DNA from: an uncultured Microcaldota archaeon
GTDB lineage: Archaea; Micrarchaeota; Micrarchaeia; Anstonellales; Bilamarchaeaceae
NCBI GenBank assembly: GCA_903828955.1
Contig: CAIKOA010000018.1
Location: forward strand, 1 to 64,000
Direction: 5' to 3'
DNA length: 64,000 nucleotides
The number at the start of each line of letters is the position of its first letter. Within the stretch, counting starts at the first letter, position 1. Shown piece after piece: positions 1 to 64,000 of this stretch. The position numbers were made by a program, and so were the translations under genes. The notes under the pieces were generated by a model that saw only the letters and a list, made by a program, of their open reading frames with translations, did not search any database and was not told where the DNA came from.

Positions 1-19
1 CCCATGCTCTCCCCCCATA

Positions 20-691
20 TTATTTACGTTTAATTTCTAATTTATCAAAGTCGATAACATCTGAGAAACATTTTTTGTATTCGTTGATCAGTTCTTCTGC
101 AATTTTTATTTTAGAAACGTTTTGTTTGTTATTCTTGGCTAGTTCTACGCATGTTTTCCAAATTCTATATGTGTCCAACGCATCAATCAATGCTTGCGCC
201 CTTCCACGGGATGGCGCAGCGACCGCCAAATTCAGCGGGTATAGCGGAGACAATGAATCTTCTGGTTCCTCTTCCAAATGATGAATATCAACTGCTCTTT
301 CCCATTTTCCAGTTTTATTAGATTCGATTAGAACTGGATTTTTTGGATTTAAACGAACTGGTTCACCTATGTTTTTTAGTTGAATGAATAAGGTATTGGA
401 AAATTTCTCTGCTTCAACCCTCCCAACTTTTAGTTGAATATCGATATCTTTGGGAGTTCGTTTTAACTCAGGCAGAAGTTGGGACATTAATGGGAAACTT
501 CCGTAGAGCATCATCAACGCGCCCATGTTTGCTTTTAAATAATCTAAAACTACTTTCACACCTTTTTTACTCAATGTCTGTGTTTCAGTTGGTAAACCAG
601 AAGAATAATTCTCATTAATAAGACCTAACTCAAAGAAACGCCTTCCGAGTTCTCTGATTTTAGCTATTTTTTGATTATCCTCGCTGCTCAT
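20..691 (-). CDS. Putative nucleotidyltransferase-fold protein
   Basis: ORF 223 aa; GS-x(n)-DxD-like motif (LYGSFPLMSQLLPELKRTPKDIDIQL) plus downstream AVDIHH third acidic position. Confidence 0.5.
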   Translation of the reverse strand: MSSEDNQKIAKIRELGRRFFELGLINENYSSGLPTETQTLSKKGVKVVLDYLKANMGALMMLYGSFPLMSQLLPELKRTPKDIDIQLKVGRVEAEKFSNTLFIQLKNIGEPVRLNPKNPVLIESNKTGKWERAVDIHHLEEEPEDSLSPLYPLNLAVAAPSRGRAQALIDALDTYRIWKTCVELAKNNKQNVSKIKIAEELINEYKKCFSDVIDFDKLEIKRK

Positions 692-741
692 AAGGAGCTG
701 TCGTGTGCAATTATTATAAGGTTAATCATTGAAGACTCAAC

Positions 742-1260
742 ATGAACCGAACGGCACTCTTCATCTTGTTATTTGGATTGATTCTTTTTGCTGGATGCGT
801 ATCAACTACTCCACTACAAACAGAGCCACAATCCACGAGTTGCGAAGGAATAGTAAAAATGCCCTTTATGGAAGAGACAAGGGGTCAACCCCATGTTTAT
901 TTGGAGGAAGGAGTAAATAGGGCGGGTGGATGGGGGGAAAATATCACAACACCCCGTTGCGAAGGCGGAAATGAAGTAGGTCAAAATGAAAAAAACCTTT
1001 ATTGTACTGAGGGATATGCAATTCCAATCCAGAAAATTGAAAAGGACTCGGAAGGCAATATATTGAGTAAAACATGCTATCGGCTAAGTGGAATTGAATT
1101 TAGATATGTCAGTGAAAGAAATATTACTGATAATGAAGGAGGGTTATATCCCATCCCTAATGTCAGATTAGTTACGTACGAGTTAGAAGATATTACTTGC
1201 ACTCCAACACCCTGTTGTAAATGGGTAATGAATAATAAGGGGGAGTGGTTTTGCCCTTAA
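742..1260 (+). CDS. Predicted lipoprotein, unknown function
   Basis: N-terminal hydrophobic segment with lipobox LFAGC; 172 aa. Confidence 0.6.
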   Translation: MNRTALFILLFGLILFAGCVSTTPLQTEPQSTSCEGIVKMPFMEETRGQPHVYLEEGVNRAGGWGENITTPRCEGGNEVGQNEKNLYCTEGYAIPIQKIEKDSEGNILSKTCYRLSGIEFRYVSERNITDNEGGLYPIPNVRLVTYELEDITCTPTPCCKWVMNNKGEWFCP

Positions 1261-1350
1261 TCTATTAATTGAAGGTTAACTTTAGGGAGGGGTTTAGGCG
1301 CAGGCGTTAGCCAGTTTAGGTTTTTGGGCCTCCCCTTTAATTTAGGTTCC

Positions 1351-1551
1351 CTAAACCTTTCGTTTTATGGGTGCGCGCCTGAGTTCTATTCCATCTCCTT
1401 CTTTGTCCCTGAATGCAGTCATCACGACCTTGTCCTTATCATTCCAGCCTAATTCTCTGGCCTCTTTTGTTACAAATACGGCAAAACCAGTAGCCCATGG
1501 GATGATTTTCTTAACATTCATTGAGAGGATTTCCTTCCCTTTTTCCGCCAT
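1351..1551 (-). CDS. AbrB/SpoVT-like small DNA-binding protein
   Basis: MNVKKIIPWATGFAVFVTKEARELGWNDKDKVVMTAF resembles swapped-hairpin AbrB fold. Confidence 0.5.
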   Translation of the reverse strand: MAEKGKEILSMNVKKIIPWATGFAVFVTKEARELGWNDKDKVVMTAFRDKEGDGIELRRAPIKRKV

Positions 1552-1584
1552 GCCAGTGGTATTTAAATTTTAGTATTAATAGTA

Positions 1585-1606
1585 AATACTTAGGATACTA
1601 AGTATT
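1585..1606. promoter_or_regulatory. Perfect inverted repeat AATACTTAG-GATA-CTAAGTATT in divergent intergenic region (candidate operator)
   Basis: 9-bp perfect arms, 4-nt spacer, between AbrB-like gene (-) and lipoprotein gene (+). Confidence 0.5.
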
Positions 1607-1608
1607 AG

Positions 1609-2478
1609 GTGGAACGCATGAAATATCCAAGAACTGCTCTGGTTTTGCTGCTTTTAGTTTCGGTGACTTTTCTTTTTGCTGGCTGTAGCACGCAGAAGCC
1701 CGTAAGCGTTGGGGATTTTGACCTGGTTACTTCTGAATGGCAGGGGTATAGAGTATCTTCGTCCGGTAACACAGATACGGCTACTCTCAAACTAACGATT
1801 AACTCTAACACTCAGGAAGATTTGAGTTGCAACGTATATGATGACGGCACAGAAAACGAATTAATCGCTAACTCTGGGCTTGTTTCTCTCTCCTCTGGGA
1901 GTGAAATAACATGGTATGGATATAATTTGGTTGGTGTTACTGAACGGTTTCCATCGGAAAACTCAAAAGTTAAGCTTTGTTGCTGGGGGGTAGGGCAGAA
2001 CGAGGCGGATAAGGTTTGCATACAAAGGAACATAAAACCAGTAATTGTTTCGTTTGATGTTGACCCAAAGATAATTCAGCTAGGAGTGGCAAGTAACTGT
2101 AGCGTTCGCTCTGGTGTGGATACAAGCGAAATTACTGTTACCAATACAGGTAATGTCGGAATCCAACTATATAGGTATGGTTATAGCCAACATAAGATAC
2201 CCAACATAAAATCCGATATGAGCGGTTTTGAAACTGTTGAAAACTCGTTCTACCTACAACCAGGTGCAAGCAAAACTTTTGGGGTAAGTTCTGTTATTAC
2301 TTCAGGAAGTTGCCCCGAAGACATTGAGGAGATTTATGACCAAATGGTATGGGGTGTAGCAATATGCCCAAGTAATACTGGGATTGTAAGTGGAACTCCA
2401 ACCTGTGGTCCATTTCAAAGAATAAATACGCCACAGCAGGAAGTGTTTGTATCAACAAATTGTGCCTGCGCTAGGTAG
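1609..2478 (+). CDS. Predicted lipoprotein, unknown function
   Basis: 289 aa, signal peptide with lipobox FAGC (start GTG 1609 or ATG 1618). Confidence 0.6.
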   Translation: MERMKYPRTALVLLLLVSVTFLFAGCSTQKPVSVGDFDLVTSEWQGYRVSSSGNTDTATLKLTINSNTQEDLSCNVYDDGTENELIANSGLVSLSSGSEITWYGYNLVGVTERFPSENSKVKLCCWGVGQNEADKVCIQRNIKPVIVSFDVDPKIIQLGVASNCSVRSGVDTSEITVTNTGNVGIQLYRYGYSQHKIPNIKSDMSGFETVENSFYLQPGASKTFGVSSVITSGSCPEDIEEIYDQMVWGVAICPSNTGIVSGTPTCGPFQRINTPQQEVFVSTNCACAR

Positions 2479-2502
2479 TTAATCAAGAAAATTTTTAATT
2501 TT

Positions 2503-3081
2503 CTATTTCTTTTTCATGCATTTCTCACATCCACAAGTAGCCGGATGTCTCCCTACATGAACAACCCCACAAGAGCGGCATTTATTCCGCTTATCTCCTC
2601 TTCTCCTTTCCATTCCGCTTCTTACCTTATCTGCTTGGGAGCGCGAGGCCCACTCTGCAAATAATAAGCACATGGAAGCCTTCATCCAGCCTTCCGTGCT
2701 GGTAACATCAACTTCCCCTTCCATCGCACTGGTGACCGTGCAGCCGCATTCTGCCGCTTCCCTCAGGGTCCTCAAGCCCTCTTCTAGCCTCCTGAACCAG
2801 CGGGTCATGTCTTCCACTAGAACTCGTTTTACATGGTGTCCCTTGATTTCCCGCATCATTTGGGTAAAGGCAGGGCGAGAGGCATAATCGTCCTTATATG
2901 CGCTTTTCCCATCGTCCCTGTATATTCTCTCAACTTCCCATTCTGCACGCTCTGCAAAGGATTTGAGCTTCTCTACTTGCCGTTCTATGTCCTGGCAGCG
3001 CTCCCCCTCCACAGTAAGCTTGTCATCGCTCACCCGCGCGTATATGGCTACTTTCAGTTTCGGTTGCATAGTTTCACTCAA
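2503..3081 (-). CDS. Serine recombinase/resolvase family protein with C-terminal Cys-rich zinc-finger-like tail
   Basis: KVAIYARVSDDK...ERQVEKLKSFAE...RPAFTQMMREI..VKRVLVEDMTRWFR matches the serine recombinase catalytic domain; C-term CRSCGVVHVGRHPATCGCEKC. Confidence 0.8.
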   Translation of the reverse strand: MSETMQPKLKVAIYARVSDDKLTVEGERCQDIERQVEKLKSFAERAEWEVERIYRDDGKSAYKDDYASRPAFTQMMREIKGHHVKRVLVEDMTRWFRRLEEGLRTLREAAECGCTVTSAMEGEVDVTSTEGWMKASMCLLFAEWASRSQADKVRSGMERRRGDKRNKCRSCGVVHVGRHPATCGCEKCMKKK

Positions 3082-3302
3082 AATTTCCTTTTTTCGTTTT
3101 CTTCTTGGGAGTAAGCCAGCAAAAGAAGCTCATCAAACGAAATCAAGGAATACCCATACTTGCCCGAAGACAAGAGAATTCTCCTTTCTTTGTAGTCAAT
3201 CTCATCCACAATTCCATAGTAAAAAGTCGGGTTATTCCTCATTTTTACCTTGCAGTGCTTCCCCCTAAATTGCTCCAGATTTTGCTCATCCATTCGTACC
3301 AC
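3078..3302 (-). CDS. Small hypothetical protein (possible Sm-like/beta-barrel fold)
   Basis: 74 aa; overlaps start of the serine recombinase ORF (3078-3081), suggesting coupling. Confidence 0.45.
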   Translation of the reverse strand: MVRMDEQNLEQFRGKHCKVKMRNNPTFYYGIVDEIDYKERRILLSSGKYGYSLISFDELLLLAYSQEENEKRKF

Positions 3303-3341
3303 CTTGATAGTGTCATATATATGAGAACATTTGGGCGCGGG

Positions 3342-3479
3342 TTAACCGGCTTTTATGGCCTCGGAAATAAGACCCCTTAATAAGTCGCTTAGGGTCTGGT
3401 TTTTCGCGCTTGCAAGGCGGGTTAACGCTTCCTTAACTGAGACCGGGACCTTCGCCCCTACCACTACGTTCTTTTCCAT
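3342..3479 (-). CDS. 45-aa ribbon-helix-helix-like regulator (below size cut-off of ORF track)
   Basis: Manual translation: MEKNVVVGAKVPVSVKEALTRLASAKNQTLSDLLRGLISEAIKAG, typical RHH pattern. Confidence 0.6.
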   Translation of the reverse strand: MEKNVVVGAKVPVSVKEALTRLASAKNQTLSDLLRGLISEAIKAG

Positions 3480-3606
3480 TTAATCACCCGAATATTCGGT
3501 CGGGGAATCAGACAGGAACAGGAAAAACCGCCCAACCCCCCGACCGTTTCCGACCTCCCACTGAGGTGACACAGGTTTTGCTTTGGAAGTCAGAAATGGA
3601 ATATGC

Positions 3607-4782
3607 TCATTCATTTGTGCTCCACCTCCTCAACAACGATTTTTGAAACAGAAATTTCCCTTTATCAGGAACTTTAGGAGATATTTTCTTCCCAACTGGA
3701 GGGGATGCGTCCGTATTCTTTTCTACCTCATCTGTATTTGGTGGAGAACTGGAAGGTAAACTAGGTTTCTGTACTTCTGACTTCCAGACATAATGTCCCA
3801 TGCGTGGACTGCTCAATTTTCCTCTCCTAAGCAGAAGTTTCAGCGCGGTTTTAACGGCAGAGCGAGAAAAACTGCCTAGTAGTTGTTTATCCATGGTGGA
3901 CTTTTGAAATGCGTATTCTGTCCCTTGTAGCTGGCACCTCCTAATAATTTCTTCTGCAACTTCCTCATTTACGGAGCGCCTCCTCTTGCTTGCATCGGTA
4001 AGAACAAAAGCAAGCGAAGTATCGTCTTCGTCTTCCTCTATCTGCAAATCCATAGGCTCCGCTTTCTTTTCAGAACGAGTCTTAGTTTGGTGCAGAGTTA
4101 TCCTCCCTTCGCCACAATCTTGGATGTTCATTTGGACATCCAGTCCCCCGTTGATAGCCGAACTCCCCCTCGCGCTTTCCATTTCTTTAGTGTTCTGTTT
4201 TTTGCCTAGATGATGCAATAACAACCACGACACTCCGTACTTCCGTTTTGCATCATCAATTACATTATGGAAAAAATTACTGACATCGTTAGAACTATTT
4301 TCGTCTCCGCGAAATCCTTTGCGAAAAGTGTCAAGAACAATAAGTTTGATGCCGTGCTCCATGATGTGCTTTTCCAGATAGGGGGAATAGTTGTTCTCAA
4401 GCACCCCTCTAGCGTTATAAGCAATATGGAAGTTTCTAGATACAAGGTCTTGTTCTTGTTGGCTCCAGTTGCCTGCGATTTTCTTTATTCTTTCACGTAG
4501 CAACGCGATAGAATTTTCCTCATCTATGTAGATGACAGAAGCTTGTTTCGTATCCATTCCGAAAAGAGGCTTTCCGATAGCTATATGGAGGGCGATGTAC
4601 AGCGCAATCCAAGTCTTATACGCCCCTGGAGCGCCAGCCAGCATAGTCGTTCCATCGGAAAGCAGAATGCCTTCTAGCAACCATTCTGGCTCCTGCTCAT
4701 TCTGTGCCATAAACGTCCCTAAATCCGTACATACAAACGGTTCTTCGTGTTTTTTTGCCGTAATTTTTTCTTTCTCATCCAC
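3607..4782 (-). CDS. RepA-like/AAA_25 P-loop ATPase with C-terminal winged-helix-like region
   Basis: GTTMLAGAPGAYKTWIALYIALHIAIGKPLFG (Walker A), VIYIDEENS, LIVLDTFRKG, LLLHHLGKK: RepA/RadA-like hexameric ATPase pattern. Confidence 0.75.
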   Translation of the reverse strand: MDEKEKITAKKHEEPFVCTDLGTFMAQNEQEPEWLLEGILLSDGTTMLAGAPGAYKTWIALYIALHIAIGKPLFGMDTKQASVIYIDEENSIALLRERIKKIAGNWSQQEQDLVSRNFHIAYNARGVLENNYSPYLEKHIMEHGIKLIVLDTFRKGFRGDENSSNDVSNFFHNVIDDAKRKYGVSWLLLHHLGKKQNTKEMESARGSSAINGGLDVQMNIQDCGEGRITLHQTKTRSEKKAEPMDLQIEEDEDDTSLAFVLTDASKRRRSVNEEVAEEIIRRCQLQGTEYAFQKSTMDKQLLGSFSRSAVKTALKLLLRRGKLSSPRMGHYVWKSEVQKPSLPSSSPPNTDEVEKNTDASPPVGKKISPKVPDKGKFLFQKSLLRRWSTNE

Positions 4783-4829
4783 TCACATCACCTCAGATTT
4801 CCTTTGTGGGTTAGGGTTGAAGGTTGGAC

Positions 4830-4852
4830 TTTCCCCCCATAAAGGGGGGGAA
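4830..4852. repeat. GC-rich hairpin TTTCCCCCC-ATAAAG-GGGGGGAAA
   Basis: 9-bp perfect inverted repeat directly upstream of the ATPase gene. Confidence 0.6.
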
Positions 4853-4859
4853 AAAGGGC

Positions 4860-5085
4860 GACCTAATCAACCAAATTAACCTTCCCAACCTTACCGACGT
4901 TAAATTCCTAGAGTTCGGAAAATTAACCTTCTCAGCCTTACGCGCAGGTTAATCTTGCCTTTAACCTCCGAACCCTCAAATTAACCTAACCAACCTCCCA
5001 ACCTTGCTCATGTTTTACCGATGTGAAAAGGCGGGAGTTATTCCTAAACGCAGGAATAACCTTGCCGACCCTTTCAACCTTCATG
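4860..5085. repeat. Iteron-like direct repeats, approximate consensus AATTAACCTTnCCnnCCTTnC
   Basis: Copies near 4873-4894, 4919-4942, 4978-5006 and a degenerate one near 5053-5082, in the noncoding gap upstream of the RepA-like ATPase. Confidence 0.55.
5037..5060. repeat. Inverted repeat GTTATTCCT-AAACGC-AGGAATAAC
   Basis: 9-bp perfect arms, 6-nt spacer, inside the iteron-like region. Confidence 0.6.
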
Positions 5086-5125
5086 TTTTCTCCGACGTCC
5101 TCCAGCGCCAACTCTGCCCATCGGG

Positions 5126-5380
5126 CTAAAAAACGTAGAGCGCTTTCACCTTAGCCTTCTCCTCCATTCTGACGAGGAATCCTTCGGCTTTCAGCGTGTG
5201 GGCCAGCCTGTGAAGTTTCTCAAGCTGTGCGTCATCACGCAGCTCCGCAACCGCACATAACGCGAAGGTTTTGGCGTTGAATTTGCGCAGTTTTGAAAGA
5301 CCCGCGCTTTTCGCGATTGCGATGTCCTCCGAGGACATCTCCCTCTTCTCTTGTGGTTTTTCTTCTTTGGTTTCGTCCAT
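5126..5380 (-). CDS. Hypothetical small protein of integrated element
   Basis: ORF; start at ATG 5380 follows the stop of the 36-aa ORF by one base. Confidence 0.5.
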   Translation of the reverse strand: MDETKEEKPQEKREMSSEDIAIAKSAGLSKLRKFNAKTFALCAVAELRDDAQLEKLHRLAHTLKAEGFLVRMEEKAKVKALYVF

Positions 5381-5381
5381 G

Positions 5382-5492
5382 CTACTCGACCTCAATTTCT
5401 ATTCTCCCTTTTTCTTCTAGGGTCAACTCATTGTTCTGTCTTGCTGACCGAAGAGCGTCCGTTATGATTTTTTTTAATTCACTCAAGTTCAT
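5382..5492 (-). CDS. 36-aa micro-ORF (MNLSELKKIITDALRSARQNNELTLEEKGRIEIEVE)
   Basis: Manual translation; overlaps the upstream wHTH ORF end and abuts the downstream ORF start, operon-like. Confidence 0.4.
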   Translation of the reverse strand: MNLSELKKIITDALRSARQNNELTLEEKGRIEIEVE

Positions 5493-5703
5493 TGTGTCGC
5501 CTCCAGATGCAGAACCCGTGCGCCTCTGCCGCCTCAAAATAACCAGAAGTTGCTAATCGCAGTATGATATTTTTGGCGGACTCAGTCGTTATTCCCATCT
5601 TTTCCGCGAGACTTTTGGAAGTGACTGGTCCCTTACTGGAATTAATTATCGCTGCCGCGATTTTGCAGCGTTCCGAAAATACTCCGCTTTTCAATCTTCC
5701 CAT
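5479..5703 (-). CDS. Winged-helix/MarR-like small regulator
   Basis: KIAAAIINSSKGPVTSKSLAEKMGITTESAKNIILRLATSGYFEAAEAHG: HTH pattern. Confidence 0.6.
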   Translation of the reverse strand: MGRLKSGVFSERCKIAAAIINSSKGPVTSKSLAEKMGITTESAKNIILRLATSGYFEAAEAHGFCIWRRHNELE

Positions 5704-5895
5704 GATGATTTCACCTCTGAAAAAACCCAAAATACGGGCTTTCCAATAATAATTTAAATTGTTTGGTATATATATACTTAACTAGCCCCATTGGAATAGG
5801 GTTTACAGACGTGGGATATCACAAAATAAGAAAGAAAAAAATTAAGATAAAATGCAACTAAAAAATTTCATTGATTTTTTCCTTAAAAAAAGGCG

Positions 5896-6612
5896 ATGGG
5901 GTTAGTTAAAGGGGGTGCAAACATGGGAGAATCGTACCGTATGGGAGATGTGAAGGGAATATATAAGGCGGAGAGGGAGTATGCCCGAAACATTCTTCTT
6001 GTATTGCAGCAACCTAACTACGGAGAACTCCGCAAAATTTTAAGGCAAGAATCACGCGTGGGTCCAAAGAAGGTTGAAGAATCGGAAATTGAGAATAAGC
6101 AAAACAAAATCGAGACTGCAATCTTAGCTGCTGAAACGTGGAAAGGCAAATTTTCAGTATTGGAGAAATCTGGAATTAAACTGAGCAGGGAACTCAAGAA
6201 CAGATTGAGGACAAAAAGTTGGGCGGAGATTAAGGAGCTTACGGAGGCCAGCGATCCGCGCCTTGGAAAGGAACTACACAAATTGAGGAAATCCAAATTC
6301 ATAGACAAGATAGATAAAGAATATCGCATAAACCTCGACCTGGATGAGGATTTGCCCAGCTACGATAAGCAATATCATGATGTCGAGTTTATACTGGGTC
6401 AGAGAGGAAAGCTGAGTGAAAAATGGGGTCATTATTCAATATATCCTGAACCGAGCAATGAAACTAAGGAAAAAATTGAGAAAACCCTAAAGGAAAAGCA
6501 CGCGCTCTTCACGATTGATGATGATGTGATAGAAGCTACGAATGGAGAAAGCGACTACCTCATCATTATTAGGGTTAAAAGAAATAGAAAAAAGGGGTTA
6601 TCCAACAGGTGA
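5896..6612 (+). CDS. Hypothetical charged protein
   Basis: 238-aa ORF, Lys/Glu-rich; alternative start ATG 5923. Confidence 0.45.
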   Translation: MGLVKGGANMGESYRMGDVKGIYKAEREYARNILLVLQQPNYGELRKILRQESRVGPKKVEESEIENKQNKIETAILAAETWKGKFSVLEKSGIKLSRELKNRLRTKSWAEIKELTEASDPRLGKELHKLRKSKFIDKIDKEYRINLDLDEDLPSYDKQYHDVEFILGQRGKLSEKWGHYSIYPEPSNETKEKIEKTLKEKHALFTIDDDVIEATNGESDYLIIIRVKRNRKKGLSNR

Positions 6613-7782
6613 AGGGGCATCCTTGAGCTTGCTGGAAAGTCTCTTCTTCAGCAGCACCCCTTCTAATGCGACAACCCGCGACCTTAGCTCCTCTACGCTA
6701 GATATGACCTTGCCTGTGTTTAGGTCCGCGCCACAACGACCGCAATAATTGAGGGCGATGGGATTTTCTTCCTTACAACGTGCGCATGTTCGGTGTGTTA
6801 TTATCTTGATTTCCTCTTCTGCCTTTGCCTTGCCGTAGGTCCTAAGCACTGCTCGTTTCACCATTTCATCGGTGAGGTGCAGGTATGTCCTGGGCATATC
6901 GGAGTCTAGCTCCCACCCGAAAACTTTGCACAAGATCGCCTCCGTCATCCCCGATTCACCGCCAAGCTCGGATGCCCTGCTGTGCCTGAAGTTATGGGGG
7001 TTTATCGGCTTATTGAAGGGAGGAATACCCTGCTTTTTCCTGTGCACGTTTAAACGGTCAACACAGACCCTAATTCGCTTTGCAATGCCTGCGGGGCATA
7101 AAGGCTTCTTTACTTCTGGGGAGAGCCATAAGGGTCCTTCTCCTTTGGCTGGATGCTCTTCTAGCCATCGGTTGACAAAGGTTGATGCCTCCACCACTAT
7201 CACTTTCCGCTCTCCAGTCTTGCCAGCAGGAACGTGGACTTCCAGGCCCTCTGCAATTTGGGTGATGTCGGACTTTCTTAGCTGGACAAACTCGCCCATG
7301 CGCATCCCGCTTTCAAATAAGAGGTAAAGGATGGCGCGGTCCAAGGTATTGCCGAAGCTGGCTATTTCCCGCAATTCCTCCCGCGAGATTATGGGCTTTG
7401 CCAGCTTCCTATCGCAAGCTTTGACTACGTGCCTAAACAGTTCTTTTGTTTTCCTATCCGAATACTTCAAACTGCGGTCACCGGTACTCCAAAAATTATA
7501 TATGCTCCCGAATATGCTCTTACAGTCGCCTTTTGTAACGTTATTTATGGCTTTAGAGGAGTTTATTGAAGAGATAATTGCCTCCGGGTCACGAACCATT
7601 TGGATTAGGGTTTTCCCGGTGATTGTGTGGAGCATTGAAAAGGTGGTCCGGTACTTGTCTATCCTCCTGTTCCCGATTTGCTTCAAAGCCGCATCCTTAG
7701 CAAAGTTCAAAAACAATTTCTTGCTTTCTTCGTCTGCCCAAGGGTTTTTCTCAAGCCTATTTTTCCAAACACTTTCTTCCAT
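6598..7782 (-). CDS. Tyrosine recombinase/integrase with C-terminal zinc ribbon
   Basis: LLFESGMRMGEFVQL (Arg box), PHNFRHSRASELG (H-x-x-R), CARCKEENPIALNYCGRCG zinc ribbon. Confidence 0.85.
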   Translation of the reverse strand: MEESVWKNRLEKNPWADEESKKLFLNFAKDAALKQIGNRRIDKYRTTFSMLHTITGKTLIQMVRDPEAIISSINSSKAINNVTKGDCKSIFGSIYNFWSTGDRSLKYSDRKTKELFRHVVKACDRKLAKPIISREELREIASFGNTLDRAILYLLFESGMRMGEFVQLRKSDITQIAEGLEVHVPAGKTGERKVIVVEASTFVNRWLEEHPAKGEGPLWLSPEVKKPLCPAGIAKRIRVCVDRLNVHRKKQGIPPFNKPINPHNFRHSRASELGGESGMTEAILCKVFGWELDSDMPRTYLHLTDEMVKRAVLRTYGKAKAEEEIKIITHRTCARCKEENPIALNYCGRCGADLNTGKVISSVEELRSRVVALEGVLLKKRLSSKLKDAPSPVG

Positions 7783-7908
7783 ATTTTACCACCGATTATA
7801 TAATAAACCAATTGATTTAAAAATGGGGGCTTTTAACGACGATAAAATAGCTAAGTTTAACCCTGCGTAACTAACTCCCCCCTAGCGTCTTATTTTTTAG
7901 TTAAATTA

Positions 7909-8814
7909 TCATTTCAGCGTCCTTTCGAAAAATTCAACGGTATCGGAAACCTCGGTGCTGCTTCCCGGGTCATCCGGCACAATGTCATGGCCCTTCCCCT
8001 CTGCCGGAATGAACGTCGCATCCACCCCGCTTGCAACGAGGGCATTGTAGAAAACAACGCTTTGGTTGTAAGGCACCACCTTGTCCATGTCTCCGTGGAT
8101 TATCAGGAATGGCGGGTCTTCAGCGGTGATGTAGGTGAGGGGGCTTGCCATCGTTGCGATCCCGTGGTTCCTGCTTATCGGGCCGCCAAGCAAATTCGCG
8201 GCATCCGTGGTGTAGGTATAAAAGTCTCCCGGGGTGTTGTTCTCTACCGCAATGAAATCTATCGGGCCGGAATAATCGCATACCGCCTGCACCCTGCTTG
8301 ATTGGTTCGTGACGCCTTCGTTCCCCTCCAGCTCAGGAATTCCCCCGGAAGTGCCAAGGAGCGCCGCCAGATGCCCGCCTGCAGAAATCCCCCAGGCTCC
8401 GAACCTGCCCGGATCTATCCCATATTCTCCCGCGTTCGCCCTGAGCCACCTCGTTGCGGCTTTCACATCGTAAATCTGTGCCGGGAACATGGCTTCTCCG
8501 CTCAGCCTGTAATCTATGCATGCGGCGGCAAACCCATGCCCAGCCAGCATCTCTCCAGGACAGGTATCCTTGCTTCCCCTTGCCCATGCGCCTCCGTGCA
8601 CAAATATAATCAACGGGCTTGGCGTATCGCTTTGCGGCAGATAGAGGTCGAGGAGAAGGGATTTCCCGTTCACTTTGGCGTATTCGATATTCTTCAGGAT
8701 GCGCACTCCGCCTGGAGTTGTTTCATTTGCATGAGGATTGTTCGCAGTATTCTCTGGAGAGAGGCAGCCGAAAAGGATGAAAGCAAGAAAGAGGGTTATG
8801 AATGCCCGCTTCAT
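7909..8814 (-). CDS. Alpha/beta hydrolase (secreted lipoprotein esterase-like)
   Basis: Lipobox LFGC; FVHGGAWARGSKD, GAWGISAGGHLA (GxSxG), HGDMDKVVP, GKGHDI. Confidence 0.85.
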   Translation of the reverse strand: MKRAFITLFLAFILFGCLSPENTANNPHANETTPGGVRILKNIEYAKVNGKSLLLDLYLPQSDTPSPLIIFVHGGAWARGSKDTCPGEMLAGHGFAAACIDYRLSGEAMFPAQIYDVKAATRWLRANAGEYGIDPGRFGAWGISAGGHLAALLGTSGGIPELEGNEGVTNQSSRVQAVCDYSGPIDFIAVENNTPGDFYTYTTDAANLLGGPISRNHGIATMASPLTYITAEDPPFLIIHGDMDKVVPYNQSVVFYNALVASGVDATFIPAEGKGHDIVPDDPGSSTEVSDTVEFFERTLK

Positions 8815-8880
8815 GGTAGGATTCCTTCTCCATCATTTATATTTTTACTGCAAAGGAAGGATATTTTCTTTTATTTTTTA

Positions 8881-9216
8881 TTATTTGGATATTCGGCTTC
8901 CACCGCCCCTAAAGAAGAACGCCATGATTCCGAGCGCCGCCAGAACAAACGGCAGGCTGCATAAGGATGGGGCGGAAGACTCCGGACACTGTTTCATGCA
9001 GGCAATAAATGCCGAATTTTCGGAGTTTACCTCAGGACTTACTTCTGGCCAAGAGCAAACACCTCCGTAATTGGCTGTCCATTGCCCAGAATTGCTAACG
9101 CAACAGTCTTGCTTGCATTGGGATAGCTGGGCCGATTCGGCTGAGGGCGTGCCTGAGAGCAGCAGGGCAAAAAGGCCCGATGCAAAAACAAAAAACAATA
9201 TTTTTTTCATAGCCAT
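8881..9216 (-). CDS. Small secreted Cys-containing protein with C-terminal membrane anchor
   Basis: Signal peptide MAMKKILFFVFASGLFALLLSGTPSAESA, C-terminal LPFVLAALGIMAFFFRGGG. Confidence 0.55.
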   Translation of the reverse strand: MAMKKILFFVFASGLFALLLSGTPSAESAQLSQCKQDCCVSNSGQWTANYGGVCSWPEVSPEVNSENSAFIACMKQCPESSAPSLCSLPFVLAALGIMAFFFRGGGSRISK

Positions 9217-9295
9217 TTTTTCACCATGTTCCTTAATATAAGTTGTGTTTTGCAAGAGCTTAAAAATTAATAAAAAGTTAAAAATAAGGAAATTT

Positions 9296-10456
9296 TCAGA
9301 ACCCGGCTTCCTGCCTGAGCGTTTTCGCCATATCTGTCTTTTCCCAGGTGAATTCCGGCTCAGTGCGGCCGAAGTGCCCATAGGCTGCGGTCTTCTTGTA
9401 AATCGGGCGCAGCAAGTCCAATTTCTTAATCATGTCCGCGGGCTTGAAGGAGAAGTGGTCAACGACCAGTTTCTCAATCTTTTCCACCGGAATCTTGGAG
9501 GTTCCGCGCGTATCCACGAATACGGAAAGGGGCTTCGCAACCCCAATCACGTAGGAGATCTGAACCTCGCAAATGTCTGCAAGGCCTCCTGCAACAATAT
9601 TTTTCGCAACATAGCGCGCCATGTAGGCTCCAGACCTGTCCACCTTGGACGGGTCTTTTCCCGAGAAGCACCCTCCTCCGTGGTGGCCCCTTCCCCCATA
9701 GGTATCCACGATAATTTTTCTTCCCGTAACCCCGGTATCCGCAGCCGGGCCGCCAAGCACGAATTTGCCCGTTCCATTAATCACTACTATCGTTTTGGAG
9801 TCGTAAAGATCCCCGCAAACAGGCTTCACCACGTGCTCGGTAATATCCTTCCTCAATTTATCCAGGGTGATATTCTCATCATGCTGAGCCGCAAGCACCA
9901 CTGTGTGCACGCGCGCGGGCTTGTGGTCAATATATTCAAGAGTTACCTGGGTTTTTCCGTCCGGGCGCAAGTAAGGAATAGTCCCATTCTTGCGCACTTC
10001 CGCAAGTTTCCGCGCAAGCTTGTGCGAAAGCATTATCGGCATGGGCATCAGTTCCGGGGTTTCCCTGGATGCGTACCCGAACATTATCCCCTGGTCTCCG
10101 GCTCCCTGCTCATGCTGGGCGCTTACGTTCACTCCTTGGGCAATGTCCGGGGATTGCTCGTTGATTGAAGCGAGGACTCCGCAGGAGCGGTAATCGAAAA
10201 GGTATTCGGGCTTCGTGTAGCCGACGTCACGGATTACGTCGCGCACCACTTTCTGGAATTCAACATATCCTGAAGTGGTAATCTCGCCCATCACGATTGC
10301 GAGCCCTGCAGTGGTTGCAGTTTCAACCGCCACGCGCGAGCGCGGGTCCTGCTTTATGAGCTCATCCAGTATCGAATCAGATATCTGGTCGCAAAGCTTG
10401 TCCGGGTGCCCTTCAGTTACCGATTCCGAGGTAAACAGATAGTTCTTAGAAGACAT
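9296..10456 (-). CDS. metK: S-adenosylmethionine synthetase, bacterial/eukaryotic type
   Basis: [32 protein letters not shown]..., [40 protein letters not shown]. Confidence 0.95.
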
Positions 10457-10612
10457 ATTCACCACACCTGGGCAGAAATAGCATTTCGGGTATATTAATC
10501 TTGCTGAAAACAATATTCCTATAAGAATATGCGGGTTTAGGCGGCTCTCCGGCAATCGGACTTCCAAATAATTATTAAATACCCCCTGAGATAAGGGAGC
10601 AAGGTGCAATTG

Positions 10613-11461
10613 ATGAAGAAATCAATAGCGTTGCTCACATTGGTCATTGTAAGTTCTCTCATGATATATGGATGCCTGCAGGAGCAGAAGGCAGCAGAAA
10701 CGCGGGGGGAGCCGCCCCAGGCAGCATTCGTGCCGCTTGTGGAAAATCCGCAGCAGAATGTAGCAAATGTTTCCAATGCTTCCCAGGAAGTGGTTCCCAA
10801 GAAATGCGAACCGCCCATAATGAAAGATTATTGCGGGGAAAACCAGACGAGATTTTATGATTTCAAGTGCACAAATGGGGAATGGGAATACAAAACCCAG
10901 AAGTGCGCATCTGAATGCAAGGAAGGGGAATGCATAAGGACCGGATGCCCGCCCTGCGATGACGGGGACCCATGCACAACCGATTTGTGCTCAGGAAGCC
11001 CGACCTACGAATGCATGCACATCCCCAATGAGGGATGCATGGGCAGCAGCCAGAAGGCCTGCACACCGGTTGCACCCGCGGCAAGCATCACAATAGACGT
11101 CTACCCTGCAGGCGCAGGGAAGGGCGCAACCCCCCTGATGTCACAGGTGCTCGTGCCCGGGCAGAGGCTTTGGATTGACCAGGACGACTTCATTTCTTTC
11201 CAGAAATTCGTGCTGGAGGGAAGCTGCCCGCAGTGTTTCTATCCTCCGGTGATGAAGTGGCCGCCTTCGGCGCAACTCTATATCACCAAGGACCTTTCCG
11301 GGAAAGATGAGACCTACCTCGAGGATGAAGGGGAATTCAACTACATCTGCATAGACGGGTATTGCAGGAATGCAAACCCGGGCCCCTGCAGCGATTATGT
11401 CTGCAACAGCACGATGAAGTTTGTGGTTGCAAAAATGGACGTAAACCTTACGTGTACCTAA
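10613..11461 (+). CDS. Cys-rich predicted lipoprotein
   Basis: Signal peptide and lipobox (SLMIYGC); many Cys ([15 protein letters not shown]). Confidence 0.6.
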
Positions 11462-11528
11462 AGGGGCGTGGGGCAGAAACATTAAAAATAGGTTTTAGAC
11501 ATAGGTGAACAGAATGGGAGGAGTAACC

Positions 11529-11927
11529 ATGAAGGAACTGAGCGTAATTACGGACAACAGGATTGGGACTCTGGCGAACATCGCTGAAGCTCTGGGTGGG
11601 GTTGGGATAAACATCGAAGCAATCGCAGCCTATGAGCAGGGGGGAAGGGCCCTTTTCAGGCTCATCACTCCGGATGCGACAAGCGCAAGAAAGGCGCTCG
11701 ACAAGGCCCCGGGGGTCCAGGGCGTCGTTGTATCGGATGTGTTGGTCCTTAAGCTCATAAATCGGCCCGGTGAACTTGGAAAAATCACAAGGAAGATGGC
11801 AAACCGCGGCATAGACCTCGAGAGCATCTACATTGTCAGCAGGAAGGAGGATTCCACTGAAATCGCAATAAAGCCCGTGGAAGAGCACTTCAAGAAGGCA
11901 AAGGAGCTCTTTGGAATAAAAGACTAG
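11529..11927 (+). CDS. Tandem ACT-domain protein
   Basis: ELSVITDNRIGTLANIAEALGGVGINIEAIAAY and VLKLINRPGELGKITRKMANRGIDLESIYIV; GGAGG ribosome-binding-like site before ATG 11529. Confidence 0.85.
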   Translation: MKELSVITDNRIGTLANIAEALGGVGINIEAIAAYEQGGRALFRLITPDATSARKALDKAPGVQGVVVSDVLVLKLINRPGELGKITRKMANRGIDLESIYIVSRKEDSTEIAIKPVEEHFKKAKELFGIKD

Positions 11928-11934
11928 GGGAAAT

Positions 11935-13410
11935 TCAGAGGGTAAACCTTCCCTCTTTTTTGTATTTTTTCAGTTTTTCCGCAAGCTCTGGAATTTTTAC
12001 CCGCTTTTGTTTTCCGTCATTCCTGAACCTGATTGTTACTGTATTGTCCTCTATTGTCTGGTAGTCGATTGTGACCGCATAGGGAACCCCTATCTCATCC
12101 AGGCGCGCATACCTTTTCCCGATTGAGCCGATTGCAGAATAATAGGTGTTGATTCCGTTTTCGCGGAGGGTTAACACGATGCTCTCTGCAGGGGCCTTGA
12201 GCTCGTCCTTCTTCATGAGCGGGAAAACCGCAACCTCATAAGGCGCAACCGCAGGAGGGAAATCGAACCATTCCCATTCCTTTTCCCCGCTCTTTTCGCG
12301 GAAGGTGTGCTCAAGAAGGCAGAAAATCAGCCTGTCCACACCCATGGAAACTTCCACCACGTGCGGAACCACCTTCTTACCCTCTTCCTGAAGAAATACT
12401 TCGATTTCCTTTCCGCTGAACTGCCCGTGCCTGGAAAGATCATAGTTTGTGCGGTAGGCATTTCCAGAGATTTCCACCACCCCGTAAGAAGTGAGAACCT
12501 CCAAATCCACATTGCTTTCCGAGTAATGCGGAGTCTCGTTCTCTTCAAGGTGCCTGAACCACATCCTCTCCTGGTCAAGCCCTGCAAGAACGTAATATTC
12601 CCATTCTTTTGCAAGGAAATACGCCATGATTTGGTTTCCAATGCCCTCTTCAACTACTTGCTGGGCAGTCATCCACTCTGGCTCTGCCGCGCCCCTTTTA
12701 AGAAAGCGCATCTTCTTCTGCGCAACTGCTTCGAATCCCTCGATTTCCGCTTTTATTGGGCTGAAGAAATACTCGAGCTCCATCTGGGTGAATTCCCTCA
12801 TGCGCACGATTCCCTTCCTTGGGGAGATTTCGTTGCGGAAGCTCCTCCCGATTTGCCCTACTGCAAGAGGAAGCTTTGTGCCGTGGTTGCGGAAAATCCT
12901 CGGAAATGCGGTAAAGATTCCCTGGGCGGTTTCCGGGCGCAGGTATGCGCGCGCGTGATCTGCTCCAATCCCGGTGCTGAACATGAGGTTGGTTACGTAT
13001 GCTTCAGAGAGTTCCCCTCCGCAGGAAGGGCAGGTTATGCCATTATCCGAGATCAGTGCATTCAGGGTTTCCAATTTTCCGTCCCATTTTATTTTGACTT
13101 TATCCTCGACTAGGTGGTCTGCGCGCACTTTTGAGTTGCATTTCTTGCATGAGACCACCGGGTCTGTGAATTCGTCCACGTGGCCGCTTGCCTTCAGGAC
13201 GATTTCGGGAGTTACTATTGAGCTCTCCACTTCGAGGAATCCGTCCTCAACCAGGAACATCCTTCTCCAGGCGTTCTCCAGGTTGTGCTTTATCTGGCAA
13301 CCAGCTGGCCCATAATCGTAGAAGCCCGAGGCAGAGCCGTAAATCTCGTTGGAGGGAATGAAGAATGAGCGGTTTAGCGCTAGTTCGAATATACGTTCAT
13401 GAAGTTCCAT
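11935..13410 (-). CDS. glyS: Glycyl-tRNA synthetase
   Basis: SGFYDYGPAGCQIKHNLENAWRRMF, RPETAQGIFTAFPRIF, GRSFRNEISPRKGIVRMREFTQMELEYF. Confidence 0.95.
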   Translation of the reverse strand: MELHERIFELALNRSFFIPSNEIYGSASGFYDYGPAGCQIKHNLENAWRRMFLVEDGFLEVESSIVTPEIVLKASGHVDEFTDPVVSCKKCNSKVRADHLVEDKVKIKWDGKLETLNALISDNGITCPSCGGELSEAYVTNLMFSTGIGADHARAYLRPETAQGIFTAFPRIFRNHGTKLPLAVGQIGRSFRNEISPRKGIVRMREFTQMELEYFFSPIKAEIEGFEAVAQKKMRFLKRGAAEPEWMTAQQVVEEGIGNQIMAYFLAKEWEYYVLAGLDQERMWFRHLEENETPHYSESNVDLEVLTSYGVVEISGNAYRTNYDLSRHGQFSGKEIEVFLQEEGKKVVPHVVEVSMGVDRLIFCLLEHTFREKSGEKEWEWFDFPPAVAPYEVAVFPLMKKDELKAPAESIVLTLRENGINTYYSAIGSIGKRYARLDEIGVPYAVTIDYQTIEDNTVTIRFRNDGKQKRVKIPELAEKLKKYKKEGRFTL

Positions 13411-13455
13411 GGAAGTGGAATTGGGCGGAAAATGTTAAAAAATAACAAGTTATCT

Positions 13456-14691
13456 CTAGAGGAGAACTTCCCTGCCCTTTGTTTCCGCAAGCACTGCCCC
13501 ATCTTCAACTGCAAGAACGCCCCTGAAGAGGACTTTTTTCACCTTTCCCCTGAGCTTCATCCCTTCGTAAGGCGTCCAGCCGCACTTGCTCTGGAAATCG
13601 TCCGCGGAGACCTTCCACTCCTTTTTCAAATCGACCAGCGTGATGTCCGCGTCATAGCCAATCCCGATTCTTCCCTTGGAGTGCAGATTGAATATGCGCG
13701 CAGGGTTCTCAGCCATGCGGAAAATTATCCAGGGGAGAGCAAGCAAACCCTTGTTGTGCGCATCGAGGAATAAGGAAAGCGAGGTTTCCAGCCCAGGGAA
13801 TCCTGCCGCGCCCTTCTTCTTTTCTTCGGGCGTGTGCGGGGCGTGGTCGCTCCCAATCGTGTCTATTTCGTAAAGGGAGCCCCAGAGCCTTCTTCTTTCC
13901 GCTTCGCTCCGGAGAGGTGGATTTACCCTGTAAAATTCCTTCAGCCTTTTTCCGTCCTTATCCGAAGAGAGGAATAGGTGGTGAGGGCTTACTTCAACAA
14001 GGGATTTTTCCCAAAGCTTTGCCATGTGAATGCTTTCAGCAGTGCTCAGGTGCGCAAAGTAAACCAACCTATTCACCTGCGCTGCAATCAGCCTTGCCTT
14101 TTCAACCGCAATCTTTTCTGCTATTGTTGCCCTTCCTTTTATTCCCAATTTCTCGAGTGAGTTTAGGGTTTCTTCGTCTTCTGCGTGCAAAAGAAGGGGT
14201 TTTTCATGCGGGAATCCATCAAAGTGCTTCCAAATAGAAGCAATATCGTCTACGAGCACTTCTCCGGTGCTTTTTCCCATGTAAAGTTTTAGCGTGGGGG
14301 ATTTTGCCGCCTTTACTTCTGCAAAATTCTCCTTGGTTGCGCCAAAGTGGATTCCGTAATCGCAAACCGCTTTTTGCGCGGCGATTTTTCTTTTTTCCTT
14401 AAGCGCGGCAAGAGTGGTGGTGGAAGGCTTTGTATTTGGCATATCCAAAACAGTTGTGAATCCGCCGCAGAGCGCTGCGCGCGTCCCTGAACAGAAATCT
14501 TCCTTGTGCGTAAGCCCCGGGTCGCGGAGGTGCACATGCGGGTCTATCAATCCGGGAAGCGCAAAGAGCCCCTTTGCATCAATCCCTTCCCCGGAAAAAT
14601 GCCCGAATGCGGAAATCTTCCCCCCCTCGATTTTGATGTCTTTTTCTGCTATATGCCCGCCCAGGTAAAACTTTGCATTCTTGAGTATCAT
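13456..14691 (-). CDS. pyrC: Dihydroorotase
   Basis: LPGLIDPHVHLRDPGLTHKEDF, GFTTVLDMPNTKPSTT, IGSDHAPHT. Confidence 0.92.
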   Translation of the reverse strand: MILKNAKFYLGGHIAEKDIKIEGGKISAFGHFSGEGIDAKGLFALPGLIDPHVHLRDPGLTHKEDFCSGTRAALCGGFTTVLDMPNTKPSTTTLAALKEKRKIAAQKAVCDYGIHFGATKENFAEVKAAKSPTLKLYMGKSTGEVLVDDIASIWKHFDGFPHEKPLLLHAEDEETLNSLEKLGIKGRATIAEKIAVEKARLIAAQVNRLVYFAHLSTAESIHMAKLWEKSLVEVSPHHLFLSSDKDGKRLKEFYRVNPPLRSEAERRRLWGSLYEIDTIGSDHAPHTPEEKKKGAAGFPGLETSLSLFLDAHNKGLLALPWIIFRMAENPARIFNLHSKGRIGIGYDADITLVDLKKEWKVSADDFQSKCGWTPYEGMKLRGKVKKVLFRGVLAVEDGAVLAETKGREVLL

Positions 14692-14773
14692 TCAAACTAC
14701 CTGCATAAACAGAGAAGTTGGAAATATATAAACTTATCCAAAAGAGGGAATTGAGAATAAGGAATGGAAAAAG

Positions 14774-16420
14774 CTAGAATGGAATCGGAATTATTAACGC
14801 AACTTCCCTTGCCGTCCGGAAGATAATTTTCCAGTACCAGGTGTTGCCCTTCTCAATTACTTTCAAGAGCTCCTTGAAGGCTTCCTTTTCTCCGGCACCC
14901 ATCTTGCTGTCTGAAACCTTCTTGTGCTCCTTTCCATCTACGATTGTGATTTCTTCCTGCTTTCCGATCTGCTTCTTTGCCTGCTCATACCAGGGAGGAA
15001 GCGAGCTCTTCTTCTTCCTTATTGCGGCAATGAAGTCCCTTGTCTGGACTGTCCTTTCCTTGCCGCTCTTGAAGGCCTCCCTCCACGGGATTGCAGAAGC
15101 CTCATCCACAACTGCCTTCAGGTCTGCAGAAGCATAATTCATTGTCGCAACCCCAAGGCGGAAATAAGGGATTCCTTTTGCCATGGGCCTTTTCCTGCTG
15201 TGCATTTTCAGGATTGCAATTCTTGATGTAAGGTCTGGTTCTGGAATGAATATTGCCTTGCTGAACCTTCCCGCCCTCCTCATTGCAGGGTCGACATCCC
15301 AGGGCGCGTTTGTGGCGGCGATTATGAGCACGTTCTGGTTGTTTGCTTCCACTCCGTCCATCTCGTAGAGCATCTGGTTGACGGCCATCCTCATGTACTG
15401 CTGGCCTTCCTGCTGGTCCCTTCTCCCTCCAATAGCATCGACTTCATCAAAGAAGAGGATGCACGGGGAATTCTTGCGGGCTGTCTCGAAAACCTTGTGG
15501 ATGTTCTTTTCCGTGTTACCGACATACATATCCATTAAGTCTGAAAGTTTTGCGTTTATGAATGCGGCCTGGCATTCGCCTGCGGCTGCCTTTACGATGT
15601 AGGTTTTTCCGCACCCTGGCGGGCCGTACATCAATACTCCGCCTCCGCCGAACTTCCCGTATTTGCGGGCAAGGTCCGGCTTCATCATCGGGTAAACTAC
15701 GGATTCGCGGATTTCCTCCTTCATCTTTTCCATTCCCGCGACGTCGTTGAACGTCATTTCGGGCTTCTTGAGCACTTTTATTTCCCCGCCGCTGCCCTCT
15801 TTTCCGCCTCCTCCGCCTCCTCCGCCTTCCGCAGACTGCTTCTTGCCTTTTGCGGACTCAAGGTGGCTTTTTGCCTCGGAGAGTTCGGGGCTGAGCTGGA
15901 TTGCCTTTTCGTAATCGCCTATTGCGCTATCCAAATCTCCCGCATATTCGTATGCAAGGCCCCTCAGGTGGTAGGCTTCCGCGAAGTCCGGCTTCAATTG
16001 GACCACTTTTGAGAAATCCTCAACCGCCTTTTCGTAATCTTCTAAAGAAGCGTAAGAGAGCGCCCTGTTGTAGAATGCTTTCAGGTAGTTCGGGTTGAGC
16101 ATGATTGCCTTGTCATAATCCTTGATTGCGCTCGTGTAGTCCTGTTTTCTGTAATAAGCATCTCCCTTGTTGTTGAATATGATTGGGTTCTTCGGGTCGA
16201 GTTCCGCTGCCTCGGTATAATCTGCGATTGACTTGTCGTAATTCTTCAATTGATAATAACTCAATGCGCGGTTGAAATAAGCCTCGGAGAATAATGGATT
16301 GAGAAGGATTGCCATGTTGTAGTTCTCGATTGCCTTCTCGTAGTCCCCTTTCTCATAGTGCTGGTTCGCTATCTCATAATAGCTTCCTGCATCTACTAAT
16401 TGGGGTTTTTTATCGGCCAT
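14774..16420 (-). CDS. TPR repeat protein fused to a single AAA+ ATPase domain
   Basis: Five or more TPR units, poly-Gly linker, then FNDVAGMEKMKEEIRESV, GPPGCGKTYIVKAAA, LFFDEVDAIGG. Confidence 0.85.
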   Translation of the reverse strand: MADKKPQLVDAGSYYEIANQHYEKGDYEKAIENYNMAILLNPLFSEAYFNRALSYYQLKNYDKSIADYTEAAELDPKNPIIFNNKGDAYYRKQDYTSAIKDYDKAIMLNPNYLKAFYNRALSYASLEDYEKAVEDFSKVVQLKPDFAEAYHLRGLAYEYAGDLDSAIGDYEKAIQLSPELSEAKSHLESAKGKKQSAEGGGGGGGGKEGSGGEIKVLKKPEMTFNDVAGMEKMKEEIRESVVYPMMKPDLARKYGKFGGGGVLMYGPPGCGKTYIVKAAAGECQAAFINAKLSDLMDMYVGNTEKNIHKVFETARKNSPCILFFDEVDAIGGRRDQQEGQQYMRMAVNQMLYEMDGVEANNQNVLIIAATNAPWDVDPAMRRAGRFSKAIFIPEPDLTSRIAILKMHSRKRPMAKGIPYFRLGVATMNYASADLKAVVDEASAIPWREAFKSGKERTVQTRDFIAAIRKKKSSLPPWYEQAKKQIGKQEEITIVDGKEHKKVSDSKMGAGEKEAFKELLKVIEKGNTWYWKIIFRTAREVALIIPIPF

Positions 16421-16487
16421 GAGACCACACGGAGTTAGAAAGTATTCTTCCTAAATGCTTATAAATGATTTTCTTCCCAATGATATC

Positions 16488-17015
16488 ATGAGAAACATGA
16501 AAGGCCAGGCAGCAATGGAATACCTGATGACCTATGGGTGGGCTCTTGTTGCCCTTGTCATTATTATTGCGGCCCTGATGGCAACCGGGGTTTTCAACCC
16601 TTCCTACATGGTTTCCGAGGAATGCTCGTTCCAGCCCGACCTTTCCTGCGGCTCCTATGTCCTTTATAACCAGGGGGACCAGACTTTCCTGAAATTCAGG
16701 GTGGACAATGGGCTTGGCTATGATATAAAGATAGTTAATACTAATGCAGACATTGTCGTGAAAACGCAGGGTTCTAATGCGGTTGACTGGGACCTTACGG
16801 AAGTAAGCCCGGCGCTCATAGAGCAAGGAAAAAACGCCACGGTTACACTCAGGTATACGGGGGCGCACCCGCCGCTTAAGGGAGACCTCATGAGGATGAC
16901 GGTCCAGCTCACTTACCTGAGCTGCGCGCCGGAAGTGAACCCGGACTGCGCTGAGAACACGCCAACCCATACAATAAGCGGAAGGATAGTTGCAAGGGCT
17001 GAAGAGAAAACCTAA
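16488..17015 (+). CDS. Archaeal pilin-like protein with class III signal peptide
   Basis: MRNMKGQAAMEYLMTYGWALVALVIIIAALMATGVF: type IV pilin/class III signal motif. Confidence 0.8.
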   Translation: MRNMKGQAAMEYLMTYGWALVALVIIIAALMATGVFNPSYMVSEECSFQPDLSCGSYVLYNQGDQTFLKFRVDNGLGYDIKIVNTNADIVVKTQGSNAVDWDLTEVSPALIEQGKNATVTLRYTGAHPPLKGDLMRMTVQLTYLSCAPEVNPDCAENTPTHTISGRIVARAEEKT

Positions 17016-19726
17016 TAGTGCACGCCAAGTCCCCTGAGGTTTTTCTTTATCTGCCTCAATGTTTCAGTAGCTATTTTTCCTACTTCGGAATCTTGGTCAC
17101 CACGCAACTCATTAATTTTTTGTATGAGGCCGCCATATTCCCTGAAATCTATGTGGGAAACTCCTTCTCCATAGGTTTTTGGGTATAACTGGGATGCGAT
17201 GCCTTTCAACGCCAGAAGCGCATTCTTCTTTACCTGGGCATCCGGGTCATTGAGAAGAGCCCCAAACCCTTCAATCACTCCACCATATTTTCTAAGGTTT
17301 ATCGTATATGTGCGCTCGCCGCCATCAGGTATCGTCTCGCAGGAGTACGGGTAGTGGTCAAAGCAAACATATCTGCTGGTATACATATTTGCTGCGATGG
17401 TGCCTAATGCCTTTGCGGCGCTTGCCCTCACTTTAGCATCTGGATCTTTGAAGAGAACAAGCAAAGTATGGGTCATTCCGCCTAGATCTTCTCTGTTGGC
17501 TGCAACACTCAAAGCAAGTGCTCCATTTTCTCTTGCCGCTGGATTTTTGTCTGCCAAAGCGTCTGCCAAAAAGGGAACAACCCCTGAAGGGTTCTTTATG
17601 GCGGCCTTCCCCAATGCATAAGCTGCATTTTTTGATTTTACCCTGCTTTCATCTTTCAGAAGGGAACAAATCTGCGGGGCGGACTTTCCCGGGTTTCTGG
17701 CGATTATTTCACTCAAAGCATAAATGGCGTTCTCGACAACTTTGGCGTTTTCGTCTTTAAGCAATTCAACGAGTTTGCCGGGTATACGTTCATACTCCTG
17801 CGCAATGTCCGGTCCAGCATACTTGCCTTCGTCATTTTGTTTTGTTGGGAGATCACCGATCACTTTTGATGCGTTCGCACGTATCGCAGGGCTGGCATTG
17901 CTGAGGAGTTCCCCCAGATAAGGAACTATCTTTTTGGGGTTTTCTTGCGCAGCAAGCTCCAACACCTCCATTGAGCACATTACTGCATATTTATTGCTGT
18001 CACCTAAAAATTCCGAAACGTGCTTGAGAAGAGTGTCCGGATTTTTGGCAACTGCTTCTGCCAAGGGCACCTCTACGTCCAACATTTTTTCGTTCCTGAA
18101 AATTTCTCCCAGATGCGGCAATATCTCTTCTGGATTTTTCTGGGCAACATAAGCGAGGGCAACAGAGGAGCTTTTGCTGGCAAAACCATACTCGTCCTTC
18201 GGGTTGTCTTCGTTTTTATGAAGGGATTCCAGGCGGCTTATTATGCCCGGGTATTTGCTCAGGTCGACTTTCTCTGCCGCATACCCAAGCGCCCTTGCGG
18301 CATTTTTTCTAACATCAGGATTTTCGTCATTCAATAGCTTCCCCAGCCGCTCCACTATTACCGGGTATTTGCCTAGGTCGGTTTTCCCGCAAACTGAACC
18401 AAGCGCTTCCGCAGCGCTGGCCCTTACAAGAGGGTCGCCATCTAAGAGCAGCCTCCCCAGAGCATCAATGATGCCAGGGTATTTGCTGAGGTCTATCCCC
18501 GAGTATCGTTGGTAGCGCACACCCCTGATGCCAAAACGATCTATATCCCGTGTTCTTGATGCGGAAGCAAGCACATCGGCCGCAAGAGACCTGACTCTGG
18601 AGTTCTCATCTCCCAAAAGTTTCCCTATCTTCTCTATTGCGCCCTTGTACTTGCTTAAATCTACTGCGGGATAATAAATTTGATATTGCTCGAATCCCAT
18701 GCTATCCTCCTGTACATATACGTGGAGTTCTGATATGTTCAAAAGCAAAATCAGGGCGGTTGATTTTACCGCAGCGTTACTGTCATCCAAAAGATTCAGC
18801 AAAGGCGCTGCTAGATCCTGAGGCTTCTTGGAGTCATAGCAGCCGCTTTTCAGCGCTTCTTCTGCGCTCCTGGCCACTTTTTGGTCTTCATTCTTGATCA
18901 ATTCGGCAAAGAATGGGATAAATAACCCGGGGTTCCGCTTTATTGCTTCGCTAGATTCCGTTTTCAGGCGCATTGCCATGTCTGCGCTTCCTTTCTCTAG
19001 CAGCCCCTTAAGGCGTGGCAATAAGACATCCGGGTTTTTTTCTGCAGCCCTCCAGAGCGCTTCGGCGGCCTTATGTGAGGCTATGAGAGCATCTTCAGAT
19101 GATGCCTTTTCTTCGTATCCTGCTAGGTTTCCCAGTGATCCCAAAACTCCATCATATCTGCTAATATCTACTCTTGCAGCAGCATTGCCAAGCGCTTCTG
19201 CCGCAGCCAGCCTAACTTCGGGTTTTTCATCTTTCAATAAATCCCTGAATTTGTAGATAATATCGTCATATCTTGCAACCGCATCCCTGCTCAAATTTGC
19301 GGAGCCGAAAGCCAGCGCAGCGCCTCCTCTAACAAGAGGATTTGTATCCTCCAAGAGGCCGGCGAGATAGGGGGTGGCGCTCTCCGGGTTTTTTTCTGCG
19401 GCGATTGCGAAGGATTTTATTGCGTATTTTCTCAGCAAAACGTCTTCGCTTCCTAGGAGTTCCGCAAATTTCTGCATTCCCTCCTTGCACTTTCCAAGCT
19501 CGCCCATGTCTTCCGGCTTAGGGTCATAGGCGGACTTATAAAATTGCTTTGGTGAATCGAATCTTGCGCATAAAAGTGACGTACAACTCACAGAACTAAA
19601 AACTAAAGCGGAAGCCAAAGCCCCTGCCAAAATTCCGTATTTGATTCCTAGTGATTTTATCCTTCCCTTATCTGGATTAGCTGGGCGCTCAACCTGCTTT
19701 TCACGCTTGAATGCTTCATCTCCCAT
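17012..19726 (-). CDS. Large HEAT-repeat protein with N-terminal TM/signal segment
   Basis: 904 aa; repeated (D/N)LSKYPGII..LG.LL.DE...VR..AA.ALG.AA units. Confidence 0.8.
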   Translation of the reverse strand: MGDEAFKREKQVERPANPDKGRIKSLGIKYGILAGALASALVFSSVSCTSLLCARFDSPKQFYKSAYDPKPEDMGELGKCKEGMQKFAELLGSEDVLLRKYAIKSFAIAAEKNPESATPYLAGLLEDTNPLVRGGAALAFGSANLSRDAVARYDDIIYKFRDLLKDEKPEVRLAAAEALGNAAARVDISRYDGVLGSLGNLAGYEEKASSEDALIASHKAAEALWRAAEKNPDVLLPRLKGLLEKGSADMAMRLKTESSEAIKRNPGLFIPFFAELIKNEDQKVARSAEEALKSGCYDSKKPQDLAAPLLNLLDDSNAAVKSTALILLLNISELHVYVQEDSMGFEQYQIYYPAVDLSKYKGAIEKIGKLLGDENSRVRSLAADVLASASRTRDIDRFGIRGVRYQRYSGIDLSKYPGIIDALGRLLLDGDPLVRASAAEALGSVCGKTDLGKYPVIVERLGKLLNDENPDVRKNAARALGYAAEKVDLSKYPGIISRLESLHKNEDNPKDEYGFASKSSSVALAYVAQKNPEEILPHLGEIFRNEKMLDVEVPLAEAVAKNPDTLLKHVSEFLGDSNKYAVMCSMEVLELAAQENPKKIVPYLGELLSNASPAIRANASKVIGDLPTKQNDEGKYAGPDIAQEYERIPGKLVELLKDENAKVVENAIYALSEIIARNPGKSAPQICSLLKDESRVKSKNAAYALGKAAIKNPSGVVPFLADALADKNPAARENGALALSVAANREDLGGMTHTLLVLFKDPDAKVRASAAKALGTIAANMYTSRYVCFDHYPYSCETIPDGGERTYTINLRKYGGVIEGFGALLNDPDAQVKKNALLALKGIASQLYPKTYGEGVSHIDFREYGGLIQKINELRGDQDSEVGKIATETLRQIKKNLRGLGVHY

Positions 19727-19802
19727 CCACTACACCGGACTATAACTATCCCAGAAACTACTTAAAAAGCCATCGGTTAGCACAGAAACGCGGAAAATGC
19801 GT

Positions 19803-22136
19803 TCAGGAATGCACTTCCAGTTCCCCTTTTTCCGTTTTTAGTTCTTTTACCCTTGCGATCTGCTTTATTTCCTCAATCAATTCCGCGCTTATTTCCGTAT
19901 GGTAGCGGACAGTGAGCTTTTCCATTTCCGCTCCCTGCGATAGCCGGTTTGTTGCCTTGAACTGCCTTATTGCGGAAACTATTTCCCGCATTCCGGAAAC
20001 CTTTTGGTAATCGCCGCTGAAGCGGGCGCTTACTTTTGGCCAGGGGGCAAAGCAGATGCTATGCCCTTCCCTTGCCTTGTACATTTCCTGGTAGAGTTCC
20101 TCTGCAATGAAGGGAGAAATGGGTGCAAGCAATTTCAGGAAGGAATAGAAAACTTCACTCAATACATATTGTGCTGCCCTCTTGGAATCCTCGTCCGTCC
20201 CGTAAATCCTGTATTTCACATATTCTAAATAATCATCGCAGAACTCATGCCAGAAGAAATCCTGCAGCCTCTTTATGCACCTGTGGAATTCATACCTTTC
20301 CATCGCATCCGTGCATTCCTCAATAGTTAAATTGAGGGATTCGAGCATCCATTTATCCACTGCCCTCAGTTCAGGTTTGGAGCCATCGTATCCCTCTAAG
20401 CTTTTTTCCATGAATTTTGCCGCATTCCATATTTTTGTAAGGAAGGATTTTGCGAACTTGATATCCTCATAGGAGAAGGGGCGGTCCTTTGCCATTGCCC
20501 CGCTCATTGCCGCCCACTGCCGGAGTGCATCCGCAGGGTATTCTTTCAGCAATTCCGTGGGCTGGATTACATTCCCCAGGGATTTGCTCATCTTCTTTCC
20601 ATCCGGGGCAAGCACGTTTCCATTCAGGAGAACGGTATCCCAGGGCTTCTTGCCCGTAATTCCGACCCCTGAGCGGTAAATTGTATAGAATGCCCAGGTG
20701 CGGACTATTTCCACTCCCTGCGGGCGAAGAGAAGAAGGGTAGAATTTCTCCCATCCTTTATTTGGCCAGCCCGCAACAATTAGCGGGGTAATTGAGGAAT
20801 CAACCCAGCAATCCAGAACGGATTCCTCAGCCTTCATCATTCCTCCGCAGGGGCACTTCTTCTCCGGAGCCTTATCCGGGTAAAAGGGAAGCGAATCCGC
20901 CTTTGCGGTATGCCCGCATTTCTCGCAATAATAGAAGGGAATTGGCGTTCCGAAATACCTCTGCCTGGAAATGACCCAGTCCCACTCTGCTCCGTCCACC
21001 CAATCAGTTAGGTAGGAAATTCCGAAAGAGGGAACCCATTCGATTTGCTTCGCCATCTCCTTTACTTCTTCCCTGTGCTTGGTGATGTCTGCAAACCACT
21101 GGTGGGAAAGCGCGAATTCGATTGGCGTTTTGCACCTATCGTGAACCTTGACTACCTGCTGCTGCTTTTCCTGCTTTACAATTTTTCCCTCAGCTTTTAG
21201 TTTTTCAATCAGCTTCAATTTCGCTTCCGCAGGTGCGAGGCCGTTGAATTCCCCCGCCCCTGTCATTTTTCCGTGCGAATCGATTACGGAGATTATTGGG
21301 AGCTTGTACCTGTATGCCCAAATGATGTCCTGCTTGTCTCCGAAAGTGCAGACCATCAGGAGGCCGGTTCCATATTCCTTGTCCACATCTTTATCCGGGA
21401 TTGCCTTCACTTTCTTTCCGAGTGCGGTTGTGATCTCTTTTCCTTCCAGATGAGTATAACGCTCATCGCTCGGGTGATACATTACTGCAACGCATGCGTA
21501 CATGAGTTCAGGGCGCGTGGTTGCAATTATCAAATCTTCTCCTTTCGGGCCGGTGAATATAACGTGGTTCAGGATTGTCTCGCGCTCAAGATCCTCAGTG
21601 TCTGTTTTTGCAAGCGCGCTCCTGCACTTATAGCACCAGAAAACCGGGTGCTCTCCGCGGTAAATCATCTCCTTATCATACATTAAGTGGAGGGATTTCT
21701 GCACGGTTTCGTGGTAAGTGGGGTCCATGGTGCGGTATTGGCGCGCCCAGTCCGGGGAAAAACCCATCCTGACCATGGATTCGTGCATCTTTGCGATCAT
21801 GAGTTCGCTCCATTCAACGCATTTCTGCCTGAATTCCTCCCTCGGGAGCCTTCCGTATTTCTTCTCAACCTTGGTTTCGGTCGGAAACCCTTGCGTATCC
21901 CAGCCCTGCGGGTAGAATACATTGAAGCCCTGCATCCTTTTGTAGCGGGCAACGAAGTCAAAATACGAATAGGAAAGGGAATGCCCCATGTGGAGCTCTC
22001 CGCTCGTAAATGGCGGGGGAGTGTCTATTGAATAGATTGGCTTTGGGGAACTCTCATCAAACCTGAAGGTATGGTCTTCCTCCCATTTCTTCTGCCATTT
22101 TTCCTCTATTGCGCTTGTGAACCTTTGCTCTAACAT
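19803..22136 (-). CDS. valS: Valyl-tRNA synthetase
   Basis: PPPFTSGELHMGHSLSYSYFDFVARYKRMQGFNVFYPQGWDTQGFPTE, KMSKSLGNVI. Confidence 0.93.
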   Translation of the reverse strand: MLEQRFTSAIEEKWQKKWEEDHTFRFDESSPKPIYSIDTPPPFTSGELHMGHSLSYSYFDFVARYKRMQGFNVFYPQGWDTQGFPTETKVEKKYGRLPREEFRQKCVEWSELMIAKMHESMVRMGFSPDWARQYRTMDPTYHETVQKSLHLMYDKEMIYRGEHPVFWCYKCRSALAKTDTEDLERETILNHVIFTGPKGEDLIIATTRPELMYACVAVMYHPSDERYTHLEGKEITTALGKKVKAIPDKDVDKEYGTGLLMVCTFGDKQDIIWAYRYKLPIISVIDSHGKMTGAGEFNGLAPAEAKLKLIEKLKAEGKIVKQEKQQQVVKVHDRCKTPIEFALSHQWFADITKHREEVKEMAKQIEWVPSFGISYLTDWVDGAEWDWVISRQRYFGTPIPFYYCEKCGHTAKADSLPFYPDKAPEKKCPCGGMMKAEESVLDCWVDSSITPLIVAGWPNKGWEKFYPSSLRPQGVEIVRTWAFYTIYRSGVGITGKKPWDTVLLNGNVLAPDGKKMSKSLGNVIQPTELLKEYPADALRQWAAMSGAMAKDRPFSYEDIKFAKSFLTKIWNAAKFMEKSLEGYDGSKPELRAVDKWMLESLNLTIEECTDAMERYEFHRCIKRLQDFFWHEFCDDYLEYVKYRIYGTDEDSKRAAQYVLSEVFYSFLKLLAPISPFIAEELYQEMYKAREGHSICFAPWPKVSARFSGDYQKVSGMREIVSAIRQFKATNRLSQGAEMEKLTVRYHTEISAELIEEIKQIARVKELKTEKGELEVHS

Positions 22137-22221
22137 GAAATTTCACCGAAATAATAGGAAAAGTATTGCCTGTTTAGATTTTAAAAGTAGCGTCCCTGGA
22201 AGGAAAAGAAATGCGGCCGCT

Positions 22222-23061
22222 TTAGAGGCGCGCCTTCCGTTTTTCTTCGGGCTTCGGCCCGGCAAGCTTCTGCAGTTCGTGGTCTGCAGCGGATGCTATT
22301 TTTGCAGCGCCGTTGAGCATCGGGAGCTCCTTGTAGAGCGCTTTCACCTCTATGAGTGCGTCTATCGCAGCCGGGGTGCCGAAGGTCCCCAGGGCCCTTA
22401 CCGCTTCGCGCCTCGCAGCTTCCGAAAGGCGGTGGTTTTTTGCGATCTGGTTCAGCGAACTTATTGCGGCCGTCCCTTTCTTGCTTATTATCTGCACCAC
22501 ATATATCTCGTCACTGTCTGATGGCGCGCTCTCCAGCCTCTGTTTCAGGTCCACGGGGTCCAGGTTAAGCTGGGGCACCAAGTTTCTCGGGACTCTCCGG
22601 AGCTCTATGCTGGCGCGCGCCTTGGAGATTTCGGATTTCAGCCCGGGGTCCTTTATGTCCGCGGAATCCCCCTCGCAACGCAACTGGAGAGTTATGAGGT
22701 AGTCCCTCGCCTCTGAGCTGTTCATCTTTCCCAATTCCCTTACCGCGTCGATTTGGGCGGATGCCTTTCCTTCGGCCTGTTTGAACTGGGCCTTAAGCCT
22801 CCCTATCCTGGCCCCCTCATCACCTGCAAGCAGCATTTCCACATTTTCAAGAGCCCTGGAGATTTCGGATTTGAGCCTGGGGTTTGTAATGGAGCCGTCC
22901 TCGCACCTGCCTTGCAGCTCGCCTAGATACTTTCTGGCGCCTATGCTGTTTATTTTTCCAAGTTCCCTTACTGTGTCGATTTCGGCGGATACCTTTCCTT
23001 CGGCCTGCTCAAATTGGGCCCTGAGCAGATTTACCTTAGTTGAATCCTCCGGATCCGCCAT
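22222..23061 (-). CDS. HEAT-like protein with internal tandem duplication
   Basis: Two ~90-aa copies beginning LRAQFEQAEGKVSAEIDTVRELGKINS / LKAQFKQAEGKASAQIDAVRELGKMNS. Confidence 0.65.
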   Translation of the reverse strand: MADPEDSTKVNLLRAQFEQAEGKVSAEIDTVRELGKINSIGARKYLGELQGRCEDGSITNPRLKSEISRALENVEMLLAGDEGARIGRLKAQFKQAEGKASAQIDAVRELGKMNSSEARDYLITLQLRCEGDSADIKDPGLKSEISKARASIELRRVPRNLVPQLNLDPVDLKQRLESAPSDSDEIYVVQIISKKGTAAISSLNQIAKNHRLSEAARREAVRALGTFGTPAAIDALIEVKALYKELPMLNGAAKIASAADHELQKLAGPKPEEKRKARL

Positions 23062-23121
23062 AGGCTCACCTGCCTATTTTTGGATGCAAGAATATTTATG
23101 GATTCGCAAGAATGCGCGGGC

Positions 23122-23886
23122 TCAGAATTGTTCGGAAGAGATTCGCATACCGTCCAATGCCGCAACCGTCTTAACTCCGGTCTCCTCTTCGATCTCCTGG
23201 GCCTTCTTTTCAGCCGGGTATTGCTGCATCTTCATTCCCATGTGCGTGAGCACTGCGAGCTTGGGCTGGATTCTTCCAATTAAAGCAGACGCCTCTTCAG
23301 AAGTAAGGTGCCCTTTATACTGGTCTTCATCCGGCTTCATTGCATTCAGGATGAGCAAATCGCACCCATCGTATGCCTCTTCCATTCCCTCGTATTTTTC
23401 CGTATCCCCAGTATACCCTATTTTCTTCCCGTCCATTTCCAGAATAAAGCCGAATGCAGGGAATTCCTCATGCACTCCCTTCTTGAAGAAGAATTTCCCG
23501 CCTTCGAACTCGTATTCCTTTCCTGGGAGCGCCTTCACAACCTTTTCAAGCCGCGAATAATGGAAAACGCTTATGCGGGGCCCATTGGTGCTCCCTTCAA
23601 GAAAATCCGAAGCAGCAATCAGAGTGCCTTTCTTCTCAAGCCCGTAGTGGCTCATTCCCTCAATCAGTACTGCTGCATCACCTGAGTGGTCAATGTGGCA
23701 GTGGGTAACCACCATAATGTCGGTTTTGAGGGGGCTCAAATTATTGTTCTTCATTGCAATAAGCGCACCGGGGCCTGGGTCAACTTGGATGTTCTTTGTT
23801 CCGGAGATTATGAATCCTCCGGTGCCGCGCACCTGGTTGATGAGGTTTATCCTGCCCCCTCCGGTGCCCAGAAATACTACTTCCAT
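23122..23886 (-). CDS. MBL-fold metal-dependent hydrolase
   Basis: MEVVFLGTGGGRINL, VVTHCHIDHSGDAAVLIEG. Confidence 0.85.
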   Translation of the reverse strand: MEVVFLGTGGGRINLINQVRGTGGFIISGTKNIQVDPGPGALIAMKNNNLSPLKTDIMVVTHCHIDHSGDAAVLIEGMSHYGLEKKGTLIAASDFLEGSTNGPRISVFHYSRLEKVVKALPGKEYEFEGGKFFFKKGVHEEFPAFGFILEMDGKKIGYTGDTEKYEGMEEAYDGCDLLILNAMKPDEDQYKGHLTSEEASALIGRIQPKLAVLTHMGMKMQQYPAEKKAQEIEEETGVKTVAALDGMRISSEQF

Positions 23887-23908
23887 CAAATGAGTATAGA
23901 AAGGGAAA

Positions 23909-25036
23909 TTATAAATCATTAAGCATTCTGCAGGCCATGCACAAATCAGTGGAGGAGGGCTCCCCGCACTCCCTGCATTCCTTTATTTCCAGATTCTCCT
24001 TTGCGACCTTTTCCCTTACTATTTTCTGGAGCGTGGAGAAGCTTGCGGACATCTTCTGCTTTGTTCCTGGATAGCGGTCTTCCAGGAAATTAATCTGGTG
24101 CCGGACCCCCCACCTCATTGCATTCGAGGAATGCGGGCAGCAGCAGCCTGAATTGAACCTGTATCCGTGCAGGTATGCATAGGATGCGACTTCTTTTTCC
24201 CGTATTGCTAGAAGCGGGCGAATCCGTTTTACGAATTCCGAAGATTCCACCAGCGGCTCATTGAAGCGCGCAAAGCGCATGGGTTCGTTTCGGATTAGGT
24301 TGAGCATGGCGGTCTGCGCAACATCGTCCAAATTGTGGCCGATTGCAACTTTATCCAGCTTGAGCTCACGGGCTTTCTTGTTCAATAGTTTCCTGCGCAA
24401 AACTCCGCAGTAAGAGCAGAGGTTGGTGACTCCCTTCTTTGCAATCTGGGAGATTGTAATCCCGTATTCCTTCTTGAATGAATATTTGTGCTGCGGGATG
24501 CCTAATTTCTTGCAGGTTTTTTCCGCCCGCTCTAATGCCTCATCCCGGTAGCCGGGAATCCCCTCATCAATAGTTATTGCAATTAGTTCAAATGGAAGTG
24601 AATTTCTTATTCTGGAAAGCGCATGCAGAAGCGCAAAAGAATCTTTTCCTCCGGAAACGCCGAGCCCGATTTTCTGCCCGCTCTCGATCATATTGTAGTC
24701 GCGTATGCTGTGCTTGATTTGTTTTTCAAAACGCAGGCTGAAGTGCTTCTCGCACAGATGCAGTTTTGGGTGCGGAAGGTAAACAGAGGGGGGGAGCTCG
24801 CACTCCGCGCACTTCTTTTCATATTTCGCCTTTTTCCAGGGGCCCTGCGGCTCCTGCGCGGAAAGGAGGGGCGGAACGTGCTTATAGTGGATTATGCGGA
24901 TTTCCTGCCCCTTTTTCGCGGTTGCGGTTTCCGGGGCGAGTTCCCCATCAATAGTGACGATGACCGCTTCCGGGCAGAGCCCGAGCTCGTGCAATAGCTG
25001 GATGATTGAAGTATTGCAAGAAGCAGTTATCTTCAT
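23909..25036 (-). CDS. TtuA/Ncs6-like tRNA 2-thiolation ATP pyrophosphatase with N-terminal ubiquitin-like sulfur-carrier-like domain
   Basis: PP-loop GVSGGKDSFALLHAL, N- and C-terminal Cys-pair zinc sites, CSYCGVLRR; N-terminal MKITASCNTSIIQLLHELGLCPEAVIVTIDGELAPETATAKKGQEIRIIHY. Confidence 0.85.
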   Translation of the reverse strand: MKITASCNTSIIQLLHELGLCPEAVIVTIDGELAPETATAKKGQEIRIIHYKHVPPLLSAQEPQGPWKKAKYEKKCAECELPPSVYLPHPKLHLCEKHFSLRFEKQIKHSIRDYNMIESGQKIGLGVSGGKDSFALLHALSRIRNSLPFELIAITIDEGIPGYRDEALERAEKTCKKLGIPQHKYSFKKEYGITISQIAKKGVTNLCSYCGVLRRKLLNKKARELKLDKVAIGHNLDDVAQTAMLNLIRNEPMRFARFNEPLVESSEFVKRIRPLLAIREKEVASYAYLHGYRFNSGCCCPHSSNAMRWGVRHQINFLEDRYPGTKQKMSASFSTLQKIVREKVAKENLEIKECRECGEPSSTDLCMACRMLNDL

Positions 25037-25091
25037 AAGTAATTCTTGGGCGCATCTGAATAAAAATGTTTTCGGGCAATAATATTTCTCA

Positions 25092-25637
25092 ATGGGTGGG
25101 GTTGAGAAAGAGGTTCGGCCTGAAAGGAGCAACGGATTTCCTGCGCGCAGAGAAGACAGCACTGGAAGAATCCGCCAGGCTTGGGAAGGGCTCAAGGAAA
25201 AACTTTCAGGGGTCAATCGGATCTCCCAGATTCCCGGGTCCATCACAGAAACCCCGGTTCCTTCTTCTGAAGATGATAGAACTTATAGGATGATTTGCCT
25301 CCAGAAAATGGATGATTCGCGAAAGGGGGTGAACGGGGGCAGCCCTTTCTGGGAACATGATTTCCAAACAGTAATGGATAAGGCAAAGGCGGCATTCCGG
25401 GGAAAACGTGACGGGAGCGACCACATAAACCAGGAGATTTGCGCGCGGATGCTGGGAGTTTCAATAGAGATGGTCCAGATGGGAAAACTGGAGCTTTTTA
25501 TGAAGGCTGGCGGGCCGGAATATCTGGAATGGGGCGAGAAGAACCTCATGGACCCGGATATGCGGGCGCTCTGCGGGAAAGTGCTGAGGAAAATAAGCGC
25601 TCTTGCGCGCGAGGAAGGAATCCCTTCGGTTTCTTAA
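25092..25637 (+). CDS. Hypothetical protein
   Basis: 181-aa ORF in the gap before enolase; start uncertain. Confidence 0.4.
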   Translation: MGGVEKEVRPERSNGFPARREDSTGRIRQAWEGLKEKLSGVNRISQIPGSITETPVPSSEDDRTYRMICLQKMDDSRKGVNGGSPFWEHDFQTVMDKAKAAFRGKRDGSDHINQEICARMLGVSIEMVQMGKLELFMKAGGPEYLEWGEKNLMDPDMRALCGKVLRKISALAREEGIPSVS

Positions 25638-25660
25638 TTTTTTGCTTCCAAACTTAGCGC

Positions 25661-26905
25661 ATGAGAATAATGTCCGTATCCGCACGCGAGATAATAGATT
25701 CCAGGGGAAACCCCACCGTTGAGGCGACGGTTTTTGCTGAAAACGGCGCAATAGGAGTAGCTGCGAGCCCTTCGGGGGCTTCGAGGGGGATGCATGAGGC
25801 ATCCGAACTCCGCGATGGCGGCCCGCGCTTCGGGGGAAAGGGAGTCCTGAATGCTGTAAAGAACGTGAACGAGCCCATAAATAATGCGCTTTCAGGGATG
25901 GACTTGAGCCCGCAGGAAGACGTGGATGTGCGGATGATTAAGCTCGATGGAACCAAGAACAAGGAGAAATTGGGCGGGAATGCAATTGTTGCGGTATCTA
26001 TGGCGAACCTGAAGGCTGCCGCCCACGCAAGCAAGATGGAACTTTATGAGTTTATGGGAGGGGAAACGATTCCCATTCCGCTCATGAACATAATCAACGG
26101 CGGGAAGCACGCAGGAAACGGCCTCTCCATACAGGAATTCATGATTATCCCCGCAAAGGCGGAATCCTTTTCAGAAGGGATACGGGCAGCATGCGAGGTT
26201 TATGCCTCCCTGCGCGAAAGGGTTACGCGCAAATATGGCCGTGGAGCCAGGAATGTAGGGGATGAAGGAGGGTTTGCGCCCCCAATGAACAGGAGCGAGG
26301 AAGCGCTTGATGCTATTTCAGAATCCATCGAGGAATGCGGATATTCCAAGGAGATCGGAATCGGTATGGATGCGGCGGCTTCTTCTTTCTACAGGGAAAA
26401 GGATGGAAAATATTTCATGGATGGAAATTATCTGGAGAAAGGGGAACTTATCGAGTATTATGGGAAGCTCCTGAAAAAATACCATATACTCAGCATTGAA
26501 GACCCGCTTTTTGAAGAGGATTATGAGGGATATGCTGAATTCACTTCGAGATATGGGAATAAAATCCAGGTTGTTGGTGACGACTTGCTCGTAACTAACC
26601 CGGAGCGGCTGGAAAAGGCAATCGACATGAAGGCGGTGAATGCACTGTTACTCAAGGTAAACCAGGTGGGAACCGTTACCGAAGCAAGGAAGGCCGCGCA
26701 GATGGCAATCGATGCAGGAATGCAGGTAGTGGTGAGCCACCGCTCAGGGGAAACCGAGGATACTTTCATTGCAGATTTCTCAGTTGGGAGCGGCGCAACG
26801 CAGATAAAGGCGGGAGCGCCTTGCAGGAGCGAGAGGGTTGCAAAATATAACCGCCTTATGTACATAGAGCAGAAAACCGCTGGAAGATACGCAAAGGTCT
26901 GGTGA
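25661..26905 (+). CDS. eno: Enolase
   Basis: AREIIDSRGNPTVEATV, SIQEFMIIP, GDDLLVTNPERL, VVSHRSGETEDTFIADF. Confidence 0.96.
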   Translation: MRIMSVSAREIIDSRGNPTVEATVFAENGAIGVAASPSGASRGMHEASELRDGGPRFGGKGVLNAVKNVNEPINNALSGMDLSPQEDVDVRMIKLDGTKNKEKLGGNAIVAVSMANLKAAAHASKMELYEFMGGETIPIPLMNIINGGKHAGNGLSIQEFMIIPAKAESFSEGIRAACEVYASLRERVTRKYGRGARNVGDEGGFAPPMNRSEEALDAISESIEECGYSKEIGIGMDAAASSFYREKDGKYFMDGNYLEKGELIEYYGKLLKKYHILSIEDPLFEEDYEGYAEFTSRYGNKIQVVGDDLLVTNPERLEKAIDMKAVNALLLKVNQVGTVTEARKAAQMAIDAGMQVVVSHRSGETEDTFIADFSVGSGATQIKAGAPCRSERVAKYNRLMYIEQKTAGRYAKVW

Positions 26906-26911
26906 ATTGAA

Positions 26912-27283
26912 GTGATTCTGGGCACAATTGGCGGAATTTTCAGCGGGATGGGCCAGCTCATCCTTCTTTTGGGCGTTTATGCATACCTTGGGGGCGCGGG
27001 GCTTCTCCTTGCGGCGTTCGGTTTCTCCATGATTTGCACAGGCGAAGCAATCGCATTATTAGAGAAAAGGGAAAAGGAGGAGATAATTCTTCTCCGGAGA
27101 AACATACTAAGGGAGTGGGCTGTGAGCATGGCTTTCCCCGTAATCTGGCTCGCTCTTTCCGTATTCGGAGGAGGGCTCATTTTCCTTGCATTTGCCGCAT
27201 CCACTGGGGCAGGGGCGACAATAAGGAATTTGAGGCTTGCCGCAACCCTCAGCGCTTCTTCCGGGGCGGCGCAGATGGGTTGA
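26912..27283 (+). CDS. Small membrane protein
   Basis: Multiple hydrophobic segments; GTG start 7 nt after eno stop. Confidence 0.5.
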   Translation: MILGTIGGIFSGMGQLILLLGVYAYLGGAGLLLAAFGFSMICTGEAIALLEKREKEEIILLRRNILREWAVSMAFPVIWLALSVFGGGLIFLAFAASTGAGATIRNLRLAATLSASSGAAQMG

Positions 27284-27716
27284 AGGCGTTCGGGTTTGAT
27301 TTGAGCGTTGGCTTTGCCTCGAATACGGTGGGCTTGAATTTCCCTCCAGTTTCTGTTTCCTTTTCCTTGAAGAATGCCATAAGCTTCTGGTCTATTTTTT
27401 CCTCCCTGTACCTGGAAATGGTGTAAATGAGGTAGAATCCGACCGAGATTCCCGTCCACATGAAGAAGACCGTGAAAAGCCTGGATACTTCGTGCGTGGG
27501 GGTTATGTCGCCATAGCCCACCGTAGTGATTGTTGAAGTCATGAAATAGATGCAATTAACCCAGCTCCAGCCTTCCATGTTGTGGTAGAAGAATATTCCT
27601 ATTATGTACAAAATGAGCACGAGGCCCGCCGCAAACAGCATTTTTTTTGCAACTTCGTCCATCTTTGGAGATTTCCGTATGCCTTTTAAATACCTTTTGG
27701 CAAAATAAACCAACAA
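27249..27716 (-). CDS. 2-TM potassium channel-like protein
   Basis: Selectivity filter TVGYGD flanked by TM helices (ITTVGYGDITPTHEVSRLFTVFFM). Confidence 0.9.
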   Translation of the reverse strand: MLVYFAKRYLKGIRKSPKMDEVAKKMLFAAGLVLILYIIGIFFYHNMEGWSWVNCIYFMTSTITTVGYGDITPTHEVSRLFTVFFMWTGISVGFYLIYTISRYREEKIDQKLMAFFKEKETETGGKFKPTVFEAKPTLKSNPNAFNPSAPPRKKR

Positions 27717-27739
27717 TCTGACATTTAGAGGTTATTATA

Positions 27740-27928
27740 ATGGGAATAATGGTATGTGAAAGGTGCGGAAAGCAGACTGCGAAGCTTGAGGCTTGCAACT
27801 ACTGCAAAAAAATGTGCTGCAATTTATGCGAGAAAAGCTCCAAGAAGCCAACAAGGCTCGTGAAGCTCATAATCTGCAAGAGCTGCTGGGGAAACATGGA
27901 CAAAAGGGGGAAGTTCAAGAGCGCATGA
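27740..27928 (+). CDS. Small zinc-binding protein
   Basis: CERCGKQTAKLEACNYCKKMCCNLC. Confidence 0.6.
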   Translation: MGIMVCERCGKQTAKLEACNYCKKMCCNLCEKSSKKPTRLVKLIICKSCWGNMDKRGKFKSA

Positions 27929-27945
27929 AGCCGGCGCCCCTAAAA

Positions 27946-30792
27946 TCATTCTCCTTTTTTAGCCTTCTTCTCTATTTTTATCCGGACTTCCCTGCCGTCG
28001 ATTTCCCAGGATTTCGAGCCCGCATCTTCCTTGAGTGCCGCGAATTCCAGGGATGTTGAATTCGTGGAATCCATCAGTTCCTGCTTCCGTTTTTCAATTA
28101 TGGAAGAAAGCTCCTTTTCCGCATCTATTTTGACGGAAATCTTGTCTTTCTCCACAAGAAGGCCTTCCTTCCTCAGCATCTGTATCCTGCGGCCCACTTC
28201 GTTCAGGATTGCCTCCTCATAGAGCTCCTCGCTCACTTCGCAGTTCAGGCAAACCTTCCCGAGCGAGAACGGGGTTGAGGGGAATGCGCTTTCCGCCTCC
28301 CCTGCGGAGACCTTCTTCACATTTAGCATTTTCTCAAGGATGTGCGAGAGGCTCTTCACCGCCTCCACGACTTCCTGGGAGGAGGTTTGCACGTATGCCT
28401 CTGCAAGGGGCCAGCGCAATTTAACCTTCTGCGCCTGCCGGAGTTCTAGGAATGCGGGCACCATTTCGCGCACGTATTCAAACTGCTTCTCAAGAAGCGG
28501 GTCGATTTCAGATTCGCTTGCGTCCTCAATAAGCATTAATGAGAGCGAGATTTCCTTTTCATGCTTCCGGAAGAAGTTGAGGTAGATGAATTCCGGAAGG
28601 AACGGGGACACGGCGGAAAACATCCGCAGCGAACTGAGCACCGCGGTGTATATCGTGGAGAGCGCCGCATTTCCGGAATCCCCTCCTTGCGCAACCCGGT
28701 CTTTTATCATCTTCATGTAGAATTTGCTCAAATCCTCCACAACGAAATTCTTGAGCGCTTTTGCGGCCCGGTTCATCTCATATTCCTGGAATGCGGAATT
28801 GAACTCCTTCTTGGTGTTGTGGAGCCTCGAAAGAAGCCACTTGTCCTCTTTTGCGAGTTCCACCTTCCCGATTGTCTTTTGCGGGTAGAATCTGGAGAGG
28901 TAAATGTACATGTTGAAGAGAATATCAAGGGTTCCGTGGGCCTCCTTCATGTCCTGCCAGTTGAACTTCTGCTCTTCCCAGAGCGTGTTGGAGAGGCCCC
29001 AGAGCCTGAAGGAGTCTGAGCCGTATTTCTCAACTATTTCTTCGATTGGGACGAAATTCCCAATTGATTTGCTCATCTTTTCCCCTTTCTCGTCCACGAA
29101 GAAGCCGTGCATGAGTATTCTCTTGTACGGGCACTTCCCATTCTTAACAATGCCTGAACCCAGGAGGGAATAGAACCATCCCCTTATCTGGTCCTGGCCT
29201 TCGAGTATGCAGTCTGCCTGGGTATAGATTTCTTTTTCTTCCGGGGAAAGCGATGCCCAGACCGCATTTCCGGAATCAAACCAGACATCAAGCACATCGG
29301 GAATCCTTTTCATTTCCCCTTTGCATTTAGCGCACTTGAATGTTTTCTCGTCTATGTACGGGCGGTGGAGCTCCTTTATCTCCCCTAATTCCTTCTTGCT
29401 TCCGAGAACCTTTATCTCTCCGCAGGCGCACTTCCATATCGGAAGCGGGATTCCCCAATACCTCTGCCTGGAGATGCACCAGTCCGGCGCATCGCGCACG
29501 AAATCGCTGAAGCGGTTCCTTGCAAAGTCCGGATGCCATTTAGTGTTGTTGATTTCCTCCTGCATTCTGTCCTTTATCTTGGAGACCTCGATGAACCACT
29601 GTTTTGTGGTGAGGAAGATGAGGGGGGTCTTGCACCTCCAGCAGTGCGGGTACCTGTGCTTTATCCGAGATTCGTGGAGAAGGTATCCTGTATCCACGAG
29701 AAGCTGGGTTATCTCCGGGTTCGCGGCGCGGACATTCTTGCCTGTGAATGCGCCTGCCTCTTCCAGATAAATTCCGTGTATATCAACTGGGCAGAAGGCC
29801 TCTATCCCGAACCTTTTCCCGATTATGAAGTCTTCGGGGCCGTGGCCCGGGGCGCAGTGAACTAAGCCGGAACCGTCTTCAAGGGTTACGAATTCGTCGC
29901 TCAGGACCACCCTGCGTTCAGATTCCTTCTTAATCTTGTCCTGGAAGGGGTGCTCGTAGGTTAATTTTTCGAGTTTTTTACCTATGAATTCCTCCATTAC
30001 CGTTCCGGATTGGCCGGTAATCCCAAGCACGTATTCGAGCCTGTCTTTTGCAACAATCCAGACTTCGTTTCCGACCTTTACGCGCACATAAGAGAGATTC
30101 GGGTGGACCATCACCGCCATGTTTGCAACGAGCGTCCAGGGGGTGGTTGTCCAGATTACGAGGAATTCGTTATCGCGCTCTTTTACGCGGAATTTAACGA
30201 ATATGCTCGGGTCGGTTTCCTCCCCGTATTCAAGTTCGTAGTTTGCCATTGTGGTTTCGCAGCGGGAGCAGATTGGGAGTACACGCACTCCCTCTCGCAG
30301 AAGCCCCTGCTCGTGCGCCTTTGCAATCGTTTCCCAGGAAGCCTCTATGTAGTCGTCCTTGTAGGTGATGTAGGGCCTTTCCCAGTCCATCCAGACCCCG
30401 AGCCTCGCGAACTGCCCGCCCATCACTCCGATGTATTTGGTTGCGAATTCCTTGCATTTATTTATGAACTTTCCAATTCCGTACTTTTCAATTTCGTTCT
30501 TGTTCTTTATTCCAAGCTCCTTTTCCACCTTTACCTCGATTGGAAGGCCGTGGGTGTCGTAGCCCGGCTGCACGCGCAAATTGTACCCTTTTCCCCTCCA
30601 GTACCTGCAGAGGGAATCCTTTGTGCATTTGTTCCAGGCCGTGCCTGGGTGAATCTGCCCGGTTGCGTAAGGGGGGCCGTCGCAGAAATAATAGCGCATT
30701 CCTTTTTCCCGTGAGCTTTTCACTTTTTCGTATATCCCTTCCTTTTCCCAGAAGGCAAGGACTTCCTCTTCGACTTTTTTATGGTCATACAT
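27946..30792 (-). CDS. ileS: Isoleucyl-tRNA synthetase
   Basis: CDGPPYATGQIHPGTAWNKCTKDSLCRYWRGKGYNLRVQPGYDTHGLPIEVKVEKELG, EKMSKSIGNFV. Confidence 0.95.
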   Translation of the reverse strand: MYDHKKVEEEVLAFWEKEGIYEKVKSSREKGMRYYFCDGPPYATGQIHPGTAWNKCTKDSLCRYWRGKGYNLRVQPGYDTHGLPIEVKVEKELGIKNKNEIEKYGIGKFINKCKEFATKYIGVMGGQFARLGVWMDWERPYITYKDDYIEASWETIAKAHEQGLLREGVRVLPICSRCETTMANYELEYGEETDPSIFVKFRVKERDNEFLVIWTTTPWTLVANMAVMVHPNLSYVRVKVGNEVWIVAKDRLEYVLGITGQSGTVMEEFIGKKLEKLTYEHPFQDKIKKESERRVVLSDEFVTLEDGSGLVHCAPGHGPEDFIIGKRFGIEAFCPVDIHGIYLEEAGAFTGKNVRAANPEITQLLVDTGYLLHESRIKHRYPHCWRCKTPLIFLTTKQWFIEVSKIKDRMQEEINNTKWHPDFARNRFSDFVRDAPDWCISRQRYWGIPLPIWKCACGEIKVLGSKKELGEIKELHRPYIDEKTFKCAKCKGEMKRIPDVLDVWFDSGNAVWASLSPEEKEIYTQADCILEGQDQIRGWFYSLLGSGIVKNGKCPYKRILMHGFFVDEKGEKMSKSIGNFVPIEEIVEKYGSDSFRLWGLSNTLWEEQKFNWQDMKEAHGTLDILFNMYIYLSRFYPQKTIGKVELAKEDKWLLSRLHNTKKEFNSAFQEYEMNRAAKALKNFVVEDLSKFYMKMIKDRVAQGGDSGNAALSTIYTAVLSSLRMFSAVSPFLPEFIYLNFFRKHEKEISLSLMLIEDASESEIDPLLEKQFEYVREMVPAFLELRQAQKVKLRWPLAEAYVQTSSQEVVEAVKSLSHILEKMLNVKKVSAGEAESAFPSTPFSLGKVCLNCEVSEELYEEAILNEVGRRIQMLRKEGLLVEKDKISVKIDAEKELSSIIEKRKQELMDSTNSTSLEFAALKEDAGSKSWEIDGREVRIKIEKKAKKGE

Positions 30793-30881
30793 TCCAAATG
30801 CACCTATAACGGATTGATAAATGTAAAGAATAATTGGAAAATATATGAAAAGAAAGGAATAATAATAGAGGTATCAATACC

Positions 30882-31568
30882 TCAGAATACCTTTTCCCCA
30901 ACGAAGACCTTCAATCCCGTGGGAGTGAACTTGAAGGGCACTTTTTCCCGTTTGTGGTCGGTTCCCCTCATCTTGTAGACTTCCACCGCCTTTATGCGCT
31001 GGTCCTCCCTCCCCAGGTTGTAGAGGTTTATGATTCCGTCCATCACGAAATGCTCGATTCCGAAGGAGGATTCCGCCAAATCCTGGTTAGGCGCCTCCAC
31101 AGTCATTATTGCAGTGCAGTCAAGGTTCTTCAGGAGGGAAAAGAACTCGAACATCGTCTGCCGGTATTCGCTTTCGTCCTTGAATGCCATCTTCACCATT
31201 GTTGCGGAGTCCACTACCGCGCGCTTTATCCCGTTGTTTGTGATGCGGTCTTCGAGAATTTCTGCAATATCCTCAAGCAGGAATTTGTCGGGCTTTACTA
31301 TTTCCAGCTGCTTGCTTGCGACAACGTCCTTTATGTCCGTAATTCCGGAAAAGGCGGCTGACATGTTTTCAACGATGTCTTCCGCGGTTTCTTCCAGGGA
31401 AATATATAATCCGTTTTCCCCCGCCTTTGCGCCCCGGTAAAGGTATTCGAATGCAAAGGAGGTTTTCCCTGCCCCCGGGCCCCCGAAAAGCGCAACATGC
31501 CTGTGGACTGGTATTCCGCCGTTTAAGAGTTCGTCCATTCCGTTTATCCCAATCTTGACGCGATCCAT
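30882..31568 (-). CDS. KaiC/RadA-like ATPase
   Basis: GINGMDELLNGGIPVHRHVALFGGPGAGKTSFAFEYLYRGAKAGENGLYISLEE. Confidence 0.88.
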   Translation of the reverse strand: MDRVKIGINGMDELLNGGIPVHRHVALFGGPGAGKTSFAFEYLYRGAKAGENGLYISLEETAEDIVENMSAAFSGITDIKDVVASKQLEIVKPDKFLLEDIAEILEDRITNNGIKRAVVDSATMVKMAFKDESEYRQTMFEFFSLLKNLDCTAIMTVEAPNQDLAESSFGIEHFVMDGIINLYNLGREDQRIKAVEVYKMRGTDHKREKVPFKFTPTGLKVFVGEKVF

Positions 31569-31647
31569 ATGAATCTCCGCAAGAGAAATGGTGTATAATC
31601 TTTATATGCTTAATCTCCTAAATGCAGAGTGCTTGTTGGGTGCTTAT

Positions 31648-32616
31648 ATGGATGAAGAATTTCTCCCCTGGACTGAAAAATACCGCCCTCACTCCTTAAC
31701 GCAGGTAATCGGGCAGGACGAAACAATCAATTCGCTGAAAGCGTTTGTGAAGGCAAGGAACATGCCGAACATGCTTTTTGCGGGCCCTCCTGGAATCGGG
31801 AAGACCACTGCAACCCTTGCGCTTGCGCACGATTTGTACGGGAAGCACCTGGATGGGAACGTATTGGAATTGAACGCGTCCGATGAGCGCGGTATAGACG
31901 TTGTGCGCGGGAAAATAAAGGATTTTGCGCGCAGCGTATCCATGGGAGGGGAGGTTCCCTTCAAGCTCATATTCCTGGATGAGGCGGATGCGCTCACTCC
32001 GGATGCGCAGAATGCGCTACGGCGCACTATGGAAGTTTATTCCTCGATTACGAGATTTATACTCTCCTGCAACTACTCTTCGAAAATAATCGAGCCCGTT
32101 CAGAGCAGGTGCGCAGTTTTCCGCTTCCTTCCCTTAACGGATCCGCAGGTGCACAAAATGCTCAGGCACATTGCGGAAAAGGAAGGGCTTACCGTAGAAG
32201 AGAAGGCGGAGCACGCAATCGCATACATTTCCGAAGGGGATATGCGCAGGGCGATAAACTGCCTGCAGGGGGCTGCAATCCACTCGAATAAGATTACCGA
32301 GGAATTGGTGTACAAGATAAGCTCCCAGGCGCGGCCGAAGGAAATCCGGGAAATGGTTGAGTGCGCGTACAAGGGGAACTTTTTGGAATCCAGGAAAATG
32401 CTCCTTGATTTATCCACCAAATATGGGCTTGCGGGCTCGGACATAATTCTGCAGATTTACCGGGAGGTTTCCAATATGGAAATGCCGGAGCGCAAGAAAG
32501 TGGAGCTAGTGGACAAGATTGGCGAATACGATTTCCGGCTTGTTGAAGGCGCAAACGAGAGGATACAGATTGAGGCGCTGCTTGCGCAGATAATGATGAG
32601 CGGGATGGAAAAATAG
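31648..32616 (+). CDS. rfcS: Replication factor C small subunit
   Basis: PWTEKYRPHSLTQVIGQDE, FAGPPGIGKTTATLALAHDLYG, LELNASDERGIDVVRGKIKDFAR, FLDEADALTPDAQNALRRTME. Confidence 0.96.
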   Translation: MDEEFLPWTEKYRPHSLTQVIGQDETINSLKAFVKARNMPNMLFAGPPGIGKTTATLALAHDLYGKHLDGNVLELNASDERGIDVVRGKIKDFARSVSMGGEVPFKLIFLDEADALTPDAQNALRRTMEVYSSITRFILSCNYSSKIIEPVQSRCAVFRFLPLTDPQVHKMLRHIAEKEGLTVEEKAEHAIAYISEGDMRRAINCLQGAAIHSNKITEELVYKISSQARPKEIREMVECAYKGNFLESRKMLLDLSTKYGLAGSDIILQIYREVSNMEMPERKKVELVDKIGEYDFRLVEGANERIQIEALLAQIMMSGMEK

Positions 32617-32757
32617 GTGGATAAGATTTTTCGAAGAGCGTCCTCGCTCCGCTCGGAACCTTGCGTGGATGATGCTGTGCAGTTGGCGATATGCTCGATT
32701 TTACACAAATGCCCAAATAATAACATTTATATAGTTCCGCGTGCATAAATATAACAC

Positions 32758-33108
32758 ATGAAAAGGCTGTTTGGCGCCGCAGCGCTTGCAACCGTTATTG
32801 CTCTTTTCCCAGCCTGCGGAAGAGACCAGCCTAAAGCAACTTTTAATAATAGGGCGCCCATAGTAGATATGGAAAAGGCGGTAAGGATGGCAGATGAGAA
32901 ACCTGCTAAAAAAGAACTGGATCAAATAGTCCCCACTCCGGTAGCTCCTAAAAAGGCTGATGATGCTGGAGTTAATAAGACGGAAGTGAATGCTGCCCCT
33001 CAACAAAAAAAACCTGAAAAAGAAACTGCGGCTACCGAGGAGCCAAAATTACATGTAGTGAGAGGGCAATTACATCTGACTTACAGACCCGCCCCAAAAA
33101 TTCAATAA
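32758..33108 (+). CDS. Small predicted lipoprotein, Lys/Pro/Ala-rich
   Basis: Signal peptide with lipobox LFPAC. Confidence 0.5.
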   Translation: MKRLFGAAALATVIALFPACGRDQPKATFNNRAPIVDMEKAVRMADEKPAKKELDQIVPTPVAPKKADDAGVNKTEVNAAPQQKKPEKETAATEEPKLHVVRGQLHLTYRPAPKIQ

Positions 33109-34724
33109 CTTTTGAATAACTCGTCCATCTCTTCGTTTTCAAATCCAGTTGGCCGCAGTTTCTCATAATCCGCTTTCAGCTCTTGAATCGCCTTGGTATT
33201 TCCGGCCGTTTTTAGCACGGCAAACATGCTTGCATAAAAAGCAGATAAATTTAACGATAGATCTTCAGTCAATTCTCCTTGATTGAGTTTTAAAGCCGTT
33301 GACAAGTACCTCCCGGCAAGTTTATAGTATACTAAAGCTTTCGCATATTCTTCCGCATCGTACTGATTCCCCCCTAATTGCAGGTATGTGGCACCGAAGC
33401 CTACTCTGGCAGAGACGCTGTTATGATCGATATTGAGCTGCTCTCTAAAAGAAGCTATGGCATTTTTATAATCCCCGAGCTGAAGGTATACCGTGCCTAA
33501 GCATTCATACACGTTTGGATTTTTCTCGATTTTTAACGCTTCCTTATAGAATTCAAGCGCTTTTTTGTAATTCCCCAAGTGGTAATATGCTTGCCCGATC
33601 TGGTAGTAAACTGAATAAGTTTTAGCTCCTTTCTCAAGCGCAGTCAAAAATGATTCCGCGGCTTTTTGCCAGTTTTCTTCGTCTGCGTAATACTTGCCAT
33701 AGTTGAAATAGTAAGATGCGTCCATGCTTTTTAGCCCTCCGCTGAATACTGCAATTTCAGCTATAACTAACGGGCCTTTGTCACCGGTTACTTGAGTGGC
33801 AAAATTTAGCAGGAATTTTCTAAATTCCCGGTCGCGCATTACGTCTTCCGGAGATTTGAATTGTTTTGGATATGCTTTGAAATCCCCTTTGGCCGGATCT
33901 ATAAAAACGACATTCCCACCGACATAGAATATTGCGGTATGCGCTATCTCATTTCCGGTAGCAGGATTTCTAAACATTACATAAAACTGAGTGAGGTTTG
34001 TCAAACCAAATTCGGGTTTTGAAGCAATCACTGCGTAGAATCTTGAGAGCTCATCGCAATCCCCATTTCTTGCACGGTAAACGTCTTCTACGTTTCTGGG
34101 CGGGCCTTCAGAAACGATATTATACTGAAAATTGAAAAACTCTGGAGCCCTCATTGCGCGCAGTAGCAGTTCGGCTTTTTCCAACGGTTTTAATTCTTCA
34201 AATGGCTTGCCAAAATACGCTTTTGCAGCATCGCCCAAAGTTCGCTTAATTTCCGGGTCATGCGTTGAGTCCAGAAACATCGGGCTTTGTGCCGGAGTCT
34301 GGGCTCTGGCCTCCTTTGGCGAGCCGGCTTTTGCAGCAACCGCTGGAGCCGCTTCCAGAGGCTTCTCCGCAGGGGTTTTCGTAAGCTTGGCAAGCTCTGC
34401 ATTTGCAGCCTTGAATCCCTTCTCTTCTGCAATATCATGTATCCTGCTTTTCTCAGGTTCAGCAACGCCCTGAGTCTGCATCCGTAGTTCAATTGCGCGC
34501 GCAGGATCTTTCTTCATAAGGAGCGCAAACAACTGGTCCTTTATCGCCCCGCGCACTTCGCTCGTTGAAGTGGACCTCAGATTTTTAAGAGCATTCTCCA
34601 CCACGCGGGAAGTTTCCTGCTCGGTAAGCTTTATCCCATAGTGCTGCTGGTATGCCTGCATCGCGCTCTGCACAACTGGCATTGCTGCCGCCTTCTCTTC
34701 GGACGTAAGCATTTTCTCTGCCAT
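33102..34724 (-). CDS. Transglutaminase-like domain protein with C-terminal TPR repeats
   Basis: ARNGDCDELSRFYAVI ... EIAHTAIFYVGGNVVFIDPA (Cys-His-Asp triad pattern), followed by TPR units. Confidence 0.75.
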   Translation of the reverse strand: MAEKMLTSEEKAAAMPVVQSAMQAYQQHYGIKLTEQETSRVVENALKNLRSTSTSEVRGAIKDQLFALLMKKDPARAIELRMQTQGVAEPEKSRIHDIAEEKGFKAANAELAKLTKTPAEKPLEAAPAVAAKAGSPKEARAQTPAQSPMFLDSTHDPEIKRTLGDAAKAYFGKPFEELKPLEKAELLLRAMRAPEFFNFQYNIVSEGPPRNVEDVYRARNGDCDELSRFYAVIASKPEFGLTNLTQFYVMFRNPATGNEIAHTAIFYVGGNVVFIDPAKGDFKAYPKQFKSPEDVMRDREFRKFLLNFATQVTGDKGPLVIAEIAVFSGGLKSMDASYYFNYGKYYADEENWQKAAESFLTALEKGAKTYSVYYQIGQAYYHLGNYKKALEFYKEALKIEKNPNVYECLGTVYLQLGDYKNAIASFREQLNIDHNSVSARVGFGATYLQLGGNQYDAEEYAKALVYYKLAGRYLSTALKLNQGELTEDLSLNLSAFYASMFAVLKTAGNTKAIQELKADYEKLRPTGFENEEMDELFKSY

Positions 34725-34804
34725 GCGTTAATTTCTCCGCATTTCCTTTTTTATTGTTTTGCAGCATATCGCAAAGTCGTATCGGCCAAAGGCCCAGGGC
34801 TAAA

Positions 34805-34845
34805 TCGTGAAGCTTGCTTCACGAGAAGAAATCCGCAAGATTTCT
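34805..34845. repeat. Two adjacent palindromes TCGTGAAGC-TT-GCTTCACGA and AGAAATC-CGCAA-GATTTCT
   Basis: Perfect inverted repeats in the intergenic gap 34724-34964. Confidence 0.6.
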
Positions 34846-34963
34846 GAGGGATCTACACTCGTGTTAATGCCTGCGGAAAGGTCTTTGAGGACAAATAGCC
34901 GTTGGATTTCAATCTGCCTTGCGCTTGTGCATGCATTCTTAGGGGCTGCTGCGTTCTTCTGAA

Positions 34964-35407
34964 TTAAGCGATTGCCTGCTTTTTTGGTTCGGCTTTTTGA
35001 GTTGGAAGGGGGGCATTCATTGCATAATCCTTAAGCGGCTTGATTACTACCTTTCCGCTTTCTTCAAGAAGCTTCTGCGCCCTTGGGTCGTTTGTAATGA
35101 ATTTCTCTGTGAAAAGCCAGCCTCCCTTGGTATCATATTTGCAGCCCATTTCGTCCAATTTTTCCTTCAGTTCCTTAAACTCACTCTTGGGAATGCCTTC
35201 GGCCAGAATGTATTCCCTGGTTTCTGGCACGGCTTTACCGCCCTTGCTCTCAATAAATTTCTGGAGTTCGGGATCATCCGTCCTGTAATATTTATATTTC
35301 AGGGAACCTAGCCAGGACATGGGCCCTTCTGATTGGAGGCCCTTTCCATTAAGTTCTAATACTGTTTCAGCATCAGTGGCATCTATTTGGTAAACTTTCT
35401 CAACCAT
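34964..35407 (-). CDS. Hypothetical protein
   Basis: 147-aa ORF, no recognised family. Confidence 0.45.
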   Translation of the reverse strand: MVEKVYQIDATDAETVLELNGKGLQSEGPMSWLGSLKYKYYRTDDPELQKFIESKGGKAVPETREYILAEGIPKSEFKELKEKLDEMGCKYDTKGGWLFTEKFITNDPRAQKLLEESGKVVIKPLKDYAMNAPLPTQKAEPKKQAIA

Positions 35408-35484
35408 AATCCCGCCTTCCGTATATTATGGGTCGGCAAGGGTTTTTATATGTTAATATTGTATTGGAAAGCGGTGTGGGTACT

Positions 35485-37509
35485 ATGCAAGAAAACAGGG
35501 TTTCACCTTGGCTATTAGGTATTGGGATATTCGTCGTTGTGCTTGTTTTGCTCTTCGGGTGCGCGAGCGCGGGCCCGAGCGGGCTTTCGGCAAATTCGGT
35601 TTCCGGGGGAATTGAAGTCTCCTGGCAGCCTTCTTCCTCTGCGAACGTCGTAGGCTATAATGTTTACAGGAGCACGCAATCGGGAAGCATCGGGCAGAAG
35701 ATAAACCCGGTAATGATTACCGATAGCAAATATGTAGATAGGGATGTGGAGAACGGGCTTACCTACTACTATACTGTAAGGACCGTGAACTCCGCAGGGG
35801 CTGAGGACTCGAACACTCAGCAGGCCAGCATTTTGGCTAAAACCAAGCCCCCAACTGACCTCCAGATACAGATAAACGGGGGAAATGAATACACTTCAAA
35901 CCCACAGGTAACCTTATACGTTTCCGCTGATGGCGCAACCAAATGCAGGTTCTCAAATGACGGAGTTGTCTGGGCAGATTGGGAGAACTATGCGGCAAAC
36001 AAGAGCTGGACCCTTCCCTCCGGAGACGGGCAGAAGGAAGTTTATTACATATGCGAAGATGACTTTGGGAACGTTGCAACGCCTACAAGCGCAACCATCT
36101 ACCTTGATACCACTCCGCCAACGATAACTCTGACTTCTCCGAAGCAGGGCGGGCAGTACGCGGGAAGCTTCGACCTTGTGTTCAGCGCAAGCGACCCGAT
36201 TGAGCAGACACTGACCTGCTCAGGGGACATTAGCGGCGCTCCGATTGCAATCGGAGTAGTCGATGTGGGAAGCCCGCAAACAGTAACGATAAACGCGGCT
36301 GAAGGCGCGCACACGTTGAACCTTGAATGCAAGGACCACATCAACTCGGCAAATGCGAGCGCAACCTTCACAATTGTGAACAAGCCTTCGGTTGAGATGG
36401 AAATTGAAAGCGGCGCAGGATATGTCGCAATCCCGAGGGTAAACCTGGATGTGAAGGCAACGAATGCGGCGCAATGCAGGTTCTCAAACGATGGGAACAC
36501 CTGGGGAAGCTGGCTTACTTACTCTACCGTGGTGCAGTGGAGCCTGAGCGCAGGCGACGGGACAAAGACGGTATATGCGCAATGCCAGGGCGCAAACGGG
36601 CAGAGTTCAGATGTTGTAACCGACACTATTATACTAGACACTACCCCTCCGCCTTACGTCTCAATGCAGATAAACAACGGCAACTCCTGGACAAACTCCA
36701 GGAACGTGGTTCTTGGCCTGTATTGCTTCTCCGCAAAGCAATCCCAGTTCTCAAACGACGGGCAGATGTGGAGCGGCTGGGAGTCCTACGGAACGAGCAG
36801 GGTGTGGACACTTTCCCCTGGAGATGGAACGAAATACGTATACTTTGAATGCCAAGACAGCAATGGGAAGCTGGTAGGGACTACGAGCGCCACAATACTG
36901 TATTCGCAGAAGGAGCCGAACCCGCCATCCAGTTTGGATATCGAGATAAACGACGGGGACAGCTATACCTCCAGCAGGAGCGTCGACCTTACCCTTGATG
37001 CAAGGGACGCGAACCAGTGCAGGTTCAGCAATGAGAACAGCGACTGGTCCAAGTGGTATGATTACGATACGGAGATGAGCTGGAAGCTCAGTTCAGGAGA
37101 TGGAAGGAAGACGGTCTATTACCAATGCCAGAACGACTTTGGGACCGTTTCCACGCATGCCTCCATATACCTGGAGACCGGGCCTCCACCCCCAATAACC
37201 AACCTTCGCGCAACTTCGGACGATGACTACATCTATTTGAGGTGGTCCAGCCCGGGAAGCAGCGCGGTGCGCTACAACATCTACAGGAGCACGGAAGGAA
37301 TGGGCCTTCTTACTAAGGTTGCAACCGCTTCTTCAACATCCTGGAGGGATGGGAACGTGGTGGAAGGGCTCGCGTATTCGTACATGGTTAGGGCAGTTGA
37401 CAACGCGGGGAACGAAGGGGGGAACTCGAACGTGGTCGAGGCGGAAATAAACCGCTACGGCCCGCTCATGAGCGGGGGAAGCAGCGAGCCCGAATCCACT
37501 CCGGCCTGA
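35485..37509 (+). CDS. Secreted/membrane-anchored surface protein with FN3-like and repeated Ig-like domains
   Basis: Signal/TM N-terminus; FN3-like ends; repeated CRFSNDG.W..W..Y....W.L..GDG.K.VY..C modules (4 copies). Confidence 0.8.
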   Translation: MQENRVSPWLLGIGIFVVVLVLLFGCASAGPSGLSANSVSGGIEVSWQPSSSANVVGYNVYRSTQSGSIGQKINPVMITDSKYVDRDVENGLTYYYTVRTVNSAGAEDSNTQQASILAKTKPPTDLQIQINGGNEYTSNPQVTLYVSADGATKCRFSNDGVVWADWENYAANKSWTLPSGDGQKEVYYICEDDFGNVATPTSATIYLDTTPPTITLTSPKQGGQYAGSFDLVFSASDPIEQTLTCSGDISGAPIAIGVVDVGSPQTVTINAAEGAHTLNLECKDHINSANASATFTIVNKPSVEMEIESGAGYVAIPRVNLDVKATNAAQCRFSNDGNTWGSWLTYSTVVQWSLSAGDGTKTVYAQCQGANGQSSDVVTDTIILDTTPPPYVSMQINNGNSWTNSRNVVLGLYCFSAKQSQFSNDGQMWSGWESYGTSRVWTLSPGDGTKYVYFECQDSNGKLVGTTSATILYSQKEPNPPSSLDIEINDGDSYTSSRSVDLTLDARDANQCRFSNENSDWSKWYDYDTEMSWKLSSGDGRKTVYYQCQNDFGTVSTHASIYLETGPPPPITNLRATSDDDYIYLRWSSPGSSAVRYNIYRSTEGMGLLTKVATASSTSWRDGNVVEGLAYSYMVRAVDNAGNEGGNSNVVEAEINRYGPLMSGGSSEPESTPA

Positions 37510-37654
37510 ATTTTTTATTTTCTTATTTTTCTTCTTGTTTTTAGTTAATTGATAAAAGCAATCGCAAGAGTGCGTGTAAAGAGCAGCAAAGAGAATGCGG
37601 CCCAGGCAGCGAAGGACAAAGAGTGACAAGGCAAAGAACACCAACGGTTTTTAA

Positions 37655-37697
37655 TAGACTTTTTTGCCAGCGTAAATGCAGGGGGACAAAAAAGTCT
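37655..37697. repeat. Inverted repeat AGACTTTTTTG / CAAAAAAGTCT abutting the tRNA 3' end
   Basis: 11-bp perfect arms (37655-37665 and 37687-37697), 21-nt spacer. Confidence 0.7.
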
Positions 37698-37769
37698 AGC
37701 CCCGCCCGGATTCGAACCGGGGTCAGAAGGTCCAAAGCCTCCTATCCTTGGCCACTAGACGACGGGGCT
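37697..37769 (-). tRNA. tRNA-Gln (anticodon TTG)
   Basis: Cloverleaf folds: AGCCCCG/CGGGGCT acceptor, CCCGG-TTCGAAT-CCGGG T arm, GGAGG-CTTTGGA-CCTTC anticodon arm; CCA not encoded. Confidence 0.9.
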
Positions 37770-37832
37770 GCTGGAAGGAATTTATATTTTAAGGGCGCAC
37801 TTATTTTTAAACCTGAACTTTGAATGTGCGTT

Positions 37833-38327
37833 ATGGAGAATGTGCTCCAAAAGCTCCAGAAGGGAAAGGTCGAGGAGGTCCGCGCGACCGCGCGCGAACT
37901 TATCCGCAAGAGCCGCGACGACCCCGAAGGCTGGTTCCTGATGGGGATGGTTTCCCACTACAAGGGGAACGAGGGTTATGCGCTGGAATGCTTTGAGCGC
38001 GCGCTTTATCTGCAGAAATCCGAGAAATTCCACAAGGCAAAGAGCATTGCGCACATGGCTCTCTTTGAGTTTGAGGAGGCTGCGGAGGATTTGAAGAAGG
38101 CCCTTGCGATGAATAAGGATCCGGAATCCCACTTCCTTCTTTCCATTGCGCTCATGTTCCTGAGCCACCCGGAGGCGTCCGACCAGATGCTCGAGGCATA
38201 CAGGCTAAACCCTGGGAAAACAAGGGAGATGCTCCAGAACTTCTTCCGCGCATTCTTCAGGGACGACCCGTCTATTCCGGAGAAGGAAAAGAAGGAAATA
38301 ATGAGGATTCTTTCTGGGGAAAAGTAA
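37833..38327 (+). CDS. TPR-like protein
   Basis: TPR-like helical repeats (DDPEGWFLMGMVSHYKGNEGYALECFERALYL). Confidence 0.6.
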   Translation: MENVLQKLQKGKVEEVRATARELIRKSRDDPEGWFLMGMVSHYKGNEGYALECFERALYLQKSEKFHKAKSIAHMALFEFEEAAEDLKKALAMNKDPESHFLLSIALMFLSHPEASDQMLEAYRLNPGKTREMLQNFFRAFFRDDPSIPEKEKKEIMRILSGEK

Positions 38328-38420
38328 AAATCCTGCTTTTTTTCGTTTCCACTATTTTTCCACTAAATACCAACAATTAAATACTCTTTTTGAGTAAATA
38401 TATCATGGGGGTGATACGCC

Positions 38421-40064
38421 ATGGAAGCGAGAATAGTTCCGCAGGCTCCAGTTGGCGCGCCGCCCCTGCAGGAGTATAAGGAGTTCAGCCGCTCCCATAA
38501 GAGAAATTTTGAGAAGGTCGCCTGCCTGGCTGAAAAATTGCATTCACATGGCTTCACTCCCATTGTTGGCTCCGCGAGGGTGAAGTGGCTCCTTGCGGAG
38601 AGGGGAATGCACTCTGTCTTCAACCCTTTTGTCGCAAATGAAAATGAAATCATATTGAACAGGGCAAGGGCTTGCGCAGACTCCAATTTCTTCGTGTTCC
38701 TTGGCTTTGATGCGGTGCATGCGCTTGCTTTCTTCACAGACCCCGAAAGAGGCGCAAAGGGGCGCTCACTAACCAAGGAGGAACTGATGAGAAGAAGCGT
38801 CTCTCTTGCAAACGACAAAAAGCCAGGGGAGGAGTGGGCTGCCGGGGTGGCTGCAGAGGCGCTCTTGGTTTCGGAAAAGAAGCCCAGGAACACCTTTTAT
38901 GCGATCGAGCACGGCCACTGGGGAGAGAACAAAGATATGGACGACGGCGTTTCCCCGCGCAAAGACGTAATACGGCAGATGATGCTCTGGCATTATGACA
39001 TTGACGCGACCGGCTACCACAACTGGATCGATTCTGGCGCGCTTGCGGACATAACGCTTAGGGAGAAGGCTGTGGGGATTGTGAAGGTGCCCTCGCTGGA
39101 ACTGACACTGCCCTTTGGGCTCGGGAGCCTCAACGACCCGCACTTCAACGTCTGGTTTGCGGGAAAGGAAATTGCAGAGGACTTTTACCAGAAATTCCTG
39201 AGAAGGCGGAAGATCACGAGGTTCCCTGGGATGGCCCCTGAAGTAGAGAAGAGGGCGGTGCTCGGGTACATTACCAAGATGAGGGATGAGGATGAGATTG
39301 CTTTCGGGGTCGCGCACCCTTCCTGCGTTGTGAAGGCAGGGGTTCCGCTCCGGATGGGAATCCTGAACCTGCTCACCGAGAAAACCAGTAAAGGCGCTCC
39401 CTATAGCTGGAGGGCAATCAAGGGCTTCATACATAAATATGCGGACGGGGTTGCCGCTTACAACCCTACAATTGATGATTATAAATTGCGCTTCAGGGAG
39501 AAATCCGTCCAGAAATACTTTGAGGACGAAGTATGGAACGAGGTTTCTTTGGGGATAGGAAAGCTGAATGGAGAAGAGGCCCAGGGGATTGACGGGTATA
39601 ATGATGGAGTTCCCGGGCAGGTAAGGGAAAACAACGTTAACATGGCCATTGCAAAGGCGATGAAAAAGGATTATGGAAAGTTCCCCTATTTCGACCACGA
39701 TACGCACAACTATGCGCCCTTCCGTTTTGAGCGCGCGGTTTCCCCGCTTGCCTACGGGAGGAACACGATAACCTTCAATGATGCGGCCGCATTTATGGAG
39801 CTTCGAAAGAACGGCGGGCTCACCTCTTCTGATTTTGTGAAAATACTCCGGGGAAAGGGCTACAGGGGCCTTCCTGTTGAGATTGGGATGGATACCTTCC
39901 TTGAATTGCACAAGGGAAGGCTCCGGCCTGTGGAGGCGCGCAGGAGCCCATTCTACGGACTATTAGGCTTTGGAAACGATATCTACCACGGATGGATAAA
40001 TGTGAAGTATGCGGCGCTGGAAGGCTGGAGAAGGCTAAGGAAGGCTGCGGCAGCGGCTCCCTAG
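38421..40064 (+). CDS. Divergent PHP-superfamily-like protein (tentative)
   Basis: WHYDIDATGYHNWIDSGALADITLREKAVGIVKVPSLELTLPF..DPHFNVWF and FGVAHPSC..GVAAYNP resemble the order of PHP metal-site motifs. Confidence 0.4.
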   Translation: MEARIVPQAPVGAPPLQEYKEFSRSHKRNFEKVACLAEKLHSHGFTPIVGSARVKWLLAERGMHSVFNPFVANENEIILNRARACADSNFFVFLGFDAVHALAFFTDPERGAKGRSLTKEELMRRSVSLANDKKPGEEWAAGVAAEALLVSEKKPRNTFYAIEHGHWGENKDMDDGVSPRKDVIRQMMLWHYDIDATGYHNWIDSGALADITLREKAVGIVKVPSLELTLPFGLGSLNDPHFNVWFAGKEIAEDFYQKFLRRRKITRFPGMAPEVEKRAVLGYITKMRDEDEIAFGVAHPSCVVKAGVPLRMGILNLLTEKTSKGAPYSWRAIKGFIHKYADGVAAYNPTIDDYKLRFREKSVQKYFEDEVWNEVSLGIGKLNGEEAQGIDGYNDGVPGQVRENNVNMAIAKAMKKDYGKFPYFDHDTHNYAPFRFERAVSPLAYGRNTITFNDAAAFMELRKNGGLTSSDFVKILRGKGYRGLPVEIGMDTFLELHKGRLRPVEARRSPFYGLLGFGNDIYHGWINVKYAALEGWRRLRKAAAAAP

Positions 40065-40104
40065 CGTTCTATTCTAATTGTTTTTCCTTCAATATTTTTC
40101 CTGT

Positions 40105-41136
40105 ATGCGGATAACACACTTTGACCGCAAGAGCGGGGAGATGAAAATTTCAATCGAAACGCTGGAGGACCTCTGGCACCTTGAGCGTGTGCTCCGCCCA
40201 AAAGACAGGGTGGAGGCGCGGACATTGCGCAGCGTGAAATTCGGGGAAGGGAAAGAGGAGAAGAAGCCGGTAACTATTCTTCTTGAAGTGGATTCTGCGG
40301 AATTTGCGGAATCCGCAAATAGATTGCGGGTGGGCGGGAAGATAATTTCCGGAGAACCGGAAGAATTCATACAGATCGGGCGCCACCACACTTTCGATTT
40401 CGAGGCTTCGGATAAATTGAAAATCATAAAGGAATGGAAAAACTACGAAGTGGACAGGCTCCAGAAGGCTGTGGAGCAGAGCAAGAAGCCTCTTGTGCGG
40501 ATTGTTGTGATGGATGAGAGCGATGCGACCACGGCAATTTTGCGCGGGTATGGGGTTTCCTATGGGCCGGAAATACGGTGCATGGGGAGCAAGCGGGAAG
40601 GGAATTATGAAGAGAAGGTGAGAATGTATTTTGGGGAAATTTCTTCTTATATTTCCAAATACCCGGAGAGATTTATAGTTGCGGGGCCGGGATTTGCAAA
40701 AGACGGGCTTAAGGAATTCATTAAGGAAAAATATCCGGAATTGCTTTCCAGGATTTCTTTTGAGAACTGCTCGACTTCCGAAAAAAGCGGAGTTAATGAG
40801 CTTTTGAAAAGAGGGGTTGTCGCAAAAATCGCTGGCGAAGCGCAGCTCGAGAAAGAGGAGAAGCTTTTTGAGGAATTCATGATGCACCTGAACAAGGACG
40901 ACGGGCTTGCGGCTTATGGGAAGAAGCAGGTGCGGAGTGCGGTTGAGTGCAAGGCGGTCTCCATTCTTCTTGTTTTGGATGAGAACCTGCGCAAGGATGA
41001 GGAAGTCGAGGCGATTGCTGAGCTTGCGGAGAAAAACCGGGCGGAATTGATGTTTTTCTCTTTGGAAAGCAATGGCGGGCAGAAGCTGAAGGGGTTTAGC
41101 GGGATTGCGGCGCTTCTGCGCTTCAGGCTGGATTAG
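40105..41136 (+). CDS. pelA: Pelota (Dom34) mRNA surveillance protein
   Basis: MRITHFDRKSGEMKISIETLEDLWHLERVLRPKDRVEARTLRSVKF; eRF1-like domains 2 and 3. Confidence 0.92.
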   Translation: MRITHFDRKSGEMKISIETLEDLWHLERVLRPKDRVEARTLRSVKFGEGKEEKKPVTILLEVDSAEFAESANRLRVGGKIISGEPEEFIQIGRHHTFDFEASDKLKIIKEWKNYEVDRLQKAVEQSKKPLVRIVVMDESDATTAILRGYGVSYGPEIRCMGSKREGNYEEKVRMYFGEISSYISKYPERFIVAGPGFAKDGLKEFIKEKYPELLSRISFENCSTSEKSGVNELLKRGVVAKIAGEAQLEKEEKLFEEFMMHLNKDDGLAAYGKKQVRSAVECKAVSILLVLDENLRKDEEVEAIAELAEKNRAELMFFSLESNGGQKLKGFSGIAALLRFRLD

Positions 41137-41159
41137 AAATTAGAAAAATAAAGAGTATT

Positions 41160-41474
41160 TTAAAGCGAAGAGGAAACCATCGAGAGGTATTCCTTTGCAG
41201 AATCAAGGGTTTCCTTTCCCTTTTGGGTGAGAGTATAGTATTTCCGCCTTCCCTTTTCTTTTGCCGCAATCAGTTTCTCGAATTCCAGCATGTGGAGGAC
41301 GATGTAGACCATCACCCTGCTGCACTTGAAGCCGAACCTCCGCTCCATTTCAGCCGGAAGGGTGTATGCGTACGCCTCCCCGTCCTTTTTGAGAATTGAC
41401 ATTACATATAGCCAGAGGTTCTCGGAAGTGAGATGGCGTTTTAAGCGCTTAAAGGGGCGGGTGGATGTGCTCAT
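41160..41474 (-). CDS. PadR/winged-helix-like transcriptional regulator
   Basis: MSILKKDGEAYAYTLPAEMERRFGFKCSRVMVYIVLHMLEFEKLIAAKEKGRRKYYTLTQKGKE. Confidence 0.8.
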   Translation of the reverse strand: MSTSTRPFKRLKRHLTSENLWLYVMSILKKDGEAYAYTLPAEMERRFGFKCSRVMVYIVLHMLEFEKLIAAKEKGRRKYYTLTQKGKETLDSAKEYLSMVSSSL

Positions 41475-41485
41475 AAGGGATTACC

Positions 41486-44400
41486 TCATTCCTCTGGCCC
41501 TGTTTTAGGCTTTCTCTTTTTTTCTTCTGCAAGCCTCGCCCTTTCTGCTTTCCCCTCTTCCTCTGCTGCGAATGGATCCTGGGGCTTTCCCCTCCGTGCC
41601 TCGGGTATCCCGCTGTCAATCAGGGCAAGCGTCTTCTCATATTTTTCCTTCTCGTCTTTATCATAGAAAGCACGCGCGGCATCTGGCGTTGCGGATTTCT
41701 CCTGCGCTTCTTCTTTCCTTGAGGCCTCGGAAGGCTCGGTCGGGTATGCGCGGCCGTTTTCTATGGAAATTCTCTCTTCCACGGAGCGGTAGTCTTCCGA
41801 CCTCTGCTGATCCAATGTAATAATCCCTTTTGGAGGAGGGCCACTGGGAACTTCTGGAATATTGTCATGCATGGTGGTCAATAGGTTTTCGATTGCTTTG
41901 TTGGCCTTGGCAGGATCGCCGCTTTGAACGTCTTTAACCAGTGCTTCGGATTGCTCAACCGCGGTTTCGTATTGCCCTTTAGCCACCAGTTTGCCATCTT
42001 TTCCATATTCGTTTGTAACCGGAGGAACGTCGGGAATTGCTATTTTTCCTCCGCCTTCCGCTACCTGCCCAAGTAGATGATTACGAATAGTCTCGTCCCT
42101 GTAAATGCTTTCTTTTGCTTCACCCTCTGCAATCCTTGATTCCTTGGGAATTGATTTATCCGCCATCGCTTCTAATTCTCCAGAAGCCTTTGCTCCTTTA
42201 GCTCCCTCATTTATCTGCTCCATTTGGCTTGCATCCATATGGTATTGATTTCCAAGGTATGAATTCACATATTCTGCGGAAAGCTGCTGGGCAATGGCTT
42301 CCTTTTCCTTTCCTCCTTTTTCCAGCTCTTTGTATGCTTCCGTGATCGCTAAGCATTGCGGAATCTTTTTGTCGTCCAGTATCCCGAGGGACTTGTCGAT
42401 TGCCGCTCTTTTTTGCAACTCTTCATTTGAAATGAGGCCGAGGCCTTCCGCGCTATTGGTAATCGCGGCTTCCAGCGCGAATTTGTCGCGCGTCTCATTA
42501 GTAAGCGGTTCCCCCTTGGCAGATGCCGTCCTGGTTTCTACATAGAGCACATTATCGTCCCTTATTACTGCGGAACTGGCCAATCTATCAGCTTCTACCG
42601 CAGCAACATATTCGCGGACCCCCTCTGCGTTCTTAACCGTCTCCGCAAGCTTTTCACTGCCCTTGGAATTCTCGGTAATGAGCTTCTCGATCCCCGGGGT
42701 CTTCCCTTCCCCGGATACCACGCCATCTATTTTTTGTGCGCATGCTCTTGAAAGATTTTGGTTCCCGTTTTCATCGGCCTGGTGCCCCACAACGCCAAGT
42801 ACGAGCAGGCCCTGCCCTGCAACTTCCGCAGCGCCATCCTTGCCCGGGGCCTTGAGGGATTCTCCAAACTGCTGGTCGAATTTTCCGCTTTGAACGAATG
42901 AGCCAAGCGCTGCAGACATTTTCTGGGCTTCCCCGCTGTCCCCGCTTTCCTTCATATACATTGCGGCTTTGTATGCCTCCTGGAGGGTTGCTTGCCCTGT
43001 GGTAAGCTTCTTCTCAAGCTCTTCGGCTTTTTTACTATCCATCTCTTTTATTTCCTTCTTCATTTCCGCAGAAGCCTCCTTGGAATCGGCAACAGATTCA
43101 AGCGAACTGGATAAGCCAGCTATCTTTTCTTGTGCCACCATCTGGCTTGCAGCCTTTCGTGCTAGGTCAAGAGGCGCGAGGACCGCGGTCTTCTCCGCAT
43201 CGATCTGGCTTCTAATTTCCTCCTTAGTGCCCTTGAAAACTTTGTCGACCGTCTTTCCGGTCGCCGGATCCGTGGTCTGGGCTGTAACTCGCTTTTCGGT
43301 TACCGGGTCCACGTAAGAAAGGGTCACGCCCACAACCTTTCCATTCTCCTTAGCTTCGGTTTCTTTGAAGGTTGCCTTGGTATCGCTTATTGCCCTATTG
43401 AATGAATCCAACGCACCCTGGGTATTCTTTATTGAATTATCAAGTTTTGTGTATAATCCGTCAAATGTGGTTACCCAGACCTTTTCGGGCTTGCCCGTGT
43501 CTTTTCCGTTCTCGTCTTTCTGATTGACGACCTTGCCATTAGCGTCCTTCTTGTCTGTCTGGACCTGGATTCCGTTAACGAGCCAGCTGAATATGGGGCT
43601 TCCGGAGAGCAGCTTGAGGGCAAAAGCACCGCTGATTGCCCCGAGCGTCAGGCCGATTTGTTTGCCAATTGAAAGATCCTTAAACCCAACTACTTGGACA
43701 ATAGACTGGTTCTTTGACATTTCCATCTGCGTCATGGTTCCTTTTGTTCCGGCCCCTGTAACACTCTGTCCTGCCTGGGTTCCAGTCCCTGCCTTGCCTT
43801 TGGTCATTTCCTTTGCTGAGACTCCCGCGCCGGACCGGCCGGCGAGGCTAATGCCCTTAATTGTGCCTCCCAGCCCCTGCGCCTTTCCTCCGATTGTAAA
43901 GCCGGGCATTTTTCCTTCGGTTCTTGCAGAGCCTGTCTTCATGCTTACCTGGCTTTTGCCATCTGCGCCCTTTTTGGACATCCCTATTCCGCTCTGGATT
44001 ACGCTTACCGCGCTTCCAACCATCGAGTTGACGTTCCAGTTCATTCCCCTCGGCCTGAGCGCCCTTTCGGGGGCGCGCTTGTAGCGCGGGGCATATAGGG
44101 AAAACATTTCAAACGGGTTCCTCCCGCTTGCGAACATTGCCGCGGAAAGGAGCCCGAATATCACAAGGATCGGGAAGCAGAGCTGGAATGCGAATTCCAC
44201 GCCCATCAGTTTGGGTTTGGGCGGGATCGAAACGCTATCTATGGACGGGTAGATGGGAGGGGTATTTGCAACGTTCTTGAAAATGACTTTTGCCTGCTCT
44301 GGCCAGGGCGAAGGCCAGCTTAAGCCGGAAGTTGTCGGGCAGGGCTCTACATCCGTATAATGCTTGATACTCTGGTCGTTGAGGCATGTCGGGATGAGGC

Positions 44401-45640
44401 AGCCCTCGCTAACGTCCGAGCAGCAGAAAATGAGCGTTATCTTGCAGCCCAAATCATCGCAAAACTTATAGTTGGGGTCGGAATAGTTGAAATATGCGTT
44501 CCCCGAAGCGTCTGTCGCCATCCTGCAGGTCTTCTTCTTGGTCAGGTCCAAAGAGACCACCTGCACGAAAACCGTCGCGTCGCTCACAACCGGCCTTGAG
44601 CCGTCTTCGTTCTCAACAATGAGCGTGGTGCCGACCTCTTCCTCATCAAGCCTCGGGTCAAGGAACATCCTGGAGACCACGGAATCGTTTGAGGGGCAGC
44701 TATCGCAGAATGAAACGCGCCTGGTGGTGAGCGTGCCGCTTTTGATTGGCTGTATATTTATTATGAATGCGCTCTTTGCCACGCAGCAGTGCAGGGTCGA
44801 GCAGACCTCGCCTTCTGCGCAATCCGTGTCTTTAGCGCATTGGGTGCATGTGAAGAGGCAGATATTTCCTACGCAATCCATGAGCGGCGGGCAGTCCCCG
44901 TTGGAAACGCATTCCACGCAGTTCCCGTTCAGGCATACCCCTGATGGGCAGTCCTCATTGCTAGTGCAGGGGGATATTACGCATTCCCCGTCCGCATTGC
45001 AGGTCTGGCCTAGCGGGCAGTCCTTGCCCGGGCCGCATGCGGGGGTAATGCAGGAACCGTCCTTGCAGATCTGCCCTTCGGGGCACGTGAAATCTGCAGG
45101 GCAGTGGGGTGTCTGGCAGATTCCGTTCTTGCAGACCTGGCCCCCTGGGCAGGGAACCGCGGTCGAGCATTCGGATTTCTGGCAAATCCCGTCTGAGCAT
45201 ATATATCCTTCCGGGCAGTCCGCATTATTTGTGCATCCGCCTGTGGAGGGCGAGCAAACCCCGTTCAGGCAAACTTCCCCGGATTTGCAATCTGAATCGT
45301 TTTTGCAGCCCGTGCATACTCCGTTCACGCATTTCCCGGCCGGGCAGGGTTTTTCACCCGAGCATTCCCCGTTCTTGCACTGGCCGTTTATGCAGACCTG
45401 CCCTGGTGGGCAGTCCGCATCATGGGCGCACGTTCCCGCAGGGACGCAGAGGCCGTTCAGGCATATCTGGCCTGAGGGGCAATCCGCAGTGCCGTTGCAG
45501 GGAATTCCGCCACCGCCCCCGGCGCCGCCTCCTCCTCCTGCGCCTCCGGAAAATCCCCCGGCCGCAAAATAAAGGAGCATGAGTATGATGAAAAGAACGA
45601 TTACCCCAACGATACTCTGGTCACGGTCCATTGCATACAC
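41486..45640 (-). CDS. Giant Cys-rich repeat surface protein with TM segments and long charged C-terminal region
   Basis: N-terminal TM, about ten CPxGxxCxNGxC units, internal TM segments, then ~800 aa Lys/Glu/Ala-rich; last gene of the operon. Confidence 0.8.
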   Translation of the reverse strand: MYAMDRDQSIVGVIVLFIILMLLYFAAGGFSGGAGGGGGAGGGGGIPCNGTADCPSGQICLNGLCVPAGTCAHDADCPPGQVCINGQCKNGECSGEKPCPAGKCVNGVCTGCKNDSDCKSGEVCLNGVCSPSTGGCTNNADCPEGYICSDGICQKSECSTAVPCPGGQVCKNGICQTPHCPADFTCPEGQICKDGSCITPACGPGKDCPLGQTCNADGECVISPCTSNEDCPSGVCLNGNCVECVSNGDCPPLMDCVGNICLFTCTQCAKDTDCAEGEVCSTLHCCVAKSAFIINIQPIKSGTLTTRRVSFCDSCPSNDSVVSRMFLDPRLDEEEVGTTLIVENEDGSRPVVSDATVFVQVVSLDLTKKKTCRMATDASGNAYFNYSDPNYKFCDDLGCKITLIFCCSDVSEGCLIPTCLNDQSIKHYTDVEPCPTTSGLSWPSPWPEQAKVIFKNVANTPPIYPSIDSVSIPPKPKLMGVEFAFQLCFPILVIFGLLSAAMFASGRNPFEMFSLYAPRYKRAPERALRPRGMNWNVNSMVGSAVSVIQSGIGMSKKGADGKSQVSMKTGSARTEGKMPGFTIGGKAQGLGGTIKGISLAGRSGAGVSAKEMTKGKAGTGTQAGQSVTGAGTKGTMTQMEMSKNQSIVQVVGFKDLSIGKQIGLTLGAISGAFALKLLSGSPIFSWLVNGIQVQTDKKDANGKVVNQKDENGKDTGKPEKVWVTTFDGLYTKLDNSIKNTQGALDSFNRAISDTKATFKETEAKENGKVVGVTLSYVDPVTEKRVTAQTTDPATGKTVDKVFKGTKEEIRSQIDAEKTAVLAPLDLARKAASQMVAQEKIAGLSSSLESVADSKEASAEMKKEIKEMDSKKAEELEKKLTTGQATLQEAYKAAMYMKESGDSGEAQKMSAALGSFVQSGKFDQQFGESLKAPGKDGAAEVAGQGLLVLGVVGHQADENGNQNLSRACAQKIDGVVSGEGKTPGIEKLITENSKGSEKLAETVKNAEGVREYVAAVEADRLASSAVIRDDNVLYVETRTASAKGEPLTNETRDKFALEAAITNSAEGLGLISNEELQKRAAIDKSLGILDDKKIPQCLAITEAYKELEKGGKEKEAIAQQLSAEYVNSYLGNQYHMDASQMEQINEGAKGAKASGELEAMADKSIPKESRIAEGEAKESIYRDETIRNHLLGQVAEGGGKIAIPDVPPVTNEYGKDGKLVAKGQYETAVEQSEALVKDVQSGDPAKANKAIENLLTTMHDNIPEVPSGPPPKGIITLDQQRSEDYRSVEERISIENGRAYPTEPSEASRKEEAQEKSATPDAARAFYDKDEKEKYEKTLALIDSGIPEARRGKPQDPFAAEEEGKAERARLAEEKKRKPKTGPEE

Positions 45641-45665
45641 CTTTCATCCAATAAATTTAAACTTA

Positions 45666-48600
45666 TCATCCGCTTCCAACATATCTAACCGGCCCTACGG
45701 TTCCGGGGGGCGCGAAATCTTCGAAAACCGCGCTTGAGAACCTGCAGGACATCTGGTACTTGTCTATCGGAGGATTGTAGCCGCAGAACGAATCCATCAG
45801 CCCTGAGGCGGGATTGCACTCCACGGAAGTGTTCCCGTCCATTGGGAACACCGCGGGCAGGGAGTCATAGCTGTGCTGCTCGGATTTCTCGTAGGTCACC
45901 GTGTTGTTCTCAAGCAGGTCGAAGCACCATGTGAAATCATCCAGCGAAGAGATCACGTCCCTATATCCCTGGGGGCTGCCTGCAACATCCCCCACCTTGT
46001 ATATTAGCGTATCGTTGGTTCCGTTGTCGTAAACAACATCGCATATTATCCCATTCTCGTATGCGGACGGGCTCGGCTCCTGGCATAGGTCCTTCCTGAT
46101 GCAGTTGTCCGGCCATTTCATTGATGCGCCGGGAGTGTATCCGTCGCAGGTCTGGGTGCTCCTGCCCTTGTACCTCCCGTTGCAGAACTCAGGCTTGTCA
46201 ATGGCCGAGCAGGGGACGCAGTCGCAGGTGTCCTTCTCCGGGACCTCTATGTAGTAGGTCATGATGGAGTGGCCCGCGAATTTCCTTGCCGCGGTGAATA
46301 CCCCCCCGAAGAATTCATCCCTGTATCCGGCGGCATAAGTTTCGCCTCCTTTGCTGATGTCGTTGCGTATTCCGTTGTATTCGCCTATCGTGTCGTCCCA
46401 CTTACCATATATCAGCCCGATGTAGCCGCTCTGGACAAGGTCCTTTGCGTGGTTTCCCATGTATGTCATGAAGCGGCCCCCGTTCTCGTGGTCCCAGCAG
46501 TCGCCGGTCCGGTTTATCGTGAAATCGGTGACCACTATCGGCTTCCCGAAGCGCTGCAGCACCACGCGGCCGAACTCGGTCATGTTCGAGAGGATTGCGC
46601 TAAAGCGCGCGTCCTCGTCTTTTATTTTGCAGTAGTCGTCCCCGTCCCTCAGCTGGATGTTCATCGAGATTACGTCGATGTCTGCCAAGCGCAACTTATT
46701 GCAAACATAGTCTTTCGGGGCGCCTTCGATGCAATTAATATCATCGTAGTGGCAATCGTATAGATTGTCGCATTTGTAGGTGACATCAAAGTCATCAATC
46801 GGTGTGCCGGTAGCTTCTTTTCCTATGGGCAGCCCTGTTGGCGAAAGCACGTCTTTCATTCCCGGATTGGCGATGTATTCGAAAACCAGCGAGAGCTCCC
46901 TCATCCTCTGCTTCATGTCGAAGTTGCCCTCCGGTGAGTCCTCAAAGGGCCCGTATCCGATTGCGACCGAAGTCATGCAGTTGGGGCACTGGAGGCGGGT
47001 TGCCTTCGCACGGTCATCTATGCTTGAATAAAATCCGACGTTACTGTTCGAGTAACAGCCATAATCGCTGCAATACCCGATTGGGAGCCCTCCGGGCAAA
47101 AGCTCGGGCATCTCTCCGGGCTTGCAGGGCTGGCCATCCTTGCATTTGATAAATAATGGCGGGGATTTTTGCATCACAAGTATCGCGGCGCCTTCGTTTG
47201 TTATCGTGTTGCCAAGGAAGCTCCCTATCGAGTAGTATACGCAGCCATCTCCCTTGCCGCTCTCATTATCGCAATAGGTGGAGGAGCTTGTCGCATCCTT
47301 TGTGGGAATCGCAGCGAAAAGATAGCCCCTGTTCTGGTAAAGCTCCTTAATTAATTCAAATGTTGAATAATGCTGGTTTGGCGTCTTCGTGTGCGGATAC
47401 TCGTTGGTATCGAATACCACTGAGTAAGTTTGGTACGGGTTGTCAGGATCAGTCGTCGTAGAATCCGATCCCTCTGCCCAGAGGTTTCCGTCCGTTGCAA
47501 AAATGACCGGCTGGACGTTCCTTTTCATCAGGCTTTCCAGCTGCGTGTCGATGTAGAATGCGTTGGGATAGGTGTAAGGAAGGCCCTTCTGCCCGTATGG
47601 GGGGTCGGCGCCGCTGATGTCCGTGAAGAGATTATAACTGTTTGGATATGTGCACCCTTCCACGTTCGGGTCATCGTCCCAGTAGTAGCTTCCAACTTCA
47701 TAGCTGTTGTAGCCGTTCATCCCATAGGGTTCGAGCGAATAGTCCCCGAATGGGGCCCCATGGGAGATGCTTTTCTGAAAGAGGCTGTAGTAGTTCTGCG
47801 GTGTGTGGATGACCATATTCGGGCAATATGTGTTTCCGTACATCGTGTCGCTGGCGCTGGGGTCGAGGTTCGTATTGGATTCCATTGGGAGCGCGGTTAT
47901 CTCCTGCTTTGCCATGCCCAGATATCCACAGGATTCGCAAACCCCGTAATCCTTTATCTCGAGGTCGTCCCCGTTCTCGTTCAGCAGGCATTTTCCGATT
48001 GACCAGCGGCCGATGTCCTTGTGCCAGGTGGGCGCAATCACGATCATTGAGTCGGTTTCGGCGGCGCAGTCCTTGTCCATGTTTTCGCTGCCCTGCCTTG
48101 TGTGGCCTCCGGACTTGTAGATGTAGCAGCTCAGGCTCTGCGCGTCTTCCGCCTCTCCCAAATCAATATTAGAATCTTCGCTTAGAAGCGTGCAGAAGCC
48201 CTTGCCCGAATTAGCTGCGACTATCGTGCTGGAAACCAGTTCGCTTTGTTCTTTTCCCCCAAGCGCGAAGCCATCGGTCGAGTCCATCTGATCCTTCGCA
48301 TTGTTGCCATAGCACAGATAAATGTCGTCGAAGTACTTGTGCCCGTTTTCATCTGACCCGCTCATGCAGTTTTGTATGAACCTCGTTGCGCTTTTCCCTG
48401 CGCTGCCGAAGTCCCCAATGACAGTGGTGTTTTCGTCTGATTTGCCGCAGTTGGTGCCGCCATCGCAGCAGACAATGTATTTCTTGTCGCCCCTGCTGAA
48501 ATGCCAGCTTCCCATCCACCCGTCTGGGACGGCTCCGCAGGGGTCAAGGAGATAGGACATCATATATACGGTGTTGTAAATCTTATCTTTTTCTGCCGGG

Positions 48601-50381
48601 TTTACCGAAGCCCAGGTCCTCACGGTATAGTCCGGAAGCTTGGCTTTGTCGGCGGTATCATACTTGCCTCCCCCTATGTGCATTACAAAAAAGGGGGTGT
48701 CTATGTATTGCGGGTTATCCTCATCGGTTGGATTGTGGTTGAGCGCAATCATTTTTATCGCGCCCATTGCCGGAAGCTGGGCGATGGTTTCGTCTTGTCC
48801 CGCATGCGTTGATCCGCCTATGTCTATGGGCGCAGAAAGGGTGACGGGAACCTCCACATCCGTGCCCGGGTCATCCCAGGAGGGGACGCTAACCCCCTTT
48901 GAGCCTATGCAGAGCGCCTTGCCGGACGCATCGTCCGAGCAATCGCAGATGATGTCCTGCCCGTCCACTCCAACGCAGACTCCGCGCTTTGTATCAAAGT
49001 TGTTGCAATAGCCGGAAAGGCAGTCCTGAGCGTTGCTGCACTCGAACTCCGCGCCCCCCGCAACGCTTCCGTTTGCAAGGAGGTGCCCCTCGCTCAGCTG
49101 CTTGTTGTAGACCGAGTGGTGGGCAAGAAGCCATGGATAAAATTGATGGGGGTCGTTCTCCATTGTGAGGAAAACCGTTTCCGAGTCGTGCTGGCCTTCC
49201 CAGTTCCAGTCAAAATAAAATGGCGTGATGTCGACTTCTGAAGGAGGGGAGGTGATTAGCCCGAAAACTGGGATTGCCGGCACACTGTCGTCTCCTGGTG
49301 GCTTGCCCTCGTATGCAAGGTACCGCAACAGGGAGTAGCCATCATTGCCTCCCTCGGTGTTTAGGTGGGTTTTCCCGAAGGTTGCGCCATAGAGGGTTGT
49401 TCCGTACCCATACTTGTCCACATCGTTTCCCGAGGGAAGGGATCCGACCGAATTCCTGTATCTGTCGTAGAAATCGATTGCGCTTCCTGAGATTCCGCTC
49501 GGGTAAGGCGTGGTCAGCGCGCCTGTGTAAGGCCCGTATGCGAATGGATTTCCAATCCAGTTATCCTCGTACTTGGTGAGGTATGGGTTGAACGGCTCAA
49601 TCTCGGGCTTGTATCCATAGTTCTTAAGGGCGCACCTGGATGCGCAGTCAAAATAGGAATAGGAGCGGATGTCTCCATCGGTGCTGCAAACATATGTGGA
49701 GGAGACCTTCGTGCAAAGCTGCCCGCCTCCCTGCACCTGGTTGGGTATTGCATAAAGAATGTACCTGTCCACCGTTCCGGACGGGTTCAGGTAGCAGGCC
49801 TGGTCCGTAATCGGGAAATAATACTGGGCTTCCTCGAAATCCTGGAAAGAGCTTCCCACCCCGAAACGGAACTTGTTCATCACGATGTCCCCGGAATTCT
49901 CAAGCTGCCGCAGGAATATGGGGGACATGTTCTGGAGGGTGCATTGCGCCTGCCAGAGCCCGAGCGGCTTGTCGAGGGCCGCCTCCCCGCCGCCTTTCTT
50001 CTGTTTTTTGGTGTGGGATTCGTCCTGGCCGTATCCCGCAGCGAGCGGGCGCGGGTCATAGAAGAAGGTTCCGCAGAAAATCCCGGAGCATGACGTGTTG
50101 CAGGGGACTGCTTTCACGTTCGGGCAGATGGGGGCGGTTTTATGGGTCCCGTTGGAATAGGTATCCTCGAGCGTGCAGGTCCAGTTATCCGCATCGCATT
50201 TGACAACCGGGAGGATTTGCTCCTCGTTGGTTTCGTTCATCCCCTTGCAAACGGCATCGGCCGGGTCTGTGGGGAGCGCTTCGTCCTTATAGCAGCAGAA
50301 CTGGTATTGCGGGCTCATGCAGCCAAAAAGGAAAAAGGCGGCTGCCGCCAAAACTACCAAAAGTGCGATTCTTCCGTTCAT
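45666..50381 (-). CDS. Giant (1571 aa) Cys-rich predicted lipoprotein, possible C-terminal TIM-barrel-like region
   Basis: Lipobox LFGC; dozens of Cys; FGKPIVVTDFTINRTGD...SGYIGLIYGKWDD resembles the end of glycosidase TIM barrels; start overlaps upstream stop (50378-50381). Confidence 0.75.
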   Translation of the reverse strand: MNGRIALLVVLAAAAFFLFGCMSPQYQFCCYKDEALPTDPADAVCKGMNETNEEQILPVVKCDADNWTCTLEDTYSNGTHKTAPICPNVKAVPCNTSCSGIFCGTFFYDPRPLAAGYGQDESHTKKQKKGGGEAALDKPLGLWQAQCTLQNMSPIFLRQLENSGDIVMNKFRFGVGSSFQDFEEAQYYFPITDQACYLNPSGTVDRYILYAIPNQVQGGGQLCTKVSSTYVCSTDGDIRSYSYFDCASRCALKNYGYKPEIEPFNPYLTKYEDNWIGNPFAYGPYTGALTTPYPSGISGSAIDFYDRYRNSVGSLPSGNDVDKYGYGTTLYGATFGKTHLNTEGGNDGYSLLRYLAYEGKPPGDDSVPAIPVFGLITSPPSEVDITPFYFDWNWEGQHDSETVFLTMENDPHQFYPWLLAHHSVYNKQLSEGHLLANGSVAGGAEFECSNAQDCLSGYCNNFDTKRGVCVGVDGQDIICDCSDDASGKALCIGSKGVSVPSWDDPGTDVEVPVTLSAPIDIGGSTHAGQDETIAQLPAMGAIKMIALNHNPTDEDNPQYIDTPFFVMHIGGGKYDTADKAKLPDYTVRTWASVNPAEKDKIYNTVYMMSYLLDPCGAVPDGWMGSWHFSRGDKKYIVCCDGGTNCGKSDENTTVIGDFGSAGKSATRFIQNCMSGSDENGHKYFDDIYLCYGNNAKDQMDSTDGFALGGKEQSELVSSTIVAANSGKGFCTLLSEDSNIDLGEAEDAQSLSCYIYKSGGHTRQGSENMDKDCAAETDSMIVIAPTWHKDIGRWSIGKCLLNENGDDLEIKDYGVCESCGYLGMAKQEITALPMESNTNLDPSASDTMYGNTYCPNMVIHTPQNYYSLFQKSISHGAPFGDYSLEPYGMNGYNSYEVGSYYWDDDPNVEGCTYPNSYNLFTDISGADPPYGQKGLPYTYPNAFYIDTQLESLMKRNVQPVIFATDGNLWAEGSDSTTTDPDNPYQTYSVVFDTNEYPHTKTPNQHYSTFELIKELYQNRGYLFAAIPTKDATSSSTYCDNESGKGDGCVYYSIGSFLGNTITNEGAAILVMQKSPPLFIKCKDGQPCKPGEMPELLPGGLPIGYCSDYGCYSNSNVGFYSSIDDRAKATRLQCPNCMTSVAIGYGPFEDSPEGNFDMKQRMRELSLVFEYIANPGMKDVLSPTGLPIGKEATGTPIDDFDVTYKCDNLYDCHYDDINCIEGAPKDYVCNKLRLADIDVISMNIQLRDGDDYCKIKDEDARFSAILSNMTEFGRVVLQRFGKPIVVTDFTINRTGDCWDHENGGRFMTYMGNHAKDLVQSGYIGLIYGKWDDTIGEYNGIRNDISKGGETYAAGYRDEFFGGVFTAARKFAGHSIMTYYIEVPEKDTCDCVPCSAIDKPEFCNGRYKGRSTQTCDGYTPGASMKWPDNCIRKDLCQEPSPSAYENGIICDVVYDNGTNDTLIYKVGDVAGSPQGYRDVISSLDDFTWCFDLLENNTVTYEKSEQHSYDSLPAVFPMDGNTSVECNPASGLMDSFCGYNPPIDKYQMSCRFSSAVFEDFAPPGTVGPVRYVGSG

Positions 50382-51514
50382 ACCAACTTCCCCACCATTC
50401 CAAGGAACGGGGTGATGTCCCCTCCAAGGATTGTTGTTGCAAACCTTATGAATGTGAGCGCTATTGCAAAAGCCACGAAATTATTGTAAAGCAGCGTAGC
50501 CTGGATATCCGCAACGAATGAAGCGAGGTCGTTTGAAAGCGATATCTCCGCGGCCGAGCCTGAGGTCGAGCCGGTCTGGAGCGCCGCCGAGCCGAAGGAG
50601 AAGCTTCCGAACATCGGAATGTTGCACATGCCGGTGGAGATTATGTTCGGCAGGTTCGGCTCAGCCGAGGCTGCCGTGAAGCCGCTGTCCATTATGAAGC
50701 AGACCGTCGGGTAAACAAAATAGAAGCCTATTCCGATTGACATGAAGAAGGCGCCTATGCCGCGCGTGAAATGGAAGGTGCGCAGGATTATGCCAAGGGG
50801 AAGGAAAACCGCGAGCATGTTCTGTTTTATGTACTCGAGCATGAACATCTTTGCGCTGAGGGCTATCATCAGGTTTACGCAGATGTAGGCGATGCTGTGG
50901 TAGGTTTCCACCTCCTTGAAAATATACTCCTGCATCCATGCGCCTGAGTAAATAGGGACTCCCAGAGCGGTGACCATGAGGGAGTACTGTATTTCAGGGA
51001 AATGGTCCGCTTCACGGACGTACTTGTACTTTTCATTCAGCTTTACCAGGAACTCGTTCGTCCTGCACATGTCCGCATCAATGGGCTGCTTTATCACCGC
51101 GTTGTCCGGCCCGCATTTGATGCTTCCCATGCCCCCGGCAAAATCAAGGGCCTCCGTGAGGGCCGCAATCAGTATCACGACCATCACCGCGGTTGCGGCC
51201 GTGTTCAGCATTTCCGAAATCGAATACCTTTGCAGGTTCTGGGAGCTTAACGCTTTTCCTATTATGTAGATTAAGCCGTTGAAAAACGCGGAAACCATTA
51301 TTGCGAGCATGCAGAGGGGCAGCCACCCCCAGTCCGGCCCGCCTTCCCAGGAGGGAAGGAATTCGCCCTTGTTGAGGATTTCGCTGGTGGCCTTGTCCGC
51401 AAAAACGAGCGGGATGAAGACTGCGATGAATACCGAGAGCAGCGCTATGGGAAGCATCAGCGGAAGCCGCTTTTTTTCTTTCCTGTCTTTTTCTTCCTTT
51501 CCCATTTTTCCCAC
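50378..51514 (-). CDS. Polytopic membrane protein, paralog 6 of the R-x5-R-x2-G-x14-P family
   Basis: LPLGIILRTFHFTRGIGAFFMSIGIGFYFVYP; C-term LGGDITPFLGMVGKLV. Confidence 0.85.
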   Translation of the reverse strand: MGKMGKEEKDRKEKKRLPLMLPIALLSVFIAVFIPLVFADKATSEILNKGEFLPSWEGGPDWGWLPLCMLAIMVSAFFNGLIYIIGKALSSQNLQRYSISEMLNTAATAVMVVILIAALTEALDFAGGMGSIKCGPDNAVIKQPIDADMCRTNEFLVKLNEKYKYVREADHFPEIQYSLMVTALGVPIYSGAWMQEYIFKEVETYHSIAYICVNLMIALSAKMFMLEYIKQNMLAVFLPLGIILRTFHFTRGIGAFFMSIGIGFYFVYPTVCFIMDSGFTAASAEPNLPNIISTGMCNIPMFGSFSFGSAALQTGSTSGSAAEISLSNDLASFVADIQATLLYNNFVAFAIALTFIRFATTILGGDITPFLGMVGKLV

Positions 51515-52621
51515 CTACACTATCTGCACCAGCCTGCTGAGGTCGACCTCCGAGCCGAGGAGCCTTGCGAACACCGAGGCAGCAGCCGTCACCGCGGTTA
51601 TGTTGAAGGTGAACATGAAAACCGAGCTAAGGAATGCTGCCGCGTTAAACATTATGAGGGGCTGATTATAATCAATGGTCTTGTTGCCAGAATAGCCCTC
51701 GGGGATGTCCTTGAAGACCCAGTCCGCCCCGCTGACCGTTCCGAAGAAGAGGTCCCCGTATGCGAGCTGGCTCTCCTTTCCCTCTATGCCCACGAAATCA
51801 TTCATGTTTTCCAAGACGTTCTTGCCCCCCACTCCAGTGGAGCTGGCCACCCAGTCGTATGGGTTCCAGAAGGCGGATTCCACGAAAACCAGGAGCGGAA
51901 AGACTATGAAGAGGGAAAAACAGATTGCAAGAAGGGCGCCTCCGGCCTGCCTCATGAAAGGAAGCGAGCGCAGGACTATCGCCATCGGGAGATAGGCCAC
52001 GACCAGCCCGGACTGGATGAATTTAAGGAAGAAGATTTGCGCAAGCACCGTGAGGTAGGCGGTGGTGGAGGAATACAGCATCAGGTTGGAGGTCTGCACG
52101 AAGACCGCGCCCCCTGCAAGAGGCCGCACGTTCACCCCGTTCACGCCCATCAGGCACATCAGCCATGGGGGGACGCAGGGCGTGCGGGTATATTTGGAAA
52201 ACTCGTCCATCGCGCCCAGCATCGCGCGGGAGCCGCGCACCGCCTGGTGCGAGAAGTATGCCATGTTCTGGAGGTATTTTTCAGAAACCTGGAACACGTT
52301 GTCGTCGGTTTTTATTGCCGGGTGCGCATATGCCGCGGTTCCGCTTGAATAGGCGTTTATCCAGCCCGCATCCATGGAGAATGAAGCGGAAGAATCCAGC
52401 CCCACGAGCCCCACGAGGAAAAGCGCGAGGAAAACCATCACGATGCTTGCCGCGACCTGGAAAATCTCGGTTTTTGCCCAGACCGTGAATTTCGGGTTGT
52501 CAAACATCCGACCGATTGCGTACGCGAGGCCCATCATGATTGCGGCTACCGCTGCGGAGAGCATGGAAAGCGAATACATGTCACCCCAAGTTATTGCCAT
52601 AAAATCACGAAATCCTCGCAA
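51515..52621 (-). CDS. Polytopic membrane protein, paralog 5
   Basis: LPMAIVLRSLPFMRQAGGALLAICFSLFIVFP; C-term LGSEVDLSRLVQIV. Confidence 0.85.
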   Translation of the reverse strand: MRGFRDFMAITWGDMYSLSMLSAAVAAIMMGLAYAIGRMFDNPKFTVWAKTEIFQVAASIVMVFLALFLVGLVGLDSSASFSMDAGWINAYSSGTAAYAHPAIKTDDNVFQVSEKYLQNMAYFSHQAVRGSRAMLGAMDEFSKYTRTPCVPPWLMCLMGVNGVNVRPLAGGAVFVQTSNLMLYSSTTAYLTVLAQIFFLKFIQSGLVVAYLPMAIVLRSLPFMRQAGGALLAICFSLFIVFPLLVFVESAFWNPYDWVASSTGVGGKNVLENMNDFVGIEGKESQLAYGDLFFGTVSGADWVFKDIPEGYSGNKTIDYNQPLIMFNAAAFLSSVFMFTFNITAVTAAASVFARLLGSEVDLSRLVQIV

Positions 52622-53684
52622 GGCCGGAGATGTCTACCTCCGCCCCGAATATGCTTGCCAGCCCGCGAATGGCTGTCAGCGTTATCAGCAAATTCAACAT
52701 TGTGGTGAATAACCCCTCTATGAAGAACTGGTATACGAGCGGGTCTACCAGGGAATCCCCGGAATCCCCGGTGAGCCTCTCCGACTCGTGCCGTGCTGCC
52801 TTCGGGTCCATGTCCAGCGGATTGCACTCGGATTTTATTTCAAAGGTGTCGAAGCTTTTTGCGAACATCTCCACCGGGTAGTCAAAAGACGGGTAATCTC
52901 CGGCTTCGGGGCCGTATGCGGGGATGCCCGCGGTGTCCGCCGCTTTTTTTGCCATTCCCCAGGTGAGTATTACCGAAAATGGATAGATGAAATAGAACCC
53001 GACCGCGATTGCGATGAGCAGCCCGCCCGCCCCCCGTGTGAACTGGAAGCAGCGGAAGAAAAGGCCGATTGGAAGAAGGACCGGGAAGAAGAAGCTACTA
53101 GCGAGCTGGATGAGGAACGTCTGCGAGTTGTTCACGAGCATCGCCGAAACAAGCGCATTGGTGGCGAAAGTGAGGGACGCAAAGGGCACCTGTATCCCCC
53201 CACAGCCCGTATAGGAAAAGCTGCTCCCCATTATGTTGCACGTCCCGCTCGCCGATGCCATGCTTCCGAGGGGGATTGTGAGGCTCTTGCTCAGGGCGCT
53301 GAGGCTCTCCCACTGCTTGTCCGAGAGGTCCTGGCTGACCTTCAATGCGAAATCCACGTGGTTCCCCACGGCGCCCCCGAATACGTCCGAAAATGCGGAT
53401 GAGAGCGTGCTTGAGGAATACGCCTCCAGGGCGATGAAGAAGACTATGAAGAACATCGTGACGAAGACCTGCCACATCTCCTGCCGCGCCAATGTGCGCA
53501 TTTCCGCGGAATCAAAGAAGAAGCCGAGGAGGTATAGGATGAGGAGTACCCCCAATGCCGCGAAGGCCGCGAGGATTGCGGGGGTCTGCCAATTAGCCGA
53601 GGGAAGGATTACCGGGGGTATTATTAGGGGCGCGGCAAAGGAAAGGGAAAGGAGCACCAGTAGTGAGAGCAGCGCGATCTTCAT
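52605..53684 (-). CDS. Polytopic membrane protein, paralog 4
   Basis: LPIGLFFRCFQFTRGAGGLLIAIAVGFYFIYP; C-term FGAEVDISGLARIS. Confidence 0.85.
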   Translation of the reverse strand: MKIALLSLLVLLSLSFAAPLIIPPVILPSANWQTPAILAAFAALGVLLILYLLGFFFDSAEMRTLARQEMWQVFVTMFFIVFFIALEAYSSSTLSSAFSDVFGGAVGNHVDFALKVSQDLSDKQWESLSALSKSLTIPLGSMASASGTCNIMGSSFSYTGCGGIQVPFASLTFATNALVSAMLVNNSQTFLIQLASSFFFPVLLPIGLFFRCFQFTRGAGGLLIAIAVGFYFIYPFSVILTWGMAKKAADTAGIPAYGPEAGDYPSFDYPVEMFAKSFDTFEIKSECNPLDMDPKAARHESERLTGDSGDSLVDPLVYQFFIEGLFTTMLNLLITLTAIRGLASIFGAEVDISGLARIS

Positions 53685-55858
53685 TTTATCAGCCCCGTCA
53701 TTCCAGGAATGTCAACGTCCCCGCCCAGAATCGGCGAGAGCGTCCTTATGAACATAAAAGTTATCACCAGGTTGAGCAATGGGAGAACTATTGCGGGGAC
53801 GACCAGCTTGGTGATTTCCTTTGTCGCCCCCGGGCCGTCAAAACCCTCGACCGCATTCGCGTCCCCTTCGCTGGAGACCCCCACCATCTTCGCCTTTCCG
53901 CACAGGTTGTCGCATCTTTGGTGGACCGGCGGGTAGGAGGCAAACCCTGGGTCGATAAGAAAGCTGCATGGGGTGCATATCGGGTCGTTTAATGCGATAT
54001 CCGGGATGATTGTGTAGCAGCTCAGCTTTGCGGCTGCCATCTGGCCCTGGACGGTGCCTGCGTTCCTCGCTATCGTCCATAGCGCGAACGGGTTGGATGG
54101 GGTGCTGGTGCAATATGGTCTGCACCCGTCTCCAGTAGTTCCGGTGGTGGTTACCCACCTGCAGTTGTTCGGGCACGCCTCATCCCAGGAGACCGTGCCG
54201 CCCTCCTTCAAATCCTCAAAGCCGAGCCAGGAGAGGGCTTTTGTGGCGTTGTCGTCGGGTTCGCAGAATTTGCTTGCAATTAATTTGCTAAACGACGGCG
54301 GGGTTTTGTCTTTCTCATCACAGCGGCTCATCACGCCCTGCCCGCCATTACCCAGGTATCCGGAGTCCGTCATCTGGTCGGTTATGTTCTGCACCAACAT
54401 GCCTCCTCCGCTGTAGTCAAATCCATAGCCGATGTCGCAGCCCGATTTCTTCAGGCCCACCATGGGGCGGCATTGTGCAGGGCAGGCATCATTCGCCCCG
54501 CTGTCCTGGTCGTACATCCCTCCAAGGGCGGGGTCATTCATGTCCGCGTATCTGGTGATGAAGCACTGGTCGGGAACGTCCTCCCTGCATGCGTATTCCG
54601 TGGCTCTCGCTGAGCACTGCGGGTTTGCGTTCGGGTACGGGAGAGACCTGCACATGAGCGGGCATTCTCGGTAGTTGATTATTCCGCAGGATTGTATCGC
54701 ACCCCAGGCGGTATCGACAGGAGTGCAGTCTTCAATGGTCTTGTTTTCCGTATTGGCGCAGCCATCCTCCCCTTTGTCGCATTCTTCTCCGCTCTCATTG
54801 TTTCTCCAGAGGAGCTCCTCGTGTGTTTCGCAATGCTCCCCTGCGATGAACTCGTCTATCCTGGTCTTGTAATCGTCATCGCTTTCGTGTTCGCCCTGGG
54901 GGAAAAGCGTGGTTATGTTGGTGCGCGTATACGTCGCTCCGCTCGTCAGGTTATATGCGAGGGGGGGCAGCTGCCTGCAGCTTATTGTGCAGAACTGGTT
55001 TGAGACGTCCCCTCCGGTAGTGGAGGAGCCGTAAAGGGTTGTCTGGAGCGTATAGAATGCGAGAGCGTAGGAAGCCGGGAATACCAGGAGGAATCCGATT
55101 CCAAATGCCATGAGCAGCCCTCCGAGTTTGCGCGTAACGAAGAAGGAGCGGAAGATTATTCCAAGGAGGAGCGCCGCTGGCGCAAGAACATTGGAAACCT
55201 CGTTCAGCAGGAACTGCTGGTAGACAAGGGCGTCCCGCATGCCCATCAGGAACTGCATCTGCTGGGTAAATGTTGTGACATCGATCATGTATTCGGGCGC
55301 GACCTTCATGCTGAATGAGGCGTAGAGGAGCCAGAGGTAGTTTGTGCCGAAAACGACCGACATCGTTGCGAGTTTGCCGGCCATCACTGAGCTTTTCATG
55401 AGGTCGTCGAAGACCGCAAGCGACTTGTCAAGGTAATCCTGTATGTACTGCTGTGCGACGGAGACCGGGCAATATGTGCCTGCTTTGCAGGTGAAATCAT
55501 GGGAACCCATCAGGATGCCCTGGGTGGCCAGCTCCACGAACACCAGGACGGCGACCACCACAATCACTATCAGCACGGTTGAGAACGCTTCGGAGAGCTC
55601 GATGTCGGCCCATGCTTTTAGCTCGGGGATGTTGAACGCATTTGCAATGGGGTAGGCTAGCGAAATCAGGCCTACGGAAAGGAGGACGAAAACAATCGAG
55701 AGAATCCTCCATTCCTTGAGGATTGAGGCGGTGGTCGAAGTGCCTGCCTGCGCTCCGCTAATCGCCGGGGAAACGTACTGTGATTCCCCCTGGGTGCAGC
55801 CGGGCAGCAGGAAAGCCGCAATGACCAGGAAGATTACTAATAGCGCCGCCTTCTTCAT
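53681..55858 (-). CDS. Polytopic membrane lipoprotein-like paralog 3 with large Cys-rich insertion
   Basis: Lipobox LLPGC; LLLGIIFRSFFVTRKLGGLLMAFGIGFLLVFP; ~350-aa Cys-rich insert; C-term LGGDVDIPGMTGLIK; ATG overlaps upstream stop. Confidence 0.85.
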   Translation of the reverse strand: MKKAALLVIFLVIAAFLLPGCTQGESQYVSPAISGAQAGTSTTASILKEWRILSIVFVLLSVGLISLAYPIANAFNIPELKAWADIELSEAFSTVLIVIVVVAVLVFVELATQGILMGSHDFTCKAGTYCPVSVAQQYIQDYLDKSLAVFDDLMKSSVMAGKLATMSVVFGTNYLWLLYASFSMKVAPEYMIDVTTFTQQMQFLMGMRDALVYQQFLLNEVSNVLAPAALLLGIIFRSFFVTRKLGGLLMAFGIGFLLVFPASYALAFYTLQTTLYGSSTTGGDVSNQFCTISCRQLPPLAYNLTSGATYTRTNITTLFPQGEHESDDDYKTRIDEFIAGEHCETHEELLWRNNESGEECDKGEDGCANTENKTIEDCTPVDTAWGAIQSCGIINYRECPLMCRSLPYPNANPQCSARATEYACREDVPDQCFITRYADMNDPALGGMYDQDSGANDACPAQCRPMVGLKKSGCDIGYGFDYSGGGMLVQNITDQMTDSGYLGNGGQGVMSRCDEKDKTPPSFSKLIASKFCEPDDNATKALSWLGFEDLKEGGTVSWDEACPNNCRWVTTTGTTGDGCRPYCTSTPSNPFALWTIARNAGTVQGQMAAAKLSCYTIIPDIALNDPICTPCSFLIDPGFASYPPVHQRCDNLCGKAKMVGVSSEGDANAVEGFDGPGATKEITKLVVPAIVLPLLNLVITFMFIRTLSPILGGDVDIPGMTGLIK

Positions 55859-56790
55859 GGAATCACCTTTGCAACCTTTATCATTGCGGTTGCGGCTGAA
55901 AGGAACACGACCATCGCCAGGTTGGGCAGGAATATCGTCTGGAACAGGTAGCCGGCGATTCCGCCCCATCCATAGAGGGAGCCGCAATCGGCCAGCACGC
56001 GCTCATCGCTTTGGCTGTCATAGCAATTGCCGCTAAGCGATACACCGGCCGCGGATGCGTTCACAGCGTATGCGATCGGGAGTATCACCAGCAGGGAAAA
56101 CACTATCGCGAGAACGACATTGCCGGCTTCGCGCACAAACGGGAGCGCCCGCAGCAGAAGCCCGAAGGGAAGCAGGACCGGGAAAACAAAACTTTTTATG
56201 AAGTAGATAATGTAGAACTGCACCCCCGCGCTTACGTAACCCACGGTGACCATGTCGGCAAGGATTTCATATTGCCGCTCGAATGAGGTACGGTAGGAGG
56301 TCTTGAAGGCCATCTCCCCTCCGAGAAGGGGCATCATGTAGCCGACAAGCGTCGCGCCCTTGAATTTCTGATCCACTTCGCTTTTCAGCAGGCTGGTGAG
56401 CAGGACCTTTCCGTTTACCAGAAGGCTGGATGCATAATTCTCGGAGATTGTGAGCGCGCCCTGCGTGCCAAGGAAGTTCCCGAAGAAGAGGCAGGAGCCT
56501 TCGAAAAATCCCACTATGGAGATGACCAGTATTACGGTAATTATTAGGTGGAATAGCTCGTCCTTGCTGAACACGAGGAGCTCCGCATTAGAGGTTGCCT
56601 TGCCGAACATGTATGAGAGGGACACTATCGCAACGGAAAGGAAGATTGCGGCTGCAACGAGGCCCATCGCGGAGTTGAATGAGTCCTGGGCCGCCTGGTC
56701 GGAAGCGTCCGGGGCAAAATTGCAGGTTAAGTCTGCGGCCCCTGCGAAAAGGAGGGAAAAGAGCGCGAGCAGCATCAATATTTTTTTCAT
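55855..56790 (-). CDS. Polytopic membrane protein, paralog 2
   Basis: LPFGLLLRALPFVREAGNVVLAIVFSLLVILP; start overlaps upstream stop at 56790. Confidence 0.85.
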   Translation of the reverse strand: MKKILMLLALFSLLFAGAADLTCNFAPDASDQAAQDSFNSAMGLVAAAIFLSVAIVSLSYMFGKATSNAELLVFSKDELFHLIITVILVISIVGFFEGSCLFFGNFLGTQGALTISENYASSLLVNGKVLLTSLLKSEVDQKFKGATLVGYMMPLLGGEMAFKTSYRTSFERQYEILADMVTVGYVSAGVQFYIIYFIKSFVFPVLLPFGLLLRALPFVREAGNVVLAIVFSLLVILPIAYAVNASAAGVSLSGNCYDSQSDERVLADCGSLYGWGGIAGYLFQTIFLPNLAMVVFLSAATAMIKVAKVIP

Positions 56791-58052
56791 CAGATGAACC
56801 TCGAAACCCCGTAAAGGATGTAATCGCCTCCAAGGGCGGCAGAGATTGATTTTATCCCGGTAAATGTTATGAAGACCACTATGAAGAAGGAAACAAGGGA
56901 TACTCCGGTCGCCTCAGCAACCGCAGGAAGCAGGATTTTTGCGATCGGGGCAAACGTCGGCCCCACCTGCATTGCGGCATCTATCCCGAACAGGGTGAGT
57001 ATTGTGCCCCCAATGGCAAGCTGGACGAATGTCACTATGATGGGCCAGATCACCCAGACAAACATGTAGAAATAAATTACGACGCATCCGAGGTAGTCGG
57101 CAAGGCAGGAAATCGCTGCAATCAGCGCGAATACGAGGCCCCAGAAGAACTCCCCCAGGGTGAGTATTGCGCGCGTGACCACGTTCCCGCATACGAAATC
57201 GACGACCTGGAGCACGCCGTCCATGAAGCCGCTCCCCGTGCCCAATTTATCAAAGGTGAAGGCCGTATTTTCCAGGTCATGCTTGTATGTCCATGCCGAA
57301 TCGTTGCTCCACCATATGTCGTTCATGAAAACCAGCGAGAGCGGGAAGACAAAAATTACCCCAAGGCAGATTGCGATGAGGGTATTCCCCATTTTCCGTG
57401 TTAGCGGGAAAAGGCGGAAGGCGAGGGCAATCGGGAGCACGAAGGGGGGGAAAATCCCGTCCACATAATAAGTGAACAGCTTGAGCAGCCGGAAGGTCAG
57501 GATCTGCACAGTGAGCATGTTTGCGGCGTTCGAAAGGGGCCCGATGAGAAGGCCCACCCCGAAATAGGGGGAAGACCCCTGCCCTATATACACATAGTAG
57601 AGGCCGATGCTTGCAAAATAGCTGAAGCTCTGGTAGAATGCAACCGTCTGGTATGCGTCGGTAACCTTGAGGTAGGCGGTTTCCAGGTAATCAATTTGGT
57701 TGTTGAGGGCGTCCACTCCCATTGAGGGCACGTCTTTCTGCATGAATACCGCGCTCACAATACTGTTTCCGCCCGCAACAATTGCCCAGACTAGAATTAC
57801 GATTACTGCGCCAACAATCAGCTCTTTCAGGTTCTCCTTTGAGAGGGCTACAAGGGAGGGCATTTCAAGGGAGGTGCCGAGCATGTAGAGGAGCGAAATT
57901 ATTCCTACCGAAACAACCCCGACCAGGAATATGAATTCAATCCCAAGGGATGGAAGAGCGACATCGGGGGGGTCTTCTGAGGCAAAAGAGAGGGAGAATC
58001 CTATTAATATAATTAATAATAACAGCGAGGCCCTCCTTTCCATGCCCTGCAC
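56790..58052 (-). CDS. Polytopic membrane protein, paralog 1 (first gene of the operon)
   Basis: LPIALAFRLFPLTRKMGNTLIAICLGVIFVFP; C-term LGGDYILYGVSRFI. Confidence 0.85.
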   Translation of the reverse strand: MQGMERRASLLLLIILIGFSLSFASEDPPDVALPSLGIEFIFLVGVVSVGIISLLYMLGTSLEMPSLVALSKENLKELIVGAVIVILVWAIVAGGNSIVSAVFMQKDVPSMGVDALNNQIDYLETAYLKVTDAYQTVAFYQSFSYFASIGLYYVYIGQGSSPYFGVGLLIGPLSNAANMLTVQILTFRLLKLFTYYVDGIFPPFVLPIALAFRLFPLTRKMGNTLIAICLGVIFVFPLSLVFMNDIWWSNDSAWTYKHDLENTAFTFDKLGTGSGFMDGVLQVVDFVCGNVVTRAILTLGEFFWGLVFALIAAISCLADYLGCVVIYFYMFVWVIWPIIVTFVQLAIGGTILTLFGIDAAMQVGPTFAPIAKILLPAVAEATGVSLVSFFIVVFITFTGIKSISAALGGDYILYGVSRFI

Positions 58053-58061
58053 TTCAACAAC

Positions 58062-58073
58062 AAAATATAAAAA
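58062..58073 (+). promoter_or_regulatory. TATA-box-like element (AAAATATAAAAA) in divergent promoter
   Basis: A/T-rich TATA-like stretch about 25-35 nt upstream of ATG 58097. Confidence 0.4.
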
Positions 58074-58096
58074 CCATTCTTTAGACTATTAGAGAT

Positions 58097-59170
58097 ATGA
58101 AAGCAACTCTGGTTTTTCTCGCTGTGTTTGGGATGCTTGTAGGCAACCTGTTTGCCGGGGACACAAATTACAGGGAATTCGTGCTGAGGGACGTAACCCC
58201 CGGAGGGGATCCGCTTCCTGTGTATAATTGCGAAGGGGACGAGGACGGCGGGCCTTTCATGCTCACGATGCACTTCACCATCGGGAACCCCTTTGGGGTT
58301 CTTGCGGATGCGAAAGTGTATGCATACAACCCGAACACGCAGGAATGGGCGCTCCAGAAGACCTGCACGAACATAGACCCGACCGGTGAGAAGTGCGACG
58401 TGTTCATACCGCTGGTCTGGGGCATGAGCGGGAACGACACTCAGCCCCTCGGGCTTGTGAAAATAGAGATGAGCAAGGGAAGCGATGTGTATTCCAAGGT
58501 TTTCACCTTCAATACGTTCCACAGCGAAACAACGCAGGAGAGCCTCATTTGGGAAAGGATTTCCAATCTTTCTGGGACCATCCAGGAGCTGAAAAGAGGG
58601 GCCTACTGCACTTCGGATTCGAGCGTGTGCTGCCCGGTGAATGCAAAGATTACTGAGTTTGACGGGGTCGGGCAAAGGAGCATCGAGTTGGGGAAGGAAT
58701 GCAAGCTAAGGGATGCGAGGCAGAACGTGATGGATGCGATAAACAATATTACGGCTCTTAAGCAGGAGGCTGCCGCCTGCTCTGCCGCAATCGGGCAATT
58801 GAACAGTGCGGAGGGGCTGAAGGCAAGCTGCAACGACGCTTCGCTAGCCGCTGAAGTTTCCGGCCTTGAAGGCAAGGTGAAGAGCGGGGATTACAGCATT
58901 ACCGCCGCCGCTGCACAGGCAATCTACGCGAATACGTGCAAGGGCGCTCCCGCGGTTACTACCGGGGGAACGGCCGGAACAGGAACGGAAGCAACTTCCG
59001 CAACTGCGGCTACCGGAGCGGCTGCAACGGGAACGGGCTCAGCCCCGGCCGGAACAGGCTCCACTTCGACAACGGGGGCGGCCGGAACGGCTTCCTCTGG
59101 AAGCGGATGCCCGGTCGGATTCCTGCTGCTTGCTGCTGCGGCTTTCGCATTTGCAACCAGAGAGGAATAG
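58097..59170 (+). CDS. Secreted protein with Thr/Ala/Gly-rich stalk and C-terminal TM anchor (CTERM-like)
   Basis: Signal peptide MKATLVFLAVFGMLVGNLFA; TGTGSAPAGTGSTSTTG stalk; C-term GCPVGFLLLAAAAFAFATREE. Confidence 0.75.
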   Translation: MKATLVFLAVFGMLVGNLFAGDTNYREFVLRDVTPGGDPLPVYNCEGDEDGGPFMLTMHFTIGNPFGVLADAKVYAYNPNTQEWALQKTCTNIDPTGEKCDVFIPLVWGMSGNDTQPLGLVKIEMSKGSDVYSKVFTFNTFHSETTQESLIWERISNLSGTIQELKRGAYCTSDSSVCCPVNAKITEFDGVGQRSIELGKECKLRDARQNVMDAINNITALKQEAAACSAAIGQLNSAEGLKASCNDASLAAEVSGLEGKVKSGDYSITAAAAQAIYANTCKGAPAVTTGGTAGTGTEATSATAATGAAATGTGSAPAGTGSTSTTGAAGTASSGSGCPVGFLLLAAAAFAFATREE

Positions 59171-59173
59171 GGA

Positions 59174-59515
59174 ATGGGATTCTTTGAAGTAATAGGCGGA
59201 GTCCTTGGGGGAAAAAAGGAAAAGAGCACCCTTGCCTCCAAGGGCTACAAGTGCCCGAACTGCGGCGCGGATGTGAAGATAGAGTGGGAGCGCTGCCAGA
59301 AGTGCGGAGTGCGCATCAAGAGCATGTTCAGGAAGAAGTGCCCGAAATGCAAGGAGATGAACGAGCTTGATGCGAAAATCTGCGAAAACTGCGAGTATGA
59401 TTTTGAGGCGGAAATAAGGGCTGCGAAGAAAACAGTTTACAAATGCCCGCGCTGCGGCTACGAAATGGAAGTGTACATGCAGCAATGCCCTGGATGCGGA
59501 GTAAGGTTCGTATGA
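59174..59515 (+). CDS. Multi zinc-ribbon protein
   Basis: Repeated CPNCG/CQKCG/CPKCK/CENC/CPRCG/CPGCG pairs. Confidence 0.8.
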   Translation: MGFFEVIGGVLGGKKEKSTLASKGYKCPNCGADVKIEWERCQKCGVRIKSMFRKKCPKCKEMNELDAKICENCEYDFEAEIRAAKKTVYKCPRCGYEMEVYMQQCPGCGVRFV

Positions 59516-60084
59516 ATGGATTCAAGAGCCAGATAATGGAAACCGAATCCGCTCCTGTGGAGCAGAAGAAGAGGAGATTCCATTCCCCGGTTGATATGGA
59601 AGAGGCGGAAATAAAACTTCTTGCAAGAGAGGACGTTGAAGAAGCGGGGAAAGTGATGAGGAAATGCCTCTTCTCGGTAACGGACAAGGAAATCGAGGCG
59701 ATAATTGCAAAGGGGATGAGCTACGGCGCTTTTGTGGACCGGATGCTCGTTGCGGTCGCGCTTTCCTGGGCGGTTAGGTTTAATCCCGACACAAAGGATT
59801 TTGAGCAGGGCGAAGACAATGCGGTATTCCTTGAGGATGACGCCATACTGCTTACTTATGAAGGAAAGGGAATACGGGAGCTCTTGATTGAAAAAAGGGA
59901 AGAGGAAGGCGGGGCGCACAGGCTGGGATATTCGGTTGCGATTACTTCCCAGGCGCACCCGCAAGGGGAGAATGTTTCAGAAGTCGTGAGGCAGCGGGGG
60001 AATAAAACCGAGAAGGCGCTGCTGAAGAAAGAGTACAAATTCTTCAAGACGAAAAATGGGGTAATTGCGTACAGGAATCTGTAA
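59512..60084 (+). CDS. Hypothetical protein, translationally coupled to the zinc-ribbon gene
   Basis: ATGA overlap (ATG 59512, stop of upstream gene ends 59515). Confidence 0.6.
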   Translation: MNGFKSQIMETESAPVEQKKRRFHSPVDMEEAEIKLLAREDVEEAGKVMRKCLFSVTDKEIEAIIAKGMSYGAFVDRMLVAVALSWAVRFNPDTKDFEQGEDNAVFLEDDAILLTYEGKGIRELLIEKREEEGGAHRLGYSVAITSQAHPQGENVSEVVRQRGNKTEKALLKKEYKFFKTKNGVIAYRNL

Positions 60085-60150
60085 CGCCTGTTTTCGGAAT
60101 TATTAAAACTGAAAGAAAGATAGCGATGGGGGGTTGCTGGGGGTTGAGCA

Positions 60151-60174
60151 CTTTAGGGGGCGCTCCCCCTGAAG
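60151..60174. terminator. Strong hairpin CTTTAGGGGG-CGCT-CCCCCTGAAG between convergent genes
   Basis: 10-bp stem (one G-T), 4-nt loop, in the convergent gap 60084-60177. Confidence 0.5.
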
Positions 60175-60176
60175 GG

Positions 60177-63100
60177 TCACTTCCTTTCTCCGTAATCCAT
60201 AAGGAATTTCTCATATACGCGGAGCATCTGCGGAGTTACCGAAGGGCGCATTCCTGAAAGCATCTGGAGAACTTCCTGGGTGGTTGTCTTGGGCTCCTTT
60301 CCTGCCATCTTCATCTTCAGGAGGTTCATTTTCACCTGCTGGCCAAGGAGCGCAATGTCTGCGCCTGTGAAGCCTTCGGTTGCCTTTGCAAGCGCATTCA
60401 GGTCCAATCCTGCCGCAAACTGTTTGAAGTGGATTTTGAAGAGCTGGACCCTTCCCTCAAAATCAGGGGGATGTATGTAAAGAAGCTTGTCGAACCTTCC
60501 GGGGCGCAGGATTGCAGAGTCCAACGTATCCGGGCGGTTGGTTGCGCCAACGACCATCACCCCCTGGCTTCCCTTCACTCCGTCCATCTCTACAAGGAAT
60601 TGGCCGACTATGTCCGCCCTTCCGCTGTCGCGCGAGGGCGCGAAGGTTTCGATTTCATCAACGAAGATTACTGCGGGCGGGTTTTCGCGGGCTCTGTTGA
60701 ACGTTTCCTTGATTACGTTTACCGCGTGCGTATATCCCTTCTGCATCAGTTGCGCGCCGCTCACGTTGTGGAAGGAGATCTGGAGCTCGTTTGCGGCTGC
60801 CCTTACTACCAGTGTTTTTCCGCAGCCTGGAGGGCCGAAGAGAAGGATTCCTTTTGTGGGCTTCACTCCGAATTCCTTCACAAGCTCTGGATGGAGGAGC
60901 GGGAGCTCAATGGATTCCTTGAAGGCGGCCTTTACATCCGCGAGGCCTGCAACGTCTTCCCAGCGGACGTCCTTCACTTCCTCTTTCTTCTTTTCAACTT
61001 CGGCTGCGCCTGCTTCGGAACGCTCGAAATCAAGCCTGAATTTCTCGTAATCTTCAAGGGCGGAAAGCGAAGTGCTGGGCTTCGTGCTTTCGAGAACTGA
61101 ACTGATGTGGCTCATTTTTATCGGGACTATTTTTCCCGCGGTTTTGGCCTCTTCTGCGGCTTTGCGCATCGCGATTCTGCAGATTGCCTGGATGTCCGCC
61201 CCTGAGAAGCGGTCGGTTTTCTTTGCAAGAGCTGCAAAATCTATGTCTGGGGAAGTGGGGAGCCCTTTGAGCGATACCTTGAAGATTGCCTTCCTCGCTT
61301 CCTCGTCCGGAAGGTGCATATAGACGATTTTATCGAATCTGCCTGGGCGAAGAAGCGCCGGGTCCAATTGGTCGGGAACGTTTGTTGCCGCAACCACTAT
61401 TACGGGCTTCGTATTCGTTTTTATGCCGTCCATTTCCTGGAGGAGCACGCTGAGCACCCTCGGGGTGACGGAATCCGTCCCTGCCATGTCCCTTCTTTTT
61501 CCGACTGAATCAACCTCATCAAAGAAGAGGAGTGTGGGCGCGGTTTCCCTTGCCTTATTGAAAATTTCAGAAATATTTTTTTCACTGTTGTGCGCAAAAA
61601 TTCCCCCAAAGCCTGCCACAAAGTTCTGGCATGGGCCCACTGAAATATCGTATACGGACTTCTCATCCTCAACTTTCCTTATTTCTTCAACACGGTCGAA
61701 ATAGATGTCGTTTTCTTCCGAAATAATTCCCAAATCCTCTTCGAAATCCCCTGCAAGCATCCCCCTTCCTATAGTAGAGGAATTGCCCCATCTGGGGAGA
61801 TTGCTTTCAACAAATGTTTTGAGGGCGCCCATGATGGGAACCTGCTCCTGCCTGAACCAGCCTACGCGCTCAATTGAAGAAAGAAGGCGCTTGTTCCTGC
61901 GCTCATCGAGGAAGCCGATTTCGCTGAACTGGCTCAAAAGCTTGCCCCCAATCATGCAAACGCGGTAAGTGTTCGTGCCGCTCCATTCCTTCTTGTTGTA
62001 AACGGTTCCGACGATGCGGAAATAGAGGAGAAGATGGAGAAGCTGGCTTGCAAGCTCCCTGCTTACGGTTGCGCCTTCAACAGTGGCAACTCCGCGCTGG
62101 TTTTCATATACTGAGCCGTCTCCGCTGAAATAGCCCCTGAGGAGGGCGGCCAGGTTTTCCCTGCTTAGATTGAATGCGAGTTCAGGCATCTTTTTCCTGT
62201 TGGCGCCATCTTCAAGCCCGAGGGCATTGCGCATCAGGACATAGAGGGGCCTTGACGGGATGTAAATGTCCCTTCCTCCCGCAATTTTTCCGCTCTTGCC
62301 TTTCTTTGCATAAACCGTAATTTTTCCAAATAGGGATTTGCAGAGGGAAGAGATTTTTTCCTCTTCTTCTTTTGAAGTGCTTATGCGCACCGTATCCCTG
62401 CGGTTGTAGCTCCCTTCAGCAACCCAGAGCCCGAGGAAAGTTGCCATGTTCTTGTCTATTTTTATTATTCCGGGGAGGGTTTTTGAGCCGGAACCTATGC
62501 GGAGTTCCTCCTTTCTGAATTCTACCCCTGCGCTTTCCATCAGTTCAAGAAAGAGGCCCACTCTTACTCCGACTTTTCGATTGATTATTGTGTCCAGATA
62601 ACTTTCCCGCTTATAGCCTAATATTTGCGCGGCCTTCTTCCTGCCGAGCTTTTTGATTGCCTCCTGCAGATACGGAACCGGGTTCTTCACATAAAGGCAA
62701 TTATCATCTTTCCGCAGGCTCTCGACAAAATCGATTTCTGAAATTGGGCTGGGCGAGAATGCAATGCTATGCGGGACTGCGATGTAAGACTGGCCCGGGA
62801 TAAGTTTAGATGTGGGGATATTTTCAATTTTCATCCCATCTAACGCAAAGAGGGAATGGTAGCCAGTAACTTTTATTTTTCTCCCGCTCCTTGTGCGCAC
62901 TTCATAAATCGGTGAGGTGCACTTGTGCTTTATCCAGCCTTTTATTTCCGCAAAAACCGCTTTTCCCCCCTTATCGAAGCTGAGCACTTTCAGTTTCTGC
63001 TTTTCTTCCACGATTTTTCCGATTTCGGCGAGTTTTATTCTTCCGCTTCCATCCATTACTGTGAGTTTTTCGGAGTAGGGAAGGCTTTCGCCATACCATT

Positions 63101-63989
63101 GCGAGAGAATGTCCGAAGTTTTTATGTAAACGAACCTGTATTCCAGTTCCTTTGCAAGGGCGCGCATCAGCATTGTTTTTCCGGTTCCGGGCGGGCCGAA
63201 AAGGAGAATTCCGCTGGGCGCTTTCAATCCATATGCGGAGGCGAGCTCCTTTCTTTGCAGCGGGAGCATTATCGAGTCGCGGAGCTCCTTCTTTACGTCC
63301 TGGTAGCCCCCTACGTCGTCCATTGATTTTTCGCTTCCGCCTTCCTCGCTAAGGTCTGCAAATCCGAATTTGCCGAATGCCTTCATCTGCTTTTTTGCGG
63401 AGATTTTCTTTTCCCTGCTTACTGAGATGCTTTTTGAGTCCATGAGCACGGCGAGGAAAATCGCGGCTCCTACATACGCCGGAATGAGCGGGTTGAACGG
63501 AAGCGCGGAAACCGAGTATGCAAAAAAGTATGCAATTGGAATCAGGATAAGGGAGAGGGAGGCGATTGCCTGCTTCCACTTGCTCTTGCTGTTGCCCGGG
63601 AACCAGCCTGCAAAGAAGAGTACCGCGCCCCATGCAATTAGCTGGATTAGGCCGCTATCCGAAAAGAGAATCTTCATTGCGTTGGAGGCGATTTGGCCAA
63701 CTGTCGCACCCGCATACTTGGCGGCATTGAGGTCCGCCATGTTCGCGATTGCCGGGGCAATCCCTCCTGCAATCATGCCCAGGGAAAGCGCGGGCTTGCC
63801 CATCTGGAGGACGGGGATCCCTGGGCTGTACAGGCTCATTTTAAGAGGGAAAAATGCCGCATTGGGAAGCAGCCATACTGAAGAGAGCAAGAGGACGAGG
63901 AACACCGCGGGAAGGGAGATTGCGATGCTTTTTGCAGAGCCGAAATAGAAGCTCCCGACCAGCATTCCGAAGAAAATCAGCCCTCCCAA
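60177..63989 (-). CDS. Membrane-anchored tandem AAA+ (Cdc48-like) ATPase containing an intein; 5' end probably outside the window
   Basis: Several N-terminal TMs; D1 DDVGGYQDVKKELRDSI..GPPGTGKT and D2 WEDVAGLADVKAAFKESIELPL..GPPGCGKT; ORF start shown is TTG with open frame to the window edge. Confidence 0.88.
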   Translation of the reverse strand: MGGLIFFGMLVGSFYFGSAKSIAISLPAVFLVLLLSSVWLLPNAAFFPLKMSLYSPGIPVLQMGKPALSLGMIAGGIAPAIANMADLNAAKYAGATVGQIASNAMKILFSDSGLIQLIAWGAVLFFAGWFPGNSKSKWKQAIASLSLILIPIAYFFAYSVSALPFNPLIPAYVGAAIFLAVLMDSKSISVSREKKISAKKQMKAFGKFGFADLSEEGGSEKSMDDVGGYQDVKKELRDSIMLPLQRKELASAYGLKAPSGILLFGPPGTGKTMLMRALAKELEYRFVYIKTSDILSQWYGESLPYSEKLTVMDGSGRIKLAEIGKIVEEKQKLKVLSFDKGGKAVFAEIKGWIKHKCTSPIYEVRTRSGRKIKVTGYHSLFALDGMKIENIPTSKLIPGQSYIAVPHSIAFSPSPISEIDFVESLRKDDNCLYVKNPVPYLQEAIKKLGRKKAAQILGYKRESYLDTIINRKVGVRVGLFLELMESAGVEFRKEELRIGSGSKTLPGIIKIDKNMATFLGLWVAEGSYNRRDTVRISTSKEEEEKISSLCKSLFGKITVYAKKGKSGKIAGGRDIYIPSRPLYVLMRNALGLEDGANRKKMPELAFNLSRENLAALLRGYFSGDGSVYENQRGVATVEGATVSRELASQLLHLLLYFRIVGTVYNKKEWSGTNTYRVCMIGGKLLSQFSEIGFLDERRNKRLLSSIERVGWFRQEQVPIMGALKTFVESNLPRWGNSSTIGRGMLAGDFEEDLGIISEENDIYFDRVEEIRKVEDEKSVYDISVGPCQNFVAGFGGIFAHNSEKNISEIFNKARETAPTLLFFDEVDSVGKRRDMAGTDSVTPRVLSVLLQEMDGIKTNTKPVIVVAATNVPDQLDPALLRPGRFDKIVYMHLPDEEARKAIFKVSLKGLPTSPDIDFAALAKKTDRFSGADIQAICRIAMRKAAEEAKTAGKIVPIKMSHISSVLESTKPSTSLSALEDYEKFRLDFERSEAGAAEVEKKKEEVKDVRWEDVAGLADVKAAFKESIELPLLHPELVKEFGVKPTKGILLFGPPGCGKTLVVRAAANELQISFHNVSGAQLMQKGYTHAVNVIKETFNRARENPPAVIFVDEIETFAPSRDSGRADIVGQFLVEMDGVKGSQGVMVVGATNRPDTLDSAILRPGRFDKLLYIHPPDFEGRVQLFKIHFKQFAAGLDLNALAKATEGFTGADIALLGQQVKMNLLKMKMAGKEPKTTTQEVLQMLSGMRPSVTPQMLRVYEKFLMDYGERK
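61587..63086 (-). mobile_element. Intein (500 aa) with LAGLIDADG-type (DOD) homing endonuclease motifs
   Basis: Splice junctions SQWYGE|SLPYSEKLTV ... GGIFAHN|SEKNISEIF; DOD motifs FLGLWVAEGSYN and LLRGYFSGDGSVYE; removal restores WYGESEKNISEIF. Confidence 0.92.
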
Positions 63990-64000
63990 AAGTGAAATGG

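Follow-up and report, generated by a model that had tools for sequence, protein, structure and literature searches.

We found that six membrane proteins encoded side by side in an archaeal genome belong to one family, and that this channel family, judged from its sequence relatives, is tied to a gene set of the Ced and type IV secretion (T4SS) kind, including VirB2-like pilins and CedB/CedD/VirB4-like ATPases. The best reading of these sequences is that the six-protein system would work like a Ced/T4SS system. We put the probability at about 0.6 that it is a Ced/T4SS-like machine with six VirB6/CedA-type subunits as the channel, the copy described here serving contact with a partner. It is probably an unrecognised apparatus for cell-to-cell transfer or contact, and the archaeon that carries it probably depends on a partner. 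It has long been asked how DPANN archaea with tiny genomes acquire nucleotides, genes, and metabolites from other cells. The module is a concrete and nearly phylum-wide candidate apparatus, with named genes and a fixed composition of six subunits, and its surface-exposed giant component can be located by antibody or cryo-ET.

Gene Organization of the Locus

The window is the whole stretch of DNA analysed (64,000 nucleotides), and its source is a Micrarchaeota (DPANN) MAG of 1.22 Mb in 35 contigs with 95.6% completeness, so that the small-genome archaeon proposed in the earlier note was indeed one. Nearly all of the named relatives retrieved in a profile search of genome contigs with the S3 alignment were Candidatus Micrarchaeota MAGs. 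Among these, LFW-283_2 corresponds to Bilamarchaeum dharawalense, a member of Candidatus Anstonellales at NCBI, and the order is probably this one. The six membrane paralogues were named S1–S6 in reading order, the two giant proteins G1 and G2, and the copy in the window cluster A. The features of the locus are as follows.

58066-58073, minus strand: TATA-like box TTTTTATA, read by eye, located about 21 nt upstream of S1
56790-58052, minus strand: S1, position-1 paralogue, 420 aa, about 9 hydrophobic segments (ORF list, alignments, tree)
55855-56790, minus strand: S2, position-2 paralogue, 311 aa, 6 TM (ORF list, alignments, tree)
53681-55858, minus strand: S3, position-3 paralogue, 725 aa, lipobox-like start (ORF list, hhalign, tree)
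52605-53684, minus strand: S4, position-4 paralogue, 359 aa, 7 hydrophobic segments (ORF list, tree)
51515-52621, minus strand: S5, position-5 paralogue, 368 aa, 5 TM (ORF list, tree)
50378-51514, minus strand: S6, position-6 paralogue, 378 aa, 6 TM (ORF list, AlphaFold2 model, tree)
45666-50381, minus strand: G1, 1571 aa, giant lipoprotein rich in Cys (63 residues), lipobox LFGC (ORF list)
46269-47576, minus strand: G1 sub-region, predicted TIM barrel of the glycoside-hydrolase clan A type, limits approximate (model and Foldseek)
45650-45661, minus strand: TATA-like box TTTAAATTTATT, read by eye, located about 21 nt upstream of G2
41486-45640, minus strand: G2, giant protein, 1384 aa, 59 Cys, 2 TM (ORF list)
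44231-45502, minus strand: Cys-rich ectodomain of G2, N-terminal repeats matching DUF7107/Dickkopf_N, limits approximate
41160-41474, minus strand: PadR-family regulator, 11 nt past G2, present in nine of the compared cluster-A loci

The reading frames, the 4-nt overlap of S6 and G1 at 50378-50381, the giants of 1571 and 1384 aa, and the 25-nt gap between them were all found where they had previously been placed. The intergenic gaps from S1 to G1 are -1, -4, -4, -17, 0, and -4 nt, and that from G1 to G2 is +25 nt. The most likely start of S3 is the ATG at 55858, which gives 725 aa, and not the mechanical start of the 768-aa frame.

The S Family

In the six-way alignment, S2–S6 shared 18–24% identity with S1. 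Despite this low identity, pairwise alignments of the orthologue profiles gave hhalign probabilities of 99.4–99.9, and thus S1–S6 are true paralogues, as had been claimed. S3 carries a Cys-rich hydrophilic insertion of about 400 aa ahead of its last TM. The AlphaFold2 model of S6 (mean pLDDT 77.8) is mainly helical, with very long helices. Searches of Pfam, NCBIfam, and PDB sequences gave no worthwhile match for S1–S6, and the profiles of S6 and S3 found nothing meaningful among PDB sequences. In addition, the single S1 protein retrieved no match from the genome contigs, from which the S3 alignment did retrieve relatives, and no relatives of the ATPase or S6 were found in the viral contigs searched.

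The same genome holds two further sets of S genes. One is cluster B, a run of six S genes without giants (C32:45250-51858, L022). The other is an operon on contig C19 (L077), which is also present in relatives and includes an 81-aa 2-TM gene, a lone subunit gene (S0), the 2-TM gene CedN (259 aa), an ATPase gene (479 aa), and a gene for a winged-helix-like protein. S0 aligned with S1–S6 at hhalign 98–99.8%, and by this profile comparison all S proteins share ancestry with S0 of the pilin-S0-ATPase operon.

The N-termini of several S proteins resemble pilins. In the whole genome, the Pfam T4SS_pilin profile gave four sub-threshold matches. Two of them were N-terminal, in S1 and S5, and the other two were the 81-aa protein on C19 and an 85-aa frame beside a second S0 copy on C13; the best of the four was the N-terminal TM pair of S1. 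Meanwhile, the N-terminal TM pair of S3 matched the pilin family at hhalign 92.6%. Cluster B also shows fusions with a pilin domain: four genomes have one in the position-2 protein, and two have one in the position-1 ORF. For Ced, a similarity of CedA at its N-terminus to the pilin CedA1 has been published (PMC9905601), and the likeness between S-protein N-termini and pilins agrees with it.

Distribution and Evolution of the Module

The order S1-S6-G1 was kept in most of about 70 loci examined. Lack of synteny had been named as a result that would refute the proposed machine, and the opposite was observed. Because the same order was seen in dozens of related genomes, the arrangement of the cluster is not due to chance. 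A purely local gene order was dropped as a candidate, since synteny was present in several families of the order. Furthermore, in relatives across the order, the first match of each position was mostly the orthologue of that same position.

Of 246 genomes sampled across the phylum, 220 contained the S family, as detected with the S6 profile. The loci of other families (L208, L210–L216) have exactly six S genes, after which come two 2-TM CedN genes and, where the locus is complete, a CedD-like ATPase gene, and in some of them pilin genes lie upstream; the L211 stretch stops short of the ATPase position. The cluster at L209 has six S genes and no adjoining ATPase. In a distant family (L216–L217), pilins, S1–S6, two CedN genes, a CedD-like ATPase, and two giants (one of 2707 aa with 62 Cys and the other of 1902 aa with the G2 motif) lie in one run on the same strand. 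This single run is a direct tie between the giant exoproteins and the transfer genes.

A tree was built from 89 S proteins. The number of S genes was exactly six in all A, B, and other clusters of this set except L036, where S6 fell below the TM filter used. S0 stood apart (support 99), and the remaining proteins were grouped by position, not by genome. At positions 2, 3, 5, and 6, the members of A, B, and the other families came together (98, 97, 98, and 99, respectively). At positions 1 and 4, the A, B, and L216 members came together (98 and 89), and the placement of the members of two distant clusters was unresolved. This grouping by position suggests an early origin of the ordered six-gene set within the phylum, followed by en bloc copying. 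The simplest history would be that the early phylum had six ordered, distinct subunits, and that A and B stem from a later duplication of the entire module. It might be regarded as an evolutionary natural experiment, with one lone subunit (S0) beside six fixed ones that were later duplicated together.

Pilins, ATPases, and CedN

The genes expected beside a Ced-like channel were found elsewhere in the genome, outside the window. An ATPase gene is missing from cluster A itself. The ATPase on C19 had CedB as its best NCBIfam model (2.2e-29), and a second ATPase, on C2 (L074), had CedD (1.6e-21). Both scores are far below the curated cut-offs, and thus the two proteins are relatives rather than certified members of CedB and CedD. 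In PDB, the ATPase profile matched HerA (2.7e-16) and a VirB4-like protein (2.8e-14). An ATPase of the CedB/VirB4-HerA kind, as used by Ced and Ted systems, is represented here by these two relatives. In the CedN family, 2 of 16 members matched VirB4_plasma (best 2e-4). Since this match to the N-terminal part of VirB4 is weak, the identity of CedN is kept as putative.

On the contig that carries S1, about 10 kb past it (C18:67.7-69.5 kb), are four tandem genes for small proteins with a signal peptide and two TMs, and their homologues were present in 56 of 59 relatives. Among 24,736 Pfam families, T4SS_pilin (13 of 20 members) and TrbC/VirB2 (10 of 20) were those matched by the largest number of members, with a best value of 9.3e-6 and weak matches for single members. 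In addition, the family aligned with R388 TrwL at hhalign 72% and with the 81-aa protein upstream of S0 at 98%. Two-TM pilins of the CedA1/TedC type are therefore represented both by the 81-aa gene directly upstream of S0 and by these arrays. As for a candidate CedA-like channel gene, S0 shares an operon with pilin and ATPase genes and has the topology expected of a channel protein with 6–7 TMs, and S1–S6 are homologues of S0. One model first taken for CedA, NF041016, was a wrong assignment, because NF041016 is ArnR.

With these ties, the proposed combination of channel-like subunits and giant surface proteins stood, the S family being linked to Ced/T4SS-like genes. The suggested roles in cell–cell contact, secretion, or DNA uptake likewise gained from the links to pilin and CedB/CedD-like ATPase genes. 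The idea of an undescribed machine stood in part: the variant is undescribed, but the kind of machine, a Ced/T4SS-like gene set, is already known.

Comparison with VirB6

No Pfam match to the VirB6/TrbL domain (TrbL) was found in the S proteins; the TrbL match in the genome was a TadC-like gene and not an S protein. Against R388 VirB6, a single-sequence yardstick, hhalign gave below 1% for the S proteins. A Foldseek search of PDB with the S6 model returned only long-helix proteins at E > 0.2 and no VirB6. Furthermore, a search of the genome (95.6% complete) for the coupling protein VirD4 (PF02534) gave no match at E ≤ 1. Because TrbL, hhalign, and Foldseek gave no link to VirB6 and no coupling protein was found, we did not file the system as a T4SS. 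Homologues of VirB3 and VirB8 are stated to be absent in archaea (PMC11868833).

The Giant Proteins

The S6-G1 distance was 5 nt or less, or the two genes overlapped, in 33 of 35 loci. G2 was more variable: of 25 loci, 15 have it in divergent orientation, and the others have it on the same strand, either downstream (7) or upstream (3). In most relatives, a TATA-like box (read by eye) was present before it. As G2 is often divergent and has its own TATA-like box, it is less tied to the cluster and probably transcribed by itself. Thus, S1-S6-G1 is a firm unit and G2 is a linked gene. The 16.5-kb operon of the earlier note therefore found partial support, from S1 to G1 more than for G2, and independent transcription of the giants, which that note had named as a refuting result, appears to apply to G2 in most relatives, whereas G1 stays with S6.

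The lipobox and many of the cysteines of G1 were kept across the order. The model of residues 372–1571 had a mean pLDDT of 58, with values of 80–90 in part of the C-terminal half. For the barrel, glycoside-hydrolase TIM barrels dominated among the Foldseek matches listed, none of which reached E 1e-3; the top match was a beta-1,4-galactanase (probability 1.0, E 3e-3). By this comparison, the modelled barrel has the TIM fold of glycoside hydrolase clan A. However, the catalytic Glu at the end of beta-7 was missing in all 24 aligned sequences, with Asp, Gly, or another residue instead, and the segment in the window reads KPIVVTDF. Since the catalytic Glu is missing, the modelled barrel is likelier to bind sugars than to hydrolyse them.

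G2 consists of an N-terminal TM, Cys-rich repeats that match DUF7107/Dickkopf_N, a second TM, and a long, weakly conserved tail of about 880 residues, which is probably cytoplasmic. The second TM bears the conserved motif CFPxLxIFGLLxAAMxASGRNPF. A scan of 2112 ORFs found this motif in 11, of which ten are G2 proteins.

Possible Mechanism and Alternative Explanations

We propose that S1–S6 are VirB6/CedA-type polytopic subunits which would jointly form one hetero-oligomeric membrane channel, each position being a distinct subunit that could not be interchanged with the others. Bacterial VirB6 is a pentamer, and a ring of six would differ from it. Cluster A would be the second, en bloc copy of the module, elaborated for the cell surface, where the Cys-rich extracytoplasmic part of S3 together with G1 and G2 may form an extracellular collar or adhesin docking on another cell. 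In the disulfide-rich G1, the barrel of glycosidase fold would be catalytically dead and bind sugars. The CedB/CedD-like ATPases encoded in other parts of the genome might supply the power, and the four VirB2-like pilins the conduit. The cargo would be nucleic acid, exchanged with or taken from the partner cell. Nucleic acid is our first guess and the likeliest cargo because the ATPases have CedB and CedD, which translocate DNA, as their nearest kin; the chief other candidate is protein export. The fit to a Ced-like role does not by itself fix the cargo. The fuller picture can be offered only tentatively: an obligate channel of six VirB6-type subunits, whose gene order was fixed early and copied whole, and one copy of which gained glycan-binding, disulfide-rich giants and became a machine for partner contact and transfer.

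If protein were the cargo, cluster A could be an effector-secretion or host-injection device that exports proteins into the partner archaeon, with G1 and G2 docking. The small genome would suit this explanation. Giant exoproteins with VirB4-type ATPases in another DPANN group were also read as secretion (PMC10266531), and T4SS genes were found essential to the epibiotic growth of a patescibacterium (PMC12102498). However, we consider it rather unlikely: a candidate effector did not emerge, the ATPases come closest to the models of the DNA-import proteins CedB and CedD and not to dedicated protein-secretion ATPases, and the genome showed no coupling protein.

The lack of an ATPase in cluster A could also mean that S1–S6 are a mere membrane scaffold for an adhesive G1/G2 layer, with a T4SS ancestry that is historical and no transport. 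G1 nearly always adjoins S6, and the Cys-rich giants, with glycan-binding-like parts, suit adhesion. But the conserved core is retained in each of the six subunits, and the same genomes also maintain a parallel set, cluster B, that has no giants, which makes a pure scaffold improbable. The failure of sequence and fold comparisons to link S proteins with bacterial VirB6 would agree with a novel membrane family unrelated to VirB6 and CedA, whose pilin and ATPase neighbours are used otherwise, for example in the assembly of a surface pilus. This is very hard to reconcile with the two independent gene strings that link S genes with pilin and ATPase genes, with the pilin-S fusions, and with the N-termini of S1 and S5 being among the four T4SS_pilin matches of the genome.

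Relationship to Known Systems

The search for earlier accounts of a Micrarchaeota module of the S type covered the open literature, with few subscription papers and preprints, and found none. The nearest known systems are Ced of Sulfolobales and Ted of Thermoproteales, which exchange DNA (PMC9905601, PMC11868833). CedB and CedD were the best family matches of the ATPases here, and in both cases genes for a 2-TM pilin, a polytopic channel, and an ATPase lie side by side, the N-terminus of the channel protein resembles the pilin, the genes are chromosomal, and a coupling protein was not found. In contrast, there is one CedA with its paralogue CedE there, and six ordered paralogues plus S0 here. 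The duplicated six-gene module, the giant Cys-rich exoproteins, and the pilin arrays are also particular to the present system, in which CedN, the putative N-terminal part of the ATPase, is encoded by a gene of its own.

Among Patescibacteria, likewise an ultra-small and mostly epibiotic lineage, the accessible text of PMC12102498 describes chromosomal T4SSs, mostly without relaxase, and tandem arrays of VirB2 pilins. However, these are given there as homologous to monoderm conjugation machinery, and that text reports no six-paralogue VirB6 module or giants of the G1/G2 type. Nanohaloarchaea, likened here by description, have giant SPEARE surface proteins with VirB4-type ATPases, which were proposed to act on the host (PMC10266531). 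These DPANN proteins are Ig-repeat proteins fused to the ATPase, whereas the giants here are separate and tied to channel paralogues.

Meanwhile, the expansion of the S family parallels that of VirB6 in Rickettsiales, host-dependent bacteria whose rvh/virB6 arrays hold tandem copies, five in Rickettsia and four in Anaplasma, some of them greatly extended, lipoprotein-like, and surface exposed (PMC2653234, PMC7648143). Those copies have bona fide TrbL/VirB6 domains and belong to a double-membrane T4SS of bacteria; the archaeal copies number six, have no detectable TrbL domain, and are accompanied by giants encoded separately.

Gene content of the proposed machine in relatives

In a family f17 genome, the pilins, the six membrane paralogues S1-S6, two CedN genes (putative 2-TM partners) and a CedD-like ATPase gene all lie on the same strand (L216:5425-20000 and L217:1-15270). 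In addition, this run encodes a 2707-aa giant with 62 Cys and a 1902-aa protein with the G2 motif, a conserved TM-segment motif. Possibly, the run holds the whole machine, the proposed Ced/T4SS-like translocon, in one string and is a candidate for its complete version.

Some relatives (L108, L116, L120, and L121) have S3 of up to 1409-1761 aa and S5 of up to 1090-1115 aa. Therefore, the extracytoplasmic parts of single subunits were repeatedly expanded.

Pilin domains were also found joined to long Cys-rich parts, and these fusions could be pilus-tip adhesins:
L198:12463-14184, 573 aa, 48 Cys
L214:15869-17932, 687 aa, 24 Cys

Associated genes

The following genes flank cluster A, the S1-S6 set with its giants, or end the CedD-like string of the same genome:
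window 58097-60084, plus strand, three genes in divergent orientation that encode a signal-peptide protein of 357 aa, a zinc ribbon, and a protein of 213 aa
window 60177-63989, minus strand, intein-containing AAA protein that resembles CDC48 and has TM segments at its N terminus
L074:5600-8149, minus strand, 849-aa protein with two TM segments, last gene of the string

The three divergent genes were linked to cluster A at 6, 10, and 14 loci, respectively. The CDC48-like protein has a homologue close to pilin arrays in several relatives. Homologues of the 849-aa protein occupy the equivalent place in other families.

Outside the window, a pilin-like gene and a second copy of S0, the lone S protein encoded with a pilin, CedN and ATPase, lie close to a contig end (G000:C13:1042-1651). 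This copy shares 86% identity with S0 over 123 residues, and the pair is either a duplicated locus or a strain variant within the assembly.
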